Assembly (NCBI RefSeq): GCF_000167355.1
Contig: NZ_AAEW02000007.1
Span: 1-64,000 of the forward strand
Length of the DNA: 64,000 nt
Source: Desulfuromonas acetoxidans DSM 684
Lineage (GTDB): Bacteria > Desulfobacterota > Desulfuromonadia > Desulfuromonadales > Desulfuromonadaceae
Direction: 5' to 3'
The position numbers and the translations under genes are program-made. This document shows, piece after piece, positions 1-64,000 of this stretch. The notes beneath the pieces are model-generated. The model saw only the letters and a list, made by a program, of their open reading frames with translations, searched no databases and was not told the DNA's origin. How positions within the stretch are numbered: the first letter of the stretch is position 1; every line of letters starts with the position of its first letter.

Positions 1-86
1 CTGTCCTCTCACTCAAGCGTTCGATCATTTCGATCACAACGAATATTTCAACTAAACGCCGACTATAAGTGAACGCCGTTGCGGTG

Positions 87-1013
87 TCAATCAACGGCTG
101 CCAAAACAGTACTTTGCCCCCAGGTACACCAGAAAACACCTTGCAATAATCCGGCGTCACTCACGGTCATAACGTCGTGCTTGAAAAAATCAAGAAGAAA
201 CCGGACAAACTGCACTCCGGCAAAGATGGTTTCCCCCCGCCCCGCTTCGATTCCCGGCAACTGTTCGCGTTCGTCAGAGGTCAAAGGCGCCAGACGACAG
301 CTCAAGGCATCAAGCTGTAAAGCTTGAAGGTGAAAGTTGTTGATTTTCTCCGGGCAGTAGTCCGTCATTTTCATCTGTGCCGCGGCCAGGGTCGTCACGG
401 TACCAGCGGTACCGACCAGTGCCCAGTCCTCCTGGTGCACGGCGGGCCACAACCCGGCCCTGTTCAGATCGTTGATCAACTGCTCGGCGCAACACGCCAT
501 CAACTGATGCGGATCCTCGCAGTCACATAAGGAAACAACCCCGATGGGATAGCTGTTCTGAAAACGCAACTGACCACGCTCAACACAGACAAACTCGGTG
601 CTGGCTCCGCCGACATCAAAAATAACCGCGCGTTGCGGAGGTGGGTGCAGCGCCTGCAAAACACCATGCGCCATATAGAGCGCTTCATGTTGACTGTCAA
701 GAACCTCCAGGCGCAACCCGGTTCGTTCTTGGAGCACGGTGATCAATTCTTGACGGTTATGTGCGGCACGCACAGCTTCTGTGCCGACAACACGGATATC
801 ACGCTGACCAAAATGGGCGATGGTCGCTGCAAAAGACTCCAGCGCCGCAAGAGTTGCGGTAAGAGAGGGTGTGGACAGAGTGTGATGTTCAGCAACACCT
901 CGTCCAAGATGGGTGACCACATGGTCGTAGTGACGGTAAATCAGGGTGTCCCCAACCAGATCGGCAATCAACAACCGAACGGTGTGGGAGCCCACATCTA
1001 TCACAGCCGCCAC
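87..1013 (-). CDS. Ppx/GppA family phosphatase (exopolyphosphatase-like)
   Basis: A 308-residue protein of the sugar-kinase/HSP70-fold Ppx/GppA family, which hydrolyses polyphosphate or pppGpp. Seen directly: the N-terminal phosphate loop DVGSHTVRLL (residues 6-15), the second loop FDVGGASTEF near 130, GTAGTVTTLAA near 200 and a SDAGLLQG motif near the C-terminus. It has only the two N-terminal domains (about 300 residues), as in short Ppx1/Ppx2 proteins, not the ~500-residue E. coli form. The start is a GTG that shares one base with the stop of the upstream phosphate-transporter-like gene, so the pair is probably co-translated. Polyphosphate versus pppGpp preference cannot be read from sequence. 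Confidence 0.9.
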   Translation of the reverse strand: MAAVIDVGSHTVRLLIADLVGDTLIYRHYDHVVTHLGRGVAEHHTLSTPSLTATLAALESFAATIAHFGQRDIRVVGTEAVRAAHNRQELITVLQERTGLRLEVLDSQHEALYMAHGVLQALHPPPQRAVIFDVGGASTEFVCVERGQLRFQNSYPIGVVSLCDCEDPHQLMACCAEQLINDLNRAGLWPAVHQEDWALVGTAGTVTTLAAAQMKMTDYCPEKINNFHLQALQLDALSCRLAPLTSDEREQLPGIEAGRGETIFAGVQFVRFLLDFFKHDVMTVSDAGLLQGVFWCTWGQSTVLAAVD

Positions 1014-2701
1014 TATTTTTTTCCGATGAGGGCTCGCGAGACGCTATGCGTATGATCACCGATCTTTTCGAAATTGTGCAACATATCGATGAAGATCAGC
1101 CCCGGAGTCACCGAGCATTCACCGGTATTGAGGCGGGCGATGTGATTCAACCGCAGTCGCTCTTCTAGATCATCAATACGGTTTTCCATAAACTGGGCTT
1201 TTTCACCGATCGTGACATCTTTGCGTTCCATGGCTGCTTTGACAAAGGCAAGAAATTCGCGAGTGTGCCCGGCCAGATCATCAAACTCGCCCATAGCCAT
1301 CTGGGAGAAGTTGACCCGTTCCTCCATTTTTCGCAATCCGAGCTCCCACAGGTTTTCACAGTAGTCGCCAACTTTCTCCAGATCATTAACCATATGCATC
1401 AACGATGAGATCTCTTTAGATAATTCTTGAGAGATGGGCCGCTGGGAAACCGCCACCAGAAAATCGATGATCTCCTTTTGCAGCAGATCGATGAGATCCT
1501 CTTTTTTGCGCAGTCCTTCAAGCATGCGGCTATCACGGGTCCGCATAAAGCGCAATGTATCATCAAGACATTCAAGGCACAGCTCGGCCATGCGGTTGGT
1601 TTCGGAACGCGCCTGACTGATGGCCAGCGGTGGTGTATTGAGGACACGATTGTCGATATACTTGAGATGGAACTCTACCTCAACATCTTCACCGGGAACC
1701 AGTCGGGTTGCGAGTTTAGCCAGCAGACCAACCAACGGCAAAAAAATCAGCACATTGAGCACATTGAACAGACTGTGGGTATTAGCAATATGGCGGGCAA
1801 TATAGGGTTTGTCGCCCACGGCCATCATCAGATCATGCGCCTGTTGCTGGGTGGTAATAACAAAATCGGCGTCACCGGGTGTCAGCCACTCGATAAACGC
1901 CGTAAAGTAAGGAAACAGAAGTAACATGTAAGCCACGCCGATGACATTAAACAAGAAATGCGACATGGCGGTGCGTCGCGCCGCGACGTTGGTTCCGATG
2001 GCCGCCAGATTGGCGGTAATCGTAGTGCCGATGTTCTCGCCGAGAATCAGTGCCATGCTGCCTTCAAAGGTCAGCAAACCGCTGGTAGCCAGAGCCAGAG
2101 TGATGCCGATGGTGGCGCTGCTGCTCTGGACAATGACTGTCAGCACAGCGCCTACCGCCACCGCCAGCAGGTGATTATCTCCTACCAGGGTGAAGATGTG
2201 GCGAAACTCTTCACTGGTCTTGACCGGGTCGAACGCATGCTTCATCACCGACAAGCCATAAAACAAAATGCCGAAGCCGAGGATAATTTCGCCCATGTAA
2301 ACCCAGCTTTTACGCTTGGAAAACAGTTTTAGGCCGACCCCCACTCCAATGGCAGGCAGGGCGAATTTGGTAATCTTAAAAGCGATCAACTGCGCCGTGA
2401 CCGTGGTGCCGACATTGGCGCCAAGCACCACCCCGATCGCCTGAACCAGCGACATCAAACCGGCATTGACAAAGCCGACCACCATGACCGTTGTGGCGCT
2501 TGATGACTGGATAATCGCCGTGACGGCCAGTCCGACAAAAGCAGCGACATAGCGATTGTTGGTCAACGCAGCAAGAATCTTGCGCATCCGGTTTCCGGCG
2601 ACCTTTTGCAACCCCTCCGACATGATCTTCATGCCAAACAGGAACAATCCCAGACCACCCAATAATCCAAACAGCAAGTCCTGGCTCAACAACGCCGACA
2701 T
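1013..2701 (-). CDS. Na/Pi cotransporter family protein with PhoU-like C-terminus
   Basis: Membrane protein of the NptA/YjbB type, about 562 residues. The N-terminal half has two inverted repeats of hydrophobic helices, each carrying a QSSSATT/QSSSATI motif typical of the PNaS family. The C-terminal ~200 residues are helical and PhoU-like (paired helices with ENRIDDLEERL). The family moves phosphate, probably outward in bacterial YjbB-like members. The longer reading frame opens at 2725, but a GGAGGT box lies just before the ATG at 2701, so that start is preferred. Transcribed with the downstream Ppx/GppA gene, suggesting a phosphate/polyphosphate homeostasis unit. Confidence 0.88.
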   Translation of the reverse strand: MSALLSQDLLFGLLGGLGLFLFGMKIMSEGLQKVAGNRMRKILAALTNNRYVAAFVGLAVTAIIQSSSATTVMVVGFVNAGLMSLVQAIGVVLGANVGTTVTAQLIAFKITKFALPAIGVGVGLKLFSKRKSWVYMGEIILGFGILFYGLSVMKHAFDPVKTSEEFRHIFTLVGDNHLLAVAVGAVLTVIVQSSSATIGITLALATSGLLTFEGSMALILGENIGTTITANLAAIGTNVAARRTAMSHFLFNVIGVAYMLLLFPYFTAFIEWLTPGDADFVITTQQQAHDLMMAVGDKPYIARHIANTHSLFNVLNVLIFLPLVGLLAKLATRLVPGEDVEVEFHLKYIDNRVLNTPPLAISQARSETNRMAELCLECLDDTLRFMRTRDSRMLEGLRKKEDLIDLLQKEIIDFLVAVSQRPISQELSKEISSLMHMVNDLEKVGDYCENLWELGLRKMEERVNFSQMAMGEFDDLAGHTREFLAFVKAAMERKDVTIGEKAQFMENRIDDLEERLRLNHIARLNTGECSVTPGLIFIDMLHNFEKIGDHTHSVSRALIGKK

Positions 2702-3036
2702 AACAAACCTCCACGATCCGTTCATTTCGCCCGAGACTGAACGAACCCCGTGCTTCTACAGCGCCGCCAGCCACTTGACGAGACGCCATCGAAAGATGAG
2801 TTTTTGATGAGTTTTACTGACAAAAAACGTTGCGAATATAACCGAGGTGTCGCTGTTTGACAACCGCAAAAAGGGTTAAACTCATGAACGTCCCCCCTCC
2901 TGTTAATACCGCCTGCAACAGGATCGGAAACCGGGGATCAATAAACAATCAAAACGGTATAAAAACAAAGAGATGAAACCTGTGGCATGACAGACAGTTC
3001 TGCCACACCGAAAAGTCTCTTGCACTCAATCGTTAC
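2702..3036. other. intergenic region between the biosynthetic locus and the phosphate genes
   Basis: No credible gene is seen in these 335 bases. They hold the promoter listed at 2835-2863 and, on the minus strand just after the last carrier-protein gene of the locus, a 7-bp hairpin (arms 2981-2987 and 3001-3007, 13-base loop) followed by a loose T-rich tract. That could be a weak terminator, but the long loop makes this uncertain. Confidence 0.4.
2835..2863 (-). promoter_or_regulatory. sigma-70-type promoter for the phosphate transporter-ppx unit
   Basis: On the minus strand TTGTCA (2863-2858) and TATATT (2840-2835) are separated by 17 bases, each one base from consensus. Transcription would start near 2828 and leave a leader of about 125 bases before the ATG at 2701. 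Confidence 0.6.
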
Positions 3037-3303
3037 CTAAGAGGTGTGAGATTCAACAAAATCCGCCAGGGCGTTCAACGTATCCAGTGCTTCACGGCCG
3101 GTGTCTTCCCCACCGATGCGCACATTGTAATGACGCTGCACAGCAACAACGATCTCCACAGCATCCAGCGAATCCAGTCCCAGAGGGGAATCCGGACCGA
3201 TCAACGAGACCTGCGGATCGATCAGATCGGGATACTCCTCCTGAATATGGCAGGCTTCGATAATTAGATCTTGTAACTCACGATAGAGTTGTTGACGACT
3301 CAT
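3037..3303 (-). CDS. acyl carrier protein of the biosynthetic locus (last gene)
   Basis: An 88-residue acyl carrier protein. The phosphopantetheine attachment motif GLDSLDAVE is intact, with the Ser in the usual mid-protein position. It would carry the growing acyl chain or an acyl starter for the ketosynthases encoded upstream. A GGGAGGA box sits six bases before the ATG. It is the 3'-most gene of the long minus-strand run and follows the ABC permease by 21 bases. It differs clearly from the housekeeping AcpP at 55968-56201 and from the other two carriers in this locus, so each probably serves a different step. Confidence 0.92.
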   Translation of the reverse strand: MSRQQLYRELQDLIIEACHIQEEYPDLIDPQVSLIGPDSPLGLDSLDAVEIVVAVQRHYNVRIGGEDTGREALDTLNALADFVESHTS

Positions 3304-3324
3304 GACACGTCCTCCCTAAAAAAA

Positions 3325-4632
3325 TCAACAGCGCCGACGCAGGCCGCGCCAGGCAAAAAAACAACAGACAATAAAGCAGATCACCAACCGCAACAGATAC
3401 GGCCAGGTTTCAGCCAAACATCCACCGCGCAACACGAGAATCTGCATGGCTTCCATCCCCCAGCCCAGCGGCGAAATGACACTGACGTGCTGCATCACCT
3501 CTGGCATCAGATAGACCGGGATCATGATCCCACCAAGGGCGGCAAAAATAACAATGGTCACAGCTGCCGTCAAGCTGGCCTGTTGACTGCTGCGGGCATA
3601 AACACCGAGCAACAAACCAAAACCGCAGGCCGCCAGAGCAACACATAAACTGACAACCAACAAAGACGGCACCTGGCCGTGAAGATCAAGATGGTCGGTT
3701 CCCAACAGGGGTAACAGCGTCCGGCCGACGCCGAGCATCAATGCAAACTGCACCAAGCTGATCATCAGATAAGCCACCACTCGGCCGACCAGAAGCGGCA
3801 CCATGGAACCGGGGATCATCTGCAGACGGACAAAGACTCCTTGAGAGCGCTCCTGTAACATCACCGTGGCCAGCGGCAGAACAATAAAGAACAGTCCGAA
3901 GATGGACCAGGCTGGAACATTGTGCTGTATCGATGTGGGCATGGTAAATCCCGCTTCGCTCTCCAGCGGAGCCACCATCATTTCGCTGGACTCAACGCTC
4001 ACATCCAACTCAAGCGGATGTTGCGCCAGTGCTTGAGAAAACATCGGTCCCAATTGCACCGTCACATAATGTTCGACCCGTTTCGGCAGGTAGCGCTGAA
4101 AGGCCTCAAGGCATAATTCGGCACGATGGCGGCGGACAAGTTGATCGATCAGACCGGTCAATCCGGCACGCAGGCCGCCCTGAACCGCCGGATCAAAGGA
4201 GTAGAATAACGATGGCATTGCGCTGTCTTGAGATGATGCAGGCGAGAAAAGCTGTCGTCGAACCTGACTGTCCACCGCCTGCTGCAGAGAGTGGCTCAGC
4301 TGAGGCGACAGATAGACCCCGAATTGATAATCACCCCGTTCAACCTGGCGTTGCGCTTCGACAAAACTAAGATCGTCAGTTGCCACAGAAACGCGCACGT
4401 CTCCCTGTTGCTGCAACTGACTGATAAACCACGGCCCAAAGGTGGCCTGATCATGATCAACAACCAGCACATCAACCGCGGCTGCTCCCGATGTTTTAAG
4501 AATATTATCCTGAACCAGACAGACTACCAGCACCAATGCCACCGGCATGATAAACAGCACAGCCAGACCACCGCGGTCGCGCCGCAGCAATTGCAGTTCC
4601 TTGACGATCACCGCCCACAGTTGCCCTATCAT
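3325..4632 (-). CDS. ABC-2 type transporter permease
   Basis: A 435-residue membrane protein with the ABC-2 permease layout: a cytoplasmic start with the conserved KELQLLRRDR stretch, one helix near residues 20-40, a large extracytoplasmic domain of about 190 residues, then five to six helices in the C-terminal half. Such permeases (DrrB/YhhJ-like) export lipids, polyketides or drugs. It starts one base after the stop of the ATPase gene, so the two form one transporter. Its place inside the locus suggests it exports a product or intermediate, separately from the MMPL/LolA system further upstream. Confidence 0.88.
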   Translation of the reverse strand: MIGQLWAVIVKELQLLRRDRGGLAVLFIMPVALVLVVCLVQDNILKTSGAAAVDVLVVDHDQATFGPWFISQLQQQGDVRVSVATDDLSFVEAQRQVERGDYQFGVYLSPQLSHSLQQAVDSQVRRQLFSPASSQDSAMPSLFYSFDPAVQGGLRAGLTGLIDQLVRRHRAELCLEAFQRYLPKRVEHYVTVQLGPMFSQALAQHPLELDVSVESSEMMVAPLESEAGFTMPTSIQHNVPAWSIFGLFFIVLPLATVMLQERSQGVFVRLQMIPGSMVPLLVGRVVAYLMISLVQFALMLGVGRTLLPLLGTDHLDLHGQVPSLLVVSLCVALAACGFGLLLGVYARSSQQASLTAAVTIVIFAALGGIMIPVYLMPEVMQHVSVISPLGWGMEAMQILVLRGGCLAETWPYLLRLVICFIVCCFFAWRGLRRRC

Positions 4633-4633
4633 A

Positions 4634-5383
4634 TCAATCCCTCAACTGCTTGCCGGTCAGCTTGAGAAAAAGATCCTCAAGATGAGCACATTCCGGATGA
4701 TCAGCCATCAGAGCATCAACCGCCCCGGACACCACTTCACGCCCTTCGTCGATCACCACCACCCGTTGACACAGTTGACTGACTTCCTCCATGTAATGGG
4801 TGGTGTAAACCATGGTCATGCCATCTGCGTTGAGTTGCCTCAGGTTGGTGAGGATCTGATGGCGCGACTGCGCGTCAATGCCAACGGTTGGTTCATCAAG
4901 AAACAGGATTTGGGGCTGGTGAATGATTCCGGCAGCCAGATTTGCCCGTCGTTTCATGCCGCCGGAAAAGGTATCAATGCGCCGCTGGGTGACATCTTCC
5001 AGCCCGGTCATTGTCACACTGGCCGTCAGACTCTGCTCAAGGTGGGTACCGCTCAAACCGTACAACCGTCCCCAAAAACGCAGATTTTCAGCCAACGTCA
5101 GGCTGGGGTATAGTGCTAGCTCCTGTGGGACCATACCGATCAACCGGCGAACCGATTGAGGCGATCGCAACGCATCCACCCCATGAAGGGTCAACGTGCC
5201 GCTGTCGGGACGCATCAGCGTCGACAACATGGAGATGGTAGTGGTTTTCCCGGCACCGTTGGGTCCAAGTAGAGCAATCAGTTCTCCCGCCTGCAACGAC
5301 AGATCAATGCCGTTTACCGCAGGAGAATTCTGGCCTCGGTAGTGTTTGACCAGTGAGGAAGCCTCTAGAGCCAGGCAGGTCAT
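4634..5383 (-). CDS. ABC transporter ATP-binding protein
   Basis: A 249-residue nucleotide-binding subunit. Walker A GPNGAGKTT (about residue 40), signature FSGGMKRRANLA, Walker B ILFLDEPTVGID and the switch His in YTTHYMEE are all present, so it should be catalytically competent. The sequence is of the DrrA/CcmA-type family that pairs with ABC-2 permeases. The start overlaps the stop of the BtrH-like gene by four bases (ATGA) and its own stop is one base from the permease start. This tight coupling argues that transporter and acyltransferase act in the same process. Confidence 0.93.
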   Translation of the reverse strand: MTCLALEASSLVKHYRGQNSPAVNGIDLSLQAGELIALLGPNGAGKTTTISMLSTLMRPDSGTLTLHGVDALRSPQSVRRLIGMVPQELALYPSLTLAENLRFWGRLYGLSGTHLEQSLTASVTMTGLEDVTQRRIDTFSGGMKRRANLAAGIIHQPQILFLDEPTVGIDAQSRHQILTNLRQLNADGMTMVYTTHYMEEVSQLCQRVVVIDEGREVVSGAVDALMADHPECAHLEDLFLKLTGKQLRD

Positions 5384-6402
5384 CCCTGTTTCAACTTTCG
5401 CTGCACGTCCTTCACCACCAGTCGCAGATCACAGTAGAACGGTTCCTCAACATCCGCCTGATGAGCAACCTGATCAGCCAAAGTAGCAAACGTGATTGAA
5501 TCATCACGGCCCTTACAGCGCCGGGCGGCATTCACCGCCAGGCCACGCCAACCATCACCGATCTCAGTCAACCGTTCGGCCAACCAGCTCAACTCTTGAT
5601 GATCGTAGAGTTCCGCACATTCCTGAAGAAACGCCGCATAGATAAAACGGAAGCCAGCGCCGCCGGTACCGATCTCTTCCTGCATGCGAATCAGTTGCGC
5701 CAGACAGGAGATTGCTCGCCGAGTGCCGTAACGTTGTTCCCATTGACGCATGCTTTTGGCCAGAAAGCGCATACCACGAATGCCGCCCACCGGCACCGGA
5801 GCCTGCATGTCGCGACAAACGATTTTCATGCCGCGCAACGCCGGTTGACGTAGATCGGTTACCTGCGGCGGCTCTTTCAAATAATAACAGCGGCCGCGTG
5901 GTGCCAGAGCGCCCTGGGCAAAGCGGGCTTTAACCAGGTCATCGGCCTCACACCACACCAGCTCCGGCATCACCGGGTCACTGATCAGATAGCGAGACCC
6001 CTCTTTACCAATCACAATCAGATTGTGGGCATTAAAATGAAAACGTAGTGCCGCGGGGATATACGGCAACCAGAACACACTGGTCTGAACGCCAACAGCA
6101 ACCCCTTCGTCAAGCAGCCGGTCCAGATCATCCATGGCCTGCTGCTGACTGCGGTAACGTTGCTGATGCACCGGGCAATGCAACCCCTTGGTCACCCGGC
6201 TGAAAATGCCACCCGGACGGCAGCGATAGGTAGTCAGTGGCAAGCCATTGAGTTTGACAAACGGTACATAGCCGAAAAACAGACCGCCACCAAGACCAAA
6301 GGCCATGGCCTCTGAAACAGGCAATCCGGCATGGGTCAGCAAATTGGCCACCGCGCCACTTTCACAATGCGCCGATTGGCGATGAGGAAAATCGACAATC
6401 AT
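5380..6402 (-). CDS. BtrH N-terminal domain-like protein, putative acyl-ACP acyltransferase
   Basis: A 340-residue protein resembling the BtrH N-terminal domain family (papain-like fold). BtrH itself moves an amino-acyl group from a carrier protein to the amine of an aminoglycoside. Seen here: HCESG with Cys13 near the N-terminus, a glycine-rich FGLGGGLFFGY stretch, and AHN with His126 followed by an SDP motif (Asp142), a plausible Cys-His-Asp/Asn triad. The C-terminal half is helical and unassigned. It overlaps the genes on both sides by four bases. Transfer of an acyl chain from one of the locus carriers to an amine or alcohol is an inference; the acceptor is unknown. Confidence 0.7.
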   Translation of the reverse strand: MIVDFPHRQSAHCESGAVANLLTHAGLPVSEAMAFGLGGGLFFGYVPFVKLNGLPLTTYRCRPGGIFSRVTKGLHCPVHQQRYRSQQQAMDDLDRLLDEGVAVGVQTSVFWLPYIPAALRFHFNAHNLIVIGKEGSRYLISDPVMPELVWCEADDLVKARFAQGALAPRGRCYYLKEPPQVTDLRQPALRGMKIVCRDMQAPVPVGGIRGMRFLAKSMRQWEQRYGTRRAISCLAQLIRMQEEIGTGGAGFRFIYAAFLQECAELYDHQELSWLAERLTEIGDGWRGLAVNAARRCKGRDDSITFATLADQVAHQADVEEPFYCDLRLVVKDVQRKLKQG

Positions 6403-6830
6403 TCCTGCTCCTCATCCGCCATAGGCAATTCATCCTGCTCGGGTACTTCGAGCAGTTGTTCCACTGTGATATTGAACAAGCCGGCGTAACACTGTCGATA
6501 ATAGGTGGACAGGTTGTCAAACACCTTGGGCTTCAGGTGGCGTCTTACCCGCCAGCGGGCAATGCCGGAATAACGTGACAACAGAGCGACATCCATCTGC
6601 GCACGGGTCATATAATAAGCCAGCGGACTCATCTCGCCCTTGGAAATCTGGGCGCGCACCAGTTCCAGTTCCGCCTGAATATCTTCCCACGCCAGACGAT
6701 TGGCACAATTGACCGGCTCCCAACCGGCACTGGGCGTCAGGCAATAGCGGCCCTGATCATTGAGGGCATAACTGACCACTTTTTTGTCATCCAGAACACC
6801 TTTGTCCTGGGGCACTTCCTTGTCTCGCAT
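6399..6830 (-). CDS. small protein with putative helix-turn-helix
   Basis: A 143-residue soluble protein that I do not recognise by name. Residues 75-101 (from TRAQMDVALLS to RRHLKP) followed by a helical segment ending in NITVEQLLEV look like a Cro/XRE-type helix-turn-helix. The last 20 residues are very acidic. It lies between a ketosynthase-like gene and the BtrH-like gene and overlaps the latter by four bases. If the fold is right it could be a local regulator, but a protein-protein adaptor for the neighbouring acyltransferase is equally possible. Confidence 0.6.
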   Translation of the reverse strand: MRDKEVPQDKGVLDDKKVVSYALNDQGRYCLTPSAGWEPVNCANRLAWEDIQAELELVRAQISKGEMSPLAYYMTRAQMDVALLSRYSGIARWRVRRHLKPKVFDNLSTYYRQCYAGLFNITVEQLLEVPEQDELPMADEEQE

Positions 6831-6835
6831 AACGT

Positions 6836-7921
6836 CTAACGTCCCTTCCCAATCCCCCGGGTCACCCGAATCGCACCAAACTGACCGTCTGCACTACACT
6901 TGACGCTGGTCACCTGACGGATCGGTGCGCACTCTTCCTCTCGGCTACACAGCGCATGGCATTGCTGGTCACGAACCATAAGCGCAGCGGCCACCAGATC
7001 AAAGGCCTGACCACAGGGCAAACTGCCGTAAACATGACTGCAACTGGTTTTCGGCGTACCGATACTCTGGCGGTACCAACTGGCACTATTGCGCTGACCA
7101 TCGGCACCGAGCAGCACCGGGGATCGCTGAATCAACGCATCGCCACCCGACTCGATATGACCGCCACAAAGAGCATCAATATAGCCATAGCGCGCTCTTT
7201 TCGGATCACGACTTAAGACCAGAAACGCTGCGCCCTCACCGGGGATCGCCGTCTGTTTATCAAAAGCAAACGGCTCAATGCGTTCAGGAACCGGCTCATC
7301 AGCAAAATAACGGCCATAACAATAGTTGAGCACGGCACAATGTTCATCAACACCGCCAACCAGCACCGTATCCACCCGGCCCTGTTGCAACCAGCATACA
7401 GCATTGTGCAACGCCGCCGTTACCGACATATCAAATTGGCTCAAGGTCAAATTCGGGCCGTGAATACCCAACTGCATCGACAGGTAGGCACCGGCCACAT
7501 TGTGCACCGAGTTTGAAAATGCCGTCGGCGAAGCGCAATGATCGCCATCCTCCAGCACTGAATCGAGAAACCCAAAGGTGGTGGCCGCAGCTCCGTAACC
7601 GCTGGCGACGATCACGCCAACCTTCTCCCGTTTCTCGGCATCAATTCCGGCATCGGACAACGCCATACAACCACCGAGCAACGCCAGGCGGGAATAATGA
7701 TCAAGGCGGCGCAGAGAACGCTTGGCAACAAATTCATCCAGGCCATCGGTTTTGGCGAGAAAAGCCGGGTAATAGGCCTGCCCATCGCCATGGCACTGGT
7801 CGAGCATCTGTGGTCGGTCTGTTTCCTGCTGAAGGGCGCGGATAAAGGCGTCTCCCCCCTGACCAAAACCTCCGACACAACCGACCCCTTGAATTGCAAC
7901 GGCTTGAGAAAGTAGATTCAT
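6836..7921 (-). CDS. ketosynthase-like protein lacking catalytic residues (chain-length-factor-like)
   Basis: About 361 residues with thiolase/ketosynthase fold signatures: ALSDAGI, the VGVIVASGYG strand, VDTVLVGGVDE and an IPGEGAAFLVL loop. Where an active ketosynthase has its Cys the sequence reads LSQFDMS. The C-terminal His regions are also lost: SHVYGSLPCGQAFD replaces the usual GH..GA loop. It is therefore probably a non-catalytic partner, like the chain-length factor of type II polyketide and aryl polyene systems. The ATG at 7921 follows a GGAGG box by 7-8 bases and shares one base with the stop of the complete ketosynthase just upstream, its likely partner. Confidence 0.8.
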   Translation of the reverse strand: MNLLSQAVAIQGVGCVGGFGQGGDAFIRALQQETDRPQMLDQCHGDGQAYYPAFLAKTDGLDEFVAKRSLRRLDHYSRLALLGGCMALSDAGIDAEKREKVGVIVASGYGAAATTFGFLDSVLEDGDHCASPTAFSNSVHNVAGAYLSMQLGIHGPNLTLSQFDMSVTAALHNAVCWLQQGRVDTVLVGGVDEHCAVLNYCYGRYFADEPVPERIEPFAFDKQTAIPGEGAAFLVLSRDPKRARYGYIDALCGGHIESGGDALIQRSPVLLGADGQRNSASWYRQSIGTPKTSCSHVYGSLPCGQAFDLVAAALMVRDQQCHALCSREEECAPIRQVTSVKCSADGQFGAIRVTRGIGKGR

Positions 7922-9108
7922 CACACCACCTCCCCGCGCTCAAACACCAGCACGGCATTGTTACCACCAAACGCCAGTGATTCAGACAGCGCCAACGAAC
8001 TATCAAACTCATGCACCTGGGTTACCGGCACTGTCGCCAACTCATCATCCATGGTCGTAAACCCGGCACTGGCGGGAATTTTTCGCCGCTGCAAGAAACC
8101 GAGGACAAAAGCCGCCTCAATCGCCCCGGCCGCGCCGAGGGTATGGCCGGTGTAGCCCTTGGTAGAATGAAACGGAAGTCCTTTGAGACAGTCACGGAGC
8201 ACCAGACTTTCCACCCGATCATTGTCTTTGGTTCCCGTACCGTGGGTATTGACAAACCCCAGTTGCTTCGGTTGCACGCGACTGACGCGCAATGCTTCGG
8301 CCAGCGCCTGCTTGAGGCCTCGCCCCTCCGGATGTGGTGCCGTCAGATGCCAGCCATCAGTACCGCTGCCATAACCGAGAATATAGCCCTGAGCCGGAAC
8401 CTGGCGATGGCGGGCACTGGCATCCGATTCGAGCACCAACACCCCGGCGCCTTCGCCCAAGTTCAAGCCACTGCGCTCGGCATCAAACGGACGACACAGC
8501 CTTGTCGAACTGATCTGCAACGAGGCGAACCCGTTATAGGTGGTACGACACAACTCATCCGCACCGCCAGCCAACACCACATCGCACAATCCGCACTGAA
8601 TCCACGCCGAAGCCAGTCCGATGGCATCCGTGCCCGAGGAACAGGCATTGACAATGGTCTGAGTCGGACCGTTAAAACCGAAATGACGACTGATCACCGC
8701 AGCCGGATTGCTGCCGAGAAAACGATTGATCGGTGTCATCTCCGGCGACGCTCCATCACGGTAACCGGCATAAAACGGCTCGTTGTTCATCGCACTGCCC
8801 ACCGTGGTGCCCATACACACCCCGACCCGCAGACCACGTAATGCCTCCAGTGACCACCCCGATTGGGTCACGGCCTGCCCGGCGGCAGCCAGACCAAGGC
8901 GGCTGGTGCGCAACATGTCACGCTGACTAACCTGCTCAAAGTCGTCAGCGATGGAGAACACCGGATAGACATCAGCGTGCGTGGTCGTAAATCGTAAAGG
9001 ATCACCACCATGGCGCTCGCCGCCCAGCATGGACGCCATCGCTTGTTCCAAGGTGTTGCCCGCTGCACTCAGGCAGCCGATTCCGGTCACCGCAATGCGA
9101 TTTGCCAT
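7921..9108 (-). CDS. beta-ketoacyl-ACP synthase (FabF-like), active
   Basis: A 395-residue condensing enzyme with a complete catalytic set: Cys156 in NACSSG, His289 in NTHGTGT, Lys317 and His322 in the KGYTGHTLGAAGA motif, and a C-terminal FGGNN loop. It would elongate an ACP-bound chain with malonyl-ACP. The next gene encodes a ketosynthase-like protein without the Cys and its start shares a base with this stop, so a KS/chain-length-factor heterodimer is likely. The gene upstream encodes a carrier protein four bases away. A CAGGAG box precedes the ATG. Confidence 0.92.
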   Translation of the reverse strand: MANRIAVTGIGCLSAAGNTLEQAMASMLGGERHGGDPLRFTTTHADVYPVFSIADDFEQVSQRDMLRTSRLGLAAAGQAVTQSGWSLEALRGLRVGVCMGTTVGSAMNNEPFYAGYRDGASPEMTPINRFLGSNPAAVISRHFGFNGPTQTIVNACSSGTDAIGLASAWIQCGLCDVVLAGGADELCRTTYNGFASLQISSTRLCRPFDAERSGLNLGEGAGVLVLESDASARHRQVPAQGYILGYGSGTDGWHLTAPHPEGRGLKQALAEALRVSRVQPKQLGFVNTHGTGTKDNDRVESLVLRDCLKGLPFHSTKGYTGHTLGAAGAIEAAFVLGFLQRRKIPASAGFTTMDDELATVPVTQVHEFDSSLALSESLAFGGNNAVLVFERGEVV

Positions 9109-9112
9109 TTAT

Positions 9113-9364
9113 TTACTCCTGATTGGCTTCGATGAATTCAGCCAAGCTGTTGATGGATTGAAGTGCCGGACGGCCCTCTTCCATATCCTTAATCTCGACA
9201 CCAAAATGCTTCTGAACCAGCACCACCAGTTCAACGGCATCCAGCGAATCCAGACCGAGACCTTCACCGAACAACGGCTCATCATCGGCAATCTCTTGCG
9301 GCGTGATATCCTCAAGATTAAGATCTTCAACCAGAATCTTTTTAAGTTTTTCTTTGGTTGTCAT
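9113..9364 (-). CDS. acyl carrier protein (second of the locus)
   Basis: An 83-residue acyl carrier protein with an intact attachment motif GLGLDSLDAVE and an acidic helix II following it. A clear CAGGAG box precedes the ATG. It sits between the LpxL-like acyltransferase and the KS/KS-like pair and is separated from the ketosynthase by four bases, so it is the natural carrier for that condensing pair. It shares the FGEGLGLDSLD pattern typical of carriers in aryl polyene and flexirubin loci, more divergent from AcpP than a duplicated housekeeping carrier would be. Confidence 0.93.
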   Translation of the reverse strand: MTTKEKLKKILVEDLNLEDITPQEIADDEPLFGEGLGLDSLDAVELVVLVQKHFGVEIKDMEEGRPALQSINSLAEFIEANQE

Positions 9365-9402
9365 AACGTCTCCTGTTCAAAACGGTTGATTCCACTAGCT
9401 TA

Positions 9403-10335
9403 TTAATTGTCATCCCACATATCAAAGAAATTGTAAAACTGGTACGGATTTTCCCGGCAATAACCGGCCAGGGCATCCGCATACTGTTGCACATAAGGTC
9501 GATAAGCCTCGGCTTTGCGCCCCAACCCCTGCGGCACGCGTATCTCGTCGATCAACTCCATTTCATAGCGATCACCGGCGCTTTTACGCGTCATCATCAC
9601 CACAATTGGTGCCCCAGTGGCTGACGCCAACTGAAACGAACTGAACGGCAGCGCCACGACATCACCGAGAAACTCCACCGTCACCACATTACGCTCATGG
9701 GGCGGCAGCCGGTCGCCCATCACCGCCAGAATCATACCCTGTTTCAACACCCCCATCATTTCCAGAGTACCACCAAGAAAACCACGTGGATCAATGGTGC
9801 GATAGGGGCATTCCTGTTCGGCATATTCGTAATAGTGCCGCTCCAGACTGCCGTCATCCTGATGCATCACCATATGCACCGGCTCTTCGAGAAAGTTCAG
9901 CGCCGACATGGCTACCTGCCAGCAGCCGACATGGGACATCATCAGGATCATCCCCTGACGACGATTGCGGATCTCCAGCAACTGTTCCCGTCCATGCAGA
10001 GCCACCTTGAGCCGGTCAGGTCCGAGCATACCGACCACGGCCCGATCGACCAGCACCTTGCCGAAATCGAGAACCATCCGGTAGCTGTGCCACCACAGGC
10101 CATCTTCACCGGCCTCCACAAAGCGCCGCTTGAGGTACGGTCGACAACTGCGCCGCACCTGGGGGCGAAACAGAATATAAAAGGCGACGACAAAATACAA
10201 CAGTGCGTATGCCGCCCGCCGTCCGCCACTGCGAATCATCACATAAAACGCCTGATAACCCAGCTTTGAGCCAAGGGGGCGTTGCACCTGTTCGCTGGTT
10301 GATTCTGCCAATTTTTCGCTTGTCTGTCCGGTCAT
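9403..10335 (-). CDS. LpxL/HtrB-type lysophospholipid acyltransferase
   Basis: A protein of about 310 residues of the lauroyl/myristoyl acyltransferase family, with an N-terminal hydrophobic helix (YALLYFVVAFYILF). The family block HX4D appears in degenerate form as SHVGCWQ, and the second block as GDRLPPHE with the following FLGDVVALP stretch. Family members acylate a hydroxyl on lipid A or related glycolipids; here the likely role is attaching the chain to a membrane acceptor. The frame opens further upstream, but the ATG at 10335 overlaps the stop of the glycosyltransferase gene as ATGA, so that start is preferred. In many aryl polyene loci this function is fused to or next to a GT2 domain. 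Confidence 0.82.
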   Translation of the reverse strand: MTGQTSEKLAESTSEQVQRPLGSKLGYQAFYVMIRSGGRRAAYALLYFVVAFYILFRPQVRRSCRPYLKRRFVEAGEDGLWWHSYRMVLDFGKVLVDRAVVGMLGPDRLKVALHGREQLLEIRNRRQGMILMMSHVGCWQVAMSALNFLEEPVHMVMHQDDGSLERHYYEYAEQECPYRTIDPRGFLGGTLEMMGVLKQGMILAVMGDRLPPHERNVVTVEFLGDVVALPFSSFQLASATGAPIVVMMTRKSAGDRYEMELIDEIRVPQGLGRKAEAYRPYVQQYADALAGYCRENPYQFYNFFDMWDDN

Positions 10336-11531
10336 GATTCCCCGTGCTCCGAACACGTCTCTTTAACGGTTTTATCCATATCGCCTACCAGGCCCACGGC
10401 AATGACATATACCAGTCCACCCACCACAACGGCCAGCAGCGGTCCCACCAGCAAAGAGCCGAGAAACCACTCATAGACCCGCTCCAGTGCCTGAGCACCG
10501 AGAGTCTCCAACGAGATGTCCGTCAGCCAGCGACCATGGCGCAGATAGAAGCCCACCTCGATACACAGCGCCGGCACCAGCGGCGGCATGCACAGATTCC
10601 CCGCCGCAACGGCCAGATAGCGGTTGAGGCCGAGAAAGCCGGCAACAAACAGCGTCACCACCGTGTGGCAGGCGATCAATGGCAATGCGCCGAGCAACAC
10701 TCCCACGGCCATGGCCAGTCCGATTCTGGCCGGGGACACATTCTGCGCCAGCAACTGACGCAATGAACTCACAGGCCGTCGCCAACTGAACGGCGGTTGT
10801 TGTCGCTTGACCAGCCGTTTATGCGGCCAGGGCGCAATGGAACGCAGGCACAGCCGGGTATTGAGCCACGACAGCCGCAGGTTGTCCGTCAATTTGTTAA
10901 AATGAGACACCCGCGCCTTTCCCGGCGCATAATAGACCTGAATCGGCACGTCGCGCAGCGGCACACCGGCCCAATTGGCCTTGACCAGTACCTCCACTTC
11001 AAACGAGTAGTGGCAATCACTGAAGCTCAAATGATCAAACACCGCCAGCGGATAGGCTCGATAGCCGCTCTGCACATCGCCCAATGTCTGACCGGTCTGT
11101 ACCCTGAGCCAGAAATTGGAAAACCGTCGGCCAAACCGTGAGCTGCCCGGAATATCCGCTGCGGTAAAATCACGCAACCCGACATGAATCGCCAGCGGCT
11201 CCTGTTCAATCGCGGCAAAAAACCGCGGCAGATCTTCGGGAAAATGTTGCCCGTCAGCGTCGAGGATAATCAGATGCCTCATTCCCTGCTGTTTGGCATA
11301 CTCCGCCGCCGTCAGAATCGCCGCTCCTTTGCCGCAATTGTGGTTGTGTCGCAACACCGCAACGGGCAAATCGTCAATCAACGACGCCACAGCATTCTCA
11401 CTGCCGTCATCCACCACCAATACCTGATCGTGTTGCTGCAGACAGCGCTCCACCACGTCACGCAAGGTTGCCGCGTGGTTGTAGACCGGAATCGCCACCA
11501 GGATTTGAGAACGGTCCGTCACTCCCGTCAC
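10332..11531 (-). CDS. GT2 glycosyltransferase fused to a DUF2062 membrane domain
   Basis: N-terminal GT-A domain: VAIPVYNHAATL, VVDDGS, CGKGAA, the DXD-like DADGQH and a GYRAYP segment identify a dolichol-phosphate-mannose-synthase-like family 2 transferase (residues about 1-210). The C-terminal ~150 residues carry three to four hydrophobic helices with the DUF2062 pattern (GVLLGALPLI, GNLCMPPLVPALC). It probably transfers a sugar or sugar-phosphate to a lipid at the inner membrane. The frame is open to 11603. I place the start at the GTG at 11531 because a GAGGGG box precedes it and it begins just after the upstream stop; an ATG at 11546 is the alternative. Confidence 0.85.
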   Translation of the reverse strand: MTGVTDRSQILVAIPVYNHAATLRDVVERCLQQHDQVLVVDDGSENAVASLIDDLPVAVLRHNHNCGKGAAILTAAEYAKQQGMRHLIILDADGQHFPEDLPRFFAAIEQEPLAIHVGLRDFTAADIPGSSRFGRRFSNFWLRVQTGQTLGDVQSGYRAYPLAVFDHLSFSDCHYSFEVEVLVKANWAGVPLRDVPIQVYYAPGKARVSHFNKLTDNLRLSWLNTRLCLRSIAPWPHKRLVKRQQPPFSWRRPVSSLRQLLAQNVSPARIGLAMAVGVLLGALPLIACHTVVTLFVAGFLGLNRYLAVAAGNLCMPPLVPALCIEVGFYLRHGRWLTDISLETLGAQALERVYEWFLGSLLVGPLLAVVVGGLVYVIAVGLVGDMDKTVKETCSEHGES

Positions 11532-11535
11532 CTTA

Positions 11536-12993
11536 TCACCCCTCATCGCCCAGCCGTTTCCCTTTGCGGGCAAACGACAGGAATCCGCCGAGATTGCGGA
11601 CAAAGCGCCCCCAACTGTGCGGTGACTTCCACAACATGGTCACATAGCCCCAGATCACATCATTGCGGCGAAAGTGTTTCTTGTAAAAGGTCAGAAACAG
11701 CTCTTCGAGCTTTTCCTCACTCATGCCATGAGGAATAAACTGGAAACGCATGCAATCCATTTTGGCCCAGTCTTCGTCAAACACACCCAACTCATGGATG
11801 TTTTCGTAGAGCGGCGAGCCCGGAAACGGCGTAAACTTGGCAACATTGAGATCATCAATGGGCAGTTTGAGAATGTAATCGATACTGCGTCGCACGCTCT
11901 GTTCACTCTCACCGGGCAGGCCGACCATCATCAACCCTTTAACGCGAATACCATGTTTCTTGATCAGACGGATGGTGTTGGCCAACATGTCAAGATCGGG
12001 ATTCTGACGGTGCTGGGCCAGCAACTCGGGATCACCGGTCTCAATGCCGAGGCTCATCATCCAGCAGCCCGCCCGTTTCATCAACGCAATCAGTTCATCA
12101 TCGACATGCTCAGCACGGATGGCGCAGTTAAACGTCATGCCGAGGGGCTGGTCAATCATCCGCTGACAGAAATCGATCACCCGCTGGCGGTGAAACGTGA
12201 ACTGATCGTCATAAAAGTTGATATGACGGATATCGTAACGCTCGCGCAGATGCTGCAGATGACGGTACAGATAATCTGCAGAGTTGTAACGAAACGTGCG
12301 CCGGAACACCGAGCGGTCACAGTAACTACACGCGTACGGACACCCACGGCTGGAAATACAGCTGGTGTTAGGCGCTTTGGGATAATTGAAAATCGGCAAC
12401 TGATACGCCTCGGGAAAACCCTCCAGCTTATCGTAAGCCGGAAACGGCAGTGCATCCAGATCGAGTGCCGGTTCACGGTAACCATTGAACACCACTTCGC
12501 CATCATCAGTGCGACACACCACGCCTGAAAGGGCTGTATGATCATCGTTGGTGGCCGACGCCAGTTGATAGAGGGTCTCCTCCCCTTCGCCGACCACCAG
12601 GGCATCCAGCTGCGGATAATCACTGAGTAACGTCTCTTTTAACGCCGACACATGGGCACCACCGGCTGCCACTTTTAGCCCGGGGCAGGCATCACGCGCC
12701 AGTTCGGCAATGCGCACCCCATCGAGAAAACTGGAGGTAGTGCAACTCAGCCCCAGCCACGCCGGACGGTGCTGACGCACGTAATCACAGATCGCCTGAT
12801 CTGAGTCGGGCCGCGCGTAACAGTCGATGATATCAACCTGCAGCCCCCGCTCCATCAGGTAGGCAGCGATACTGGCCAGACCCAAAGGCGGCATGATATT
12901 GGCCAGCCGCGATACATCGTGTCCGGCCTGGCCACTGGCGTAACCAAGGGGATGTACCAGCAGAATCCGTTGTCGATCCAGATCAGCGTGCAC
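11536..12993 (-). CDS. B12-binding domain radical SAM enzyme (third of three)
   Basis: A protein of about 485 residues. The N-terminal Rossmann-like domain has the cobalamin-binding-type PPLGLASIAAYL motif and the VVGEGEETL loop. The radical SAM cluster motif CPYACSYC is central, followed by a TIM-barrel with the GIETGDPELL and VGLPGES segments. Such enzymes methylate or rearrange unactivated carbons and need anaerobic conditions, fitting the host type. The start is set at the GTG at 12993, preceded by AGGAG at five bases, although the frame opens at 13020; this gives an 11-base overlap with the preceding radical SAM gene. The substrate is unknown. Confidence 0.88.
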   Translation of the reverse strand: MHADLDRQRILLVHPLGYASGQAGHDVSRLANIMPPLGLASIAAYLMERGLQVDIIDCYARPDSDQAICDYVRQHRPAWLGLSCTTSSFLDGVRIAELARDACPGLKVAAGGAHVSALKETLLSDYPQLDALVVGEGEETLYQLASATNDDHTALSGVVCRTDDGEVVFNGYREPALDLDALPFPAYDKLEGFPEAYQLPIFNYPKAPNTSCISSRGCPYACSYCDRSVFRRTFRYNSADYLYRHLQHLRERYDIRHINFYDDQFTFHRQRVIDFCQRMIDQPLGMTFNCAIRAEHVDDELIALMKRAGCWMMSLGIETGDPELLAQHRQNPDLDMLANTIRLIKKHGIRVKGLMMVGLPGESEQSVRRSIDYILKLPIDDLNVAKFTPFPGSPLYENIHELGVFDEDWAKMDCMRFQFIPHGMSEEKLEELFLTFYKKHFRRNDVIWGYVTMLWKSPHSWGRFVRNLGGFLSFARKGKRLGDEG

Positions 12994-14356
12994 GGCGTCT
13001 CCTGCGGCCTGGAGTGTCAAAACGGATCAGATGATCCCACAAAATTCCCTTAAAGCCGAAATTGTTCATTACCGCCATCTTCTCCTGGCCATCTGACGGT
13101 GGGAAGATGCGATCACGGCGGCCATTGAACGAATCAAGAATCATCTGGTTCATCGGCTCCACCTGGATGTGCGGTGAAAAATAGTAGATCGGCTTGATCA
13201 ACGACGCGCCCGGCTCTATCACATTATCGGCAATGGCTCGCTCCAATAGGCGCGACTTAGGCAGAATCCGGATGCCGGAAAAAGCAAACACCACACAGTG
13301 CTCCAATTTGGCAATATTAGACAGCCCTTCAGCCACCGTCTCCGGCGTCTCATTCGGCCCGCCGAACATGATGAAATGGGCACAGGGCACCTGCTCGGCA
13401 ATGGCCGCCTGCTGACAGGCAAGCACTTCATCAAAGCCAAACCCTTTATCAAGTCCGGCCAAAGTGGTGTCGCTGGCGGCATCGGTTCCCATCTCCATGG
13501 CATACAGCCCGGCACGTTTGAGCAATTGCAACACCTCACGGTTCAACCCCTGAGGTCGGAAGAAAGCACACCAGCGGATATCGAGTTCACGGCGCACCAT
13601 CTCTTCGGCCAACTCGAGATATAAACCCTGTGGATCGTTAAAGATCGAATCGGTAAAAAACACCGTACTGGTGGCGTGGTCGCGTTTAAGACGGGCCAAA
13701 TCCTCGACCACCGCATCCACCGGCCGTGGCCGGAAACGGTGGCCTTCCAAACCGGGATAGGTGCAATAGACACATTTAAACGGGCAACCACGTTTGGTCT
13801 GTAAATTGATCAAACCACTGTGCTGCTGGTAATAGTCGACAAATTCCGGCACCAGTAACGGTTGACCCATCTCATGGCCCTGCAACGGTTGACTGCCACA
13901 GGTGATTGCCTCAACCTTTTCACCACGGCTGATCCGGTCGATCAACGTTGGTACGGCTTGCTCCCCCTCGCCCACCACACCATAATCGGCACCGAGGTAG
14001 CTGAGAATCTCTTCAGGGAGAATGGAAAATGCCGGGCCACCAACGACAACCGGAGCCGAGCTGATGGTACGAATCGTTTCGATCAACCGTTTGGCATCCG
14101 TGAGATACCAGTTTTTATCCGAGCTGAATGAGTCGACATTGTCGATGTTGCGCAACGACAGGCAGACCACATCCGCATTAAACGCTTCCAGATCTCCCTG
14201 CAGACGACGACAGTCCTGGTCATACACCAGAAAATCAAACTGCCGCACCTCGTGTCCCGCACCATCCAGAGCACCGGCGACAATAGCCATGCCCAGCGGA
14301 TACACCGGATACGGGTCCGTGGAGATGTTGGAGGAGATCAGAAAAACACGACTCAT
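12983..14356 (-). CDS. B12-binding domain radical SAM enzyme (second of three)
   Basis: A 457-residue protein with an N-terminal cobalamin-type domain (YPLGMAIVAGAL, VVGGPAFS, VVGEGEQAV) and the radical SAM motif CPFKCVYC at residues 191-198, followed by a barrel with a GTDAASD segment. It resembles the lipid-biosynthesis B12/radical SAM family known from candidate ladderane loci; that assignment is from memory of the family, not from a search. The ATG overlaps the stop of the first radical SAM gene as ATGA. The C-terminus ends in a run of Arg residues. The reaction is unknown; methylation, C-C bond formation or cyclisation are all possible for this superfamily. Confidence 0.87.
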   Translation of the reverse strand: MSRVFLISSNISTDPYPVYPLGMAIVAGALDGAGHEVRQFDFLVYDQDCRRLQGDLEAFNADVVCLSLRNIDNVDSFSSDKNWYLTDAKRLIETIRTISSAPVVVGGPAFSILPEEILSYLGADYGVVGEGEQAVPTLIDRISRGEKVEAITCGSQPLQGHEMGQPLLVPEFVDYYQQHSGLINLQTKRGCPFKCVYCTYPGLEGHRFRPRPVDAVVEDLARLKRDHATSTVFFTDSIFNDPQGLYLELAEEMVRRELDIRWCAFFRPQGLNREVLQLLKRAGLYAMEMGTDAASDTTLAGLDKGFGFDEVLACQQAAIAEQVPCAHFIMFGGPNETPETVAEGLSNIAKLEHCVVFAFSGIRILPKSRLLERAIADNVIEPGASLIKPIYYFSPHIQVEPMNQMILDSFNGRRDRIFPPSDGQEKMAVMNNFGFKGILWDHLIRFDTPGRRRRRAR

Positions 14357-15618
14357 GACGCGGTCCTGTTCAAACTAAACTGACGTTTGCGCTTAGTATC
14401 GTAACGGCGATAGGTACCGTCATCCATTTCACGAGCAATAACCTGTTTGAACAACTTCCCCATTTTCAACTGGTAGCCACCATCGGCGTTGAAGGTATCC
14501 CAGGCGTAATAGAACAGATCCTGCAGGGTGTCCACAGACATCTGCTTCGGTTGAAACACCACCTTATCCGCCGTGTAATCCCCCCAGCCGTTATTGAGCA
14601 GACGGCCCTCTTTTTCCAACTGTGCACGGATCGGCGAATGAGGGAACGGCGTAAGAATGGTGAACTCGGCGACATCCAGCTCCACTTCGATGAGAAAATC
14701 GACCAAACGCCGGATATCGTCAGCACTTTGATCATCAGTACCGAGAATGATGGTGCCTTCGACGCCGATGCCGAAATCCTTGAGCCGTTTGATGCGGTTA
14801 CGAATAACATCCGACGTGTCAAAAACCGCCTGATACACATACCAGGCTCCGGCATCAGCAGCCGCCTTAAGGACGTCGTCGTCATCAAGCAACGGATGAG
14901 ACACCCACTTTTTCTTGAGCGGCTTCATGGCCTCAAAAAGTTCCAGCAGCCACTGTTTGTCCTGAGCCATGGAATTATCGACAATAAACATGCGGTTATT
15001 GGGAATCGCCTCCATCTCGGCGATAACCTTTTCAATGGGCCGGGGGCGGAATTCATGACCACCAAGATAACCGGTACAACAGGGAAAACATTTGAACTTA
15101 CAACCGCGCGACGCATGCACCAGATCGAGCATCTGAACGCCACGATAGTTGTAACAGTCACGATCAAGAATCTCACGCCGTGCCGTCCCCACCAGTTCGA
15201 TGGGCGGATGTTGCTGCAGGTAGTTGTACACCGGCTTGAGTTCACCACGCTCAAAGTCGCGAATCACCTGCTCGGTACGCCCTTCCGCTTCACCGATAAA
15301 CACACAGTCGGCATGTTGCTGCACCTCCTCGGCGTGCAACATGGTGGCAATGCCGCCGAACATGACGGTTCTTCCACGCTTGCGATACTCGGCAGCAATC
15401 TCAAAGGCACGCGGCAACTGACAGGTGAGCATGACGGACAGTGCCACAAGATCAGCCGGTTCATCAAAATCCAGGGTCTGGACGTTTTCATCGGTAAAAC
15501 TCACTTCAACGTCTTCAGGAATGGTCGCGGCAAAGACCACCGGTCCATGAGGCGGCAGGTGAAACTCGGTTTGCCGTTCCAGCTTCGCCCAGCGTGGATA
15601 AACCAACTTCATTTTCAT
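14353..15618 (-). CDS. B12-binding domain radical SAM enzyme (first of three)
   Basis: A 421-residue radical SAM protein with an atypical, shorter N-terminal domain (RTVMFGGIATM, VFIGEAEGRT) and the cluster motif CKFKCFPC at residues 173-180, directly followed by another Cys (181). The remainder is a barrel containing ILGTDDQ and a TPFPHSPI segment. A GGGAGAA box six bases upstream fixes the ATG at 15618. It is the first gene of three consecutive radical SAM genes and is preceded by a 118-base gap, one of the larger gaps in the locus, where an internal promoter could sit (a TTGACG element is present but I see no convincing -10). Confidence 0.86.
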   Translation of the reverse strand: MKMKLVYPRWAKLERQTEFHLPPHGPVVFAATIPEDVEVSFTDENVQTLDFDEPADLVALSVMLTCQLPRAFEIAAEYRKRGRTVMFGGIATMLHAEEVQQHADCVFIGEAEGRTEQVIRDFERGELKPVYNYLQQHPPIELVGTARREILDRDCYNYRGVQMLDLVHASRGCKFKCFPCCTGYLGGHEFRPRPIEKVIAEMEAIPNNRMFIVDNSMAQDKQWLLELFEAMKPLKKKWVSHPLLDDDDVLKAAADAGAWYVYQAVFDTSDVIRNRIKRLKDFGIGVEGTIILGTDDQSADDIRRLVDFLIEVELDVAEFTILTPFPHSPIRAQLEKEGRLLNNGWGDYTADKVVFQPKQMSVDTLQDLFYYAWDTFNADGGYQLKMGKLFKQVIAREMDDGTYRRYDTKRKRQFSLNRTAS

Positions 15619-15736
15619 CGATTGTTCTCCCTTTTTGTTCCCTTTATGCGTTCATTCGTTATCGTATCAGCAGATGGACGCGTTCAACGTCAAGCACTGC
15701 TCTTTAGTCCGATCCAACGTCGCGCTTCCGCCCCTG

Positions 15737-16420
15737 TCACGACTTTAACCGTGCGACCAACGCCATGGCACAGGCAATGGGCTGTCCGGACAGGGACAAG
15801 GCACCAGACGCCTCACGTGTCAGGGTCAATTGTGCAGAAGGTGCCGATTTATCCACCACCAGAAACAGGCTACCAGGTGCCTGCAACACGCCGTAGCTAT
15901 CCAGATCACAAAACCCGACCACCACGGCTTCGGCCTCACCGTTATCCAGCAGATCAAGCGCATTGTCCACCACGGCCAAACCGTCTGGACGGCAACTGTT
16001 AACCACCTCACAGCATCCGGTTAATCCAAAACGCAAAGCCGCTTCACCAAGAAAGGTGTTGGACAAGGTATAGGCAAACAGTTGCGGACTGGCCAGAGCA
16101 CCATGCTCGGGAATCACCGTGGTAAAATAGTCGCAATCGGTCTCCAGACAGCCGCTGTAGGTTTCCGCCAAAATGGCCACCGGTCGTTTCTCCTGCCAGT
16201 GGTCCATACCGGCATCCTGCAGGGCCAGAGTAATGCCGGCCAGACCCAGCCGCGAAAACGGGTCCATCCGTCCAAAACGGCGGTCCGGTTTATCAAACAG
16301 ATCCTGGCGCTGCAGTTGCGGTAACGTACCGGGACCAAATCCGGAAAAACCACTGCTGAAACCGCGACCGAAACCATAACTGCTCACCCAGCCGAATCCG
16401 GCAATACGATAGGGGTTCAT
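15737..16420 (-). CDS. half-length ketosynthase-like protein (chain-length-factor-like)
   Basis: 227 residues corresponding only to the N-terminal half of a ketosynthase. The ALQDAGM helix, a VAILAETYSG strand, and NSC at the position of the active Cys are visible, but the C-terminal half with both catalytic His residues is absent. N-terminal-only ketosynthase-like proteins are regular members of aryl polyene loci, where one such partner acts as a chain-length factor, so this is more likely a functional short family member than a truncated gene. Its ATG overlaps the stop of the complete ketosynthase upstream as ATGA, making those two a likely heterodimer. An unusual Gly/Ser/Phe-rich segment lies at residues 15-32. 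Confidence 0.78.
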   Translation of the reverse strand: MNPYRIAGFGWVSSYGFGRGFSSGFSGFGPGTLPQLQRQDLFDKPDRRFGRMDPFSRLGLAGITLALQDAGMDHWQEKRPVAILAETYSGCLETDCDYFTTVIPEHGALASPQLFAYTLSNTFLGEAALRFGLTGCCEVVNSCRPDGLAVVDNALDLLDNGEAEAVVVGFCDLDSYGVLQAPGSLFLVVDKSAPSAQLTLTREASGALSLSGQPIACAMALVARLKS

Positions 16421-17553
16421 CCGTCCCTCCGTTTCAGCAACAGCGCGGCATTGACACCGCCAAAACCGGAATTGGTCGACAACAACACATCGCCACGGAA
16501 TGGTTGCGGCACATTCTTCACCCGTTCACCGGCCAGCGGTTCAGCCTGTTCCAGGCCACAGGTGGGCGGTAAACTGCGTCGGCGCAATGCAGGCAACGCC
16601 AGAGCCACTTCCAGACCACCGGCGGCCCCCAGGGTATGACCGAGGGCTCCTTTAATGGAATTGATCGGCAGATGCCGGTCACCAAACAACTGATTAAAAG
16701 CGGTCAACTCCATCATATCGTTGTACACCGTGCCGGTACCGTGGGCGCTGATGGCCGCCACATCATCCGCAGCCAGTCCGGCGCACGTTAGCGCCTGTTC
16801 CACCGCAAGGATCAGTCCACAGCCGTCACGGGCCGGAGCGGTAATATGGTTGGCATCATTGGCAATGCCCCAGCCACACAAGTGGATATCCGTGGGCAGA
16901 CCATGTCGGAGGGCAGTATCCTCATCCATCAACACCACGGCCGCCGCTCCTTCTCCCAGGGTCAAACCACTGCGTTCAACGTCAAACGGTCGACTCGGCA
17001 AACGCGACAACGCCTGTAACGCCGAAAACCCGGACAAGACAAACTCACTGACCAGGTCGGCACACACCACCACAACACAGTTGGCCCGGCCGTGGGCAAT
17101 CAACGCAGCGCCACGGGCGATGGCCTGAGTGGATGACGCACAGGCGGCATTGACATTCTGCCCCGGATCAGCGCTGCCCAGCTTATCCGCCACCCAGCGG
17201 GTCATGGTCACCGGCAAACTGGCTTGCAGTTGCGCGGCTTCGCGGCCATCGCGCTGGCCCTGCTCCAACAGGTCAATCGCCCCTTTGGTGGTTGCGGTAA
17301 ACAGACGGGTCTCTTGCGGCAACTGCGGCAGTTGAGCAAGCACCTGATCGAGCAGCGGATACAGCCGTGAGCCAGTGGCATCGGCGGCCAGGTCCGGGAC
17401 ACAGGCTGCCACCTTGGCGAGATAATGGTCGGTATTAAACCGGTCCACCTCGGCGATTGCCGAGCGCCCGTCGTTCAAAGCCTCCCACGTGGCATCAAGG
17501 GACGTTCCCAAGCCGGTCACGGCGCTGCCGTGGGTAATCACAACGTTTTTCAC
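16417..17553 (-). CDS. beta-ketoacyl-ACP synthase, active
   Basis: A 378-residue condensing enzyme with Cys138 in NAACASS, His271 in SAHGTGT, Lys301 and His306 in KGALGHTLGAAGG and a C-terminal GFGGVNA loop. It is shorter than FabF in the N-terminal region, as is common for the ketosynthases of aryl polyene-type loci. It overlaps the thioesterase gene on one side and the half-length ketosynthase-like gene on the other, each by four bases. With that partner it would form the second KS/chain-length-factor-like pair of this locus, probably responsible for polyene elongation. Confidence 0.91.
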   Translation of the reverse strand: MKNVVITHGSAVTGLGTSLDATWEALNDGRSAIAEVDRFNTDHYLAKVAACVPDLAADATGSRLYPLLDQVLAQLPQLPQETRLFTATTKGAIDLLEQGQRDGREAAQLQASLPVTMTRWVADKLGSADPGQNVNAACASSTQAIARGAALIAHGRANCVVVVCADLVSEFVLSGFSALQALSRLPSRPFDVERSGLTLGEGAAAVVLMDEDTALRHGLPTDIHLCGWGIANDANHITAPARDGCGLILAVEQALTCAGLAADDVAAISAHGTGTVYNDMMELTAFNQLFGDRHLPINSIKGALGHTLGAAGGLEVALALPALRRRSLPPTCGLEQAEPLAGERVKNVPQPFRGDVLLSTNSGFGGVNAALLLKRRDG

Positions 17554-18011
17554 AGGGTTCCCTCTTTCCAGCGACGTAAAAAATCCTGATAAAACGGTGG
17601 TGGCACCACCAGAATATTATGATCGGTATCCAACAACATCTGGACACTGTAACCACGTGTGACCACCTGTTGTTGTTCATTGCGTAGAATAAATTCAAAG
17701 TTCAACCGCGCCGCTTCCGTCCAGTGCCACAAACCTTCGATGGTAAACCACTCCTCAAAACGCAACGGCTGAACATAATCAATGTGCAATTTCTTAATTG
17801 GTGCGACAACGCCTTGAGCATAGAAATCCATATAGCCCAAACCGTAATGCGCTCCGAGAGCAACGCGAGCATCTTCAAAATAGCTCGGATATCGGCCATG
17901 CCAGACAATGCCTACCGCATCCACTTCTTCAAAACGGACGTGACGTTTAACAGTCAACGTCAGCGGAGCTGGTGCCTGTTCGATTACTGGAAACCACCCT
18001 TTTTTTGCCAT
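17550..18011 (-). CDS. 4-hydroxybenzoyl-CoA-type thioesterase
   Basis: A 153-residue single hotdog protein of the YbgC/4HBT family. The catalytic-loop pattern VDAVGIVWHGRY with Asp and His, followed by YFEDARVAL and YGLGYMDF, is typical. Family members hydrolyse acyl-CoA or acyl-ACP thioesters; the aryl polyene thioesterases of this size edit or release chains from the carrier. It overlaps the ketosynthase start by four bases and follows the FabZ-like gene by 13 bases, consistent with one coupled set of polyene-chain enzymes. Confidence 0.88.
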   Translation of the reverse strand: MAKKGWFPVIEQAPAPLTLTVKRHVRFEEVDAVGIVWHGRYPSYFEDARVALGAHYGLGYMDFYAQGVVAPIKKLHIDYVQPLRFEEWFTIEGLWHWTEAARLNFEFILRNEQQQVVTRGYSVQMLLDTDHNILVVPPPFYQDFLRRWKEGTL

Positions 18012-18024
18012 AAACCTCTATCCC

Positions 18025-18393
18025 CTACGCCAGCGTCAGCCAGAACGTCGATGCCAGTTCATCATCAACCAGCAACGCCGCATCAATCACCGACTTGCCA
18101 CGCACCGTTTTGGCCGTACACCGCACGACAATGCGCTCCTGTGGACGCAACTGCCGATGGAACTTGGCCCGTTGCATGGCCTGCGGCGATTGGGAGACGA
18201 GACCAGCCTGTTCGGCAACAATCTGCGCCATCAGGACCTGGATCACTCCCGGCACAATCGGATAGCCGGGAAAGTGGCCGCTAAAACCGATAAACGCCTC
18301 ACTGAGAACAAAGCTTTGCTCCGCCGTGTCCTGTTCGATGCGCAGGTCAGTGCAGCTTGAATGGAGTATTTCATTGCGTACCGGACTGGTCAT
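18025..18393 (-). CDS. FabZ-like 3-hydroxyacyl-ACP dehydratase
   Basis: A protein of about 122 residues with a single hotdog domain and the dehydratase signature GHFPGYPIVPGV, including the catalytic His, followed by the QVLMAQIVAEQ helix. It would remove water from 3-hydroxyacyl-ACP, giving the trans double bonds of a polyene (ApeI-like role). The frame opens at 18417, but the ATG at 18393 overlaps the stop of the lipoprotein gene as ATGA and is preferred. A second, less canonical hotdog protein is encoded at 22071-22511, so the two may form a hetero-dehydratase as reported for aryl polyene systems. Confidence 0.85.
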   Translation of the reverse strand: MTSPVRNEILHSSCTDLRIEQDTAEQSFVLSEAFIGFSGHFPGYPIVPGVIQVLMAQIVAEQAGLVSQSPQAMQRAKFHRQLRPQERIVVRCTAKTVRGKSVIDAALLVDDELASTFWLTLA

Positions 18394-19055
18394 AGCTTTC
18401 GCACCGCCTCCATCCACAGGGTCAAACGGTAGTTTTTATCGTCAAGCACAATCATCGTCGGTGTCCGCAACATTGCGGAATCAGAGTCATTGAAATAATC
18501 CACTTGCCAGTTTTCATCGTCTGTCGCAACACGGGTGGTCTGCAAACGGATCGGATCACCGCCAAACGTAAACTCTGCTCCGCTTTGTACATTAGAAACC
18601 AGTCGATACGGCTGACCGTCACAACGCGGCAGCAAGCGATCGCCTGCCTGGGGCTGCGGTGTTAAGAAAATCCGCCGGACACTTTGGGCCACGACCTTGG
18701 GCAATTGCGGATGTTCTTCCAACAACGGCAAAAGATAGTTCAGGGACATATCCTCGCCGGTCACGGTCACATCAAACAATTTCACTCCCATGCTGTCCAT
18801 GGCCACCAAACGCGCCTCATGCGCAGCACAGTCGATACGCAACACACCCTGCAATGGGATCTCCCGCCAAGACAGTTTCAGCACACCACTTTGCCGACAC
18901 AAATAACGCTGCGTGCCGCTCAACCAATGCTGAGTCACCAGTTGTAACGGACTTAGGCCTTCACTGACCGCTCCCGAATGGGGAGGTAACGTGGGACGAC
19001 CGCAGGCGGTCAGAACCACAGCGAGCAACAGAGCAATCAGGGCGTAACGCTTCAT
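18390..19055 (-). CDS. DUF3261 family lipoprotein
   Basis: About 221 residues beginning with a lipoprotein signal: MKRYALIALLL, hydrophobic stretch, then a lipobox-like LTAC with Cys at about residue 18. The mature part is mainly predicted beta structure and matches the DUF3261 proteins encoded next to MMPL exporters and LolA-like proteins in aryl polyene and flexirubin loci. It is probably an outer-membrane or periplasmic accessory for moving the lipid. The ATG at 19055 has a GGGAGGA box inside the end of the exporter gene and overlaps its stop as ATGA. Confidence 0.8.
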   Translation of the reverse strand: MKRYALIALLLAVVLTACGRPTLPPHSGAVSEGLSPLQLVTQHWLSGTQRYLCRQSGVLKLSWREIPLQGVLRIDCAAHEARLVAMDSMGVKLFDVTVTGEDMSLNYLLPLLEEHPQLPKVVAQSVRRIFLTPQPQAGDRLLPRCDGQPYRLVSNVQSGAEFTFGGDPIRLQTTRVATDDENWQVDYFNDSDSAMLRTPTMIVLDDKNYRLTLWMEAVRKL

Positions 19056-21436
19056 GACGATCCTCCCTTGGGCGAAGTTGAGCACCAGTGGGCATAAACC
19101 GTCGGCACCACCAGTAAAGCGGTCAGCACCGCAGCACTGATGCCGAACAAAACAGTCAGCCCCATGGAGGACATGGCCGGATGACGCGCCAACGCCAGTG
19201 AACCGAACCCCGCCAGTGTGGTCAGAGCCGACACCAGCACCGCCTTGTCGGTATGCATTCCACTTCCATACTGACAGCGATTGACCATAAAGATCCCGTA
19301 ATCCACACCCAATCCGATAATCAGGATTGCAGCAATCACATTGAACAGGTTAAACGCCAACCCCAGCCAGCCCATAACACCAAACATCACCACCAAGCCA
19401 CCGAGCACCGGCAACAAAGCCAACACCATTCGACTCAGTCGGCGATACCACACCGCCAGCACCACCACAACAACAGCCATCGCCCGCAAGATAAAGGTGA
19501 TAAAGTCATGACCGACTTGAGCACTGAGTTGCTGACGAAACTGACTCTGGTCAACAACAACCACACCGGGAATCTGTTCCAGACGGCTGTCCAGTTCCAG
19601 AGCACGTTCCTCTCCAGCCTTACCGGTGTCGAGCAATGAGACCACGGCCGTGCCCTGCGGAAGATCAGTGACCAGCAAACCCTCAATTACCGTCCCCAAA
19701 CCGGCCTGTTGCCAGAACGGCAAATTGAGGAGTGGCGACGGTTGCGACAACGCGGTGTCAAACGATTCAAACGCCGTGGCTGAAAATCCCTGTTGCTGCG
19801 CCAGTTCGAAAAATCGCTGCCATTGCGGCTGATGCTGCTGCCAGAAATCCTGCCAGCGAAACAGGCTCTGCTGTTGGTGTTGCTCTGTCGGCAGAAGTGT
19901 TGCCAGGGACACCAGAGAGGCGCTGCTCTGTTGTGACGCAATCAGCTCGGCGACACGTGCATTCACAGCCAGAGCATCGTGTTCAGTGTTCCCCTGAGAA
20001 AAGATCAGGGTACGGCTTCGCACATCGCCCCACACCTGTTTCATCAACGCTTCACCATGGCTTAACGCAGCAGTCTGAACACTCAAACGGCGCAGATCAC
20101 CATCAAAGGTCAGTCGACTGCAGCCGAACGCGGCGACCATAACAACCACCAGCCAGATCCACGCGGCACGAGGATGATGGCGGACGGCCTCATGACGGGA
20201 TCGGGCCATGGCCCCCGAAGCAATACCGCACAGATGCGGCATGACCACCAGTGCCAGCAGTAACGCTGCAGCAATGGCTGTCATAGAAAACACCGCCAGT
20301 TGTCGCTGCCCCGGCAGAGTCGAATACAACAGGACGCTGAACGCCATAAAGCTGGTCAGGGCACTGCCCACCAGCGGACGTGTCAACCGCTGCAACGCCC
20401 CGAGAGGCGCACCACCACTGCGCAGAGCAAAAAACACATGCAGGGTGAAATCAACAGTGATCCCCAACAGCACAGCACCAAAGCCCAGGGTGATCCCGGA
20501 CAGTTGTGGAAACCAGACCGTTACCATAAAGGCGGCGATTCCCAACACCGATGCCGGTAGAAAAAACACCCACAGCGCACGCACATTACGCAACAGCACC
20601 ATGAAAATGAGCAAAATCGCCACACTGGCCACACTGAACACCACACGGATATCTCGCTGAACAGTGTCGGCATTGGCCACGGTATAGCGGTGTCCGCTGA
20701 CCACGGTAGCCGTCACTTCTGGCGGCAAGGTCTCCAAAATTGCAGTATCGATCTCCGAAAGCAGGCGGCGACTTGCCGTCACATCGCCAATCTCCACCGT
20801 AGTATCGACCATCAGCAGACGATGACGACCGTCACGACTGACAAAGGCGCCATGTTCGCCGCCGGCACCGGCAAACGGATTCAAATCACGCAGATGGTCA
20901 GCGCTTAATTGCCACAGTTGCAATGGATCGCGCTGGAGTTGCCCCTTGGTCCACCACCCCTGCGGCGTCATGAGCTGACTCTTGATCTGAACAAGTCGCT
21001 CCGTCATGATCGCATCATCAGCGAGACGCTTGGCGATCACTTGCAGATCCTCTTCCGTCACCAGTCGCGGCAACGCCTCACTCAAATGACTGAGCAGTGT
21101 GGCCTGCTGTTGGATCGGTGGACCGTCCGTGACCGTTGTCTGCAGTCTCTCTTCCAGGGCCACGGCCAATGCTTTACCACCCGCCTTCAGGATCGCTTGC
21201 TGTTGCGGATCGCTCACCTCAAGATCGATAAACACCTTGCGGGCAAAAGGGGCACGCTGCAGCCAGGTAAAATCATCGCGCACCGTGCTACCGGTTGCAT
21301 CCGGCAACATGGCATCGATGGTTTCCTGTGGCGTAAGACGCATCAACAGGGCAAAGCTGACCACGACAAACAGGCCGTACACCACAAACAGCAACCGTCG
21401 GTGGCCCTGAAAATAGTTAAAAAGTACCGAGATCAT
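19052..21436 (-). CDS. MMPL/RND-family lipid exporter
   Basis: A 794-residue membrane protein with two repeats of one helix, a ~200-residue periplasmic loop and five helices each, the usual RND/MMPL plan. The segments GAVLLGITVDFTLHVFF and IIGLGVDYGIFMV carry the conserved Asp residues used for proton coupling. Such proteins in aryl polyene, flexirubin and hopanoid loci move lipid products out of the inner membrane. It is followed by a coupled lipoprotein gene and preceded by a LolA-like gene, giving a three-part route from inner membrane through periplasm to outer membrane. Confidence 0.9.
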   Translation of the reverse strand: MISVLFNYFQGHRRLLFVVYGLFVVVSFALLMRLTPQETIDAMLPDATGSTVRDDFTWLQRAPFARKVFIDLEVSDPQQQAILKAGGKALAVALEERLQTTVTDGPPIQQQATLLSHLSEALPRLVTEEDLQVIAKRLADDAIMTERLVQIKSQLMTPQGWWTKGQLQRDPLQLWQLSADHLRDLNPFAGAGGEHGAFVSRDGRHRLLMVDTTVEIGDVTASRRLLSEIDTAILETLPPEVTATVVSGHRYTVANADTVQRDIRVVFSVASVAILLIFMVLLRNVRALWVFFLPASVLGIAAFMVTVWFPQLSGITLGFGAVLLGITVDFTLHVFFALRSGGAPLGALQRLTRPLVGSALTSFMAFSVLLYSTLPGQRQLAVFSMTAIAAALLLALVVMPHLCGIASGAMARSRHEAVRHHPRAAWIWLVVVMVAAFGCSRLTFDGDLRRLSVQTAALSHGEALMKQVWGDVRSRTLIFSQGNTEHDALAVNARVAELIASQQSSASLVSLATLLPTEQHQQQSLFRWQDFWQQHQPQWQRFFELAQQQGFSATAFESFDTALSQPSPLLNLPFWQQAGLGTVIEGLLVTDLPQGTAVVSLLDTGKAGEERALELDSRLEQIPGVVVVDQSQFRQQLSAQVGHDFITFILRAMAVVVVVLAVWYRRLSRMVLALLPVLGGLVVMFGVMGWLGLAFNLFNVIAAILIIGLGVDYGIFMVNRCQYGSGMHTDKAVLVSALTTLAGFGSLALARHPAMSSMGLTVLFGISAAVLTALLVVPTVYAHWCSTSPKGGSS

Positions 21437-21447
21437 CCGTCTGTCCG

Positions 21448-22086
21448 CTACAGCCCTTCCCGACCAGTGAACAACGTGCCGGTCAACGGCGCATTGACAT
21501 CCGTGTGGCTGAAACGGATCCGCGTATAATCACCATCGTGCTCATGAATTTCCACCTCAGTGACATAGGCCGCCGAATCGGAAAACTGAATAAGCAGATG
21601 ATCGAGAAAAGCCCGCCCCTGTCCTTCGGGAGGTGTCAGGCGCAGGCAGATCGGTTCAACACCGATCAGCTCAATCTGATAATGCTCCTGCAGCCAACGC
21701 AGATCAGCCCGAGCCCAGGCAAACAGCTGTTCGGCGATCAGGCTCATGGCCGGATCATCCTCAAGCCGAAACGGTTCACTGCCATCAACACGCTCATGCC
21801 AGCGTTCGCCGTGATCGCCATTGAGAACAAACCCGGAACCAACCGGCTCAGTTAATTCCCAGCGTAACTGATCGGGGCGCTGATAATAAAAACGACCGTT
21901 AGATGTCAAGGTTTCAGCAAACATGCTGAGGAATTTCTCCTGGACAAACTGACTCGACAGAGTCTGCACTTCAGCCGCCGAATGACGGATTTCATCAGCC
22001 ATCTCTTCGGGCAAGGGTTGTGCCACCACCATCGCGGGAAAAAACACCATCAGAATCAGACACAGACGGATTAGTCGCGAATCCAT
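21448..22086 (-). CDS. LolA-like outer-membrane lipid/lipoprotein carrier
   Basis: A 212-residue secreted protein with a signal peptide ending at VVAQP (about residue 23). The mature part shows the LolA pattern: TLSSQFVQEKFLSMF, then FYYQRPDQLRWELTEP, which in LolA builds the hydrophobic half-barrel. LolA-like proteins in aryl polyene loci probably ferry the lipid across the periplasm. It overlaps the end of the hotdog gene by 16 bases and precedes the MMPL exporter by 11 bases. Confidence 0.87.
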   Translation of the reverse strand: MDSRLIRLCLILMVFFPAMVVAQPLPEEMADEIRHSAAEVQTLSSQFVQEKFLSMFAETLTSNGRFYYQRPDQLRWELTEPVGSGFVLNGDHGERWHERVDGSEPFRLEDDPAMSLIAEQLFAWARADLRWLQEHYQIELIGVEPICLRLTPPEGQGRAFLDHLLIQFSDSAAYVTEVEIHEHDGDYTRIRFSHTDVNAPLTGTLFTGREGL

Positions 22087-22511
22087 AGCTTGATACTCCC
22101 CTCGGCAAGAATCTCTTCCTCACAGCGCACCACGCCGTCAACCACACAAAACCCCTCCAGCTGACCGGAGGTCTCAATATCGATGGTCAACCGGTCACCG
22201 ACATGCGCCTTGGACAACAGTTTGACCTGACGTCCCCCCACGAGAAACCCCTCACGCACCGGAACCCCGTTCAGCGTATCCTCGTACCCCTTGATCGCCG
22301 CATAGCTCTGGGCAATCAACTCAATAAAAGCCACAGGCTCCAGACTGCCGTCTTCGCAGACAAACAGATCTTCGGCATGAACTTCACTGACAACCGTGCC
22401 ACATCCCGGCGTAAATGCGACCAGCGCATCCACCAGCAGCATGGGCGGTCGGTGCGGCAACAATTTTTGCGCCGCCATGGGCAAAGCCATCGTTATTGTC
22501 GTTGAAGTCAT
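22071..22511 (-). CDS. hotdog-fold 3-hydroxyacyl-ACP dehydratase-like protein (ApeP-like)
   Basis: About 146 residues with the FabZ-like opening LLPHRPPMLLVDAL and the central helix EPVAFIELIAQSYAA, which includes a Glu at the catalytic position. The usual HFPG.P..PG segment of FabA/FabZ is missing, as in the second dehydratase subunit of aryl polyene systems. It probably works with the FabZ-like protein at 18025-18393. The frame opens at 22547 but the ATG at 22511 has a GAGAGA box at about eight bases and begins after the ammonia-lyase stop. Confidence 0.8.
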   Translation of the reverse strand: MTSTTITMALPMAAQKLLPHRPPMLLVDALVAFTPGCGTVVSEVHAEDLFVCEDGSLEPVAFIELIAQSYAAIKGYEDTLNGVPVREGFLVGGRQVKLLSKAHVGDRLTIDIETSGQLEGFCVVDGVVRCEEEILAEGSIKLWIRD

Positions 22512-22530
22512 CTGTTTTTCTCTCTGGTGA

Positions 22531-24117
22531 TCAGGACCAATAACCACTTAAATCATCGAACATCTGGCTTGAAAACAGCTTCTTACGCATAGCCACCAGA
22601 TCATCATGGAACACCCGGCTGTTATCGTAAATCTGAAATTCGTCATTGAGAGCCGCATAAATGCGTGAGGTGCCCAGGCCAAGACGATCAGCATTACGGA
22701 ACGACAGCGCTTGCATATCCGCCAAAACCTCCATGGTCAGGATGTGCTTGGCGTTGCTCACCTGCTTGAATGCCTTGCGTGCCGCCACGGTGCCCATGCT
22801 GACAACATCCTGATTGGAGGCGTTACAGGAGATGGAGTTTGTACTCACCGGGTTGGCCAACTGACGATTCTCGGCCGTGGTCGAGGTGGCCAGATACTGC
22901 GATCCCATGAACCCCATAGTCAAGCCAAGAGTGCCGGGGATCAGATGCTCAGGCAGTCCTTCGTTGAGGTTTTTATCAAGCAGCTTATTAAGCCGCCGTT
23001 CCGACAAGTTGCACAGTGTTGACAAGCTGATACACAACGCATCCATGGCAAAACCGATACTCTGGCCGTGGAAGTTGCCACCGTGAATGATTTTCTTCTT
23101 GTCCGGAACAATGATCGGATTGTCGTTGGAGGAGTTGGCTTCCACCTCAACGGTGCGCGTGGCACTTTCAATCATCTCAGCCGCCGGGGCCAAAACTTGA
23201 GGCGTGCAGCGGATGGAATACACATCCTGAACATTGATGGTGGTTTCGAAGACCAGTCCTTCCTGGTGCTGACCGCGAATTTGATCATGCATATTCTCGC
23301 GCAGAGTGATGTTCCCGGAGCCGCGATACAGGTTGCGAATGATTTCGGCAATCTCCACCTGTCCAGGATGAGGTTTAATCTTGTGCAGATCTTCGTCGAA
23401 AGCATCGTCAATACCACCGAACAATTCAATGCCGAAAGCCCCGGTGACACAACTGACCCGCAACAGTTTCTTGGCACCAAAAATGGCGAAAGCTGCCAGA
23501 GCGGTCATGGCGCTTGTGCCGTTCATCAGGGCAATGCCTTCTTTATAGCTCAAGCGCATCGGCTCGCGCCCCAGTTCGGCAAAGACTTCGGCGGCAGGAC
23601 GCAGCTCATCATGGTAGTAGAGGTTGCCCTCACCGATAATCCCCAGCGCCAGATGGGCCAGATGAATCAAGTCACCGGAAGCACCAACACTGCCGCATTC
23701 GGGAATATAGGGGGCAATGCCTTCGTTGATCATCCACTGCATAAACTCGAGCAGCTCAATCCGCACGCCACTGTAGCCTTTGACGAGCGTATTGAGTCGC
23801 ACGAGCATCACTGCCACACCAATATAAGGTTTGAGCGGATCACCAAGACCGGCGGCATGGCTGCGAATCAGGTTGACCTGCAGCGCTTCGATCTCGTTGT
23901 CATCAATAATCTTGTTGCACATGGGGCCGAACGATGTATTGACGCCGTAAATAATATGACGAGCATTGACCGCCTCTTCCAAGAAAGTACGGCTGTCACG
24001 ACAACGCTGCAACGCCTGTTCATCCAGCTCGACTTTCAGATCTCCGACACCAACGGCAATAATCTGTTCCACAGTCAGATCATTACCGGTTAAAATTACT
24101 GATTTCTTTTCTGCCAT
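22531..24117 (-). CDS. aromatic amino acid ammonia-lyase (HAL/PAL/TAL family)
   Basis: A 528-residue MIO enzyme. The cofactor-forming triad Ala-Ser-Gly lies at residues 146-148 in GSVGASGD, the catalytic Tyr in YGVNTSFG near residue 58, and the conserved NSSNDNP and QDVVSMG segments are present. It deaminates an aromatic amino acid to a trans-2-enoic acid. The pair that governs substrate choice reads Ser-His (residues 86-87), as in histidine lyases and, to my knowledge, in some tyrosine lyases of flexirubin-type loci. Given the neighbours, tyrosine or phenylalanine to a coumaric or cinnamic starter is the best inference. A GAGGGA box precedes the ATG. It is the first gene of the downstream arm. 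Confidence 0.93.
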   Translation of the reverse strand: MAEKKSVILTGNDLTVEQIIAVGVGDLKVELDEQALQRCRDSRTFLEEAVNARHIIYGVNTSFGPMCNKIIDDNEIEALQVNLIRSHAAGLGDPLKPYIGVAVMLVRLNTLVKGYSGVRIELLEFMQWMINEGIAPYIPECGSVGASGDLIHLAHLALGIIGEGNLYYHDELRPAAEVFAELGREPMRLSYKEGIALMNGTSAMTALAAFAIFGAKKLLRVSCVTGAFGIELFGGIDDAFDEDLHKIKPHPGQVEIAEIIRNLYRGSGNITLRENMHDQIRGQHQEGLVFETTINVQDVYSIRCTPQVLAPAAEMIESATRTVEVEANSSNDNPIIVPDKKKIIHGGNFHGQSIGFAMDALCISLSTLCNLSERRLNKLLDKNLNEGLPEHLIPGTLGLTMGFMGSQYLATSTTAENRQLANPVSTNSISCNASNQDVVSMGTVAARKAFKQVSNAKHILTMEVLADMQALSFRNADRLGLGTSRIYAALNDEFQIYDNSRVFHDDLVAMRKKLFSSQMFDDLSGYWS

Positions 24118-24290
24118 TTTCTTTCCCTCGTCATTTCAGATAAAAATCTTGTCTCAAACGTTCATAAATACAGTGAAACACGTAAAATGGTTCCTTCACA
24201 TGCCACAACAATCAGATCACTTCAAACAGACTCGCCCGTTCACGTCAGCGGCTACGCACGTGACGTGAATTTGCTCACACATCACTGGCT
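24118..24290. other. leader between ammonia-lyase and repeat array
   Basis: Short AT-rich stretch holding the ribosome-binding site of the ammonia-lyase. A promoter for the downstream arm would be expected here or in the array, but I see no convincing -35/-10 pair. Confidence 0.3.
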
Positions 24291-24692
24291 GTTCAACTTT
24301 AATGCCCGTGGGGTGGGCAAAGCCCACTCCCTCTTTGCCGGGGCGAATCCCGGCGATCTTGATTTTGATCTTGATCGCCTGTGGTCCGCATCACGAAACA
24401 AACCGCTCCGGCGGACTTCATCCGTTCGCATTGTTGGTACGCACATGACGCGGGCTTCCGCGCCCGCACGTCGGGGCACTTTTGCGTCGACAAAAGTACC
24501 GCAAAATCGACTCCCGTCATTGCGCCCTTACGGGTTCCCTCTCTGCGTTCACTAACACCGCGATGTCGGCAAAATTCGCCCAGTCGGCATCAGTCCTCAA
24601 ACAGGTTGCCGACGACCATCGCGGTGACCGTTCACTCCGTTCGGCGCTGCTGAACGGGAGGGCTTGGGAGCAATATTCAAAATTGGCGATCT
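24291..24692 (+). repeat. repeat unit 1 (shortened)
   Basis: A 402-base copy. It lacks the ~200-base segment containing GAAGCATAACGG: the GTGGGC-AAA-GCCCAC hairpin region runs straight into CGGCGATCTTGA, joined at GCCGGGG, a string present at both edges of the missing segment in the full units. It carries the ACTTTTG/CAAAAGT stem-loop at 24475-24500. Confidence 0.85.
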
Positions 24693-25301
24693 GTTCAACG
24701 TCAGTGCCCGTGGGGTGGGCAAAGCCCACTCCCTCTTTGCCGGGGTGCCAGCACAACTTGATGGATCAAAGATAACAAGAGTTATCACCGTCAATACCAC
24801 TGCTCATGAGAAGCACGATTCGTTGACCTAAAGGGCAACGAGCCGAATCTGTGAAGCATAACGGAAAACGACCCATTCTATCTAAATCAAGAAATCACTG
24901 TGAACCCCTAGCCGGCTTTTGCATCCTTTTGGGCGACTTGCCAAAAGGATGTCGCCTGCCGGGGCGAAACCCGGCGATCTTGACCTTGATTTTGTTCTTC
25001 TGTGGTCCACCATACGGAACAAACCGCTCCGGCGGACTTCATCCGTTCGCATTGTTGGTGCCCACGTGACGTGGGCTTCCGCGCCCGCACGTCGGGGCAC
25101 TTTTGCGTCGACAAAAGTACCGCAAAATCGACTCCCGGGCTTCGCGCTCTTCGAGTTCCCTCACTCCATCCGCTTCCGCCGTGATGTCGGCAAAACTCGC
25201 TAACGCTCAAACAGTTGCCGACGATCATCACGGCTCCAGCTCCTTGCGTTCGGCGCTGCAGTACGGGAGAGCTTGGGAGCAATATCGAAACAGGTTACTC
25301 C
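24693..25301 (+). repeat. repeat unit 2 (full length)
   Basis: A 609-base full copy. Stem-loops: 11-bp CATCCTTTTGG/CCAAAAGGATG (24922-24932 with 24941-24951) and the CGTCGA-loop hairpin at 25096-25121. Its second half differs from units 1 and 3, while its first half is nearly the same as that of unit 4. Confidence 0.85.
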
Positions 25302-25921
25302 GTTCAATTTTAATGCCCATGGGGTGGGCAACGCCCACTCCCTCTTTGCCGGGGTGCCAGCACAACCTGGTTGATCAAACTCCTGTTTTTTATCACCATC
25401 AATGCCATCGCTGAGAAGAAGCACGATTCGTTGACCTAAAGGGCAACGAGCCGAATCAGTGAAGCATAACGGAAAACGACCCATTCTATCTAAATCAAGA
25501 AATCACTGTGAACCCCTAGCCGGCTTTTGCATCCTTTTGGGCGGCTTGCCAAAAGGATGTCGCCTGCCGGGGCGAAACCCGGCGATCTTGACCTTGGTTT
25601 TATTCTTCTGTGGTCCACCATACGGAACAAATTGCTCCGGCGAACTCCATCCGTTCGCATTGTTGGTACGCACATGACGTGGGCTTCCGCGCCCACACCT
25701 TGGGTTCCTTTTGCGTCGACAAAAGGAACGCAAAATCGACTCCCGTCATTGCGCCCTTACGGGTTCCCTCTCTGCGCTCACTAACACCGCGATGTCGGCA
25801 AAATTCGCCCAGTCGGCATCAGTCCTCAAACAGGTTGCCGACGACCATCGCGGTGACCGTTCACTCCGTTCGGCGCTGCTGAACGGGAGAGCTGGGAAGC
25901 GATATCGAAACAGGTTACTCC
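25302..25921 (+). repeat. repeat unit 3 (full length)
   Basis: A 620-base full copy. The CGTCGA-loop hairpin (25704-25729) has changed arms, GTTCCTTTTG/CAAAAGGAAC, that remain fully complementary. Its second half nearly matches unit 1. Confidence 0.85.
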
Positions 25922-26340
25922 GTTCAATTTTAATGCCCATGGGGTGGGCAAAGCCCACTCCCTCTTTGCCGGGGTGTCAGCACAACTTGATGGATCAAAG
26001 ATAACAAGAGTTATCACCGTCAATACCACTGCTCATGAGAAGCACGATTCGTTGACCTAAAGGGCAACGAGCCGAATCTGTGAAGCATAACGGAAAACGA
26101 CCCATTCTATCTAAATCAAGAAATCACTGTGAACCCCTAGCCGGCTTTTGCATCCTTTTGGGCGACTTGCCAAAAGGATGTCGCCTGCCGGGGCGAGTCC
26201 CGGCGATCTTGACCTTGGTTTGGCATTTGCCTTAGTCCATAAGATGGAACCAATTGCTCATCCGTTCACGTTCGTGGCACGCACGTGACGGGGCTTCAGC
26301 TTCCTTGTTCGGCGCTGCTGAACAGGAGAGCTTTGGTGCT
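25922..26340 (+). repeat. repeat unit 4 (degenerate end)
   Basis: The first ~290 bases closely follow unit 2, then the copy diverges from about 26220 and breaks down to short matches (TCCGTTCACG, GGCGCTGCTGAACAGGAGAGC) before the AMP-ligase gene. Confidence 0.75.
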
Positions 26341-26368
26341 CAATAACTGCGGTCCAACACAAGAAGCT

Positions 26369-27687
26369 TTAAACGACACTTCCACCAACACCAGAAGTGC
26401 GATAATCAAAAAACGTCACCGGCTTACGTTTATCTTCCTGCATAGTCTGGCTCCGCACCGTATCCACATCCTCAATCACCACTTCGGGCTTGACCCGAAT
26501 GCGTGCCGCCAACAGCTCCTCAATATGATGCGACGTCAGCTCTGAGCAACTGCTGCCAACCACCACTTTAATCTGATCGGACAGCGCATAATCGTCGCGA
26601 ACCTCAATATAAAACGCCTGAACCTCTTTGAGTTCCTGCAACACCGCAAAGATCGCCGGGGGGTAGACCGTGGTCCCCCGATACTTGAGCATCTGGTTCT
26701 TACGCCCCAACACCGGACCGATCCGCCAACTGTTGCGTCCACATTCGCAGGGATCACGGTAGAGCGTCGCCACATCACCTGTCTTAAAACGGAGTAACGG
26801 CATGCCCGTTACCTGAAGTGGTGTGGCCACAACTTCACCGGCTTCACCAGCGGCAACGCGCTTGCCCTGATTGTCAACGATCTCAACCGCCATCAACTCG
26901 GGTGGCAAATGACCGCCACATCCACAGTTGCAATCGACAAAGGTCGTGGCCATTTCGGTACTGGCATAGGTCCCGTAAACTTCCGCGCCCCACTGGCCTT
27001 GCAGACGCTCGCCCAAAACAGACAACGTCAAATCCTGATGGCGCACCGGCTCACCAATGCACACCAGTTTTTGACGCCGCACTGGCGTGGGTCGATCCCT
27101 TTTTGGCGCAAAATCTCAGCCAGGGCCAGAAACAGCGTCGGCACACCTACCAACGCGTTTGGGCGAAACCGTTCAATCAACTGCGCCACCACGGAAACCG
27201 AACTCGACCCGCCACGAATCACCGTGGATCCGATCTTTTTCAAGCCGAGAAAATACGCCATTCCAGCCATAAAACAGCGATCAATGGCGGCAGCAATCAA
27301 CACCCTGTCGTCCGCTGTCAATCCCGCAGTAGTAAACGCCAACTGCTCATTGAATGACAGCCGTTCGAGATCGTCACGACTCTGCATAAACGCTACGGGC
27401 AAGCCGGTGGTACCGGAAGTCAGACAGATATCCGCCACCTGACGTTCTTCAACACAGAGAAACTCATCACCGTATTGCTCAAGATCGGCCTTGGTGGTAA
27501 ACGGCAGCTCGGCCAAGTCGTCATAACAACGAACATCGCGAAGATCAATCCCGTGCTCACGCGCCATACGTTGATAAAAACGGGAATGGCCGGCAATATA
27601 ATCCACATGTTGCCGCAACAGCACCTGCTGCTGTTCACGGATCACGTCAGGCGCGGCAAACGCCAGTTGTTCACTACAAATCAGCAT
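26369..27687 (-). pseudogene. phenylacetate-CoA ligase-like AMP-dependent ligase, frameshifted
   Basis: Two adjacent reading frames together make one adenylate-forming ligase of about 438 residues. The first (27687 to about 27065) has the ATP-binding loop LTSGTTGLPV; the second (about 27082 to 26369) has YGTYASTEMA, the RFKTGDVATL segment and the C-terminal domain. They join at a run of five A on the minus strand (27072-27068). Six A would restore GVKKLVCIGEP, the expected family sequence, so a single base is missing. This could be a sequencing or assembly error, a recent mutation or recoding. The role would be loading the cinnamic-type acid from the ammonia-lyase onto a carrier. Its start overlaps the PlsC stop by seven bases. 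Confidence 0.85.
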
Positions 27688-28469
27688 GACACCACCTCTA
27701 CCTTGGCTGCCTGCATCACTGTCATCGCTTCCAACGCGTCGACCATGTCCGCTTTAACTTTTTTCTTTAATGCCAGATGCCCTCCCTCATACTGATAATC
27801 ATCCACAGCCACCGGCGCAAGAATCTGCAACTTAACCCGGCACGGACGCAACCATTTACGTCCTGGCGGCAGCAACACATCGGTACCGGTAATACATAAA
27901 GGGACCACGGGACATTGAGCAGCCACGGCAAGTTGAAAGGCACCGGAATAGAAACGTTGAATTTTCCCATCCCGACTGCGGTGGCCCTCAGGAAAGAACA
28001 GAACGGAACCGCCATTTTTCAAAATATCTTTGCCACGTTCCGTGGTTTGTTGCCAGCTGAGATCTTCCACTTCAAGATAGTTGGCCAAACGCATGAACAG
28101 ACGATACCAAAACATTTTAAAAGGCCAGGAACGCACGGCAAAAGTAACGTCGCTGTGCGGCAATGCCGCCATGAAATAGGTATCAAAGAACGACAGATGG
28201 TTGATGACAAACACACAGCGCTCAGGAAGCTCGGATGCGGTCACTCCTTCGCGAGAAAATGACACAAACGGGGAGATCAGCAACAGCCAGCCACGCCCGT
28301 ACAACCAGATAAGGTGACGCACAGCGCGATCAACGGGCCAATGATGACGCAGACGCAGATAGGCCGTCTGAAATGGACTCAAAAATAGACCAAGTACCGT
28401 CCACAGAACCAGCAGGCTATAGATCCAGACATTCATGGCGATTCCGTGCAGCAGAGAATAAGTGTTCAT
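27681..28469 (-). CDS. PlsC-type 1-acylglycerol-3-phosphate acyltransferase family protein
   Basis: About 262 residues with two N-terminal hydrophobic helices. The acyltransferase motifs are NHLSFFD (block I, HX4D), a RSWPFKMFW stretch (block II), FFPEGHRSRDG (block III) and VVPLCITG (block IV). The family esterifies glycerol or glycolipid hydroxyls with acyl-ACP or acyl-CoA. Placed directly after a carrier protein gene, it may transfer the product of that carrier. The start is unclear: ATG at 28469 and ATG at 28436 are both possible and neither has a strong ribosome-binding site. Confidence 0.85.
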   Translation of the reverse strand: MNTYSLLHGIAMNVWIYSLLVLWTVLGLFLSPFQTAYLRLRHHWPVDRAVRHLIWLYGRGWLLLISPFVSFSREGVTASELPERCVFVINHLSFFDTYFMAALPHSDVTFAVRSWPFKMFWYRLFMRLANYLEVEDLSWQQTTERGKDILKNGGSVLFFPEGHRSRDGKIQRFYSGAFQLAVAAQCPVVPLCITGTDVLLPPGRKWLRPCRVKLQILAPVAVDDYQYEGGHLALKKKVKADMVDALEAMTVMQAAKVEVVSC

Positions 28470-28475
28470 GAACAA

Positions 28476-28730
28476 TCAGGATTCGGCAGCAAGTTTCTTG
28501 GCAACAAACGCGTGGATATCACCCAGAGTGCGGATCTCTTTGACATCGGCTTCTTCACGAATCTTGAACTTGAACGCCCCTTCAAGAACAATGACCATAT
28601 CAACGGTATCCAGACTGTCGAGTCCCAGATCCTCATACAGTGATACATCCGGGGTCATTTCATCCAGATCGAGTTCAAATTCTTCCGCCAGGGCCGTATT
28701 GACCGTGGTGATGATTTCCTGTTCAGTCAT
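28476..28730 (-). CDS. acyl carrier protein (third of the locus)
   Basis: An 84-residue acyl carrier protein with an intact DLGLDSLDTVD motif. Two in-frame ATGs occur; AAGGAG lies two bases from the first (28736) and eight from the second (28730), so the second is preferred. It overlaps the end of the ketosynthase gene by eight bases and is followed by the PlsC-type acyltransferase, so it probably receives the chain from that ketosynthase. Of the three locus carriers this one is closest in look to housekeeping AcpP. Confidence 0.93.
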   Translation of the reverse strand: MTEQEIITTVNTALAEEFELDLDEMTPDVSLYEDLGLDSLDTVDMVIVLEGAFKFKIREEADVKEIRTLGDIHAFVAKKLAAES

Positions 28731-29958
28731 GGTCATATCTCCTTAAAACCAGTGAGGTATTCACCCCGCCAAGAGCAAAATTATTTTTTAATGCAAAGCT
28801 TAAAGGTTTTTCTTCTATCTTCTTGATATAATTGAGTTCACAACAACGCTGATCAACATCTTCAAGATGCAAAGTCGGTACCAGTTTGCCCTGCTGAAGC
28901 ATGTCGACAGTGGCAATCGTCTCCAAGGCACCACTGGCAGCCATGGTGTGTCCAAGATGTCCTTTGAGGCTGCTTACGGCCACGGGGGTGTCAAACACGT
29001 CGCCGATCGCCTGACTCTCAGCAATATCCCCCTGCTCCGTTGCCGTGGCATGAGCATTGACGTAATCGACTTGTGCTGCATCAATGTCTGCAGACTCAAG
29101 GGCTTTACGAATACAATGTGCCATCACCCGCGCATCGGGATTGGCAATATTGCCAGGATCAGAGACCGTCGCAAAACCAACCACCTCACCGAGAATATGT
29201 GCTTTGCGGCGCAGGGCGGAATCCAGCGACTCAAGAACCACGACACCACTGCCTTCACCACACACCATCCCGTCGCGATCTGCGGCAAAGGGTCGTGGCG
29301 TCTGCTGCGCCTGATCATTGTAGGCCGTGGATGCCGCATGCATCACATCGAAGGTGGCACAGGTCAGCGGATGCAGTTCATCGGCGCCACCACACAGCAT
29401 CATCTGCTGATGACCCTGAGCAATCATCTCATAGCCGTAACCGATCGCCTGACTCCCTGTGGCACAGGCAGCCGAAGGCGCGAGAAGACGACCAGTAATA
29501 TTAAATGTCTGAGCAATATTGGACGCACAGGTGTGGTTCATCATCTGAAAAAACAGCGTCGATTTCATCCGTTCAAGGCTGTGGTCGGTAAAATAGTCTT
29601 CAAAAAAAGCTTCGGTCACTTCAGTGCTGCCGACAGTGGAACCAACCGCCACCCCCAGATCACCAGACGCACAGAGCTCTTCGTCAATCCCGGCCTGCGC
29701 CATGGCTTCGGTTGCTGCAAGGGTGGCGTAGATCGACATCTTCGACATAGAACGGCGATGCTTGCGAGCAATCTGCTTTGGGTCAATGCCCTGAACACGA
29801 CTGGCCACTAAGCTGCGCAACCCCTGAACCTGGCGTAACGCTTCATAATAAGCCACAGCGCTGCGACCTTCGTACAGTCCGCTGAGCAGATCAGCTACGG
29901 TTCCGCCAAATGGAGAAACGGCTCCCATCCCGGTGATCACAACTCTGTTTAATGACAC
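28723..29958 (-). CDS. beta-ketoacyl-ACP synthase (FabF/FabB-like), active
   Basis: A 411-residue condensing enzyme with Cys165 in SAACATG, His303 in NAHATAT, Lys332 and His337 in KGHLGHTMAASG. The NAHAT variant (instead of NTHGT) occurs in several secondary-metabolism ketosynthases. The start is a GTG preceded by GAGGAG at eight bases and lying within the last codons of the CrtI-like gene. It has no chain-length-factor-like partner next to it; the nearest other ketosynthase is the complete one at 31415, with the flavoprotein between them. Confidence 0.9.
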   Translation of the reverse strand: MSLNRVVITGMGAVSPFGGTVADLLSGLYEGRSAVAYYEALRQVQGLRSLVASRVQGIDPKQIARKHRRSMSKMSIYATLAATEAMAQAGIDEELCASGDLGVAVGSTVGSTEVTEAFFEDYFTDHSLERMKSTLFFQMMNHTCASNIAQTFNITGRLLAPSAACATGSQAIGYGYEMIAQGHQQMMLCGGADELHPLTCATFDVMHAASTAYNDQAQQTPRPFAADRDGMVCGEGSGVVVLESLDSALRRKAHILGEVVGFATVSDPGNIANPDARVMAHCIRKALESADIDAAQVDYVNAHATATEQGDIAESQAIGDVFDTPVAVSSLKGHLGHTMAASGALETIATVDMLQQGKLVPTLHLEDVDQRCCELNYIKKIEEKPLSFALKNNFALGGVNTSLVLRRYDHD

Positions 29959-31418
29959 TGATTCAACTCCTCTGCAACGCGTTGATGCCCTAATAAGGTG
30001 CCACAGGTATAAAAAGCACCGACCATCGCCCCCATCAATCCAGGTGCAGCCAAAGCCTGTCCCGAAAGGTAGAGCCCCCGAACCCGAGTGGCCACCTGCA
30101 GGGGGTAGTGGGCCAATTGATGGCTGACCCCATACACAGCGCCTTGCGGGTAGTGCAAATAATCCCGCAAGGTCAGCGGCGTGGCCAGAAACGGACTTTG
30201 GAGCGCTTGGGAAATCTCCGGTACCGTCTGATCAATACGCTCCATAATCTGCTCACAGTACTGTTGCTTAACGTGCCGATAATCGTCAGGACGCTGGCCG
30301 CGGCGAGTATTTTGCCAGGGCTCAAAGCGACTATAATCTTCCGGCATAATACCGATAATACCGCAGCCCTGTCCAGCTGAGGACAGGTACAAAGGGCGCT
30401 GCGCAATTGTTCCGGAAAACAACTGTGTCCCTTGTTGAAGGTCCGCCAAATACAAATTCCGACCCGCCAACGCATCAACGGGTTGCGCACTGCGGCCAAA
30501 CAACACCAGAGCAGACTGTGTTTCCTGCAATGCGGCCAGACGGCGTCGATACACCGGACGAAAACAACGTTCATCGAGCCAGTCAAGCAACAAGCGCGGG
30601 TCCGCAGCATGGATAACCTGTTTGGCAACAAGTTTCTGCCCGGAGGCAAGAAGAACACCGGCAATCTCGCCCTCACGCCCCACGGACATGGCCGTCACGG
30701 TGGAAGAACAAAACGAGTCAACACCGGCCTGTTGCAGACAATCGTCAAACGCCTGACTTAACTGACTCCCTCCACCACGTACACCATGTACCGAACGACA
30801 GTAAGGGCCAACGACTGCCGCATGAAGACGCAATGGAATCTGGTCCGGAGGTGTACCATGCAGTAAGCAGTGCAAACACAAAGCTGCGCGCAAACGATGA
30901 TCCTGCGTCAGCTCCGCAACAAACGACTGCAGACTGACATCTTGACTGTGGGCAAACAGCCCTTCCTCGCCAAAGGTCTTCTTCGTATTGAGGTACGGCA
31001 TCGAATCACAGATAGACAATACCGTTTGCTGAAAGCGATCAATGGCAGTAGCTTCGTGTGGGAATGCTGCCAGCAATGAATCACGCCAATCCTGCTCTGC
31101 GTAACTGAAATCAATGACATCAGACGTAGAACGGTCAATAATTCGATCAAACCCCTGTCTTTTGAAAGGATAAAGCTCGATCTTCCGGCTCAGACCAAGA
31201 AAACCCAAAAAACGGTCCAGCACCTCCCCCTTACCAAGGCCACCAGCGTAATGAAAACCGGTGTCATGGTGAACACCATGTCGGGAAAATCCACGCAGCA
31301 ACGGAGTGATATGGGCTTCGCGCTCAACCACGGCAACACGCCAACCAAAGTGGGACAACACCAGTGCACAGGTCGCACCACTGATGCCCCCGCCAACGAT
31401 CACCGCGTCATAATTCAA
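29949..31418 (-). CDS. CrtI/phytoene-desaturase-like FAD oxidoreductase
   Basis: About 489 residues. The N-terminal dinucleotide-binding fold YDAVIVGGGISGATCA is followed by VVEREAH and a GGLGKGEVLD stretch. The C-terminus carries LYLSGQALAAPGLMGAM, the FAD-contacting region of the CrtI/NAD(P)/FAD-dependent oxidoreductase family. Such enzymes desaturate, isomerise or saturate polyene chains. The frame runs to 31481 but the best start is TTG at 31418, preceded by a GGGGAGAG box and overlapping the upstream stop as TTGA. A phytoene-desaturase-like gene beside radical SAM and FabF-like genes is also described for anammox ladderane candidate loci. Confidence 0.82.
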   Translation of the reverse strand: MNYDAVIVGGGISGATCALVLSHFGWRVAVVEREAHITPLLRGFSRHGVHHDTGFHYAGGLGKGEVLDRFLGFLGLSRKIELYPFKRQGFDRIIDRSTSDVIDFSYAEQDWRDSLLAAFPHEATAIDRFQQTVLSICDSMPYLNTKKTFGEEGLFAHSQDVSLQSFVAELTQDHRLRAALCLHCLLHGTPPDQIPLRLHAAVVGPYCRSVHGVRGGGSQLSQAFDDCLQQAGVDSFCSSTVTAMSVGREGEIAGVLLASGQKLVAKQVIHAADPRLLLDWLDERCFRPVYRRRLAALQETQSALVLFGRSAQPVDALAGRNLYLADLQQGTQLFSGTIAQRPLYLSSAGQGCGIIGIMPEDYSRFEPWQNTRRGQRPDDYRHVKQQYCEQIMERIDQTVPEISQALQSPFLATPLTLRDYLHYPQGAVYGVSHQLAHYPLQVATRVRGLYLSGQALAAPGLMGAMVGAFYTCGTLLGHQRVAEELNQCH

Positions 31419-32650
31419 TGGCTCTCCCCGAAGTCCAGAACCAGACACGCATTGGTCCCGCCAAAGCCAGCCGAGTTGCACAGCACCGTCTTGGGTGGAT
31501 GGGGCAACGTCTGCGTTACAATACGTAACCCTCTGGCAGCCTCATCCGGTTCCTTAAAATTGATATTCGCGGCAATAAAGCCGTCGCGGGCCATCAGGGT
31601 GCAATACACCACCTGTGCGGCACCGGACATCCACAGCTCATGACCGGTCATCGACTTCAATGACGAAACCAGCGGGCTGTTTTCACCAAATACCGCCTTG
31701 ATATTTTCCGCTTCAGCAACATCGCCGGCCGGGGTCGAGGTGGCATGAGCACACAGATAATCGATCTGTTGCGGTTGAAGATTGGCCCGCTGCAAAGCCT
31801 GAAGCATGGCGCGCTGCAATCCACCACGGCTGGGAACGGAAAGGTTTTCACCATCTGATGAAAAACCGTAGGAGACAACCTCGCCGAGAATCGTAGCACC
31901 ACGCTGCAGGGCATCGTCATAATTCTCCAGCACCACTGCTGCCGCGCCGCCGCTGGGGACTAAACCATCGCGGTCTGCGGAAAAAGGACGGGACGCCGCA
32001 CTCGGTTCATCTTCGCGCACTGAAAACGCTCCAAGGCCATCAAAACTGCACATGGATTGCCAGTTGATCTCCTGCGCACCACCGCAAATTACTCGCTTTT
32101 GACGCCCCAGGGCAATCAGGTCTGCGGCCTGGCCTATGGCATGCCCGCCGCTGGAACACGCCGAGCTCAGTGACCAGCAGGCCCCTTTGGTGCCCAGCAA
32201 CGTATTGAGATTCATCGTCACGCAGGAGGTCATGGAACGAAATATCTGCCCACTGCCGATAGATTTGGTTTCCTGACGCTCGCGCAACAGATCAACTTGT
32301 TCAATGGCGGCCAAACAACTTGAGTCACAGCCGAAAATCAAACCGGTATCTTCACTGCGCACCAGGGTTTCATCAAGAGCCGCCATGTCCAACGCCTGAC
32401 GGCTGGCCGCATACGCCTGAACAGCAAACTCCGGCATACTTTTGCGCTCTTTGCGCGACAAAACCTTTTTGCCGTCAAACCCGTCAATACGGCCAGTGAG
32501 CGCACTGCGAAACCCGAGCGACTTACGCTCCTCGTCCACAACGATTCCGGAACGGCCCTGGCGCAAGGCGTCACTAACACTATCGACATCACAGCCGAGG
32601 CACGAAATAATCCCGATACCGGTTATAGCTACACGATTCAATGTCGTCAT
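31415..32650 (-). CDS. beta-ketoacyl-ACP synthase (FabB-like), active
   Basis: A 411-residue ketosynthase with Cys165 in SSACSSG, His302 in CAHATST and Lys332/His337 in KSMTGHELWMSGA, then a C-terminal GFGGTNACLVL. The KSMTGH loop is FabB-like. The following ELWMSGA replaces the usual SLGAAGA, an unusual change beside the active-site His. It overlaps the flavoprotein gene by four bases and follows the reductase gene by 38 bases. Confidence 0.89.
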   Translation of the reverse strand: MTTLNRVAITGIGIISCLGCDVDSVSDALRQGRSGIVVDEERKSLGFRSALTGRIDGFDGKKVLSRKERKSMPEFAVQAYAASRQALDMAALDETLVRSEDTGLIFGCDSSCLAAIEQVDLLRERQETKSIGSGQIFRSMTSCVTMNLNTLLGTKGACWSLSSACSSGGHAIGQAADLIALGRQKRVICGGAQEINWQSMCSFDGLGAFSVREDEPSAASRPFSADRDGLVPSGGAAAVVLENYDDALQRGATILGEVVSYGFSSDGENLSVPSRGGLQRAMLQALQRANLQPQQIDYLCAHATSTPAGDVAEAENIKAVFGENSPLVSSLKSMTGHELWMSGAAQVVYCTLMARDGFIAANINFKEPDEAARGLRIVTQTLPHPPKTVLCNSAGFGGTNACLVLDFGESH

Positions 32651-32688
32651 CGCTTCTCGATTCCTGAAAACAACGAAAAACAGAAAAA

Positions 32689-33426
32689 TTACGGCATGCA
32701 GGCGCCGCCATTAACGGAGAACACCTGACCGGTAATGTATTCGGCTTTATCCGAACATAGAAAATCAACCATATCAGCCACTTCCTGCGCTTTACCAATT
32801 CGGCCAAGGGGAACCATCGGTAAAATTTTATCCAGCGGCAACTCTTCGGTCATTTCCGTTTCGATAAAACCCGGGGCAACGGCATTAACCAGTATCTTGC
32901 GCTTGGCTACCTCCATCGCCAGTGAACGCGTCGCACCGATCATCCCGGCTTTGGCGGCAGAGTAATTAGTCTGGCCACCGACGCCTGTCTGACCGGAGGT
33001 GGAGACGATATTGATGACACGCCCACAGCGCTTGCGTAACATCTGGGGCAAGACCTGACGGGTCACATTAAAAAAGCCACCAAGATGCACTGAAATCACA
33101 TCATTCCACTCCTGAGAACTCATCAGAGCTAACAGGGTATCCTTGGCAAAACCAGCATTATTGATAATGGCAAAGGGGGTCGCGTTTTCGAGATAAGGCT
33201 TTAACGCGTTTTCACAGGCCGCGATATCAGCGACATCAAACGGAAGCAACAGACACTGACCACCTGCCTGCTCAATCTCATTCTTAACCAGATTGGCGGC
33301 ATCATGGTCGCTACGGTAATTGAGCCAGATATCAAATCCGGACTGCGCTAATGTGATCGCAATAGCGGCACCAATCCCCTTGCCGCCTCCTGTTACCAAT
33401 GCAATTTTACGTTCTGAATTTGCCAT
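32689..33426 (-). CDS. 3-oxoacyl-ACP reductase (FabG-like SDR), first gene of the upstream arm
   Basis: A 245-residue short-chain dehydrogenase. TGGGKGIG binds NADPH, the NNAG motif is present, and the catalytic residues are Ser in NIVSTSGQ, Tyr and Lys in YSAAKAG; the C-terminus ends VNGGACMP as in FabG. It reduces 3-ketoacyl-ACP during chain growth and is the only ketoreductase in the locus. It is clearly distinct from the housekeeping FabG at 56287-57024. GAGGTT lies nine bases before the ATG. A 174-base AT-rich gap upstream probably contains the promoter of this arm. Confidence 0.93.
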   Translation of the reverse strand: MANSERKIALVTGGGKGIGAAIAITLAQSGFDIWLNYRSDHDAANLVKNEIEQAGGQCLLLPFDVADIAACENALKPYLENATPFAIINNAGFAKDTLLALMSSQEWNDVISVHLGGFFNVTRQVLPQMLRKRCGRVINIVSTSGQTGVGGQTNYSAAKAGMIGATRSLAMEVAKRKILVNAVAPGFIETEMTEELPLDKILPMVPLGRIGKAQEVADMVDFLCSDKAEYITGQVFSVNGGACMP

Positions 33427-33488
33427 CAGGAATTCAACCTCAGTTGTTGATCTAATTAGTCAAAGTAGACAAATGTAACATGGGGCGT

Positions 33489-33517
33489 ATTCTATACAAA
33501 TATAGTGGCTGGCACAA
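33489..33517 (-). promoter_or_regulatory. possible promoter of the upstream arm
   Basis: On the minus strand TTGTGC (33517-33512) and TAGAAT (33494-33489) are 17 bases apart. The -10 is one base from consensus, the -35 is poor. The surrounding 170 bases are unusually AT-rich and contain no gene. Confidence 0.35.
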
Positions 33518-33600
33518 CTGCTTATCCGGGAAAGATTAGAAAATAAAAACCATTATAATTCTAATAAGATAGTATACGTAACCTGCCCCCTTACATCGTA

Positions 33601-34332
33601 TCATCCCCGACGACGGCCCGGCCAGTCTTGAACACTTTCAGACAACCGATTAATGAGTCCTCGCAATTGATTCAATTCAGCAACGTCAGGGGCTGCCTGA
33701 TGCAGGAGTCGTCTCAACATCGTCGGAATTACTTCAGGTCGACTCGGATTGACATAGCCCACTCGGTGCACCAGTTCATCGAGCTGCTGGAACAGCGGCT
33801 CAAACTGATCGTGGGTGGGTTGATCCCGTTGCACTATACCCACCCGATCCTGTCGGCGAGACAGTTCATACAGAGTGACGACCACCGCTTGGGCCAGATT
33901 CAGCGATCCGGTCTCATCAGTGGTTTCAATGGTAGCGGCCTGGGAACACAGAGCAACCTCCTGTGTCGTCAATCCCCTGTCTTCACGACCAAACACGAAA
34001 GCAACACGGCTTTGCGCCGCCACAGATTGAAAGCGTTGTGACAGTTCTTCGAGGGGCAACAGGTTGCCACGCAGGCGACCTGTTCGCCGTGTTAGTGCAA
34101 CACTGTGATGCACATCAGCCAGTGCCGCAGCCAAATCGGGGAAATGTTCCGCCTGCCCCAATAAAGGACGAGCTCCCACAGAAAATTTAACCGCATCGGA
34201 ATGAAAGGGGTCACAGGACTTAACCAGCCGCAATTGCGCTACACCAAAATTAGCCATGGCCCGACAAACTGCACCGACATTGCCGGGCTGGCGAGGTTCA
34301 ACAAGAACAACAATCGGTGTAAAATGGCGCAT
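33601..34332 (-). CDS. trmJ: TrmJ-like tRNA/rRNA 2'-O-methyltransferase (SPOUT)
   Basis: A 243-residue SpoU-family methyltransferase. Motif 1 VEPRQPGNVGAVCRAMANFG is at the N-terminus, motif 2 FGREDRGLT in the middle and motif 3 SLNLAQAVVVTLYEL follows, forming the SAM-binding trefoil knot. The C-terminal ~80 residues match the TrmJ extension that recognises tRNA position 32. AAGGAG overlaps an upstream GTG (34338) and is six bases before the ATG at 34332, so the ATG is used. Not related to the biosynthetic locus. Confidence 0.88.
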   Translation of the reverse strand: MRHFTPIVVLVEPRQPGNVGAVCRAMANFGVAQLRLVKSCDPFHSDAVKFSVGARPLLGQAEHFPDLAAALADVHHSVALTRRTGRLRGNLLPLEELSQRFQSVAAQSRVAFVFGREDRGLTTQEVALCSQAATIETTDETGSLNLAQAVVVTLYELSRRQDRVGIVQRDQPTHDQFEPLFQQLDELVHRVGYVNPSRPEVIPTMLRRLLHQAAPDVAELNQLRGLINRLSESVQDWPGRRRG

Positions 34333-34360
34333 CTCCACTCCTTCTTCTCACAGCACTTAA

Positions 34361-34401
34361 ATAAAGAAAAAAGGGTGCCATCCGAAATGATGGCACCCTT
34401 T
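34361..34401 (-). terminator. rho-independent terminator after the FadL-like gene
   Basis: A perfect 13-bp stem (34370-34382 with 34389-34401) with a six-base loop, followed on the minus strand by a T-rich tract (TTTTCTTTAT). It lies 27 bases after the porin stop codon and before the trmJ-like start. Confidence 0.9.
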
Positions 34402-34427
34402 AAGCTCATTGCTTGCAATCCACCACG

Positions 34428-35747
34428 TTAGAAAAAATAGGTCAGATTAGCGGCAAACAGATAAGCGTCACTTTTGTATGTACCGGTTTGAGTCTCGTTG
34501 TCGACTTTACGATCATCGAAATCAACCCACATGTAGGCAAAATCAAACACCGCCCGATCCGTATGGTAACCGAAACCAAAGGTGTAGTTGTTACGATCGG
34601 CATCAGGAAGCTCAGGACCAATGGTATCATTGGGTACCGGGGTGTTGTCACGGGCATAACCAACACGTAGATCAAGAGTTTCCGTCACCGCATACTGGGC
34701 ACCAAACCGATAAGCCCAGACATCGTTCCAATCTTTACGATTCAGAGAATCCGACAGCACGGTATTTTCATCAAACAGGATGTCCAAACTGTCATAGGAG
34801 CTCCAACCAAAGCGGTCCGCATCGAACTCTACGGTCAGCTTACGCGTCGGCTTCCAGGCAACAGCGAAGCTCCAAGTGTCCGGCAACGTAATTTCCGTTT
34901 CAGCGCCTGTACTGTAAATAGAATCTGTGTAGGAAAGTGGTGGAGCACCATAAACACTCTGGCCCGCACTGGTGATCTGGTAATCAGCATCACCATCAAA
35001 ATCCAGTTCAATTTCACTGCGATAGGCAACGCCAAACGACAAGGTTTCCAACGGCTGCCACAACAAACCAAAGTTATATCCCCAACCATCGCCATCGGCT
35101 TCGAGCTCCAACTCACCCAATTGAACGGCAGTCAATCCCGGTACAGGCACGGCTCCCAGGGCATAGGCATCGACACACGCTGACTTTTCAAGCCACACAT
35201 CCGCGTAGGTATAGTCAATACCAACTGCAACACCAAGGTTGATCGACTCAAACAGATAGGCCACTGTCGGATTGACGTTAATCGGCTTGATGGCAATTTC
35301 TTTAATCTCATCACGAAACGGGCTGGTGGTATCCCAGCGCTTGGCAAGTGGATAAAGTGATCCAATACCAATACCAAACGCCCAGGGAGAACCTTCTTTA
35401 CGGGTGGTCATATAGAAATTGGGCGGAAAAAAGATGTCATCACGCGCTTCGGTATCCACCTGTTGTTCCACACCAAGGCCACTTGCCACATCACCCAACT
35501 TGGTGGTCCCGCGAAATTCCGTTTCCGGTACGTTGATGACGGTCACACCAAGACTGACCTGGGTTCCGGTTTGAAAAACAATCCCGGCGGGATTGTAAAA
35601 AATAGCCGACGGATCATCAGCCTGGGCAGCAAAGGCATTGGCCATGCCCATCGCCTTGCTCCCCTGTTCGCGGATATGAAAACCCGCCGCACTCACCCAA
35701 CCCGGCAGCATCAGTGCCAGGGCAACAGCAGTAACCAGTAATTTCAA
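34428..35747 (-). CDS. FadL/OmpP1/TodX family outer membrane protein
   Basis: A 439-residue outer-membrane beta-barrel with a signal peptide ending at VSAAG. The N-terminal hatch pattern GFHIREQGSKAMGMANAF followed by DPSAIFYNPAGI is diagnostic for FadL-type transporters of long-chain fatty acids or hydrophobic compounds, and the protein ends in the barrel-insertion signal LTYFF. It has its own promoter and terminator, so it is a single transcription unit. The position next to the polyene/lipid locus may be chance. Confidence 0.9.
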   Translation of the reverse strand: MKLLVTAVALALMLPGWVSAAGFHIREQGSKAMGMANAFAAQADDPSAIFYNPAGIVFQTGTQVSLGVTVINVPETEFRGTTKLGDVASGLGVEQQVDTEARDDIFFPPNFYMTTRKEGSPWAFGIGIGSLYPLAKRWDTTSPFRDEIKEIAIKPINVNPTVAYLFESINLGVAVGIDYTYADVWLEKSACVDAYALGAVPVPGLTAVQLGELELEADGDGWGYNFGLLWQPLETLSFGVAYRSEIELDFDGDADYQITSAGQSVYGAPPLSYTDSIYSTGAETEITLPDTWSFAVAWKPTRKLTVEFDADRFGWSSYDSLDILFDENTVLSDSLNRKDWNDVWAYRFGAQYAVTETLDLRVGYARDNTPVPNDTIGPELPDADRNNYTFGFGYHTDRAVFDFAYMWVDFDDRKVDNETQTGTYKSDAYLFAANLTYFF

Positions 35748-35810
35748 TGCTCGACTCCCTTGTCTTTTTGTTTAATGACAGCTTTAAACATTCATTACAA
35801 AATAGTCGGC

Positions 35811-35839
35811 ATTATGTTCAAAATTGTATACATATTCAA
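35811..35839 (-). promoter_or_regulatory. sigma-70-type promoter of the FadL-like gene
   Basis: Minus strand TTGAAT (35839-35834), 17-base spacer, CATAAT (35816-35811); four and five matches to consensus. Predicted start near 35804, about 57 bases before the ATG at 35747. Confidence 0.6.
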
Positions 35840-35856
35840 GAAAAAACAGCTAAATT

Positions 35857-35937
35857 TCAGGATTTACGCTGACTCCAATAAACTGCCGCATAAATCACAC
35901 CACAGATAAATACAATAAAAAATAAATTACCAAGCAT
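35857..35937 (-). CDS. 26-residue membrane micropeptide candidate
   Basis: A short frame beginning at an ATG with GGGGGAT six bases upstream and reading MLGNLFFIVFICGVIYAAV, then YWSQRKS and a stop. It is a single hydrophobic helix with a positively charged C-terminus, like CcoQ- or KdpF-type small membrane proteins. It lies 18 bases after the stop of the hypothetical gene at 35956 and on the same strand, so it could be the last cistron of the deacetylase unit. Not recognised as a known family; coding status rests on the ribosome-binding site and helix only. Confidence 0.45.
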   Translation of the reverse strand: MLGNLFFIVFICGVIYAAVYWSQRKS

Positions 35938-35955
35938 GATATCCCCCATTTTCCA

Positions 35956-36789
35956 TCAATAGTTCCAGTGGGCAAACGTGTTTACATGGGCATGTTGCCC
36001 AACGGTTTTATAAATTTTGATGCCATCCCAAGGTTTTTGCAAAATGCCGTCGTGAATGGCCCAACTGCGCCCACGTACCGTTTTTTCCATCCCCGGCTGG
36101 CGAAACGGCGTGGACCCATCCAGCCGCCTATAAAGCACTCCGCCGGGCTGAAACTCCCGATCAATCCACAACATCAACTGCTTTCCGGTCGTATAGTCAA
36201 AACCGTAACGTTCATAATGGATGGCATTGTTGTAGGAGAGAGGTTCGGCGACAATAATATCGATGCCAAGAGAGGCGACAAACTGCTCAAAGCGCTCAAA
36301 AAAAGGTTTAAACGTGTTCAACCCTGAACGAACCTGATTGGGGGTGAGACCAGCGGCCATAGCCCTGATCTCCTCGTCAATATTGCGTCGCAATGTTCCA
36401 AACATATTTTCCCGGCCGCTGCTGTCGTAATCGACATCAAACCGTGGAGCGTCGGGGTCATTAATCAGACAAAAGGAAAATTCCATTTGTCGAAAAGGGG
36501 TATCAGCCATTTCGACAAAAAACAGATCATCAGTATCTTCCGGTTGTCGCCGTACAGCAATACGCAACAACCCCAACCCTTTTGGGCAAATAAAACGGAT
36601 CCTTTCGCGGCTATCCGGACTCAGATAACTGTTGCGATCAAAACCGTAACGCTCGAAGACAATTTCCGGAACCAGCGTGGCATAAATCCGCTCTTTTTCC
36701 TCCTTCGCCAACGCATTGATCTCTTTAAGGCTGAACAATGGCAGCCCGCTGGCGTCAAACAAATGGGTAACGGATGGAACAAACGGCAT
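35956..36789 (-). CDS. conserved-looking protein of unknown function coupled to the deacetylase
   Basis: 277 residues, soluble, no signal peptide. I do not recognise the family. The centre (NQVRSGLNTFKPFFERFEQF) is helical, and a NNAIHYERYGFDY segment near residue 190 recalls the acetyl-CoA-binding end of GNAT acetyltransferases, though the usual P-loop is not evident. Its start shares a base with the stop of the AcuC-like gene, which implies linked synthesis. An acetyltransferase opposing the deacetylase would be an attractive but unproven reading. Confidence 0.75.
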   Translation of the reverse strand: MPFVPSVTHLFDASGLPLFSLKEINALAKEEKERIYATLVPEIVFERYGFDRNSYLSPDSRERIRFICPKGLGLLRIAVRRQPEDTDDLFFVEMADTPFRQMEFSFCLINDPDAPRFDVDYDSSGRENMFGTLRRNIDEEIRAMAAGLTPNQVRSGLNTFKPFFERFEQFVASLGIDIIVAEPLSYNNAIHYERYGFDYTTGKQLMLWIDREFQPGGVLYRRLDGSTPFRQPGMEKTVRGRSWAIHDGILQKPWDGIKIYKTVGQHAHVNTFAHWNY

Positions 36790-37937
36790 CAGACACCCCC
36801 TGCCCGCAGATGAAACAAAGGGAAAATCTGCCTTTCCAGATAAGAACAGGTTTTATCAAGATGTTGCTGGGCGCGAGAAAAATCATCGGGCGACGCCAAA
36901 TGAGGCGGATCGCGCAGCAATAACGTCTCCTCGCCAAGGGACGTAACCGTGGGCAAAAAGTTCTCCGGCAAGGCATCTGCGACAGGGTGACCAATCATGG
37001 TTGCCCACAGCAATGTCCACGCCCGAGCGACATTGAGCCGATGATAACCACCACCGCCGACAGCCACCCAGGGAATGCCGGTTGCCAAAAACTGGCGGGC
37101 GGCATATTCCATAAATGACGTGGTCCCCTCCAGTCGTGTCAGCGGATCAGTGCGCATAAAATCAGCTCCCAACTGTGTCACCAGAATATCCGGGCGATAG
37201 GACTCAATCAACGGCAGGACAATACGGGAAAACGCCTGTTCAAAAATCAGATCATCGGAATGGGGAACCAGAGGAATATTAATGGAATAACCGTAACCGG
37301 CGCCCTCGCCCACCTCGTCGACAAAGCCTGAATACGGGTAAAAATCTTTACCGTTTTCATGGATTGAGATGGTCATCACCTGATCTGTGGTATAAAAAGC
37401 CTCCTGCACACCATCACCGTGATGCGCATCAAGATCGACATAAACCACCCGTTTGCCCTGCTCTAACAGCGCATTAATCGCCACCACTGAATCATTGATA
37501 TAACTGAACCCGGAAGCACGTGCGGCATGAGCATGATGCCAACCACCGGCCATACTGAACGCTGCACGCGCTTTGAACTCACACACTTGGCGGGCAGCTT
37601 CCAGCGTGCCACCACACATTAAACGCGCCCAGTCATATAAGCCTTTAAAAACAGGATTTTCGACATCGCCAAGACCATAAAAGAAATTGGCATGAACATC
37701 GTCATCGGCACTGAACGATGCCAGTGTTTTCAGGTAATCGGGCCGATGAAACGTCTCTAAAGCCGCCTCATCGGCCTCGGGACATTCCACCTGAACCATT
37801 TGTGGCACGGTCAATAAACCACAATGATCCATCAGTTCATAGGTGAGCCGATAGCGGTCAACCTTAAAAGGATGAAAATCCCCATAGGAATACTGGCTAA
37901 AACGGCTGGAATAAATGAGTGCGAATTGTTCTGCCAT
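36789..37937 (-). CDS. AcuC-like histone deacetylase family hydrolase
   Basis: About 382 residues of the arginase/deacetylase fold. Zn-binding and catalytic pieces are visible: GGWHHAHA with the catalytic His pair, VYVDLDAHHGDGVQ with Asp and His ligands, TISIHENG and the QLGADFM ligand Asp, then the GGGGYH loop. AcuC proteins deacetylate enzymes such as acetyl-CoA synthetase; others act on acetylated polyamines or acetoin-related substrates. The frame opens at 38003, but the ATG at 37937 with GGAG five bases upstream is the sensible start. Confidence 0.88.
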   Translation of the reverse strand: MAEQFALIYSSRFSQYSYGDFHPFKVDRYRLTYELMDHCGLLTVPQMVQVECPEADEAALETFHRPDYLKTLASFSADDDVHANFFYGLGDVENPVFKGLYDWARLMCGGTLEAARQVCEFKARAAFSMAGGWHHAHAARASGFSYINDSVVAINALLEQGKRVVYVDLDAHHGDGVQEAFYTTDQVMTISIHENGKDFYPYSGFVDEVGEGAGYGYSINIPLVPHSDDLIFEQAFSRIVLPLIESYRPDILVTQLGADFMRTDPLTRLEGTTSFMEYAARQFLATGIPWVAVGGGGYHRLNVARAWTLLWATMIGHPVADALPENFLPTVTSLGEETLLLRDPPHLASPDDFSRAQQHLDKTCSYLERQIFPLFHLRAGGV

Positions 37938-38015
37938 CGTTCTCCGGATACGACAATCAACCTGAGGATAAAGAGACCGATCAGAATTCTGATCCAACGT
38001 CATGACTTGTGTTCA

Positions 38016-38044
38016 GTTGTACCGTGGGGCCGTTAGATCGTCAA
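38016..38044 (-). promoter_or_regulatory. promoter of the acuC-like unit
   Basis: Minus strand TTGACG (38044-38039), 17-base spacer, TACAAC (38021-38016). Confidence 0.5.
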
Positions 38045-38057
38045 TAAAATTGGGGAA

Positions 38058-38086
38058 TTGCTATTTGACGGTGCAACGGGTATAAC
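38058..38086 (+). promoter_or_regulatory. promoter of yhbY-rsmD-coaD
   Basis: TTGCTA (38058-38063), 17-base spacer, TATAAC (38081-38086), about 55 bases before the yhbY start; divergent from and close to the acuC-side promoter. Confidence 0.55.
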
Positions 38087-38147
38087 AGGCTGTTAAATAT
38101 TCCGAAAGCTTTTCATCAACACCGTTCTCTGAAATGGACACAGAACT

Positions 38148-38453
38148 ATGCCCACAGTTACCCTGAGTGGAAAACAAAATCGATTTCTCCGCGGCCTAGG
38201 CCATCACCTTAATCCGGTGGTTCTGATCGGCAAGGACGCCGTAAGTCAGGGGGTCATTGACAGTGTTGAAGAGGTCCTCGACCAACATGAACTGATCAAA
38301 GTCAAGCTGCTTGAAGGCTGCCTGGTGGATCGCAAGAACGTTGCCGAGCAACTCAGCACAACAACAGACAGCTCCGTCGTCCAAATTCTCGGACGCACCA
38401 TTTTGTTATTCCGACCAACACCGGAAGGCAAGATTGAGCTGCCGAAAAAATAA
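38148..38453 (+). CDS. yhbY: YhbY/CRM-domain RNA-binding protein
   Basis: A 101-residue protein consisting of a single CRM domain: LSGKQNRFLRGLGHHLNPVVLIGKDAV followed by the helix VIDSVEEVLDQHELIKVKL and the QILGRTILLFRP strand. CRM proteins of this size associate with pre-50S ribosomal subunits. It starts a three-gene plus-strand unit with rsmD and coaD. No strong ribosome-binding site is visible before the ATG. Confidence 0.92.
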   Translation: MPTVTLSGKQNRFLRGLGHHLNPVVLIGKDAVSQGVIDSVEEVLDQHELIKVKLLEGCLVDRKNVAEQLSTTTDSSVVQILGRTILLFRPTPEGKIELPKK

Positions 38454-38465
38454 CGGGAGTTGACT

Positions 38466-39035
38466 GTGCGTATCATCAGCGGCCAGGCCCGCGGCAAACA
38501 ACTGGCCAGCGTTCAAGGCATAGAGATCCGACCGACCAGTGATCGTGTTCGCGAGGCGTTATTCAGCAGCCTGACCAGCCGTTTGGGTTCATTTGACGGC
38601 ATGGAGGTCCTTGATCTGTTTGCCGGCACCGGAGCTTTAGGACTGGAAGCTTTGAGCCGAGGCGCAGCCCATGGCTGTTTTGTTGACTCAGGCCGTCAGG
38701 CGCAAAAACTCATCCACACCAACAGTGCGCATTGCGCGATGGCGCAACGCTGCCAGCTTATTGCGCTGCCGGTTGAACGTGCTCTGGACAAACTCCGAGG
38801 AAAATTTGACCTGATTTTTCTTGATCCACCCTACCGTAAAGGGCTTGTTGATACCACCATCACCAAAATCAGCCAACTGGATCTTTTAAAGCCGCACGGC
38901 CTGATCTGTGCTGAAGAAGACAAAGCAACAGAGGTACAACAGGTCCTGGGGCGCTATCAGCGCATTGACCTGAAAACCTATGGTTCCACCGCCCTGCACC
39001 TTTTTGCCCACACCTCGAACAAGGAGACGCCATGA
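38466..39035 (+). CDS. rsmD: 16S rRNA (guanine(966)-N(2))-methyltransferase RsmD
   Basis: About 189 residues. The N-terminal RIISGQARG and RPTSDRVREALF signatures, the SAM loop VLDLFAGTGALGLEAL and the catalytic FLDPPY motif are the hallmarks of RsmD. The frame opens at a TTG (38460), but GGGAG lies six bases before the GTG at 38466, which is also where the family normally begins. The stop overlaps the coaD start as ATGA, the usual rsmD-coaD arrangement. Confidence 0.95.
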   Translation: MRIISGQARGKQLASVQGIEIRPTSDRVREALFSSLTSRLGSFDGMEVLDLFAGTGALGLEALSRGAAHGCFVDSGRQAQKLIHTNSAHCAMAQRCQLIALPVERALDKLRGKFDLIFLDPPYRKGLVDTTITKISQLDLLKPHGLICAEEDKATEVQQVLGRYQRIDLKTYGSTALHLFAHTSNKETP

Positions 39036-39523
39036 ACCGCACCGCAGTCTACCCGGGTTCGTTTGATCCAATCACCAACGGCCACTTGGACATCATACAA
39101 CGCGGCTTGCATGCTTTTGACACGATCATTGTTGCCGTCGCCAAAAATTCCTCTAAAAAAGGGCTGTTTTCTGTTGAAGAACGGGTCGACATGATTCGCG
39201 ATGTCGTCGGTGACAACCCTCGGATCATTGTCGACACGATTGACGGTTTATTGATTGACTATGTGATGCGCAAAGGAGCACGCGTTATCCTGCGTGGTTT
39301 GCGCGCGGTTTCCGACTTCGAATACGAATTCCAGCTGGCCCAGATGAATCATACGGTACAGAAGGAAGTGGAAACCATGTTCATGATGACCTCAGTGCGC
39401 TATGGCTATTTGAGCTCATCCATCGTCAAGGAGATGGCCTCTTTAAATGGCCCGATCAGTGAATTTGTGCCGGAGGCTGTCTTAAAGAAACTGGCAGAGA
39501 AGTTTCCTAAAGCTGAAGAATAG
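39032..39523 (+). CDS. coaD: phosphopantetheine adenylyltransferase
   Basis: A 163-residue nucleotidyltransferase catalysing the fourth step of coenzyme A synthesis. YPGSFDPITNGHLDI contains the ATP-binding T/HxGH motif, RGLRAVSDFEYE the phosphopantetheine-binding loop, and YGYLSSSIVKE the ISSS-type motif. Normal length. Translationally coupled to rsmD. CoA is the source of the phosphopantetheine arm for all carrier proteins in this window. Confidence 0.97.
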   Translation: MNRTAVYPGSFDPITNGHLDIIQRGLHAFDTIIVAVAKNSSKKGLFSVEERVDMIRDVVGDNPRIIVDTIDGLLIDYVMRKGARVILRGLRAVSDFEYEFQLAQMNHTVQKEVETMFMMTSVRYGYLSSSIVKEMASLNGPISEFVPEAVLKKLAEKFPKAEE

Positions 39524-39544
39524 CGCAATGCCGGCCATTCCTGC

Positions 39545-39900
39545 CGAAGCACCAATTTTCAAATCTGCCACCAGAGCCCTCCCGTTCAGCAGCGCCGAAC
39601 GCAGGGAACTGAAGCCGTGATGGTCGTCGGCAATCTGTTTGAGGGCCGTTGCAAACAGACCGAGTTTTTGCCGACATCGCGGCGGAAGTGACTAGAGAGA
39701 GGAAACCCGATAGGGTGCAATGACGGGAGTCGATTATGCGCCACTTTTGTCGATGCAAAAGTGGCCAGACCGTGCGAGCGCGGCAGCCCGCGTCACGTGG
39801 GCACCATGCAACGAGTACGGATGAAGTTCACCTGAGCGATGGGTTCACTATGATGAACCACAAATGCTTAAGGTCAAAGTCAAGGTCGCCGGGTCTCGCC
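39545..39900 (-). repeat. solo inverted, diverged copy of the structured repeat
   Basis: The reverse complement of this stretch follows the order of the array units at 24291-26340: CTTCATCCGT, CCCACGTGACGCGGGCT, the hairpin with TTTTG/CAAAA arms, ATCGACTCCCGTCATTGC, CGCGATGTCGGCAAAA, GTTGCCGACG-like sequence and TTCGGCGCTGCTGAACGGGAG. Its hairpin (39740-39765) has arms GCCACTTTTG/CAAAAGTGGC, different from the array copies but still fully paired. It fills the 420-base gap between coaD and queE; no gene is seen in the gap. Confidence 0.85.
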
Positions 39901-39943
39901 GCTAAAGCTAAACAGCGTTCCAACACTGAACGGTTAGCCAAAC

Positions 39944-40699
39944 CTAAAGAACCGCCAAGAAACAGTGGGTCTGCGGCACAACGCGCACACGTACCCCCTG
40001 CTCAGCAATCAGCGCCTGCCACTGCAGCAGAATGCGCCCATTGAGTGAGCACTGCCCTGCAACAGTGCACGGTTGGAGGAACACCTCTGAGTCAGGGGCA
40101 TTGTCTCTGACCAACTGAGCGGCCTGAACCAATTCACTTTCAGATGTTCCCGGCCCCACCACCAACTTGACACAGCAGGAACGCTTCACAGCCACGCGCA
40201 GAAACTCACCATGCTGAGCCCAAGGTGTTGGCTCACCGGTCTGCGATTCAAGTTTGATATCCATGACGACCCATTCAACCTGATCTATCACCAATTGCAG
40301 GGCCTGCGGCAGCGTGCCGTTAGTTTCAAGTTGAATCGGAAACAGTGTGCTGAGTTGTGGTAACCATGCCTTAAGCGCTTCAGCATGAAGTAGCGGTTCA
40401 CCACCGGTCAATGACAGCGAGTGATGAAGATGCGGCTGCTGGTGTTTCCACGTACTCAAATGGGCCAATAAGCGTGTGCTCTCCAGAGGATTCTCCCAGT
40501 ACAGGAACTGTTCGCTTCCCGGTTGGGTCTCAATACGGGCGCATTTGCTCGGCTGAAAATCCGTATCACAATACGCACAATCCAGATTACACCCTGCCAG
40601 CCGCAGAAACACCTGACGGCAACCAACCAGAGGACCTTCGCCCTGAATGGACGAGAACAACTCAACAACAGGCAGATCAGTCACGGCTGTAACTGGCAC
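39944..40699 (-). CDS. queE: 7-carboxy-7-deazaguanine synthase
   Basis: A 251-residue radical SAM enzyme that contracts carboxytetrahydropterin to 7-carboxy-7-deazaguanine in queuosine/archaeosine-type base synthesis. The N-terminal SSIQGEGPLVG motif, the cluster motif CNLDCAYCD and the SLTGGEPLLH segment are diagnostic. It overlaps the end of queD by 23 bases; the start at 40699 is a GTG and a GTG at 40684 is an alternative. Same pathway as the neighbouring queD. Confidence 0.93.
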   Translation of the reverse strand: MPVTAVTDLPVVELFSSIQGEGPLVGCRQVFLRLAGCNLDCAYCDTDFQPSKCARIETQPGSEQFLYWENPLESTRLLAHLSTWKHQQPHLHHSLSLTGGEPLLHAEALKAWLPQLSTLFPIQLETNGTLPQALQLVIDQVEWVVMDIKLESQTGEPTPWAQHGEFLRVAVKRSCCVKLVVGPGTSESELVQAAQLVRDNAPDSEVFLQPCTVAGQCSLNGRILLQWQALIAEQGVRVRVVPQTHCFLAVL

Positions 40700-41048
40700 A
40701 AGCGTTATCCGATTCCCAGACGTTCACACATTCCACTTGAACATTGTCTGTATTCAGTGTCTCTTCGAGAGCTTCAAACAGATAACGGCCAATGTTCTCT
40801 GAAGAGGGACTTGTCTCCTTGAACGGAGGTAAATCATTAAGATATTTGTGGTCCAACGTGGCAAGCAGCTCTTTGGTGCGTGCTTTAAGGATCTTGAAAT
40901 CGATACCGAGTCCCGACTCATCCAGCTCTTTGGCACGAACCGTCACTTCAACTTTCCAGTTATGACCATGCAGATTTTCACAATCACCATCGTAATTGAT
41001 CAGATTGTGGGCTGCGGCAAAGTGGGTACAAATCTTAAGATGATACAT
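40677..41048 (-). CDS. queD: 6-carboxytetrahydropterin synthase
   Basis: About 123 residues. Zn-binding His residues lie in THFAAAHNL and LHGHNW, and the catalytic Glu/Asp region in LDHKYLND and PSSENIGRYLF is intact. Converts dihydroneopterin triphosphate to carboxytetrahydropterin. The frame opens at 41078 but the ATG at 41048 has GGAG six bases upstream. It lies 33 bases after yacG on the same strand. Confidence 0.94.
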   Translation of the reverse strand: MYHLKICTHFAAAHNLINYDGDCENLHGHNWKVEVTVRAKELDESGLGIDFKILKARTKELLATLDHKYLNDLPPFKETSPSSENIGRYLFEALEETLNTDNVQVECVNVWESDNACASYSRD

Positions 41049-41081
41049 AAAATTCTCCAGCAATCCGTTTGAAATCAAAGG

Positions 41082-41258
41082 TTATACATTATAGTCCGAC
41101 TCATCATCGGTCACAGGGGCCGGATCACCGGCAATGCGGTAATCTTCATCCACCCAACAGCCCAGATCCACCAGACGACACCGTTCAGAACAAAACGGTC
41201 GCCATGGATTATCTTCCCACGGGGTCTTTTTTTTACACTGAGGGCACGGTACGTCCAC
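41082..41258 (-). CDS. yacG: DNA gyrase inhibitor YacG-like zinc-finger protein
   Basis: A 58-codon gene. It starts with GTG, preceded by AAGGAG six bases upstream. The protein reads VDVPCPQC, then [17 protein letters not shown] and [13 protein letters not shown]. The CPQC...CSERC four-Cys zinc site and the downstream DLG.W motif are characteristic of the YacG/DUF329 family, whose E. coli member binds and inhibits gyrase. The acidic tail ends DDESDYNV. It heads the yacG-queD-queE unit. Confidence 0.93.
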
Positions 41259-41419
41259 GTGGCACTCCTTTTTTGAAAATTCGCTTCGATTAAGTGGGGT
41301 TGAATACTATACAATCTCAAAACAAATGTAACCTTTTTTCAATTCACGGTCCAATTATGCCCCGCGAGCTCATAGGTTCATGTTACAATCCCGAAAATTT
41401 TTTCAGGAGAAATCGCTTC

Positions 41420-41914
41420 ATGATCGACACAAACAGTTTTAACATTGATTCCCTTGAAAGCGAAATCGCCGTGGACCATCGCTGCGCGGCGCTGCTCAAG
41501 CAATTTCACGCCAATCTGCTCAATGAAGGCATCGAACCTCTGGATGCCGGACAACTGGCCCATGGTGCGGATTATTTCTTGCGCGAATTTATCATCGGCG
41601 CCTGCCGTGAAAACCTGTTTTCCATCTCCCCGGTGCGTATTCGTCAGTTTGCCGGACACTGGTATATCATCAAAACCCTGGAACCCAACCTCAAGGAGAT
41701 AACCCAGGCCCTTCAAGGCGTGGCCATTTTTTATACCTATCTGCATCAACAGGGAAAAATCGACGACACGACACTTGAAAAGATCAAAACATACGCCACA
41801 GATATCGATTTTTACCGTCGCCGCATTGAATCGTTCTGGGACATTAACGGTGACACCGGCTATCCGCAATGGTGTCAAGACTGTCCTCTGCCCGAGTGCG
41901 CCAGTACAGCATAA
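41420..41914 (+). CDS. protein of unknown function with C-terminal Cys motif
   Basis: 164 residues, soluble, mostly helical. I do not recognise it. The middle (ADYFLREFIIGACRENLF, then FAGHWYIIKTLEPN) is well folded-looking and the C-terminus ends with YPQWCQDCPLPECAS, three closely spaced Cys residues that could bind a metal. CAGGAG lies ten bases before the ATG at 41420, although the frame opens at 41294. It is followed after five bases by the CDF transporter gene, so a link to metal handling is possible but not shown. Confidence 0.7.
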   Translation: MIDTNSFNIDSLESEIAVDHRCAALLKQFHANLLNEGIEPLDAGQLAHGADYFLREFIIGACRENLFSISPVRIRQFAGHWYIIKTLEPNLKEITQALQGVAIFYTYLHQQGKIDDTTLEKIKTYATDIDFYRRRIESFWDINGDTGYPQWCQDCPLPECASTA

Positions 41915-41919
41915 TCATC

Positions 41920-42879
41920 ATGGAACAGAAACGCCTCTCAGCAGCTCGTCTGGCAATTATTACCGCCACATTTCTGGCCATTATTAAACTGGCCACCGGC
42001 ATCATCACCGGTTCGATGGCTCTGTTGTCCTCTGCCGCAGATTCCCTTTTGGACATTCTCATGTCACTGGGCAATTTTTTTGCCCTAAAGCAGGCCCACA
42101 AACCGGCCGACGATACCCACCCCTATGGTCACGGCAAATACGAAACCGCTGCCACGTTTCTGCAAAGCGTCCTGGTCGGCATTTCGGGGGGATACATCCT
42201 CTACGAATCCATCCACCGCCTCAGACAAGGAGTGACACTGACCCACATCGATTATGGCATTGGTGTTCTGGCGCTGAGTGTTTTTGTCTCATGGATTTTG
42301 AGTCGCTACCTGAAACGGGTGGGAAAACAGACAGAATCTTCGGCATTGCAAGCTGATTCACTCCATTATGCAACCGACGTCTATAGCAACCTGGTCCTGC
42401 TAGTGGGATTGTTGGCTGTCAACACACTGGGCTGGCAGTGGCTGGATCCGGCATTGTCGGTGGGCGTTGGAGTCTATGTACTCAAAGCAGCGTACGGATT
42501 GTTTCGTCCGTGCCTGGATGAATTCCTCGATGCCGGGTTACCTGCGGAACAATTGGAAAAAATTTCACAGTGCATTGAGCAACACCGCAGTGATGTGACG
42601 GGCTATCATCACCTGCGGTCCCGCCGCAGCGGAACCAAGCGATTAATTGATTTCCATCTGACCTTCTGTCGTTTCAAAACCATTCAGGAGGCCCATGCCA
42701 TTGCTGACAGTGTTGAGAAGGATATCCAGCAGCAGATCCCCAACGCTGATATCACGATTCACCTCGAGCCGACGGAATGCGAGCAGTGTCGCAACTGCAC
42801 TGCTTGCAACACACCGTGTGAGGCCAAGCAACACCGGGCAGCACAGCCGGTGGAGTCCTCGTCTAACGACCCAGCATGA
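41920..42879 (+). CDS. cation diffusion facilitator transporter with Cys-rich tail
   Basis: About 319 residues with six predicted helices. Metal-site residues are seen as SSAADSLLDI in helix II and DSLHYATDVYSN in helix V, plus the HPYGHGKYE loop, all typical of CDF proteins exporting Zn, Fe or Mn. The cytoplasmic C-terminal domain has the usual alpha-beta fold with a TIHLEP ending, then an extra tail with five Cys in CEQCRNCTACNTPC. The frame opens at 41869; the ATG at 41920 is the family start. The 3' end overlaps the convergent phosphofructokinase gene by 17 bases. Confidence 0.9.
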   Translation: MEQKRLSAARLAIITATFLAIIKLATGIITGSMALLSSAADSLLDILMSLGNFFALKQAHKPADDTHPYGHGKYETAATFLQSVLVGISGGYILYESIHRLRQGVTLTHIDYGIGVLALSVFVSWILSRYLKRVGKQTESSALQADSLHYATDVYSNLVLLVGLLAVNTLGWQWLDPALSVGVGVYVLKAAYGLFRPCLDEFLDAGLPAEQLEKISQCIEQHRSDVTGYHHLRSRRSGTKRLIDFHLTFCRFKTIQEAHAIADSVEKDIQQQIPNADITIHLEPTECEQCRNCTACNTPCEAKQHRAAQPVESSSNDPA

Positions 42880-43951
42880 TCCCCAGTTTCTCGGCGGCCT
42901 GAACCATTTCACCGTGCGCCGGCACCAGATTCAGTGAGCCAACAGCTTCAGCCAGGGTGGTTGATACGACGGAACGACCACGCAGCGCAACCATTTTCCC
43001 AAAATCCCCATCTGCAATCAGATCAACCGCTTTCACCCCAAAACGGGTGCCAAGAATGCGATCAAACGGCGAAGGCGTTCCACCACGCTGGAGATGCCCT
43101 AGAACGACGGTCCGCACTTCCATATCAAGACACTGGGTAATCTGTCCAGCCACCTGTTCGCCGATGCCACCAAGACGATCCACCCCACCGCGACGGTTGT
43201 TCGCAGATTCTTGAACCACTTGCTCACCGTCAAGGGCACTGGCACCTTCAGCAACGACCACGATGGAAAAACGTCCACCCCGTTCACGGCGTCGGCGGAT
43301 CGCAGCACAGACTTTTTCGATGGAAAAGGGAATTTCAGGAAGAAGAATGACATCGGCACCACCGGAAATACCCGATTCCAGAGCAATCCAGCCGGCATCA
43401 CGCCCCATCACTTCGACGACCATAACCCGGTGATGACTCTCAGCTGTGGTATGGAGACGATCAAGAGCTTCGGTGACAACTCCGACAGCAGTATTATAGC
43501 CAAAGGTCACATCCGTGGCTTTGAGATCATTATCAATGGTTTTGGGAATGCCGACCACGTTCATCCCTAGCTCGTACAACCGTTGAGCAATTTTCAGCGT
43601 ACCATCGCCGCCAACGGCAATCAGAGCATCCGCACCGATACTGTTGAAATGCTCCACCACCTGGGATGAAACATCCATCCAGTGGACTTCACCATCCTCC
43701 ATCACAGGATAATGCAAGGGGTTACCATGGTTACTGGTACCAAGAATGGTTCCACCCAATTGCAAAATACCTCGAACCGCTTTAAGATCCAGCTCACGCG
43801 TCTTGATTCCCGATAATAGTCCATCAAAGCCGTCTTCAATGCCGATCACCCGCCAACCGTGAGTCCCGACAGCACTGCGAACAACACCGCGGATAACCGC
43901 GTTCAACCCCGGACAATCGCCCCCTCCAGTCAACACTGCAATGGTTTTCAT
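42863..43951 (-). CDS. 6-phosphofructokinase (PfkA superfamily, mixed motif)
   Basis: A 362-residue phosphofructokinase. GGGDCPGLN at the N-terminus, GGDGTLK, PKTIDNDLKATD, and HLQRGGTPSPFDR are the family blocks. The Gly of GGDGT favours ATP as donor, whereas the Lys in PKTIDND is typical of PPi-dependent enzymes; this combination marks the group III type known from actinobacteria and some anaerobes, so donor choice must be tested. It follows the ExbD-like gene by 47 bases on the same strand. Confidence 0.92.
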   Translation of the reverse strand: MKTIAVLTGGGDCPGLNAVIRGVVRSAVGTHGWRVIGIEDGFDGLLSGIKTRELDLKAVRGILQLGGTILGTSNHGNPLHYPVMEDGEVHWMDVSSQVVEHFNSIGADALIAVGGDGTLKIAQRLYELGMNVVGIPKTIDNDLKATDVTFGYNTAVGVVTEALDRLHTTAESHHRVMVVEVMGRDAGWIALESGISGGADVILLPEIPFSIEKVCAAIRRRRERGGRFSIVVVAEGASALDGEQVVQESANNRRGGVDRLGGIGEQVAGQITQCLDMEVRTVVLGHLQRGGTPSPFDRILGTRFGVKAVDLIADGDFGKMVALRGRSVVSTTLAEAVGSLNLVPAHGEMVQAAEKLGIMLGR

Positions 43952-43998
43952 TCACCCTCCTGGTATAGATCACAAAGAGACAGGTGTCTCCCTGCCGA

Positions 43999-44412
43999 TC
44001 AACGTTTCTTTATTTCAGGCTCTGTGGCAATGGCCAATTTAGCAAAACCGGCGCTCTGAGCAGCATCCATCAACTGCACCACTTTACCATGCTGAGCCTG
44101 TTTATCGGCCAGAAGGATAAACGTGGTTTCTGCCGCACGGTCACCATAGCCAGCCAAATGGGATCGGAGATCCTCCATAGAGACTAATCGATCTTCGAGA
44201 TGAATCAACCCCGACTTTTCCAAATAGACGTTAACCTCTTCCGGCTGTTTATCGATTTTTTGACTGCCGGCTTGGGGTAAGTTGATATCAATTCCAGTGG
44301 AATCGACAAAGGTGGTGGAAATCATGAAGAAAATCAGCAGCAAAAAAACCACATCGACCATGGAGGTCAATTCAACACGAACTTCGTCCCGCTCTTTTCG
44401 TTTAAACGCCAT
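43999..44412 (-). CDS. ExbD/TolR family biopolymer transport protein
   Basis: A 137-residue protein with one N-terminal helix (TSMVDVVFLLLIFFMIS) whose Asp is the proton-carrying residue of the family, followed by a periplasmic domain. Works with an ExbB/TolQ partner to couple proton flow to outer-membrane processes. Preceded by the ExbB-like gene on the same strand, 78 bases away. Confidence 0.93.
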   Translation of the reverse strand: MAFKRKERDEVRVELTSMVDVVFLLLIFFMISTTFVDSTGIDINLPQAGSQKIDKQPEEVNVYLEKSGLIHLEDRLVSMEDLRSHLAGYGDRAAETTFILLADKQAQHGKVVQLMDAAQSAGFAKLAIATEPEIKKR

Positions 44413-44490
44413 GACGTGTCCTTGTCCGATGGGATTTATACATTTGCAGTATGTTGAAAATATCTCATTCGTGGGCTTTTTAACAGCCGA

Positions 44491-45105
44491 TCAGGAGCGC
44501 TTGGAATCATGAGCTAAAAGGTCGACCAAGTCCAGGGCATGGATCTCCAACTGATGGGCAATATTATCGGACCGGCTGGTCAAATATTTGTGCAGGAGGA
44601 TGGTCGGAATGGCAACAGACAAACCCGTCGCCGTGGTGATCAGAGCCTCGGAGATACCACCGCCAAGCGTTGCCGGGGTACCAACCCCCTGAACCGCCAA
44701 TTGGGTAAACGCGCGGATCATACCGAGAACCGTGCCGAGCAATCCGAGTAATGGGGTGATCGTGGCGATGGTTCCCAATAAGCCAAGATAGCGGTCCAAG
44801 GTCACGCTATAGCGTTCTCCGACCTCTTCCACCAACGTCTTGATCTGATCCCGGCTGCGACCGGCAGCATTGAGGGCAACAACATAGATAGGTGCAAGAA
44901 TTGTCCGCCGTTCACGACAGATTGCCAGAGCATCGGCAATGTGTTCATTGCGCACCAGAAGTTCGACCTCGTCTCTTAAGCGTGTGGATTGTTTGATCAG
45001 ACCTCTGTACACCCAGATCCGTTCAAGAAAGATGGCTAAAGCCAGCACCGAGCAGAACAGGATCGGATACATCAGAGGACCACCTTTTTGGAAAATTTCC
45101 AGCAT
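44491..45105 (-). CDS. ExbB/TolQ/MotA family proton channel protein
   Basis: A 204-residue membrane protein: first helix near residues 12-28, then the two conserved helices with LGLLGTIATITPLLGLLGTV and SEALITTATGLSVAIPTI. Partner of the ExbD-like protein. Which outer-membrane system it energises is not evident from the neighbours. Confidence 0.93.
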   Translation of the reverse strand: MLEIFQKGGPLMYPILFCSVLALAIFLERIWVYRGLIKQSTRLRDEVELLVRNEHIADALAICRERRTILAPIYVVALNAAGRSRDQIKTLVEEVGERYSVTLDRYLGLLGTIATITPLLGLLGTVLGMIRAFTQLAVQGVGTPATLGGGISEALITTATGLSVAIPTILLHKYLTSRSDNIAHQLEIHALDLVDLLAHDSKRS

Positions 45106-45129
45106 CTGGAGGTCCTTGTTGGTTAACAG

Positions 45130-45681
45130 TTAAGAGTGTTTTGGTTGCGATTCGTCTTTCGCCGCTGTCTCCGGTTGCGGCTCATCCACCGGACCCTGAG
45201 GCAATTCGATCACTTCCGGCGTTTCCTCCTCAGCGGATTTCTCGGCGGCAGGTTCGGCAGCGGGTTCCTCGTAAACAGCGTCACTCACCTCGTCGACAAC
45301 CGAAGCTGCAGGCGTCTTATCAACCTCAGCTGGTACTTGTTCAACCACGGTTTCGGGCTCAGAAGCTACAGGTTTGGTCTCTTTCTCCTGCTTACGGGCT
45401 TTACGATCCTTTTTCTTCTCAGGCTTGCTTTGCTTCTCTTGTTCCACACTCTCTGGCTGCAACTGCTTGAGCTGGCGCTTGAGCTGGATAATTTTAATGG
45501 TGTTCGCAAACGAGGCAGCGATCATACCGAGTACAAACGTGGTCATGATCAGCAAAAAAAGATAGATCTCGGGCGATTGATAATCAAGGAAACTAATGAC
45601 AACTTTTGTATCGTTGTCTTTACAAAAGATAAAAACCAGAGCCAAGCCCACCAGAGCCAAGAAAAGTTTGACAAACTTCAT
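45130..45681 (-). CDS. LapA-domain membrane protein with charged tail
   Basis: About 183 residues. Two N-terminal helices (VKLFLALVGLALVFIF and YLFLLIMTTFVLGMIAAS) with the RKQLKQL-like coiled segment are typical of the LapA/DUF1049 family. The rest is low complexity, first Lys-rich (KPEKKKDRKARKQEK), then Glu/Pro/Ala-rich. The ATG at 45681 is preferred over the frame opening at 45699. It is first in a unit with exbB and exbD. Confidence 0.75.
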   Translation of the reverse strand: MKFVKLFLALVGLALVFIFCKDNDTKVVISFLDYQSPEIYLFLLIMTTFVLGMIAASFANTIKIIQLKRQLKQLQPESVEQEKQSKPEKKKDRKARKQEKETKPVASEPETVVEQVPAEVDKTPAASVVDEVSDAVYEEPAAEPAAEKSAEEETPEVIELPQGPVDEPQPETAAKDESQPKHS

Positions 45682-45793
45682 TGCACAATTCCCCCCCAAA
45701 CTATATCGAATCTTAAAATGATCGCTTCAAATCACACTGTACGCGACATCAACCATTGACGAAGCACAATCCCCGTTGACGTTAGACGATTTC

Positions 45794-46291
45794 CTACAAA
45801 GCGTCAATATTGATAATTTCGGCTTCAAGGGTTTCGCCGACATGAAGCAGTGCAACGGAATGCCAGGGTTCACTGCGTCGATCCGCCGCACTGCCCGGAT
45901 TGACCACAAGTATCCCCCCGACCCGGTGACAGATCGGATGATGACTGTGACCATAAATCAGACAATCAAGATGAGCCGGAGCAAAATGCTCCAGCATCCG
46001 TTGTTCAAGATCATCCTTCGGTCCCCAACCATGAACGACGCCAATGCGCCACGATTCAATAGTCAGAATACGCTGTAACGGAACACCTGGTTGACTACAG
46101 TCCATATTGCCCTGAACACTATAAAAAGGCAGTCCGTCAAACAACAGCCCCAACTCCGGATGTACAAGATCTCCGGCGTGAATGACGGCATCCACTGAGG
46201 AAAAACAACTTGTCAGCAAATGCTCCACCAAAGCGGTTGCCTCGGATAGCGTATTGAAATGCGTATCGGAAAGTACGGCTATCTTTTTCAT
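45794..46291 (-). CDS. YfcE/MJ0936-type metallophosphoesterase
   Basis: 165 residues with the complete calcineurin-like motif series: LSDTH, HAGDLVH, GNMD, VVHGW and YGHSHHP. Such small proteins hydrolyse phosphodiesters with Mn or similar metals; substrate unknown. It follows the hom terminator and ends 112 bases before the start of the LapA-like gene. Confidence 0.9.
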   Translation of the reverse strand: MKKIAVLSDTHFNTLSEATALVEHLLTSCFSSVDAVIHAGDLVHPELGLLFDGLPFYSVQGNMDCSQPGVPLQRILTIESWRIGVVHGWGPKDDLEQRMLEHFAPAHLDCLIYGHSHHPICHRVGGILVVNPGSAADRRSEPWHSVALLHVGETLEAEIINIDAL

Positions 46292-46310
46292 GAGCGTAAT
46301 TCAGGTGACA

Positions 46311-46339
46311 AAAAAAGGCGCCACAAGGGCGCCTTTTTT
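46311..46339 (-). terminator. rho-independent terminator after hom
   Basis: Stem AAAAAAGGCGCC/GGCGCCTTTTTT with a five-base loop (46323-46327); symmetrical, but only the minus-strand gene ends into it. Confidence 0.88.
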
Positions 46340-46349
46340 AAAGGGTTGG

Positions 46350-47660
46350 TTAGGCCAAGTCATTCTCAATACGGATAAACAGACTGGCTTCGCGGCAGAT
46401 ATCAAGCTGATCAATCTTCTCCAAGGCCGCACGCACATCACTTTCCACAGCATCATGGGTCATCAGCACAATGGGAACACACCCTCCCAGCTCCCGTTCA
46501 GGTTGGATCATTGAGGAGATGCTGATGTTATACTCACCAAGCGTTGCAGCAATTTTAGCCAACACACCGGGGCGATCTTCCACCATCACGCGAACATAAT
46601 ACGGGCTGGTGATATCCTCCATCGCTCGAACCGGCAAAGTCGTAATGTTTTTAGTCAGGTAGTTGAGTGCTGGCGGCAGGAAGCTGCTTTCACCCAACAT
46701 CTGACGCGACAGACTCATGACATCACCGAGAACGGCACTCGCGGTAGCATCCATACCGGCCCCGCTGCCAACCTGAGTCACCGGGCCGACAAAATCACCG
46801 ATCAAGCGCACGGCATTCAGCACACCGCGCACTTCGGCCAGTGAATACGTGTCCGGAATCATGGTTGGATGCACGCGTGCTTCAACCACACCATCCTCTT
46901 GTTTGCCAATCGCCAGCAATTTAATCTGGTAACCAAACTGACGTGCATACTGAATATCCAGGGCCGTAATACGGGTGATCCCTTCGGTGTAGATCGAATC
47001 GAAATCAACCCAGGTGCCGAAGCACATGGTCATGAGAATCGACAATTTATGGGCGGTATCAATCCCCTCAATATCGAAGGTCGGGTCTGCTTCGGCATAG
47101 CCCAGTTCCTGAGCATCCGCCAGAACATCAGAAAAATCTTCGCCATTTTCGGTCATGCGGGTGAGGATATAATTACAGGTCCCATTAAGAATGCCAAACA
47201 CATCACTGAATTGGTTGGCACACAGGTTCTCCCGAATGGAGGAGAGGATCGGAATGCCACCACCTACAGCCGCTTCAAACAGCAGGCTGACATTGTTTTT
47301 TTCTGCTGCGAGCATCAGCTCCTGACCATACAGGGCCAGCAATGCTTTATTCGCCGTCACCACATGTTTACCGTTTTCCAGGGCTTTTAACACAAAGGTG
47401 CGCGCCGGCTCATAGCCGCCGATCAGCTCAATCACGACATCAATGTCCGGATTGGTCAGAACATGGTCGGCATCATCAGTTAGAACACCGGGCTCAAGAA
47501 CGACACCACGATCAGTGGTAATATCGCGATCGGCAATAGCCGCCAAGGTCAGTTTGGTGCCCAAACGCTGTGAGATCACTTCAGCATTCTGTTGAATAAC
47601 TTTTACAACACCGGTTCCAATGGTTCCAAACCCTAGCAATCCGACTTTTATTTCTTTCAT
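46350..47660 (-). CDS. hom: homoserine dehydrogenase
   Basis: About 436 residues: NAD(P)-binding GLLGFGTIGTGV, catalytic core with ANKALLA and GGGIPI, the GILNGTCNYIL and YAEADP motifs, and a C-terminal ACT domain (RPGVLAKIAATLGEYNISI) that usually mediates threonine feedback. Makes homoserine for Thr/Met synthesis. The start is ATG at 47660 with GGGGAG upstream. It follows nusB and ends at a clear terminator. Confidence 0.96.
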   Translation of the reverse strand: MKEIKVGLLGFGTIGTGVVKVIQQNAEVISQRLGTKLTLAAIADRDITTDRGVVLEPGVLTDDADHVLTNPDIDVVIELIGGYEPARTFVLKALENGKHVVTANKALLALYGQELMLAAEKNNVSLLFEAAVGGGIPILSSIRENLCANQFSDVFGILNGTCNYILTRMTENGEDFSDVLADAQELGYAEADPTFDIEGIDTAHKLSILMTMCFGTWVDFDSIYTEGITRITALDIQYARQFGYQIKLLAIGKQEDGVVEARVHPTMIPDTYSLAEVRGVLNAVRLIGDFVGPVTQVGSGAGMDATASAVLGDVMSLSRQMLGESSFLPPALNYLTKNITTLPVRAMEDITSPYYVRVMVEDRPGVLAKIAATLGEYNISISSMIQPERELGGCVPIVLMTHDAVESDVRAALEKIDQLDICREASLFIRIENDLA

Positions 47661-47680
47661 GAATCTCCCCAATTACAAAA

Positions 47681-48139
47681 TTAAGACCGTGCCCGTTTGG
47701 CAATACGATCGAGCACACCATTGAGAAACGCTGGCGTATCTTTGGTGCCATAGCGTTTAGCAATCTCAATCGCTTCATTGATGACAACGTTGGTCGGCGT
47801 TTTATCGACATATATCAGTTCGTAGCACGCCATGCGCATCAGTGACAAATCCAGGCGCGGCATACGATCCAGCGCCCAGTTCTTTGATGTGTCCAGCAAC
47901 ATGGCATCAATCTCTTCGAGGTGTTCGTAGACCCCCTTCACCAGTTGCTCTGAGAAAAAAATCACATCATCGGACAGCGGCGATTGCGGCTCTTCCGGTT
48001 CACCCAACACATCATTGCTGAAGCGAAAATTCCCCCAAAAATCACTGAGCACCTCATCCAGCGGCGCATCTTGATCATAGAGGCTATACAATATCTTCAG
48101 CGCATACTCACGCCCGTTACGTCGTGTTCCCTTGGCCAT
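47681..48139 (-). CDS. nusB: transcription antitermination factor NusB
   Basis: 152 residues, all-helical RNA-binding protein for rRNA antitermination. The N-terminal RRNGREYALKILYSLY, the central RMPRLDLSLMRMACYELIY and the C-terminal NVVINEAIEIAKRYG and FLNGVLDRI segments are diagnostic. Its ATG follows the ribH stop immediately, the usual ribH-nusB pairing. Confidence 0.97.
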   Translation of the reverse strand: MAKGTRRNGREYALKILYSLYDQDAPLDEVLSDFWGNFRFSNDVLGEPEEPQSPLSDDVIFFSEQLVKGVYEHLEEIDAMLLDTSKNWALDRMPRLDLSLMRMACYELIYVDKTPTNVVINEAIEIAKRYGTKDTPAFLNGVLDRIAKRARS

Positions 48140-48607
48140 TTAATCAATACTTTTCAAAAGGTTGATCATTTCAATGGCGGTTACTGCCGCTTCAAAGCCT
48201 TTGTTACCGGCTTTTGTCCCAGCACGCTCAACCGCCTGCTCGATGGTGTCGGTGGTCAAAACGCCGAAGGCAATCGGAACACCGGTCGCCAGACTGACCG
48301 AAGCAACACCTTTGGTCACCTCATTGCTGACATAATCAAAGTGCGGGGTCGCGCCACGGATGACAGCACCCAGACAGATCACAGCATCGTACTTGCCGCA
48401 AGCCGCCATTTTTTGCGCGACAATGGGAATTTCAAACGCGCCCGGCACACGGGCAATGGTAATAGCTTCATCACTGCCGCCGTGACGAACAATGGCATCG
48501 ATAGCGCCTTCGACAAGCCGTTCGCAAATAAAGCTGTTAAAACGAGCAACAACGATTGCGACTTTCTGGCCGCTGGCATCCAGTTGTCCTGCTAATTGAT
48601 TTGCCAT
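48140..48607 (-). CDS. ribH: 6,7-dimethyl-8-ribityllumazine synthase
   Basis: 155 residues. [16 protein letters not shown], the VPGAFEIP loop, [16 protein letters not shown] and IAFGVLTTD are the conserved lumazine synthase blocks, including the catalytic His in the PHFDYV part. Penultimate step of riboflavin synthesis. The ~100 bases between it and ribBA contain no gene. Confidence 0.97.
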
Positions 48608-48710
48608 GATTACACTCCCAATTTAAGTCACTGGCCAACTCTGGTCAGCCGATTGGTTTATGAAGGTTGTTGCAAAAAAGCCATCTGGACCTTTTGACAA
48701 CACACTCTAT

Positions 48711-49916
48711 TTACAGGTTTTCCAGCAAATGGCCCATTTTCTCTTTTTTGGTCAGCAAATAACGCTGGTTAACGCGATTGGCCGGCATTTCAATCTTCAC
48801 CCGCTCCACCACTTCGAGGCCATAGCCCTGAAGGCCGACAATTTTTTTCGGGTTGTTGGTCATCAGTTTGATCTTGCGGACCCCGAGGTCAGCAAGAATC
48901 TGAGCACCAATGCCATAATCGCGCAAATCCGCTTTAAAACCTAGGGCTTCATTGGCTTCGACAGTATCGTGGCCACAATCCTGTAGTGCGTAAGCTTTCA
49001 GCTTGTTGACCAGACCGATGCCACGGCCTTCCTGACGCATATACACCACCACGCCGCTGCCGGCCTCTTCAATCTGCGCCATGGCCGCTTGCAACTGCTG
49101 ACCGCAGTCGCAACGCATCGAGCCAAACACATCGCCAGTAAGGCATTCGGAGTGAACCCGGACCAGAACCGGCGTATCCTCCTTGATTTCCCCTTTAATC
49201 AAGGCAACGTGCTGAGCATTATCAACATCATTTTCATAAACAATGGCCTGAAAATCACCGCCAAAGCAGGTGGGCAGAGCCGTTTCCGCCGCACGGCGCA
49301 CCAGCAACTCTTTACGCATCCGATACTCGACCAGATCAGCGACAGTGACAATACGCAGGTCATGTTGCTCGGCAAACACTTTCAGTTGCGGCATACGCGC
49401 CATGGTGCCGTCGTCATTCATGATTTCGCAGATAACACCGGCCGGTTTTAATCCCGCCAGACGCGCCAGGTCCACAGAACCTTCCGTCTGACCGGTACGT
49501 ACCAGCACACCACCTTTACGCGCCCGGAGAGGAAACACATGACCGGGACGGGCCAGATCGTGCGCCGTTGAATTTTCGTCAATGGCAACACGAATGGTCT
49601 GGGCACGATCCGCTGCGGAAATACCGGTGGAAACCCCTTTGCGGGCTTCAATGGATACCGTAAAAGCCGTGCCGAACGAGGAACTGTTTTCCGTCACCAT
49701 CAAAGGCAGATCAAGATGATCAGCGCGCTCTTCGGTCAAAGACAGGCAGATCAAACCACGCCCTTCTTTGGCCATAAAGTTGATCGCTTCATCCGTCACC
49801 ATTTCCGCCGCCATGGTCAAATCACCCTCATTTTCCCGATCTTCATCATCAACGAGGATAACCATTTTCCCTTGGCGAATATCTTCAAGCGCCGCTTCAA
49901 TTTTTGCTATAGGCAC
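48711..49916 (-). CDS. ribBA: bifunctional DHBP synthase / GTP cyclohydrolase II
   Basis: 401 residues. The N-terminal half is DHBP synthase ([32 protein letters not shown]). The C-terminal half is GTP cyclohydrolase II with the zinc site [15 protein letters not shown] and the [11 protein letters not shown] loop. Supplies both riboflavin precursors. No FMN riboswitch fold is evident upstream of this gene or of ribD. Confidence 0.97.
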
Positions 49917-49964
49917 AATGTGCTCCTTTCGCAGTATGACACATCCATGCGGTCCATGACCGCC

Positions 49965-50612
49965 TTACATGAACCCGTTACGGGCCAGATGCTCCAACGT
50001 CAGGGAACCATCCTGCGTTGCAGACCCCTGACCAAGAAGTTTCTCAACATATCGAGCGATGATATCCGTTTCGATGTTGACTCGTCCACCCACTTGTACA
50101 TTTTTCAGCGTCGTTTTCTCCAGGCTGTGCGGAATAATTGCCACTGAGAAGGTCTCTTCCGTTACCTCATTAACCGTCAAACTGATGCCATCAATAGTAA
50201 TCGATCCTTTTGCTACCACATAACGCAACGTGTGTGCGGCAAGGCGAAAGGTAAAACGGATGGCGTTACCATCCCGGCGTCGCTCAACCACAGTAGCCAC
50301 ATCATCAACATGGCCGCTGACCAGATGGCCTCCAAGTCGATCACTGAGCTGTAATGCACGTTCGAGATTCACCTGCGAACCGGGTGAAACAGCGCCAAGG
50401 TTAGTGCATTCAAGTGTTTCAGGAGAGACATCGGCAACAAAAACACCGCTGCCGTAGCGGATCACCGTCAGGCAAATGCCATTAACGGCAATGCTGTCGC
50501 CCAAAGCAATCTCGTCCATAGGAAGGGTCGTGGCCACCGTCAGCTGAACACTGGAAGCCCCATGGCGCAATTCTCTGACGGTGCCGATATCTTCAATTAA
50601 TCCGGTGAACAT
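49965..50612 (-). CDS. ribE: riboflavin synthase alpha chain
   Basis: About 215 residues with two lumazine-binding repeats (MFTGLIEDIGTV start, and GHLVSGHVDDVATV with its second-repeat counterpart). The ATG at 50612 has GGAGG seven bases upstream; the frame also opens six bases earlier. It overlaps the end of ribD by 16 bases. Confidence 0.96.
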   Translation of the reverse strand: MFTGLIEDIGTVRELRHGASSVQLTVATTLPMDEIALGDSIAVNGICLTVIRYGSGVFVADVSPETLECTNLGAVSPGSQVNLERALQLSDRLGGHLVSGHVDDVATVVERRRDGNAIRFTFRLAAHTLRYVVAKGSITIDGISLTVNEVTEETFSVAIIPHSLEKTTLKNVQVGGRVNIETDIIARYVEKLLGQGSATQDGSLTLEHLARNGFM

Positions 50613-51724
50613 GAACACACCTCCCCTTCCAACAAAACATCGTCGCCAAGACAGGTAACACGGAAATCACGCAACTGCAGAGCATCATCCAAATGATCAA
50701 CGCCCTGGCCGGTAAACAGACCGAAGCCATCGTTGCCGCCAAGTAACTTCGGAGCCATATAGACCATCACCCGATCAATCAAACCCGCTGAAAATAAGCT
50801 CTGGTTCAAAACACTGCCACCTTCAACCAGGACCGATTGGATATCGCGCTGGCCGAGCATGTCAGCCAAGGCAGGCAAGTCAACCTGTCCGGCTGAGGTT
50901 GCGGCAACAGTCATCACCTCGACGCCCGCATGCACCTGCAACGCTTTGATCTTAGCAGGATCGGCCTGCGCCACAGTGACCACCCAGGTTGGCGATGCCG
51001 ACTGATGGTTGATCAGGTGCGACGTTTCAGGCAATTGCAACCGCGAGTCAACAACAATACGGATAGGATCGTGACCGGGCGGGGTGAGTCGGGTTGTCAG
51101 ACGCGGATTGTCGCGTAAGGCCGTGCCACTACCAACCATAATCGCATCCACCTGATCACGCAAGCGATGGACATGCTCACGACTGCGCGCGCTGGTGATC
51201 CATTGAGAGTGGCCGGTACGCGTCGCGGTCCGACCATCCAAGGTCAGAGCGGACTTGAGAATAAACAGAGGACGACCACTGATCATGTGTTTAATAAAAG
51301 GAGCAATGAGGCGGCGGCACTGTGTTTCGAGAACCCCCACTTCTACTTCAACACCGGCAGCACGCAGACGCTCGACACCCTGTCCACTGACTTGAGGGTT
51401 GGGATCGATCAGCCCGACAAAAACACGGCTGACACCGGCAGCAATCAAGGCCTCACAACAAGGAGGGGTACGACCATGATGGGAACAGGGCTCAAGGGTC
51501 ACATAGGCATCGGCACCACGGGCTTGATCCGCGGCATCACGCAGGGCAAAGACTTCAGCATGCGGCTCACCGGCTTTGGGATGGAAGCCACGACCAACCA
51601 CCTGACCATCACGGACAATGACGGCTCCAACAGGAGGATTGGGGGTCGTTCGCCCCAACGCCTTACGTGCGAGATCCAATGCAATTTGCATGAATTGTTC
51701 GTGAGTTTCAGCCTGAGTCTTCAC
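50597..51724 (-). CDS. ribD: bifunctional riboflavin deaminase/reductase
   Basis: 375 residues. The deaminase domain has HAEVFAL and PCSHHGRTPPCCEALI zinc ligands; the reductase domain has TLDGRTAT, the VGSGTALRDNP segment and VEGGSVLN. The assigned start is a GTG with a weak ribosome-binding site; an ATG at 51691 is an alternative. Follows nrdR by 15 bases. Confidence 0.95.
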   Translation of the reverse strand: MKTQAETHEQFMQIALDLARKALGRTTPNPPVGAVIVRDGQVVGRGFHPKAGEPHAEVFALRDAADQARGADAYVTLEPCSHHGRTPPCCEALIAAGVSRVFVGLIDPNPQVSGQGVERLRAAGVEVEVGVLETQCRRLIAPFIKHMISGRPLFILKSALTLDGRTATRTGHSQWITSARSREHVHRLRDQVDAIMVGSGTALRDNPRLTTRLTPPGHDPIRIVVDSRLQLPETSHLINHQSASPTWVVTVAQADPAKIKALQVHAGVEVMTVAATSAGQVDLPALADMLGQRDIQSVLVEGGSVLNQSLFSAGLIDRVMVYMAPKLLGGNDGFGLFTGQGVDHLDDALQLRDFRVTCLGDDVLLEGEVCSCSPD

Positions 51725-51739
51725 AGATTACTTGAACTT

Positions 51740-52216
51740 TCAGGAGTCGCTATGGAGGTCATGCTGGTTGCCGAGAATATCCTTCAGCTCCTGCATGAAT
51801 TCATTGATATCTTTAAACTGACGATACACCGAAGCGAAGCGAACGTAGGCGACTTCATCCAGATCGTGCAAGGCCTTCATCACCGCTTCACCAACACGGC
51901 TCGCTGGGATTTCCCGCTCAGGACACTCTTGAAACTCCATCTCCATCTGATCGACAATTTTTTCAATCGTCGCAATGGATACTGGCCGTTTTTCACATGC
52001 CCGCTGCATACCGGAGATAATTTTTAGGCGATCAAACGGTTCTCGTCGACCATCCTTTTTTACCACCAACGGCAAGATATCTTCAACCCGCTCGTAGGTA
52101 GTGAACCGTCGATTGCATTCAGCGCATTCACGCCGACGCCGGATACTGTTTCCTTCCTTTGCCAGGCGGGAATCAACAACACGCGTATCAATACAGGAAC
52201 AAAATGGACATTTCAT
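51740..52216 (-). CDS. nrdR: transcriptional repressor NrdR
   Basis: 158 residues: N-terminal zinc ribbon (CPFC and CAEC pairs) with [18 protein letters not shown], then an ATP-cone domain. Represses ribonucleotide reductase genes in response to (d)ATP. The nrdR-ribD order is common in Geobacter relatives. Its start directly follows the deaminase stop. Confidence 0.97.
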
Positions 52217-52687
52217 CTAGCCCTCGCAAGGTTGATCGGTCGATGAAACATGTTCAAGAACTTCTATGCCCGATTCCAAAAGCAGCTCCTCAGCCAGGTC
52301 ATCGGGATAACCGTCGAGATAAACAATGCGACTCAACCCGGCATTGATAAGCATCTTGGCACAGATCACACACGGAGCATTGGTACAATAGAGCGTCCCA
52401 CCACTAATGTTGACCCCGTGTTTAGCCGCCTGAATAATCGCATTCTGTTCAGCATGCAACCCGCGACACAACTCATGGCGCTGTCCGGAGGGTACCTGCA
52501 TTTTTTCCCGCAGGCACCCGGTTTCCTGACAGTGGCGCACCCCGGACGGGGTGCCGTTATATCCGGTGGTAAGAACATTTTTATCTTTGACAATCACCGC
52601 ACCAACCTGACGACGCAAACAGGTCGATCGGCTGGCCACAAGGCGGGCAATGTCCATAAAATAGTCTTCCCACGACGGACGAGTCAT
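52217..52687 (-). CDS. dCMP deaminase (ComEB-like)
   Basis: 156 residues of the cytidine/deoxycytidylate deaminase family. HAEQNAI and [13 protein letters not shown] form the catalytic zinc site; the GTPSGVRHC loop and an additional Cys/His set ([17 protein letters not shown]) are typical of dCMP deaminases with a second zinc. Makes dUMP for thymidylate synthesis. Confidence 0.92.
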
Positions 52688-52697
52688 GATATCCAGC

Positions 52698-53945
52698 CTA
52701 TTTCAGACGATGGGCATAAAGAGGAAACTGCTGACACAACTCCTTAACTTCACCGCGAATCGCAGTCAGAGCGTCTTCATTGTCAATGTTGGTCAAGGCG
52801 CGGTCGATCCAGTCAGCCACTTTACCCATTTCCGCTTCTTTAAGGCCACGCGTGGTGGTTGCCGGAGTCCCGATGCGGAAACCACTGGTGACAAACGGTG
52901 AACGGGTGTCAAACGGCACGGCATTCTTGTTCACCGTAATTCCGGCTTTTTCCAACGCTTCTTCAGCCATCTTACCGGTGGTTTCGGTCCCGCTGAGATC
53001 AACGAGAATCAAATGGTTATCGGTACCGCCGGAAACAAGATTATAACCACGCTCCAGCAAACCGGCTGCCAAAGCTTTAGCATTGAGGACAACCTGCTGA
53101 GCATAGGTTTTAAAATCGGCGTCCAACGCTTCTTTAAAGGCAACCGCTTTGGCGGCGATCACGTGCATCAGCGGCCCCCCCTGACTGCCGGGAAAGATAT
53201 TGCTGTTCACCTTCTTGGCAAACTCATCACGACACAGAATCATGCCGCCACGTGGACCACGGAGAGTTTTATGCGTCGTTGTAGTAACAAATTCAGCATG
53301 GGGAACCGGGCTGGGGTGCTCACCGGCAGCGACGAGTCCGGCAATATGGGCCATATCGACCATCACCGGAGCGCCAACTTTATCCGCAATTTGACGGAAG
53401 GCTTCAAAATCAATGGTACGCGGATAAGCACTGGCACCAACAACAATCAGTTTCGGTTTGTGTTCCATCGCCAGAGATTCAACTTCATTGTAATCAATGG
53501 TACCGGTCTCTTTCTTAACACCGTAGGGCACAATATTGTACAGTTTACCGGAGAAGTTCACTGGAGAGCCGTGGGTCAGATGACCACCATGTGCCAGGTT
53601 CATGCCCAGAACGGTATCTCCCGGTTGACAGGCGGAAAAGTAGACTGCCATGTTGGCCTGGGAGCCGGAATGGGGCTGAACATTGGCATGATCGGCACCA
53701 AATAATTGCTTGGCGCGGTCAATGGCCAGTTGCTCGGCAACGTCGACAACTTCACAACCGCCATAATAACGCTTACCAGGGTAACCTTCGGCATACTTGT
53801 TGGTCATGATGGAGCCCTGGGCTTCCAGCACGCACTCACTGACAAAGTTTTCCGAAGCAATAAATTCGAGATTATATTCTTGACGCTCTGTTTCTTCCTG
53901 GATGGTCTGAGCGATTTCAGGATCAAATTGGGCGAGAGACTTCAC
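52698..53945 (-). CDS. glyA: serine hydroxymethyltransferase
   Basis: 415 residues, PLP enzyme. The active-site Lys lies in [31 protein letters not shown] and MDMAHIAG-type segments agree. Starts with GTG, preceded by GGAGG. Interconverts Ser and Gly and loads one-carbon units onto tetrahydrofolate. Confidence 0.97.
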
Positions 53946-53970
53946 ATCAACCTCCGTGGTTCTTGATGAC

Positions 53971-54008
53971 TTAAAGAAAAAGCCATGGGCAGGCCCGGCC
54001 TACCCATG
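53971..54008 (-). terminator. rho-independent terminator after rpiB
   Basis: Minus-strand hairpin of 11 bp (54008-53998 with 53994-53984, one G-U pair, three-base loop) followed by GCTTTTTCTTT. It ends 27 bases before the glyA start, so glyA may be expressed by read-through or a weak promoter nearby. Confidence 0.8.
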
Positions 54009-54022
54009 ACTTGACTGATTTG

Positions 54023-54475
54023 TTATGCGTCGGCGTCGCAGTGGCGTTCGAGCTGAATGATTTTATTCAGTCGGTTTTGGTGGCGGCCACCTTCATAGGC
54101 ACCATCGTACCAGACAGAAACCATCCGACAAGCGAGCTCAGGGTCGAGAACACGACCACCAAGGACGAGGATATTGGCATTGTTGTGTTCACGGGCCATC
54201 TGCGCCGTAAATTCGTCATGGGCCAATGCAGCACGTACACCCGGGAATTTGTTGGCTGCGATCGACATGCCGATTCCGGTTCCGCAGACCAGAATCCCCT
54301 GATCAGCTTCCTGTTTGGAGATCGGCTCGGCGACGAGCGCGGCATAGTCAGGGTAATCAACAGAATCTTCGGCGTGAACACCAAGATCTTTCACATCGAC
54401 GCCCTGCTGTTTGAGATAATCGACCAGAATCTGCTTGAGTTCCAGTCCTCCATGATCACTGGCAATCAGTAGCAT
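54023..54475 (-). CDS. rpiB: ribose-5-phosphate isomerase B
   Basis: 150 residues. SDHGGLELK at the N-terminus, the DYPDYA segment, GILVCGTGIGMSIAANK and RAALAHDEFTA with the catalytic Cys are the RpiB hallmarks. Ten bases after fabF, same strand. Confidence 0.96.
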   Translation of the reverse strand: MLLIASDHGGLELKQILVDYLKQQGVDVKDLGVHAEDSVDYPDYAALVAEPISKQEADQGILVCGTGIGMSIAANKFPGVRAALAHDEFTAQMAREHNNANILVLGGRVLDPELACRMVSVWYDGAYEGGRHQNRLNKIIQLERHCDADA

Positions 54476-54484
54476 GGTTGCTCC

Positions 54485-55717
54485 TTAGATTTTTTTAAAC
54501 AGCAAGGTGGCGTTGGTTCCACCGAAGCCCAGAGAGTTGGACATGGCCACTTTCACATCTGCCTGACGCGCCGTGTTGGGCACATAGTCAAGATCACACT
54601 CTTCCGAGGGATTTTGCAGGTTGATCGTCGGCGGAACAATCCCGGTTTCCATGGCCTTCAGGCAGTAAACAGCTTCCAGTGCCCCAGCAGCACCAAGGCC
54701 ATGACCTGTCATACTCTTGGTCGAGCTGACCATCACCGATTTCGCATGATCACCCAAAGCAGTCTTGATGGCCATGGTTTCAAACATGTCATTAAACGGA
54801 GTCGATGTACCATGAGCGTTAATGTAATCGATCTCTTCAGCATTCACACCAGCACCGTTCATAGCCATTTTCATACAGCGTGCAGCACCCTCGCCTTCTG
54901 GCGCTGGAGCCGTCAGGTGATGCGCATCAGACGTCAAGCCATATCCACACAGCTCACCATAAATTTTTGCACCGCGCTTTACCGCCGACTCATATTCCTC
55001 AAGAATAACGATACCGGCGCCTTCGGCCATGACAAAACCATCACGATCTTTGTCAAACGGGCGACTTGCCGCTTTCGGATCATCATTGCGTGTTGACAAG
55101 GCTTTCATGACACAGAAGCCGGAAACTCCCAGCGGAGTAATCGTCGATTCACTACCACCAGCGATCATAGCATCGGCATCACCACGTTTGATCATGTGAT
55201 AGGCATCACCAATGGAATGAGTTCCCGTGGCGCACGCGCTGACCGAAGAAACATTAGGTCCCTTTGCACCAAAGCGGATAGAAATTTGTCCCGGAGCCAG
55301 ATTGATGATCAGCATAGGAATAAAAAACGGTGAAACGCGTTTGTAACCGCTTTTATTCAGCACATCATGATATTTTTCAATTGCTGGAAGGCCACCAAGA
55401 CCCGAGCCTACCAGTACACCGACACGCTCAGCATTCTCGTCGGTAATCTCCAGCCCGGAATCGCTCATCGCCATATCGGCTGCCGCCAAGGCATATTGAA
55501 TGAAGAGGTCCATTTTCTTGACCTCTTTTTTATCGATGAAATCCGTGGGCTCAAAGTCTTTGACCTCACCGGCAATCTGGGCAGGAAGGTCCGACGCATC
55601 AAAACGTGTAATCAAATCAATTCCGGATTGCCCCTCGGTCAGTGCCGACCAGTTTTTATCCACTCCAGTGCCCAGTGAAGAAACTGCACCAACACCTGTC
55701 ACAACTACTCTACGCAT
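54485..55717 (-). CDS. fabF: beta-ketoacyl-ACP synthase II (housekeeping)
   Basis: 410 residues with Cys162 in SACATGTHS, His302 in NAHGTSTP, and Lys334/His339 in [13 protein letters not shown]. Standard FabF length and sequence, clearly different from the six ketosynthase-family proteins of the secondary locus. AAAGGA precedes the ATG. It lies 250 bases after acpP, across a possible terminator, and is followed by rpiB. Confidence 0.97.
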
Positions 55718-55921
55718 GATTACGTCCTTTACTCTGAATTTTAAAAGTTAACAGTCAGATCTTCGACAAGGACATGTGCCGAATCCGTTCGTGTAAAAGA
55801 ATACGTTGAACTAAAATCCTGCGTCCTGAAAAAACAAAACACTCAGAACGATTTCACACGACAGAGACGGCTGTCGTCTGAAATCACGCTGAGACGCTGG
55901 AAAAACCGTTTAAATGGTAAA

Positions 55922-55949
55922 GGGAGGGCAGACACAATCTGCACCTCCC
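55922..55949 (-). terminator. possible terminator/attenuator after acpP
   Basis: Hairpin GGGAGG(T)GCAGA/TCTGCCCTCCC with one bulged base and a five-base loop, followed by TTTACC. The T tract is short, so partial read-through into fabF is likely. Confidence 0.45.
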
Positions 55950-55967
55950 CTGAACCGCATCAACCAA

Positions 55968-56201
55968 TCAGGAGTTATTGCTAACGTAAGAGATAGCGTC
56001 CTTAACGGTTTGAATTTTCTCTGCGTCTTCGTCAGAGATTTCAATATCGAATTCTTCTTCCAGAGCCATAACCAGCTCAACGGTGTCCAGAGAATCCGCA
56101 CCGAGATCGTCCATAAAAGAAGCTTCGGGAGTCACTTGATCTTCTTCAACACCCAGTTGCTCAGCAACAATTTTTTGTACTCTTTCCTCGATTGAAGCCA
56201 T
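55968..56201 (-). CDS. acpP: acyl carrier protein AcpP (housekeeping)
   Basis: 77 residues with the canonical [20 protein letters not shown] sequence around the phosphopantetheine Ser. Ordinary length and high acidity. Lies between fabG and fabF in the primary fatty acid gene set. Confidence 0.98.
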
Positions 56202-56286
56202 GATTTTACCTCCATGATGTGTGGTAACAGCCTAAGCTGATGTGTTCAGTGCCAGACACGGAGACAATCCGATCCGGCCAATGTGA

Positions 56287-57024
56287 TTACATATACATTC
56301 CGCCATTAACAGACAGCTCATGGCCGGTGATGTAACCGGCCTGTTCGGAAGCCAGAAAGGCCACCGCTGCTGCAACATCCTCCGGTGCACCAAAACGGCC
56401 CAAGGGGATCTGGGCAGCCATATCGGTCCGCACCTTCTCCGGCAACTCTGCTGTCATATCTGTTTCGATAAATCCCGGTGCTACGGCATTAACCGTAACA
56501 TTGCGCCGCGCCAACTCACGGGCATTGGAACGGGTCAGTCCCATCAAACCACCCTTACTGGCACAATAGTTGGCCTGACCAATGTTACCCATCTGACCGA
56601 CGACCGATGTCACGTTAATAATACGCCCGTAGCGCTGTTTGTTCATGACCTTAGCTGCAGCACGGGTGCACAAAAAAGCGCCTTTGAGATTAATGTTCAT
56701 CACCGCATCCCAATCGTCTTCCTTCATACGCGCCAGCAGTGTATCACGAGTGATCCCGGCATTGTTGACCAGAATATCAATCTGACCAAACGCTTCCTGT
56801 GCCGCGTCGATCATAGCGGTCACATCGCCCTCAACGGCAACATCCGCCGCAACGCTGATGGCGTCACCGCCCTGATCTTTGATTTCCGCGACCAGTGCTT
56901 CCGTATCCTGCTGTTTGCGACTGACTGCGACAATACGTGCTCCCTGACGAGCCAGGTACTGGGCGATACAACGGCCAATTCCTCGTGAAGCGCCGGTGAC
57001 AATGGCCACGCGATCTTTAAGCAT
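56287..57024 (-). CDS. fabG: 3-oxoacyl-ACP reductase FabG (housekeeping)
   Basis: 245 residues; TGASRGIG for NADPH, NNAG, catalytic Ser in VTSVVGQ, Tyr and Lys in YCASKGG and a VNGGMYM ending. Between fabD and acpP as in most type II fatty acid clusters. Confidence 0.97.
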   Translation of the reverse strand: MLKDRVAIVTGASRGIGRCIAQYLARQGARIVAVSRKQQDTEALVAEIKDQGGDAISVAADVAVEGDVTAMIDAAQEAFGQIDILVNNAGITRDTLLARMKEDDWDAVMNINLKGAFLCTRAAAKVMNKQRYGRIINVTSVVGQMGNIGQANYCASKGGLMGLTRSNARELARRNVTVNAVAPGFIETDMTAELPEKVRTDMAAQIPLGRFGAPEDVAAAVAFLASEQAGYITGHELSVNGGMYM

Positions 57025-57051
57025 GAATCTCTCCTTGCCGGGTCCGTTTAC

Positions 57052-57969
57052 CTACAGCGCCTTAAGGGACGCCAAGTTTTCAACATTAGCCACAGGCATG
57101 CGGCGCTCAATACGCTTGATCAGACCACACAACACTTTGCCCGGACCAATCTCGATGAAACGCTCAACACCCTGCTCAACCATATAGCGTACAGATTCGT
57201 CCCAGCGCACCGGAGCACTCACTTGAGAGACCAGCAACGACTTGACACGCGCCATATCACTATTGGCCGAGGCTTCAACATTTGTGACCACTGGAATCGC
57301 CAGAGCCGACAGTGTTACCGCATCAAGAACACCAGCGAGTTGCTCACCAGCCGGTTTCATCAACGCGCAATGGAACGGTGCACTGACCGGCAGTGGCATG
57401 GCCTTTTTAGCGCCGTTCTCCTTGGCCAGTTCAATGGCCCGTTCAACAGCTGCCGTATGACCGGCGATAACAATCTGTCCAGGGCTGTTAAAATTCGCCG
57501 GCGACACAATCTGGTCACCCGCAGCTTCAGCACAGATTTTTTCCAGGGTTTCGCCATCGACACCCAAAACCGCAGCCATGGCACCTTCGCCGACAGGAAC
57601 AGCCTGTTGCATAAATGTTCCACGTTGCCGCACAGTACAAACGGCATCGGCAAACGTCATGCCGCCCGATGCAACCAGAGCCGAATATTCGCCAAGTGAA
57701 TGCCCAGCAACAAAATCAGCCTGCAGATCACTCTCCTGCTGCAACACACGTAACGCTGCAACACTCATGGTTAAAATCGCCGGCTGCGTATTAGCCGTCA
57801 ATTTCAGATCCTCTTCCGGTCCTTCATAACACATTTTAGCCAGATCGAAACCCAGTGCGTCATTGGCTTCCTCAAACACCTCACGGGCAACGGAAAAGTT
57901 TTCACTCAATTCCTTACCCATTCCAGCGTGTTGAGCTCCCTGACCGGGAAAAATAAATGCTAGCATCAT
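57052..57969 (-). CDS. fabD: malonyl-CoA:ACP transacylase
   Basis: 305 residues. FPGQGAQ opening, nucleophile Ser in GHSLGEYSAL, catalytic His in APFHCALM and the IGPGKVLCGL ending. Loads malonyl onto ACP; no separate malonyltransferase is encoded in the secondary locus, so this enzyme may serve both. Two adjacent ATGs; the first is given. Confidence 0.97.
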   Translation of the reverse strand: MMLAFIFPGQGAQHAGMGKELSENFSVAREVFEEANDALGFDLAKMCYEGPEEDLKLTANTQPAILTMSVAALRVLQQESDLQADFVAGHSLGEYSALVASGGMTFADAVCTVRQRGTFMQQAVPVGEGAMAAVLGVDGETLEKICAEAAGDQIVSPANFNSPGQIVIAGHTAAVERAIELAKENGAKKAMPLPVSAPFHCALMKPAGEQLAGVLDAVTLSALAIPVVTNVEASANSDMARVKSLLVSQVSAPVRWDESVRYMVEQGVERFIEIGPGKVLCGLIKRIERRMPVANVENLASLKAL

Positions 57970-58005
57970 CTTAACCTTTATCCGTTTTACTTTATGGGCA
58001 GTAAA

Positions 58006-58992
58006 CTACCAGCGCACCAATGCCGCGCCCCAAGTAAAGCCGCCACCAAAAGCATCAAAAAGCAGAACATCACCTTCGTTAAGCTGTCCGTTGCGATTCG
58101 CCTCATCAAGAGCCAGAGGAATGGATGCTCCGGAGGTGTTGCCACACATATCAACGTTCACATACATCTGGTCATCGTTGAGCTTCAGGCGCTTTTTCAC
58201 CGCATCAAGAATGCGACGGTTGGCTTGATGGGGAAACAGCAGATCAACATCTTTAGCCGTCATCTGGTTCGCATCAAGAGCTTCAATCGCAACATCATAA
58301 AGTGAGCGGACAGCGACCTTGAAGACTTCATTCCCTGCCATGCGAAGGAACGGCAGACGCTGTTCAATACCGGAAACGCTGGCTGGATGACGGGCACCAA
58401 AACCAGGCTGATAAAGCAGTTCCCAATAGGAGCCGTCAGAATGCAGATGGGTCGACAGAACGCCCTGCTCCCCTTCCTGAGCCTCAAGAACAACGGCACC
58501 AGCACCATCACCAAAAAGGATACAGGTATTGCGGTCTTCCCAATCAATAATACGACTGAGAACTTCGGCACCGATCACCAGGGCTTTTTTGGAATGGCCG
58601 CTTTCAAGATACTGTGTTGCGGATGCCAAAGCGTAGACAAAACCGCTGCAGGCGGCTGAAACATCCCAGGCCGCAGCATTAACGGCACCGAGCTTATCCT
58701 GAACCAGACATGCGGTTGAAGGCCAGGGATAATCGCCGGTAATCGTGCCGACAATAACCAGATCAATCTCTTCGGGTTTTGTTTCTGCCATCTCCAACGC
58801 TTTACGCGCGGCATTCACAGCCAGATCCGAAGTCATTTCATGATCTGCAGCAATTCGTCGCTCTTTGATACCAGTGCGAGCCGTGATCCATTCGTTATTG
58901 GTATCAACCATCTTTTCGAGATCAAAGTTGGTCAAAACCTTTTCAGGCCGATAGGAGCCTGTTCCGATAATACGTGCTTTTTTCACTGGCAT
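58006..58992 (-). CDS. fabH: beta-ketoacyl-ACP synthase III
   Basis: 328 residues. Catalytic Cys115 in SAACSGF, His in FPHQANRRI and Asn in GNTSGAS. Starts fatty acid synthesis from acetyl-CoA. Follows plsX as usual. Confidence 0.97.
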   Translation of the reverse strand: MPVKKARIIGTGSYRPEKVLTNFDLEKMVDTNNEWITARTGIKERRIAADHEMTSDLAVNAARKALEMAETKPEEIDLVIVGTITGDYPWPSTACLVQDKLGAVNAAAWDVSAACSGFVYALASATQYLESGHSKKALVIGAEVLSRIIDWEDRNTCILFGDGAGAVVLEAQEGEQGVLSTHLHSDGSYWELLYQPGFGARHPASVSGIEQRLPFLRMAGNEVFKVAVRSLYDVAIEALDANQMTAKDVDLLFPHQANRRILDAVKKRLKLNDDQMYVNVDMCGNTSGASIPLALDEANRNGQLNEGDVLLFDAFGGGFTWGAALVRW

Positions 58993-59013
58993 TTCCCCCT
59001 TGAAACCACGAAA

Positions 59014-60060
59014 TTACTTAGTGCCGGCAACTGCTACCACTGCAGCTGCGTCTGGTTGATTGCTCAGCTCATGAAGCTGTTCGACCAACGTATCATTGAC
59101 GGCCTTCTGAACACTGTCAGCAGCCTGGCCAATGGCATTGGTCATCGCTTTCACATTGGAACCACCGTGGCAAATAATCCCGGTACCACGAATGCCCAAC
59201 AGCGGCGCACCACCATACTCGGCATAATCGATTTTTTTCTTAAACGCCTGAAATGCCGGACGCGACAGCAAATATCCGATGCGTGCCCAGAAACGCGATT
59301 TCAGTTCCTGACGCAACATCGTACCGATGGCTTCGGCGAGTCCTTCCGAGACTTTCAAAACCACGTTACCGACAAATCCGTCACAAACAACCACATCAAC
59401 ATCACCACTATAAACGTCACGCCCCTCAACGTAACCAATATAGTTAAGATCAAGCTGTTTGAGCAGTCGATGCGTTTCGCGCGTCAGTTCGTTGCCTTTT
59501 TTCTCTTCGGAACCATTGGAAAGTAATCCCACCCGAGGTTTGGCTTTGCCCATGATCTGACGAACATAGACATGACCCATAATCGCGAAATGCTCTAAAT
59601 GAACAGGTTTACAATCGACATTCCCACCAACATCAAGAACCAGAGACTGCCCCTTGAGATTGGGAACAATGGTCGCAATTGCCGGACGCTCAATGCCGTT
59701 GATGCGCTTAGTAACAAACATCCCGGCAGCCATCGTAGCGCCAGAATTGCCGGCACTGACCACAGCTTGAGCTTGGCCCTGCTTCACTAGGTCGAAAGAA
59801 ACACGAATAGACGAATCCTTTTTCTTCCGAACTGCATCGGAAGCGGAATCGTCCATCGTGACAATTTCAGAGGCATGATGGATCCGGATATCCAGACCCG
59901 TCACATCGTGATTTGCCAATGCCTGCCCGATCCGCACTTTATCGCCGACCAGAACAATCGCCATGCCCCATTTGCGAGCCGCAGCGACAGCGCCCTCGAC
60001 TTCAACAGCCGGAGCATTGTCGCCACCCATAGCGTCAACCGCAATCACGATTGATTTCAT
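59014..60060 (-). CDS. plsX: phosphate acyltransferase PlsX
   Basis: 348 residues: [11 protein letters not shown] start, GNSGATMA, and [10 protein letters not shown] segments. Makes acyl-phosphate from acyl-ACP for phospholipid synthesis. Located between rpmF and fabH. Confidence 0.97.
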
Positions 60061-60071
60061 CTATTCAACCC

Positions 60072-60251
60072 TTAATCCTCAGAATCGAGAACGTTGCGAT
60101 CTTTATAGAAACCACAGCTGGGGCACGCACGATGCGGCTGCTTGGGTTCATCACATTGAGGACATACGGAAACACCAGGTGCGGTGAGAGCATCGTGTGC
60201 ACGACGCATATCACGTCTGGACTTGGACGTCTTTTTCTTGGGTACTGCCAT
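60072..60251 (-). CDS. rpmF: 50S ribosomal protein L32
   Basis: 59 residues beginning [17 protein letters not shown] and carrying the zinc site CPQC...[10 protein letters not shown]. The frame is open further upstream, but this ATG, with AAAGGAG nine bases before, is the family start. Confidence 0.98.
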
Positions 60252-60350
60252 GAGCTGAATCTCCTTTGCTCTTGTATCTATCTGATATTTTGTCAATTAC
60301 ATGACGGCGTCATCCCGCCGACAACCGACCAAAAGTAAACCGAAACGATG

Positions 60351-60896
60351 TTATTTTTCAACCTTAAAATCTTTAAGGGCTGCAAAGTGCATACTGACTT
60401 TTTTCTCAGCACACTCACAGGGCTCTTCATTCAGATTGGCGCCACATTCCACACACAACCCTTTACAGGCTTCATCACACAGAGGATGGGCCGGGAGCAA
60501 CAACACCACCTGTTGCTGAACCTCATCATCCAAATCAATGGCTTCGCCATCGAACAGTTCGAGACCCATCTCTTCAGCAGTCAACTCGAGCTCTTCACCA
60601 TCCTCACCGGTAATATTGGGAAGCTCCTCAACAAAAGACTGATGAAAGTCGCCAGAGAGTGAATAAACCGACGGAGTCAAACAACGGCCACAAGGGATCT
60701 CAACTTCAACCTGAATGTGCCCGTCCAACTCGATCACACCACCGACAACACTGACGTGCACATCAACCTGCACCGGGGTACGAAAAACATAACCACCATC
60801 CTTGACCAACTGTGCCAGGATAGGATATTGGTCAACCGATTGTTCAATGTGCAGACCAGAGTGATGGTCTTTAATGTCTTCTGCTCGTAATTGCAT
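60351..60896 (-). CDS. DUF177/YceD family protein
   Basis: About 181 residues upstream of rpmF, where YceD/DUF177 proteins are nearly always found; the family is linked to 23S rRNA maturation. A IPCGRCLTP segment is followed by an acidic region and a second Cys group (PLCDEACKGLCVECG and PCEC). The frame is open to 61151, but the ATG at 60896 matches both the family start and the promoter just upstream. Confidence 0.9.
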   Translation of the reverse strand: MQLRAEDIKDHHSGLHIEQSVDQYPILAQLVKDGGYVFRTPVQVDVHVSVVGGVIELDGHIQVEVEIPCGRCLTPSVYSLSGDFHQSFVEELPNITGEDGEELELTAEEMGLELFDGEAIDLDDEVQQQVVLLLPAHPLCDEACKGLCVECGANLNEEPCECAEKKVSMHFAALKDFKVEK

Positions 60897-60924
60897 GTTT
60901 TTCAACCCGTTAAAGAAAGCGGTC

Positions 60925-60952
60925 AGTATAGAGTCTAACCCTCTTTTGTCAA
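60925..60952 (-). promoter_or_regulatory. strong sigma-70-type promoter of the DUF177-rpmF-plsX-fab operon
   Basis: Minus strand TTGACA (60952-60947), 16-base spacer, TATACT (60930-60925). Perfect -35 and one mismatch in the -10; start expected about 20 bases before the DUF177 ATG. Confidence 0.75.
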
Positions 60953-61032
60953 GCAAAAAGACAGGGACTCCAAAGCGGAAAAATACTGGCCTTATTCGGC
61001 AATCCTTTCCCCAAAAAAAGGGATATAAAACC

Positions 61033-61740
61033 ATGTCAGATTCACGGCAAAAACTCGCGACCTCCCTGACAAATCTCAACCAGACCATCAAAACACTACG
61101 TGCGCCCGGCGGATGCCCATGGGATAGAAAACAAACCCCTGACACCATCAAAAAACACCTTCTCGAAGAAGCCTATGAAGTCCTTGATGCCATCGACCAC
61201 AACATCTCAGAAGATATCTGCAGCGAGCTCGGCGACCTCCTCATGCAGATCTATTTCCTTGCCGACATCTATGAGGAAGCGGGCCAGTTCGAGCTGTTCG
61301 ACGTCAGCGAAGCAATCCAGGCAAAACTGATCCGGCGTCATCCACACGTTTTTGACGATCTGCCGGCAATGAGCGAAGCACAGATCAACCAACAATGGGA
61401 GGCCATCAAAGCTGAAGAGAGCAAGCAACGCAGCCAACCGGCTCCGCCAGAACACGACATGGCCCCACTACCGTCATTACTGGCAACGCAAAAAAGCATC
61501 AGAAAACACAACACCATCCAACCGCCATCAACCCAACAGGCTTTCGCTCACATCCGCCAACTGGAAATCAGCACAAACCGGTCGACAGCCGAAACAATCA
61601 TCGGTAAGCTGCTTGTCTATTGCGTTCAACTAGCCGAGCAGCACGACATTGATGCCGAAACATGCCTGCGGCAACAAATGATCAAACAATCGAACGGCTC
61701 CCCACCACCCCCAACTGAGGGCGGACAGGACAATTATTAA
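61033..61740 (+). CDS. mazG: MazG-like nucleoside triphosphate pyrophosphohydrolase
   Basis: About 235 residues. The N-terminal MazG domain shows LRAPGGCPWDRKQT, EEAYEVLDAI and ELGDLLMQIYF with the metal-binding EExxE/ExxD pattern, and RRHPHVF follows. The second half is shorter and more divergent than in E. coli MazG. House-cleaning of aberrant nucleotides is the usual role. Start chosen at 61033 with AGGGAT upstream. Confidence 0.92.
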   Translation: MSDSRQKLATSLTNLNQTIKTLRAPGGCPWDRKQTPDTIKKHLLEEAYEVLDAIDHNISEDICSELGDLLMQIYFLADIYEEAGQFELFDVSEAIQAKLIRRHPHVFDDLPAMSEAQINQQWEAIKAEESKQRSQPAPPEHDMAPLPSLLATQKSIRKHNTIQPPSTQQAFAHIRQLEISTNRSTAETIIGKLLVYCVQLAEQHDIDAETCLRQQMIKQSNGSPPPPTEGGQDNY

Positions 61741-62065
61741 AATTACGTTTACAGTTTATTAAAGTTGGGTTGGAAAAATGATTTTTGGCGAACAAAAACC
61801 TTGACACGAAAAAAAACAACACATTTCAAGCCACTTATGATTTTACCCACAAAAGCTGTTGATAACCTGTTGATAAAACTGTTAACGGATCTCTAAATAC
61901 CACAGCAAAAAAGGCTTTCATCATTTTGCCTATTTTTTACGCACATATATTTTGTTTTATATTTCAGTAGGTTATCAGTTTTACGATGAAATTATTGCCA
62001 ATACACACGATCTGTGATTGAAAACGGAAAATAAAAATTAACAAGGACACATAAAGGGTGCAAAA
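61741..62065. other. AT-rich intergenic region between mazG and fxsA
   Basis: 325 bases without a gene on either strand. It has a directly repeated CTGTTGATAA motif near 61858-61880, a TTACCCACA one base from a DnaA-box consensus, and a consensus TTGACA at 61801 without a matching -10. It presumably contains the fxsA promoter; I do not claim an origin. Confidence 0.4.
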
Positions 62066-62458
62066 ATGTTTATAAGATTACTCATTTTATTTATAGTTAT
62101 TCCAATTGTTGAAATTTACGTATTGCTGCAAGCTGGCGAAATCATCGGGCTTGGGCCAACTGTCGCTCTGGTTTTACTCACAGGAGTGGCGGGAGCCTAC
62201 CTAGCACGAACACAGGGAAGTGAAACCGTGAGAAAAATTCAACTGGCGTTAGAACGCGGTGAAATGCCGACCGAGGAATTGTTGGATGGTGCCATGATTC
62301 TTGCAGGTGGATTGACCCTGCTCACACCCGGATTTTGTACGGATCTGGCAGGTTTTTGTCTTCTGGTTCCGGTTACGCGCAACATGATCAAACAATGGGT
62401 GAGACACTGGCTGGAAAAAATGTCTTCACAGGGAAATATTCGTATCTACCGGGGGTAA
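62066..62458 (+). CDS. fxsA: FxsA family membrane protein
   Basis: 130 residues with three to four hydrophobic helices. The PIVEIYVLLQAGEIIG, GAYLARTQG and LLLTPGFCTD-like segments (seen as LTLLTPGFCTDLAGF) are the FxsA signature. In E. coli its overproduction suppresses F exclusion of phage T7; the basic role is unclear. Confidence 0.93.
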   Translation: MFIRLLILFIVIPIVEIYVLLQAGEIIGLGPTVALVLLTGVAGAYLARTQGSETVRKIQLALERGEMPTEELLDGAMILAGGLTLLTPGFCTDLAGFCLLVPVTRNMIKQWVRHWLEKMSSQGNIRIYRG

Positions 62459-62518
62459 TGCCAGCGTCTGTTTCGGTGGCCCCGTGACAGAACCACCACG
62501 AGCAGACAGCGAACACCG

Positions 62519-63154
62519 TTACGATGTCCGCAGACGACCACTCACCAGAAACACCGTAAAGGTCTCCTCCTTGCCCTCACGCTGCTTAACAATGGTATGC
62601 ACTGTATCGGCCCGAACATCACACAGACCTTGATCCTTCAGATAGTTGACCAGCCAGTGTCTGTCAATCCCGTGATGAAACACGCCGGTCGGATCATCGT
62701 GAAAAGTCCCCTCTTCCACATCGAGATCAGCCAAGGCCACATACCCCCCAGGAGCCAGATGCTGTATCATCGACCTGACCAGTGCCGCAACATCGGGAAC
62801 ATGGTGCATCACCATTGAACTGTAAATCACATCAAACATCTGCTCAATGTTGTCAGGGAAATGATCATGGCTCAATTGCGTTTCGATTTTCTGGTCAACC
62901 CCTTGCTCACGCGCTTTTTCAAGAGTGACTTCCAGCATCTTCTCCGCGCTGTCCACTGCGAGGACGTGCTTGAGTGAGTCAACCAGATTAAAGGTCACCA
63001 GTCCCGTACCACAGCCAAAATCAAGGGCAGTCATGGTCTCGTTCAGCGGGACAGCCTGTCGAATCCCCTCAGCAACACCAATGGCCAACTGCACCCGGCG
63101 CGGTTTGTCATCCCACTGAATTGCAACACGATTAAAATCTTTTTTCTCTGCCAT
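62519..63154 (-). CDS. class I SAM-dependent methyltransferase
   Basis: 211 residues. SAM-binding motif I ALDFGCGTGLVTF, a VDSAEKML acidic strand, FDVIYSSMVMHHV and APGGYVALADLD are the usual order for UbiE/COQ5-like methyltransferases. Substrate not predictable. Lies four bases after the helicase/nuclease gene. Confidence 0.9.
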   Translation of the reverse strand: MAEKKDFNRVAIQWDDKPRRVQLAIGVAEGIRQAVPLNETMTALDFGCGTGLVTFNLVDSLKHVLAVDSAEKMLEVTLEKAREQGVDQKIETQLSHDHFPDNIEQMFDVIYSSMVMHHVPDVAALVRSMIQHLAPGGYVALADLDVEEGTFHDDPTGVFHHGIDRHWLVNYLKDQGLCDVRADTVHTIVKQREGKEETFTVFLVSGRLRTS

Positions 63155-63158
63155 CTTT

Positions 63159-64000
63159 TCACTCCTGAAAATTCAGTTCATACCAGCCATCGCAGGCTGG
63201 AAAATACAAGGCACAACGACAGCGGTGCTCCGGATCAAGACGCCCGAGCAATTGAGCATAACGGTGAAGCTGATCCGCATATATTTCCGCCTGCTGTTGA
63301 TAGAACTCCTCCATGGACAAGCGACCGGGAACCGATGTTTTGTAATCAATAATCCAACGCTCTGTTTCGTGAATAAAGGTGCGGTCTATAACCACATTGA
63401 CGAATTGGCCATCAAGCTCTCCACTCAGGGCATACTCATTACGCCCCTGTGGATGGGGAGCAAGAATCCAGCGCCCCCGATCACTGGACAGCATCGTATC
63501 AATCAGCTGATTGATGCGGCCGACCATCGGCTCTATATGGTGTTCAGCAAGACCGAGCAGACGAACTTGTCGACCAATCAAAGCAGAGCGCTGTTCGACC
63601 TGATGATAGTTTTCAATCGCCTGCGGATCCAGGGCAAAACGCTCAAACCAGTGGTGCACTAGCGTCCCGACATGGCTGGCAATCGTGCCGGATCTCCACG
63701 GCGTCACCCCATCGGCCTCAGCCCTTTTCGGCTGAACTGCGTACAGAGGTTCGGCACGCCGAAGCAACGGTGGCCCGTAGCGCCTGGCATCCTGTTCACT
63801 ATCGCCCTGCAGGGTCTGCGAGTCATCAGGCACGAAGTGATGACCAATAGCCGGCCACAGGGTTGCCAACAAAGAACCTGACGCCGGTTGCGCCTGTCCG
63901 TCACGAGCGAGAGCAGCTTGACCAAACAGATGCAGCGTTCGGCGCGCCCGAGTCAGCGCCACATAGAGCAGACGAGCAACTTCATAGTCTTCTTTACGTT
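63159..64000 (-). CDS. UvrD/AddA-type helicase-nuclease, C-terminal part (runs off window)
   Basis: The last ~280 residues of a larger protein; the frame stays open to the end of the window. The first visible part reads YEVARLLYVALTRARR, helicase motif VI of the UvrD superfamily. It is followed by a PD-(D/E)XK nuclease domain: GTLVHHWFERF, a GELDGQFVNVVIDR segment and WIIDYKTS. This arrangement is that of AddA or RecB-like double-strand-break repair subunits. The 5' portion lies outside. Confidence 0.88.
   Translation of the reverse strand, partial: RKEDYEVARLLYVALTRARRTLHLFGQAALARDGQAQPASGSLLATLWPAIGHHFVPDDSQTLQGDSEQDARRYGPPLLRRAEPLYAVQPKRAEADGVTPWRSGTIASHVGTLVHHWFERFALDPQAIENYHQVEQRSALIGRQVRLLGLAEHHIEPMVGRINQLIDTMLSSDRGRWILAPHPQGRNEYALSGELDGQFVNVVIDRTFIHETERWIIDYKTSVPGRLSMEEFYQQQAEIYADQLHRYAQLLGRLDPEHRCRCALYFPACDGWYELNFQE

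Follow-up and report, generated by a model that had tools for sequence, protein, structure and literature searches.

What do the three tandem radical SAM (rSAM) genes of a polyketide-like operon in Desulfuromonas acetoxidans DSM 684 do? The window analyzed here is a 64,000-nucleotide stretch of this genome, and the genes, designated rSAM1, rSAM2, and rSAM3, occupy positions 15618-11536(-). Ladderane biosynthesis is an old unsolved question in anammox bacteria, which are without pure culture (PMC2649909, PMC9821293), and radical enzymes like rSAM1–3 have long been suspected, but not proven, to act in it. The locus is not new in outline, as homologous loci were published in 2009, when FASII-type clusters with SAM radical genes were reported for Kuenenia, Desulfotalea, Geobacter, and Pelobacter (Rattray 2009, PMC2649909). 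The literature reports no product for the D. acetoxidans locus or, as far as we found, for the loci of its relatives. Our main reading, with a probability of about 0.5, is that the locus makes an aryl-capped polyene lipid and that rSAM1–3 are dedicated tailoring enzymes, whose substrates and reactions we infer.

Three distinct radical SAM genes form a tandem array

The array consists of the following genes:

14353..15618 (-), rSAM1: 421 aa, ATG start; short B12-type N-terminal domain, AprD4-like fold
12983..14356 (-), rSAM2: 457 aa, ATG start; cobalamin-type rSAM, TIGR04072 rSAM_ladder_B12, TsrM-like
11536..12993 (-), rSAM3: 485 aa, GTG start; cobalamin-type rSAM, HpnJ/BchE-like

For rSAM3, the open reading frame list gives a TTG start at 13020; GTG at 12993 was preferred because AGGAG lies immediately 5' of it. 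The predicted overlaps of 4–11 bases were confirmed, with 4 bases (ATGA) shared by rSAM1 and rSAM2 and 11 by rSAM2 and rSAM3. rSAM3 also overlaps the glycosyltransferase gene by 11 bases, provided that the latter starts at ATG 11546. The CxxxCxxC motif (C173/C177/C180 in rSAM1, C191/C195/C198 in rSAM2, and C218/C222/C225 in rSAM3) was fully conserved in the alignments of rSAM1 (46 sequences), rSAM2 (49), and rSAM3 (33); these sets (window included) are complete, non-identical proteins above identity floors that we set. The Pfam B12-binding domain PF02310 scored above its curated cut-off in all three proteins, marginally so in rSAM1 (32.5 bits vs. 32.1). Pfam Radical_SAM was above cut-off for rSAM2 and rSAM3 and below it for rSAM1 (20 vs. 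29.5 bits). The array therefore carries the motif and the cobalamin-type N-terminal domains that the original prediction had ascribed to it; these are hallmarks of cobalamin-dependent rSAM enzymes, which the three may be. The three sequences are, as had also been claimed, clearly different: their mutual identity of only 23–26% (over 137–291 residues) argues against recent duplication.

The operon resembles aryl polyene and flexirubin loci

The genes surrounding the array are:

3037..3303 (-), acyl carrier protein (ACP); family match
3325..5383 (-), ABC transporter, ATPase 4634-5383 and permease 3325-4632; family match
5380..6402 (-), DarH (BtrH-type acyltransferase); 460.9 bits vs. cut-off 300
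6399..6830 (-), DarG-family protein; DarG_fam 138.2 vs. cut-off 70, flexirubin_DarG 135.1 vs. 170
6836..7924 (-), CLF-like ketosynthase (KS); Phe at the catalytic Cys position (read by eye)
7921..9108 (-), KS with Cys/His/His; family match, residues read by eye
9113..9364 (-), ACP (GLDSLD), 83 aa; motif from translation, 42% to a phosphopantetheine-binding protein of the aryl polyene (APE) locus
9403..10356 (-), LpxL-type acyltransferase; family match and E. coli APE-locus comparison
10332..11546 (-), glycosyltransferase family 2 + DUF2062; 35.6% to the GT2 protein of the E. coli APE locus
15737..16420 (-), truncated KS, N-terminal half only; upstream of rSAM1
16417..17553 (-), KS; near full-length AmcF match, below cut-off
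17550..18011 (-), 4HBT thioesterase; family match
18025..18417 (-), FabA-like dehydratase; family match
18390..19085 (-), putative lipoprotein; no family match, signal and LTAC read from sequence
19052..21436 (-), MMPL exporter; family match
21448..22086 (-), LolA-like carrier; family match
22071..22547 (-), FabZ/FabA-like hot-dog protein; no Pfam match, 30.6% to the E. coli APE dehydratase
22531..24117 (-), aromatic amino acid (His/Tyr/Phe-type) ammonia-lyase; Pfam 553.8 bits
26369..27753 (-), AMP-dependent ligase, split over two frames in the window; family match
27681..28475 (-), PlsC-type acyltransferase; family match
28476..28736 (-), ACP; family match
28723..29958 (-), KS; family match
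29949..31481 (-), CrtI/phytoene-desaturase-like flavoprotein; family match
31415..32650 (-), KS; family match
32689..33426 (-), FabG-type ketoreductase; family match and E. coli APE-locus comparison

The operon holds five KS/CLF-like proteins plus one truncated, and three ACPs. All members of the gene list that defines aryl polyene-type loci, drawn in part from the annotated locus of E. coli CFT073, are present: KS with a CLF-like partner, ketoreductase, dehydratase, ACP, thioesterase, MMPL, LolA, and glycosyltransferase/acyltransferase. The operon thus looks like an aryl-polyene/flexirubin-like type II PKS, whose product is predicted from gene families to be a pigment-like aromatic polyene lipid. 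Narrower models scored lower. The ammonia-lyase reached 470 bits against the flexirubin TAL FlxA (cut-off 700) and fell short of the threshold of all NCBIfam models listed for it. In the AmcF-AmcG test, the KS at 16417-17553 reached 224.3 bits to AmcF (cut-off 325) and the KS at 6836-7924 27.2 bits to AmcG (cut-off 80), with the truncated KS unlisted at E≤0.001. The locus shares DarG_fam and DarH, both above cut-off, with flexirubin/dialkylresorcinol clusters, but differs from them in flexirubin_DarG, FlxA TAL, and LolA2, which were below cut-off.

The CFT073 aryl polyene locus matched 15 of the 30 window query proteins (E≤0.01), namely KS, ketoreductase, dehydratase, thioesterase, MMPL, ACP, glycosyltransferase, and acyltransferase proteins, and none of the rSAM proteins. 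It is also annotated with LolA-family, CLF, and acyl-CoA synthetase genes, although the LolA and ligase of the window had no match there at E≤0.01; the ammonia-lyase had no CFT073 match either. Where the window has radical SAM genes, CFT073 has an annotated methyltransferase, a family for which the protein-family search found no match in the window cluster. In this sole control locus, no radical SAM gene is annotated and none matched the three rSAM profiles, in agreement with the original claim that aryl polyene loci normally have none.

The Kuenenia and Desulfotalea clusters share with the window several KS genes (a few of the encoded proteins lack catalytic residues), radical SAM genes, and genes for phytoene-desaturase-like, phenylacetyl-CoA-ligase-like, glycosyltransferase, and membrane proteins (PMC2649909). 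The window differs in having three B12-type rSAM genes in a row, of which Kuste3342/3343/2803/3608 of Kuenenia are possible orthologs.

The array is conserved together with ketosynthase genes

Among 136 searched genomes of the same order, 55 had at least one of the rSAM genes (rSAM1 in 51, rSAM2 in 48, rSAM3 in 51). All three were found in 46, more than chance would give, in counts that ignore shared ancestry. With script-chosen starts, the junction overlaps recurred in 35/43 cases for rSAM1-2 and 19/30 for rSAM2-3. Of 52 distinct loci, 48 had a KS gene in the vicinity and the remaining four were contigs of 4.5–7.6 kb, so the co-occurrence expected by the original prediction was found. No KS match was present in six regions (12–20 kb) around sub-cut-off TIGR04072 relatives (L097-L102). 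Gene-order comparison, including a set of 30 loci with no anammox among them, revealed an order with KS, glycosyltransferase, acyltransferase, and ACP common to Desulfuromonadales, Nitrospirota, Hydrogenedentes, Syntrophus, and Desulfobulbales.

In place of the aromatic ammonia-lyase of the window, Desulfobulbales and Nitrospirota loci have a SPASM rSAM. Of 32 distinct loci with at least 9 kb upstream, 19 carried the ammonia-lyase only, 7 the SPASM rSAM only, none both, and 6 neither. rSAM1-rSAM2 was kept in ammonia-lyase and SPASM-rSAM loci alike. Because the pair persists where the SPASM rSAM replaces the ammonia-lyase, it probably acts on the chain rather than on the aromatic head.

rSAM2 belongs to the ladderane-named family and rSAM1 resembles AprD4

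A ladderane-type B12-rSAM profile had been suggested for the array. It fitted rSAM2, which its sequence places in NCBIfam TIGR04072 'rSAM_ladder_B12' (699.3 bits vs. curated cut-off 360, 443/443 positions), but not rSAM1 (43.9 bits) or rSAM3 (98.3 bits). The other families considered at the outset did not appear. The hopanoid C-3 methylase HpnR gave 33.1, 71.5, and 80.9 bits on rSAM1, rSAM2, and rSAM3 (cut-off 650), and the tRNA methylthiotransferase model TIGR00089 gave 31 bits on rSAM3 (cut-off 251), with rSAM1 and rSAM2 unlisted at E≤0.001.

The structure model of rSAM2 (pLDDT 90.1) matched best the tryptophan 2-C-methyltransferase TsrM (Z 36.5 over 441 residues); a TsrM-like fold by itself reveals no reaction. 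In the sequence alignment, the equivalent of TsrM Arg69, which lies under the cobalt, was kept as R69 in 49/49 rSAM2 sequences. In contrast, the equivalent of Glu273, the unique-iron ligand that blocks the cluster in TsrM, was found in 0/49, position 238 being Ile/Val/Thr/Phe throughout, and the TsrM model TIGR04428 scored 135.1 bits (cut-off 500). Since the Glu273 equivalent is absent, rSAM2 should be radical-competent. Cobalamin would most likely be bound base-off over Arg69, and a 5'-deoxyadenosyl radical would serve for methyl transfer to, or carbon bond formation at, an unactivated carbon. C-methylation is the tentatively favored reaction.

The rSAM1 model (pLDDT 87.3) matched best the radical SAM diol dehydratase AprD4 (Z 30.9 over 371 residues, 19% identity), more than 5 Z units ahead of its other fold matches (25.2). 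AprD4 was also the best solved-structure match by sequence, although NF033070 scored only 28.6 bits (cut-off 500). AprD4 is not known to use cobalamin. It is possible, if tentative, that rSAM1 likewise retains a relic B12 domain and that its radical reaction on the chain is a dehydration, an elimination, or a desaturation. This explanation leans on that property of AprD4, and it is opposed by the B12-binding match at E≤0.001 in 25/25 rSAM1 sequences (window included), the invariant G88-G89, and the conserved loop after strand 3. Cobalamin use by the modeled rSAM1 is thus uncertain. The wider rSAM1 family includes many 200–310-bit matches in 198 Nitrospirota genomes, often several per genome, and plasmid relatives at 25–31% identity, so the rSAM1 fold alone gives no tie to the polyene pathway.

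For rSAM3, the best NCBIfam models were the non-methylases HpnJ (TIGR03471, 177.2 bits vs. 577.6) and BchE (TIGR02026, 169.6 vs. 481.35) and a P-methyltransferase; it was below the cut-off of every model listed. rSAM3 was found in 18/20 ammonia-lyase loci and may be an accessory enzyme. Because of this association, it could plausibly act close to the aryl end.

Proposed pathway and alternative functions

As judged from gene families, the ammonia-lyase would supply an arylacrylate starter, which the AMP ligase would load on an ACP. The conjugated chain would be assembled by KS/CLF pairs, ketoreductase, and dehydratases and joined to a lipid by the glycosyltransferase and acyltransferases, and the product would be carried outward by MMPL/LolA. 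The aromatic head is suggested by the ammonia-lyase family alone. Translational coupling would ensure that the three rSAM enzymes are made together. Each would catalyze a separate step on the product, with rSAM1-rSAM2 as the core pair, whose substrate would be the chain or a carrier-bound intermediate. The original interpretation is, as a whole, partly supported.

That rSAM1 and/or rSAM2 close carbon rings on the polyene chain, whether cyclobutane-like or of another kind, appears unlikely. The TIGR04072 family of rSAM2 was named by NCBI for ladderane, and Rattray 2009 linked similar clusters to it (PMC2649909). Several cobalamin-rSAM enzymes other than methylases catalyze ring-forming or rearrangement reactions, and enzymes of this kind have been put forward for ladderanes (PMC13142503). 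A gene for a polysaccharide deacetylase, of the type described as Kuste3351 in the Kuenenia cluster (PMC2649909), occurs in two Nitrospirota loci. However, Desulfotalea, with a syntenic cluster, had no detected ladderanes and made acyclic C31:8/C31:9 hydrocarbons (PMC2649909), and Kuenenia candidates expressed in E. coli yielded no new fatty acids, the Kuste3342/3343 proteins being undetected there.

A role of the trio in making or modifying the starter unit is still harder to credit: the three genes share an operon with the ammonia-lyase, which rSAM3 usually accompanies, but rSAM1 and rSAM2 are retained where this enzyme is missing. Least probable is a role in anaerobic polyunsaturated hydrocarbon or fatty acid synthesis, since hydrocarbons like C31:9 are now attributed to different genes (Pfa/Ole) and the KS/CLF/dehydratase set of the window could already give a conjugated chain. 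This alternative of Rattray draws on the Desulfotalea C31:9 hydrocarbons (PMC2649909) and fits the CrtI-like gene of the window locus.

The exchange of ammonia-lyase and SPASM rSAM predicts the step served by each enzyme. The conserved module, found amid familiar families in relatives of culturable anaerobes, would make the function of this rSAM family testable. A bolder and rather improbable extension is that rSAM1-rSAM2 is a portable anaerobic polyene-modifying module common to anammox ladderane and Desulfuromonadales/Nitrospirota aryl-polyene-type loci, so that the suspected ring-forming (or multi-methylating) radical chemistry of ladderanes would also act on aryl polyenes. If so, aryl polyenes of culturable bacteria modified in this way would be a new class of aryl lipid. 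The rSAM1-rSAM2(-rSAM3) module is usually present in one copy per genome.

Layout of the rSAM gene trio

The window is part of contig C7 in the 3.82 Mb genome, and its probable polyene-lipid operon carries three tandem radical SAM (rSAM) genes:

15618-14353, minus strand: rSAM1, ORF
14356-12983, minus strand: rSAM2, ORF
12993-11536, minus strand: rSAM3, ORF from GTG with AGGAG upstream

The original prediction described these genes as overlapping by 4–11 bases, each with a CxxxCxxC motif and a B12-type N-terminal domain, and the ORFs and Pfam searches bear this out. The rSAM1/rSAM2 overlap is 4 bases (ATGA), and the rSAM2/rSAM3 overlap is 11 bases when rSAM3 starts at GTG 12993, which was preferred over TTG 13020 of the mechanical ORF list. 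In related loci, with start codons picked by script, the genes overlapped at 35/43 rSAM1-rSAM2 and 19/30 rSAM2-rSAM3 junctions. The B12-type domain scored above the Pfam cut-off in all three proteins, marginally so in rSAM1 (32.5 vs 32.1 bits), and was matched in 25/25 sequences of the rSAM1 set, the window's own included (E ≤ 0.001). The Pfam Radical_SAM score of rSAM1 was under the cut-off (20 vs 29.5 bits). With mutual identities of only 23–26%, rSAM1, rSAM2, and rSAM3 are three separate enzymes, as had been proposed, and the same values rule out a recent tandem duplication as the origin of the trio. The promoter scan gave 10 promoter-like sites, compared to 8.4 in shuffles (sd 3.1), and the terminator scan gave 28 terminator-like sites, compared to 19.7 (sd 4.6).

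The surrounding operon resembles aryl polyene and flexirubin loci

Gene order of the operon, upstream to downstream
Part 1: ketoreductase, ketosynthase (KS), CrtI-like flavoprotein, KS, acyl carrier protein (ACP), PlsC acyltransferase, AMP ligase
Part 2a, 2.2 kb further on: ammonia-lyase, FabZ-like, LolA, MMPL, lipoprotein-like, FabA-like, thioesterase, KS, truncated KS
Part 2b, next in order: rSAM1-3, glycosyltransferase, LpxL acyltransferase, ACP, KS, chain-length-factor (CLF)-like KS, DarG, DarH, ABC transporter, ACP

Because of its family matches and the comparison with Escherichia coli CFT073, the locus is classed as aryl-polyene/flexirubin-like; its product is one that we infer. Half of the window query proteins (15/30, the split AMP ligase being entered as two of the 30) matched the CFT073 aryl polyene locus at E ≤ 0.01, whereas LolA, the ligase, and the ammonia-lyase had no match there at this threshold. 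The profiles of rSAM1-3 likewise found no match in the six-frame translation of the CFT073 locus, whose annotation includes a methyltransferase but no radical SAM protein. One CFT073 gene was matched by both the glycosyltransferase and the acyltransferase, which are adjacent in the window. In the window cluster, the protein-family search matched no methyltransferase family; a gene for a SpoU-type RNA methylase (33601-34338) is found a short way upstream of the cluster. With respect to flexirubin-type clusters, DarG_fam and DarH of the window scored above the model cut-offs, whereas the models for the FlxA tyrosine ammonia-lyase, LolA2, and flexirubin-specific DarG remained below theirs.

The CLF-like KS (6836-7924) has Phe at the position of the catalytic Cys, as read by eye; the pattern search for KS motifs gave the Lys region alone. 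This Phe agrees with the "Phe163" listed for a G. sulfurreducens KS in Rattray 2009 (PMC2649909). The truncated KS (15737-16420), which precedes rSAM1, comprises the N-terminal half alone and recalls the small "cyclization factor" AmcG, yet the AmcG model gives no match. NCBIfam model scores rule out AmcF/AmcG membership for the window KS proteins.

Conservation within the order

The profiles of rSAM1, rSAM2, and rSAM3 were each run against 136 genomes of the same order, with presence thresholds of E ≤ 1e-60 (rSAM1) and E ≤ 1e-100 (rSAM2 and rSAM3); two genomes with rSAM3 matches of just 346–362 bits were excluded from the counts. rSAM1 and rSAM3 were each present in 51 genomes and rSAM2 in 48; 46 genomes had the full trio, and 55 had at least one of the genes. 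For G118, counted among the 51 rSAM1 genomes, the matches were limited to a paralogue-like one of 228 bits and a contig-end fragment of 217 bits. rSAM1 lies immediately 5′ of rSAM2 in 46/46 genomes carrying both, and rSAM3 immediately 3′ of rSAM2 in 45/48. In two of the three exceptions the genes are on separate contigs, and in the third (G025) rSAM3 is ~18 kb away on the opposite strand. Fisher values for co-occurrence overstate the evidence, because the genomes are related by descent. TIGR04072 (NCBIfam "rSAM_ladder_B12"), of which rSAM2 is a member, scored above cut-off in 29/58 genomes, the window's own among them, and in 0/14 control genomes. In a profile scan of genome contigs, the nearest named loci to rSAM2 were from Desulfuromonas MAGs, at 90% and 75% identity; its 30 loci included no anammox one.

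Related loci and the exchange of putative starter genes

Similar gene order was found in loci of Desulfuromonadales, Syntrophus, Hydrogenedentes, Nitrospirota, and Desulfobulbales. The predicted co-occurrence of the rSAM genes with KS genes held, with KS matches in 48/52 distinct loci and truncated-KS matches in 43/52; the four loci without KS are contigs of 4.5–7.6 kb. KS was also sought in six regions around sub-cut-off rSAM2 relatives (L097-L102; TIGR04072 297–325 bits), where no match was obtained; L099 also had a weak rSAM1-like match and L102 an ABC ATPase match. rSAM1 was present in 47/52 distinct loci; four absences are at contig ends, and the fifth, in L035 (Desulfobulbaceae BRH_c16a), is real within the 21 kb stretch, from which rSAM3 is also absent. 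At L035:8300-12500, the ammonia-lyase gene adjoins an rSAM2 homologue and a glycosyltransferase gene.

Upstream sequence of 9 kb or more was present in 32 loci, of which 19 had the ammonia-lyase alone, 7 a SPASM radical SAM enzyme alone, none both, and 6 neither. In one of these six (L023), a SPASM match is cut by the locus end; the remaining ones may be split clusters. In most loci showing them, the ammonia-lyase or SPASM gene is directly 3′ of the AMP ligase gene, as for the SPASM proteins at L034:6647-7696 (Desulfobulbaceae) and L028:5092-6150 (delta MAG). It is also 5′ of the FabZ-like gene in Desulfuromonadales and several Nitrospirota loci; in L026, L028, and L034 the FabZ-like gene is elsewhere or was not seen. 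Within the stretches covered, rSAM3 was present in 18/20 ammonia-lyase loci and, on the same strand, in 1/9 SPASM loci. The ammonia-lyase and the SPASM enzyme are thus presumably for alternative starters, and rSAM1 and rSAM2, being common to both kinds of locus, would therefore act on the chain.

L022 is a Nitrospirae MAG, and of 198 genomes sampled from its phylum (Nitrospirota), 40 had an rSAM1 profile match at E ≤ 1e-60, which exceeded 500 bits in 14 genomes. Since the other matches in this sample reached 200–310 bits, often several per genome, rSAM1 belongs to a wider family. Two related Nitrospirota loci (L031:15164-16927 and L018:4967-6733) encode a radical SAM-SPASM protein with a fused N-terminal alpha/beta hydrolase, adjoining a UDP-glycosyltransferase-like gene. 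Polysaccharide deacetylase genes occur in Nitrospirota loci at L024:18204-19145 and L031:16983-17915; the Kuenenia cluster, as given in Rattray 2009 (PMC2649909), includes the polysaccharide deacetylase Kuste3351. Plasmid searches gave only matches below 60% identity; on NZ_CP134684.1 (Citrobacter portucalensis plasmid), five places were similar to rSAM1 (best 31% identity), the best being annotated radical SAM proteins.

Fold and candidate chemistry of the three enzymes

rSAM2 scored 699.3 bits against TIGR04072. The top fold match of its AlphaFold2 model (pLDDT 90.1) was TsrM (Z 36.5, 441 residues, 2.9 Å), followed by AprD4 (Z 28.6), OxsB (28.5), and MgmA (28.2). In TsrM, according to PMC8992657, Arg69 lies beneath the cobalt and Glu273 blocks the cluster. 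In the profile alignment, with rSAM2 residues counted by hand, Arg69 aligns with R69, kept in 49/49 sequences, whereas Glu273 aligns with I238, a position held by Ile, Val, Thr, or Phe in 49/49. The cobalamin site of rSAM2 is predicted to be TsrM-like and its iron to be open, with the enzyme able to cleave SAM, and C-methylation is modestly favored as its chemistry.

The rSAM1 model (pLDDT 87.3) matched AprD4 best (Z 30.9, 371 residues, 2.6 Å), followed by MgmA (Z 25.2). AprD4 is not known to require cobalamin, and because it is the closest fold, rSAM1 may also dispense with this cofactor. Alignment gave nothing firm for the lower-face residue of rSAM1; in rSAM3, S87 aligned with TokK Trp76, with low confidence as the lower-face residue. 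MiaB and RimO also align well with the rSAM1 and rSAM2 models (Z 21–24), which reflects the shared fold; NCBIfam model scores rule out both a tRNA methylthiotransferase and a hopanoid methylase identity for the rSAM proteins.

rSAM3 scored far under the cut-offs of HpnJ (177 bits), the Sden_1168 P-methyltransferase (172), and BchE (170), and was matched by the solved-structure profiles of AprD4, TokK, MgmA, and OxsB. Since HpnJ, BchE, and OxsB are non-methylases according to PMC13142503, ring or bond formation by rSAM3 would be as open as methylation.

Possible relation to ladderane clusters

The general cluster type has been known since 2009. Rattray 2009 (PMC2649909) compares FASII-type clusters of Kuenenia and Desulfotalea, lists Geobacter and Pelobacter as carrying similar clusters, and reports that no ladderanes were found in Desulfotalea; in a reviewer comment published with the paper, Kuste3343/DP1855 and Kuste3342/DP1853 are given as the radical SAM pairs in common. 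In the published Kuenenia gene list, Kuste3343 is numbered adjacent to the ligase Kuste3344, and because the SPASM gene adjoins the AMP ligase gene in L034 and L028, Kuste3343 may be of the SPASM type. Published sources state that heterologous expression of the Kuenenia gene set gave no new products and that "ladderane" clusters without known function are annotated in Desulfobacterota. The putative link of the window module to ladderanes comes from the family name and this literature. Among the papers listed in literature searches, judged mostly without full texts, no account of the rSAM1-rSAM2-rSAM3 trio was found. New here are the three-enzyme version of the locus carrying an ammonia-lyase, the exchange of starter genes between ammonia-lyase and SPASM enzyme, and an rSAM2 that is TsrM-like yet probably radical-competent.

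A split ligase gene and a repeat upstream of the ammonia-lyase gene

The AMP-ligase gene of the window (26369-27753) is broken across two frames, while its halves are in a single frame in 10/10 related loci holding both. The split gene is either a pseudogene or a sequencing error. The stretch 5′ of the ammonia-lyase gene (24118-26368) is without long ORFs and consists of three tandem units, each ~610–620 bases. This unit is a high-copy interspersed repeat, because a 211-base piece of it has at least 40 scored matches genome-wide at 74–100% identity (136 first-look candidates).
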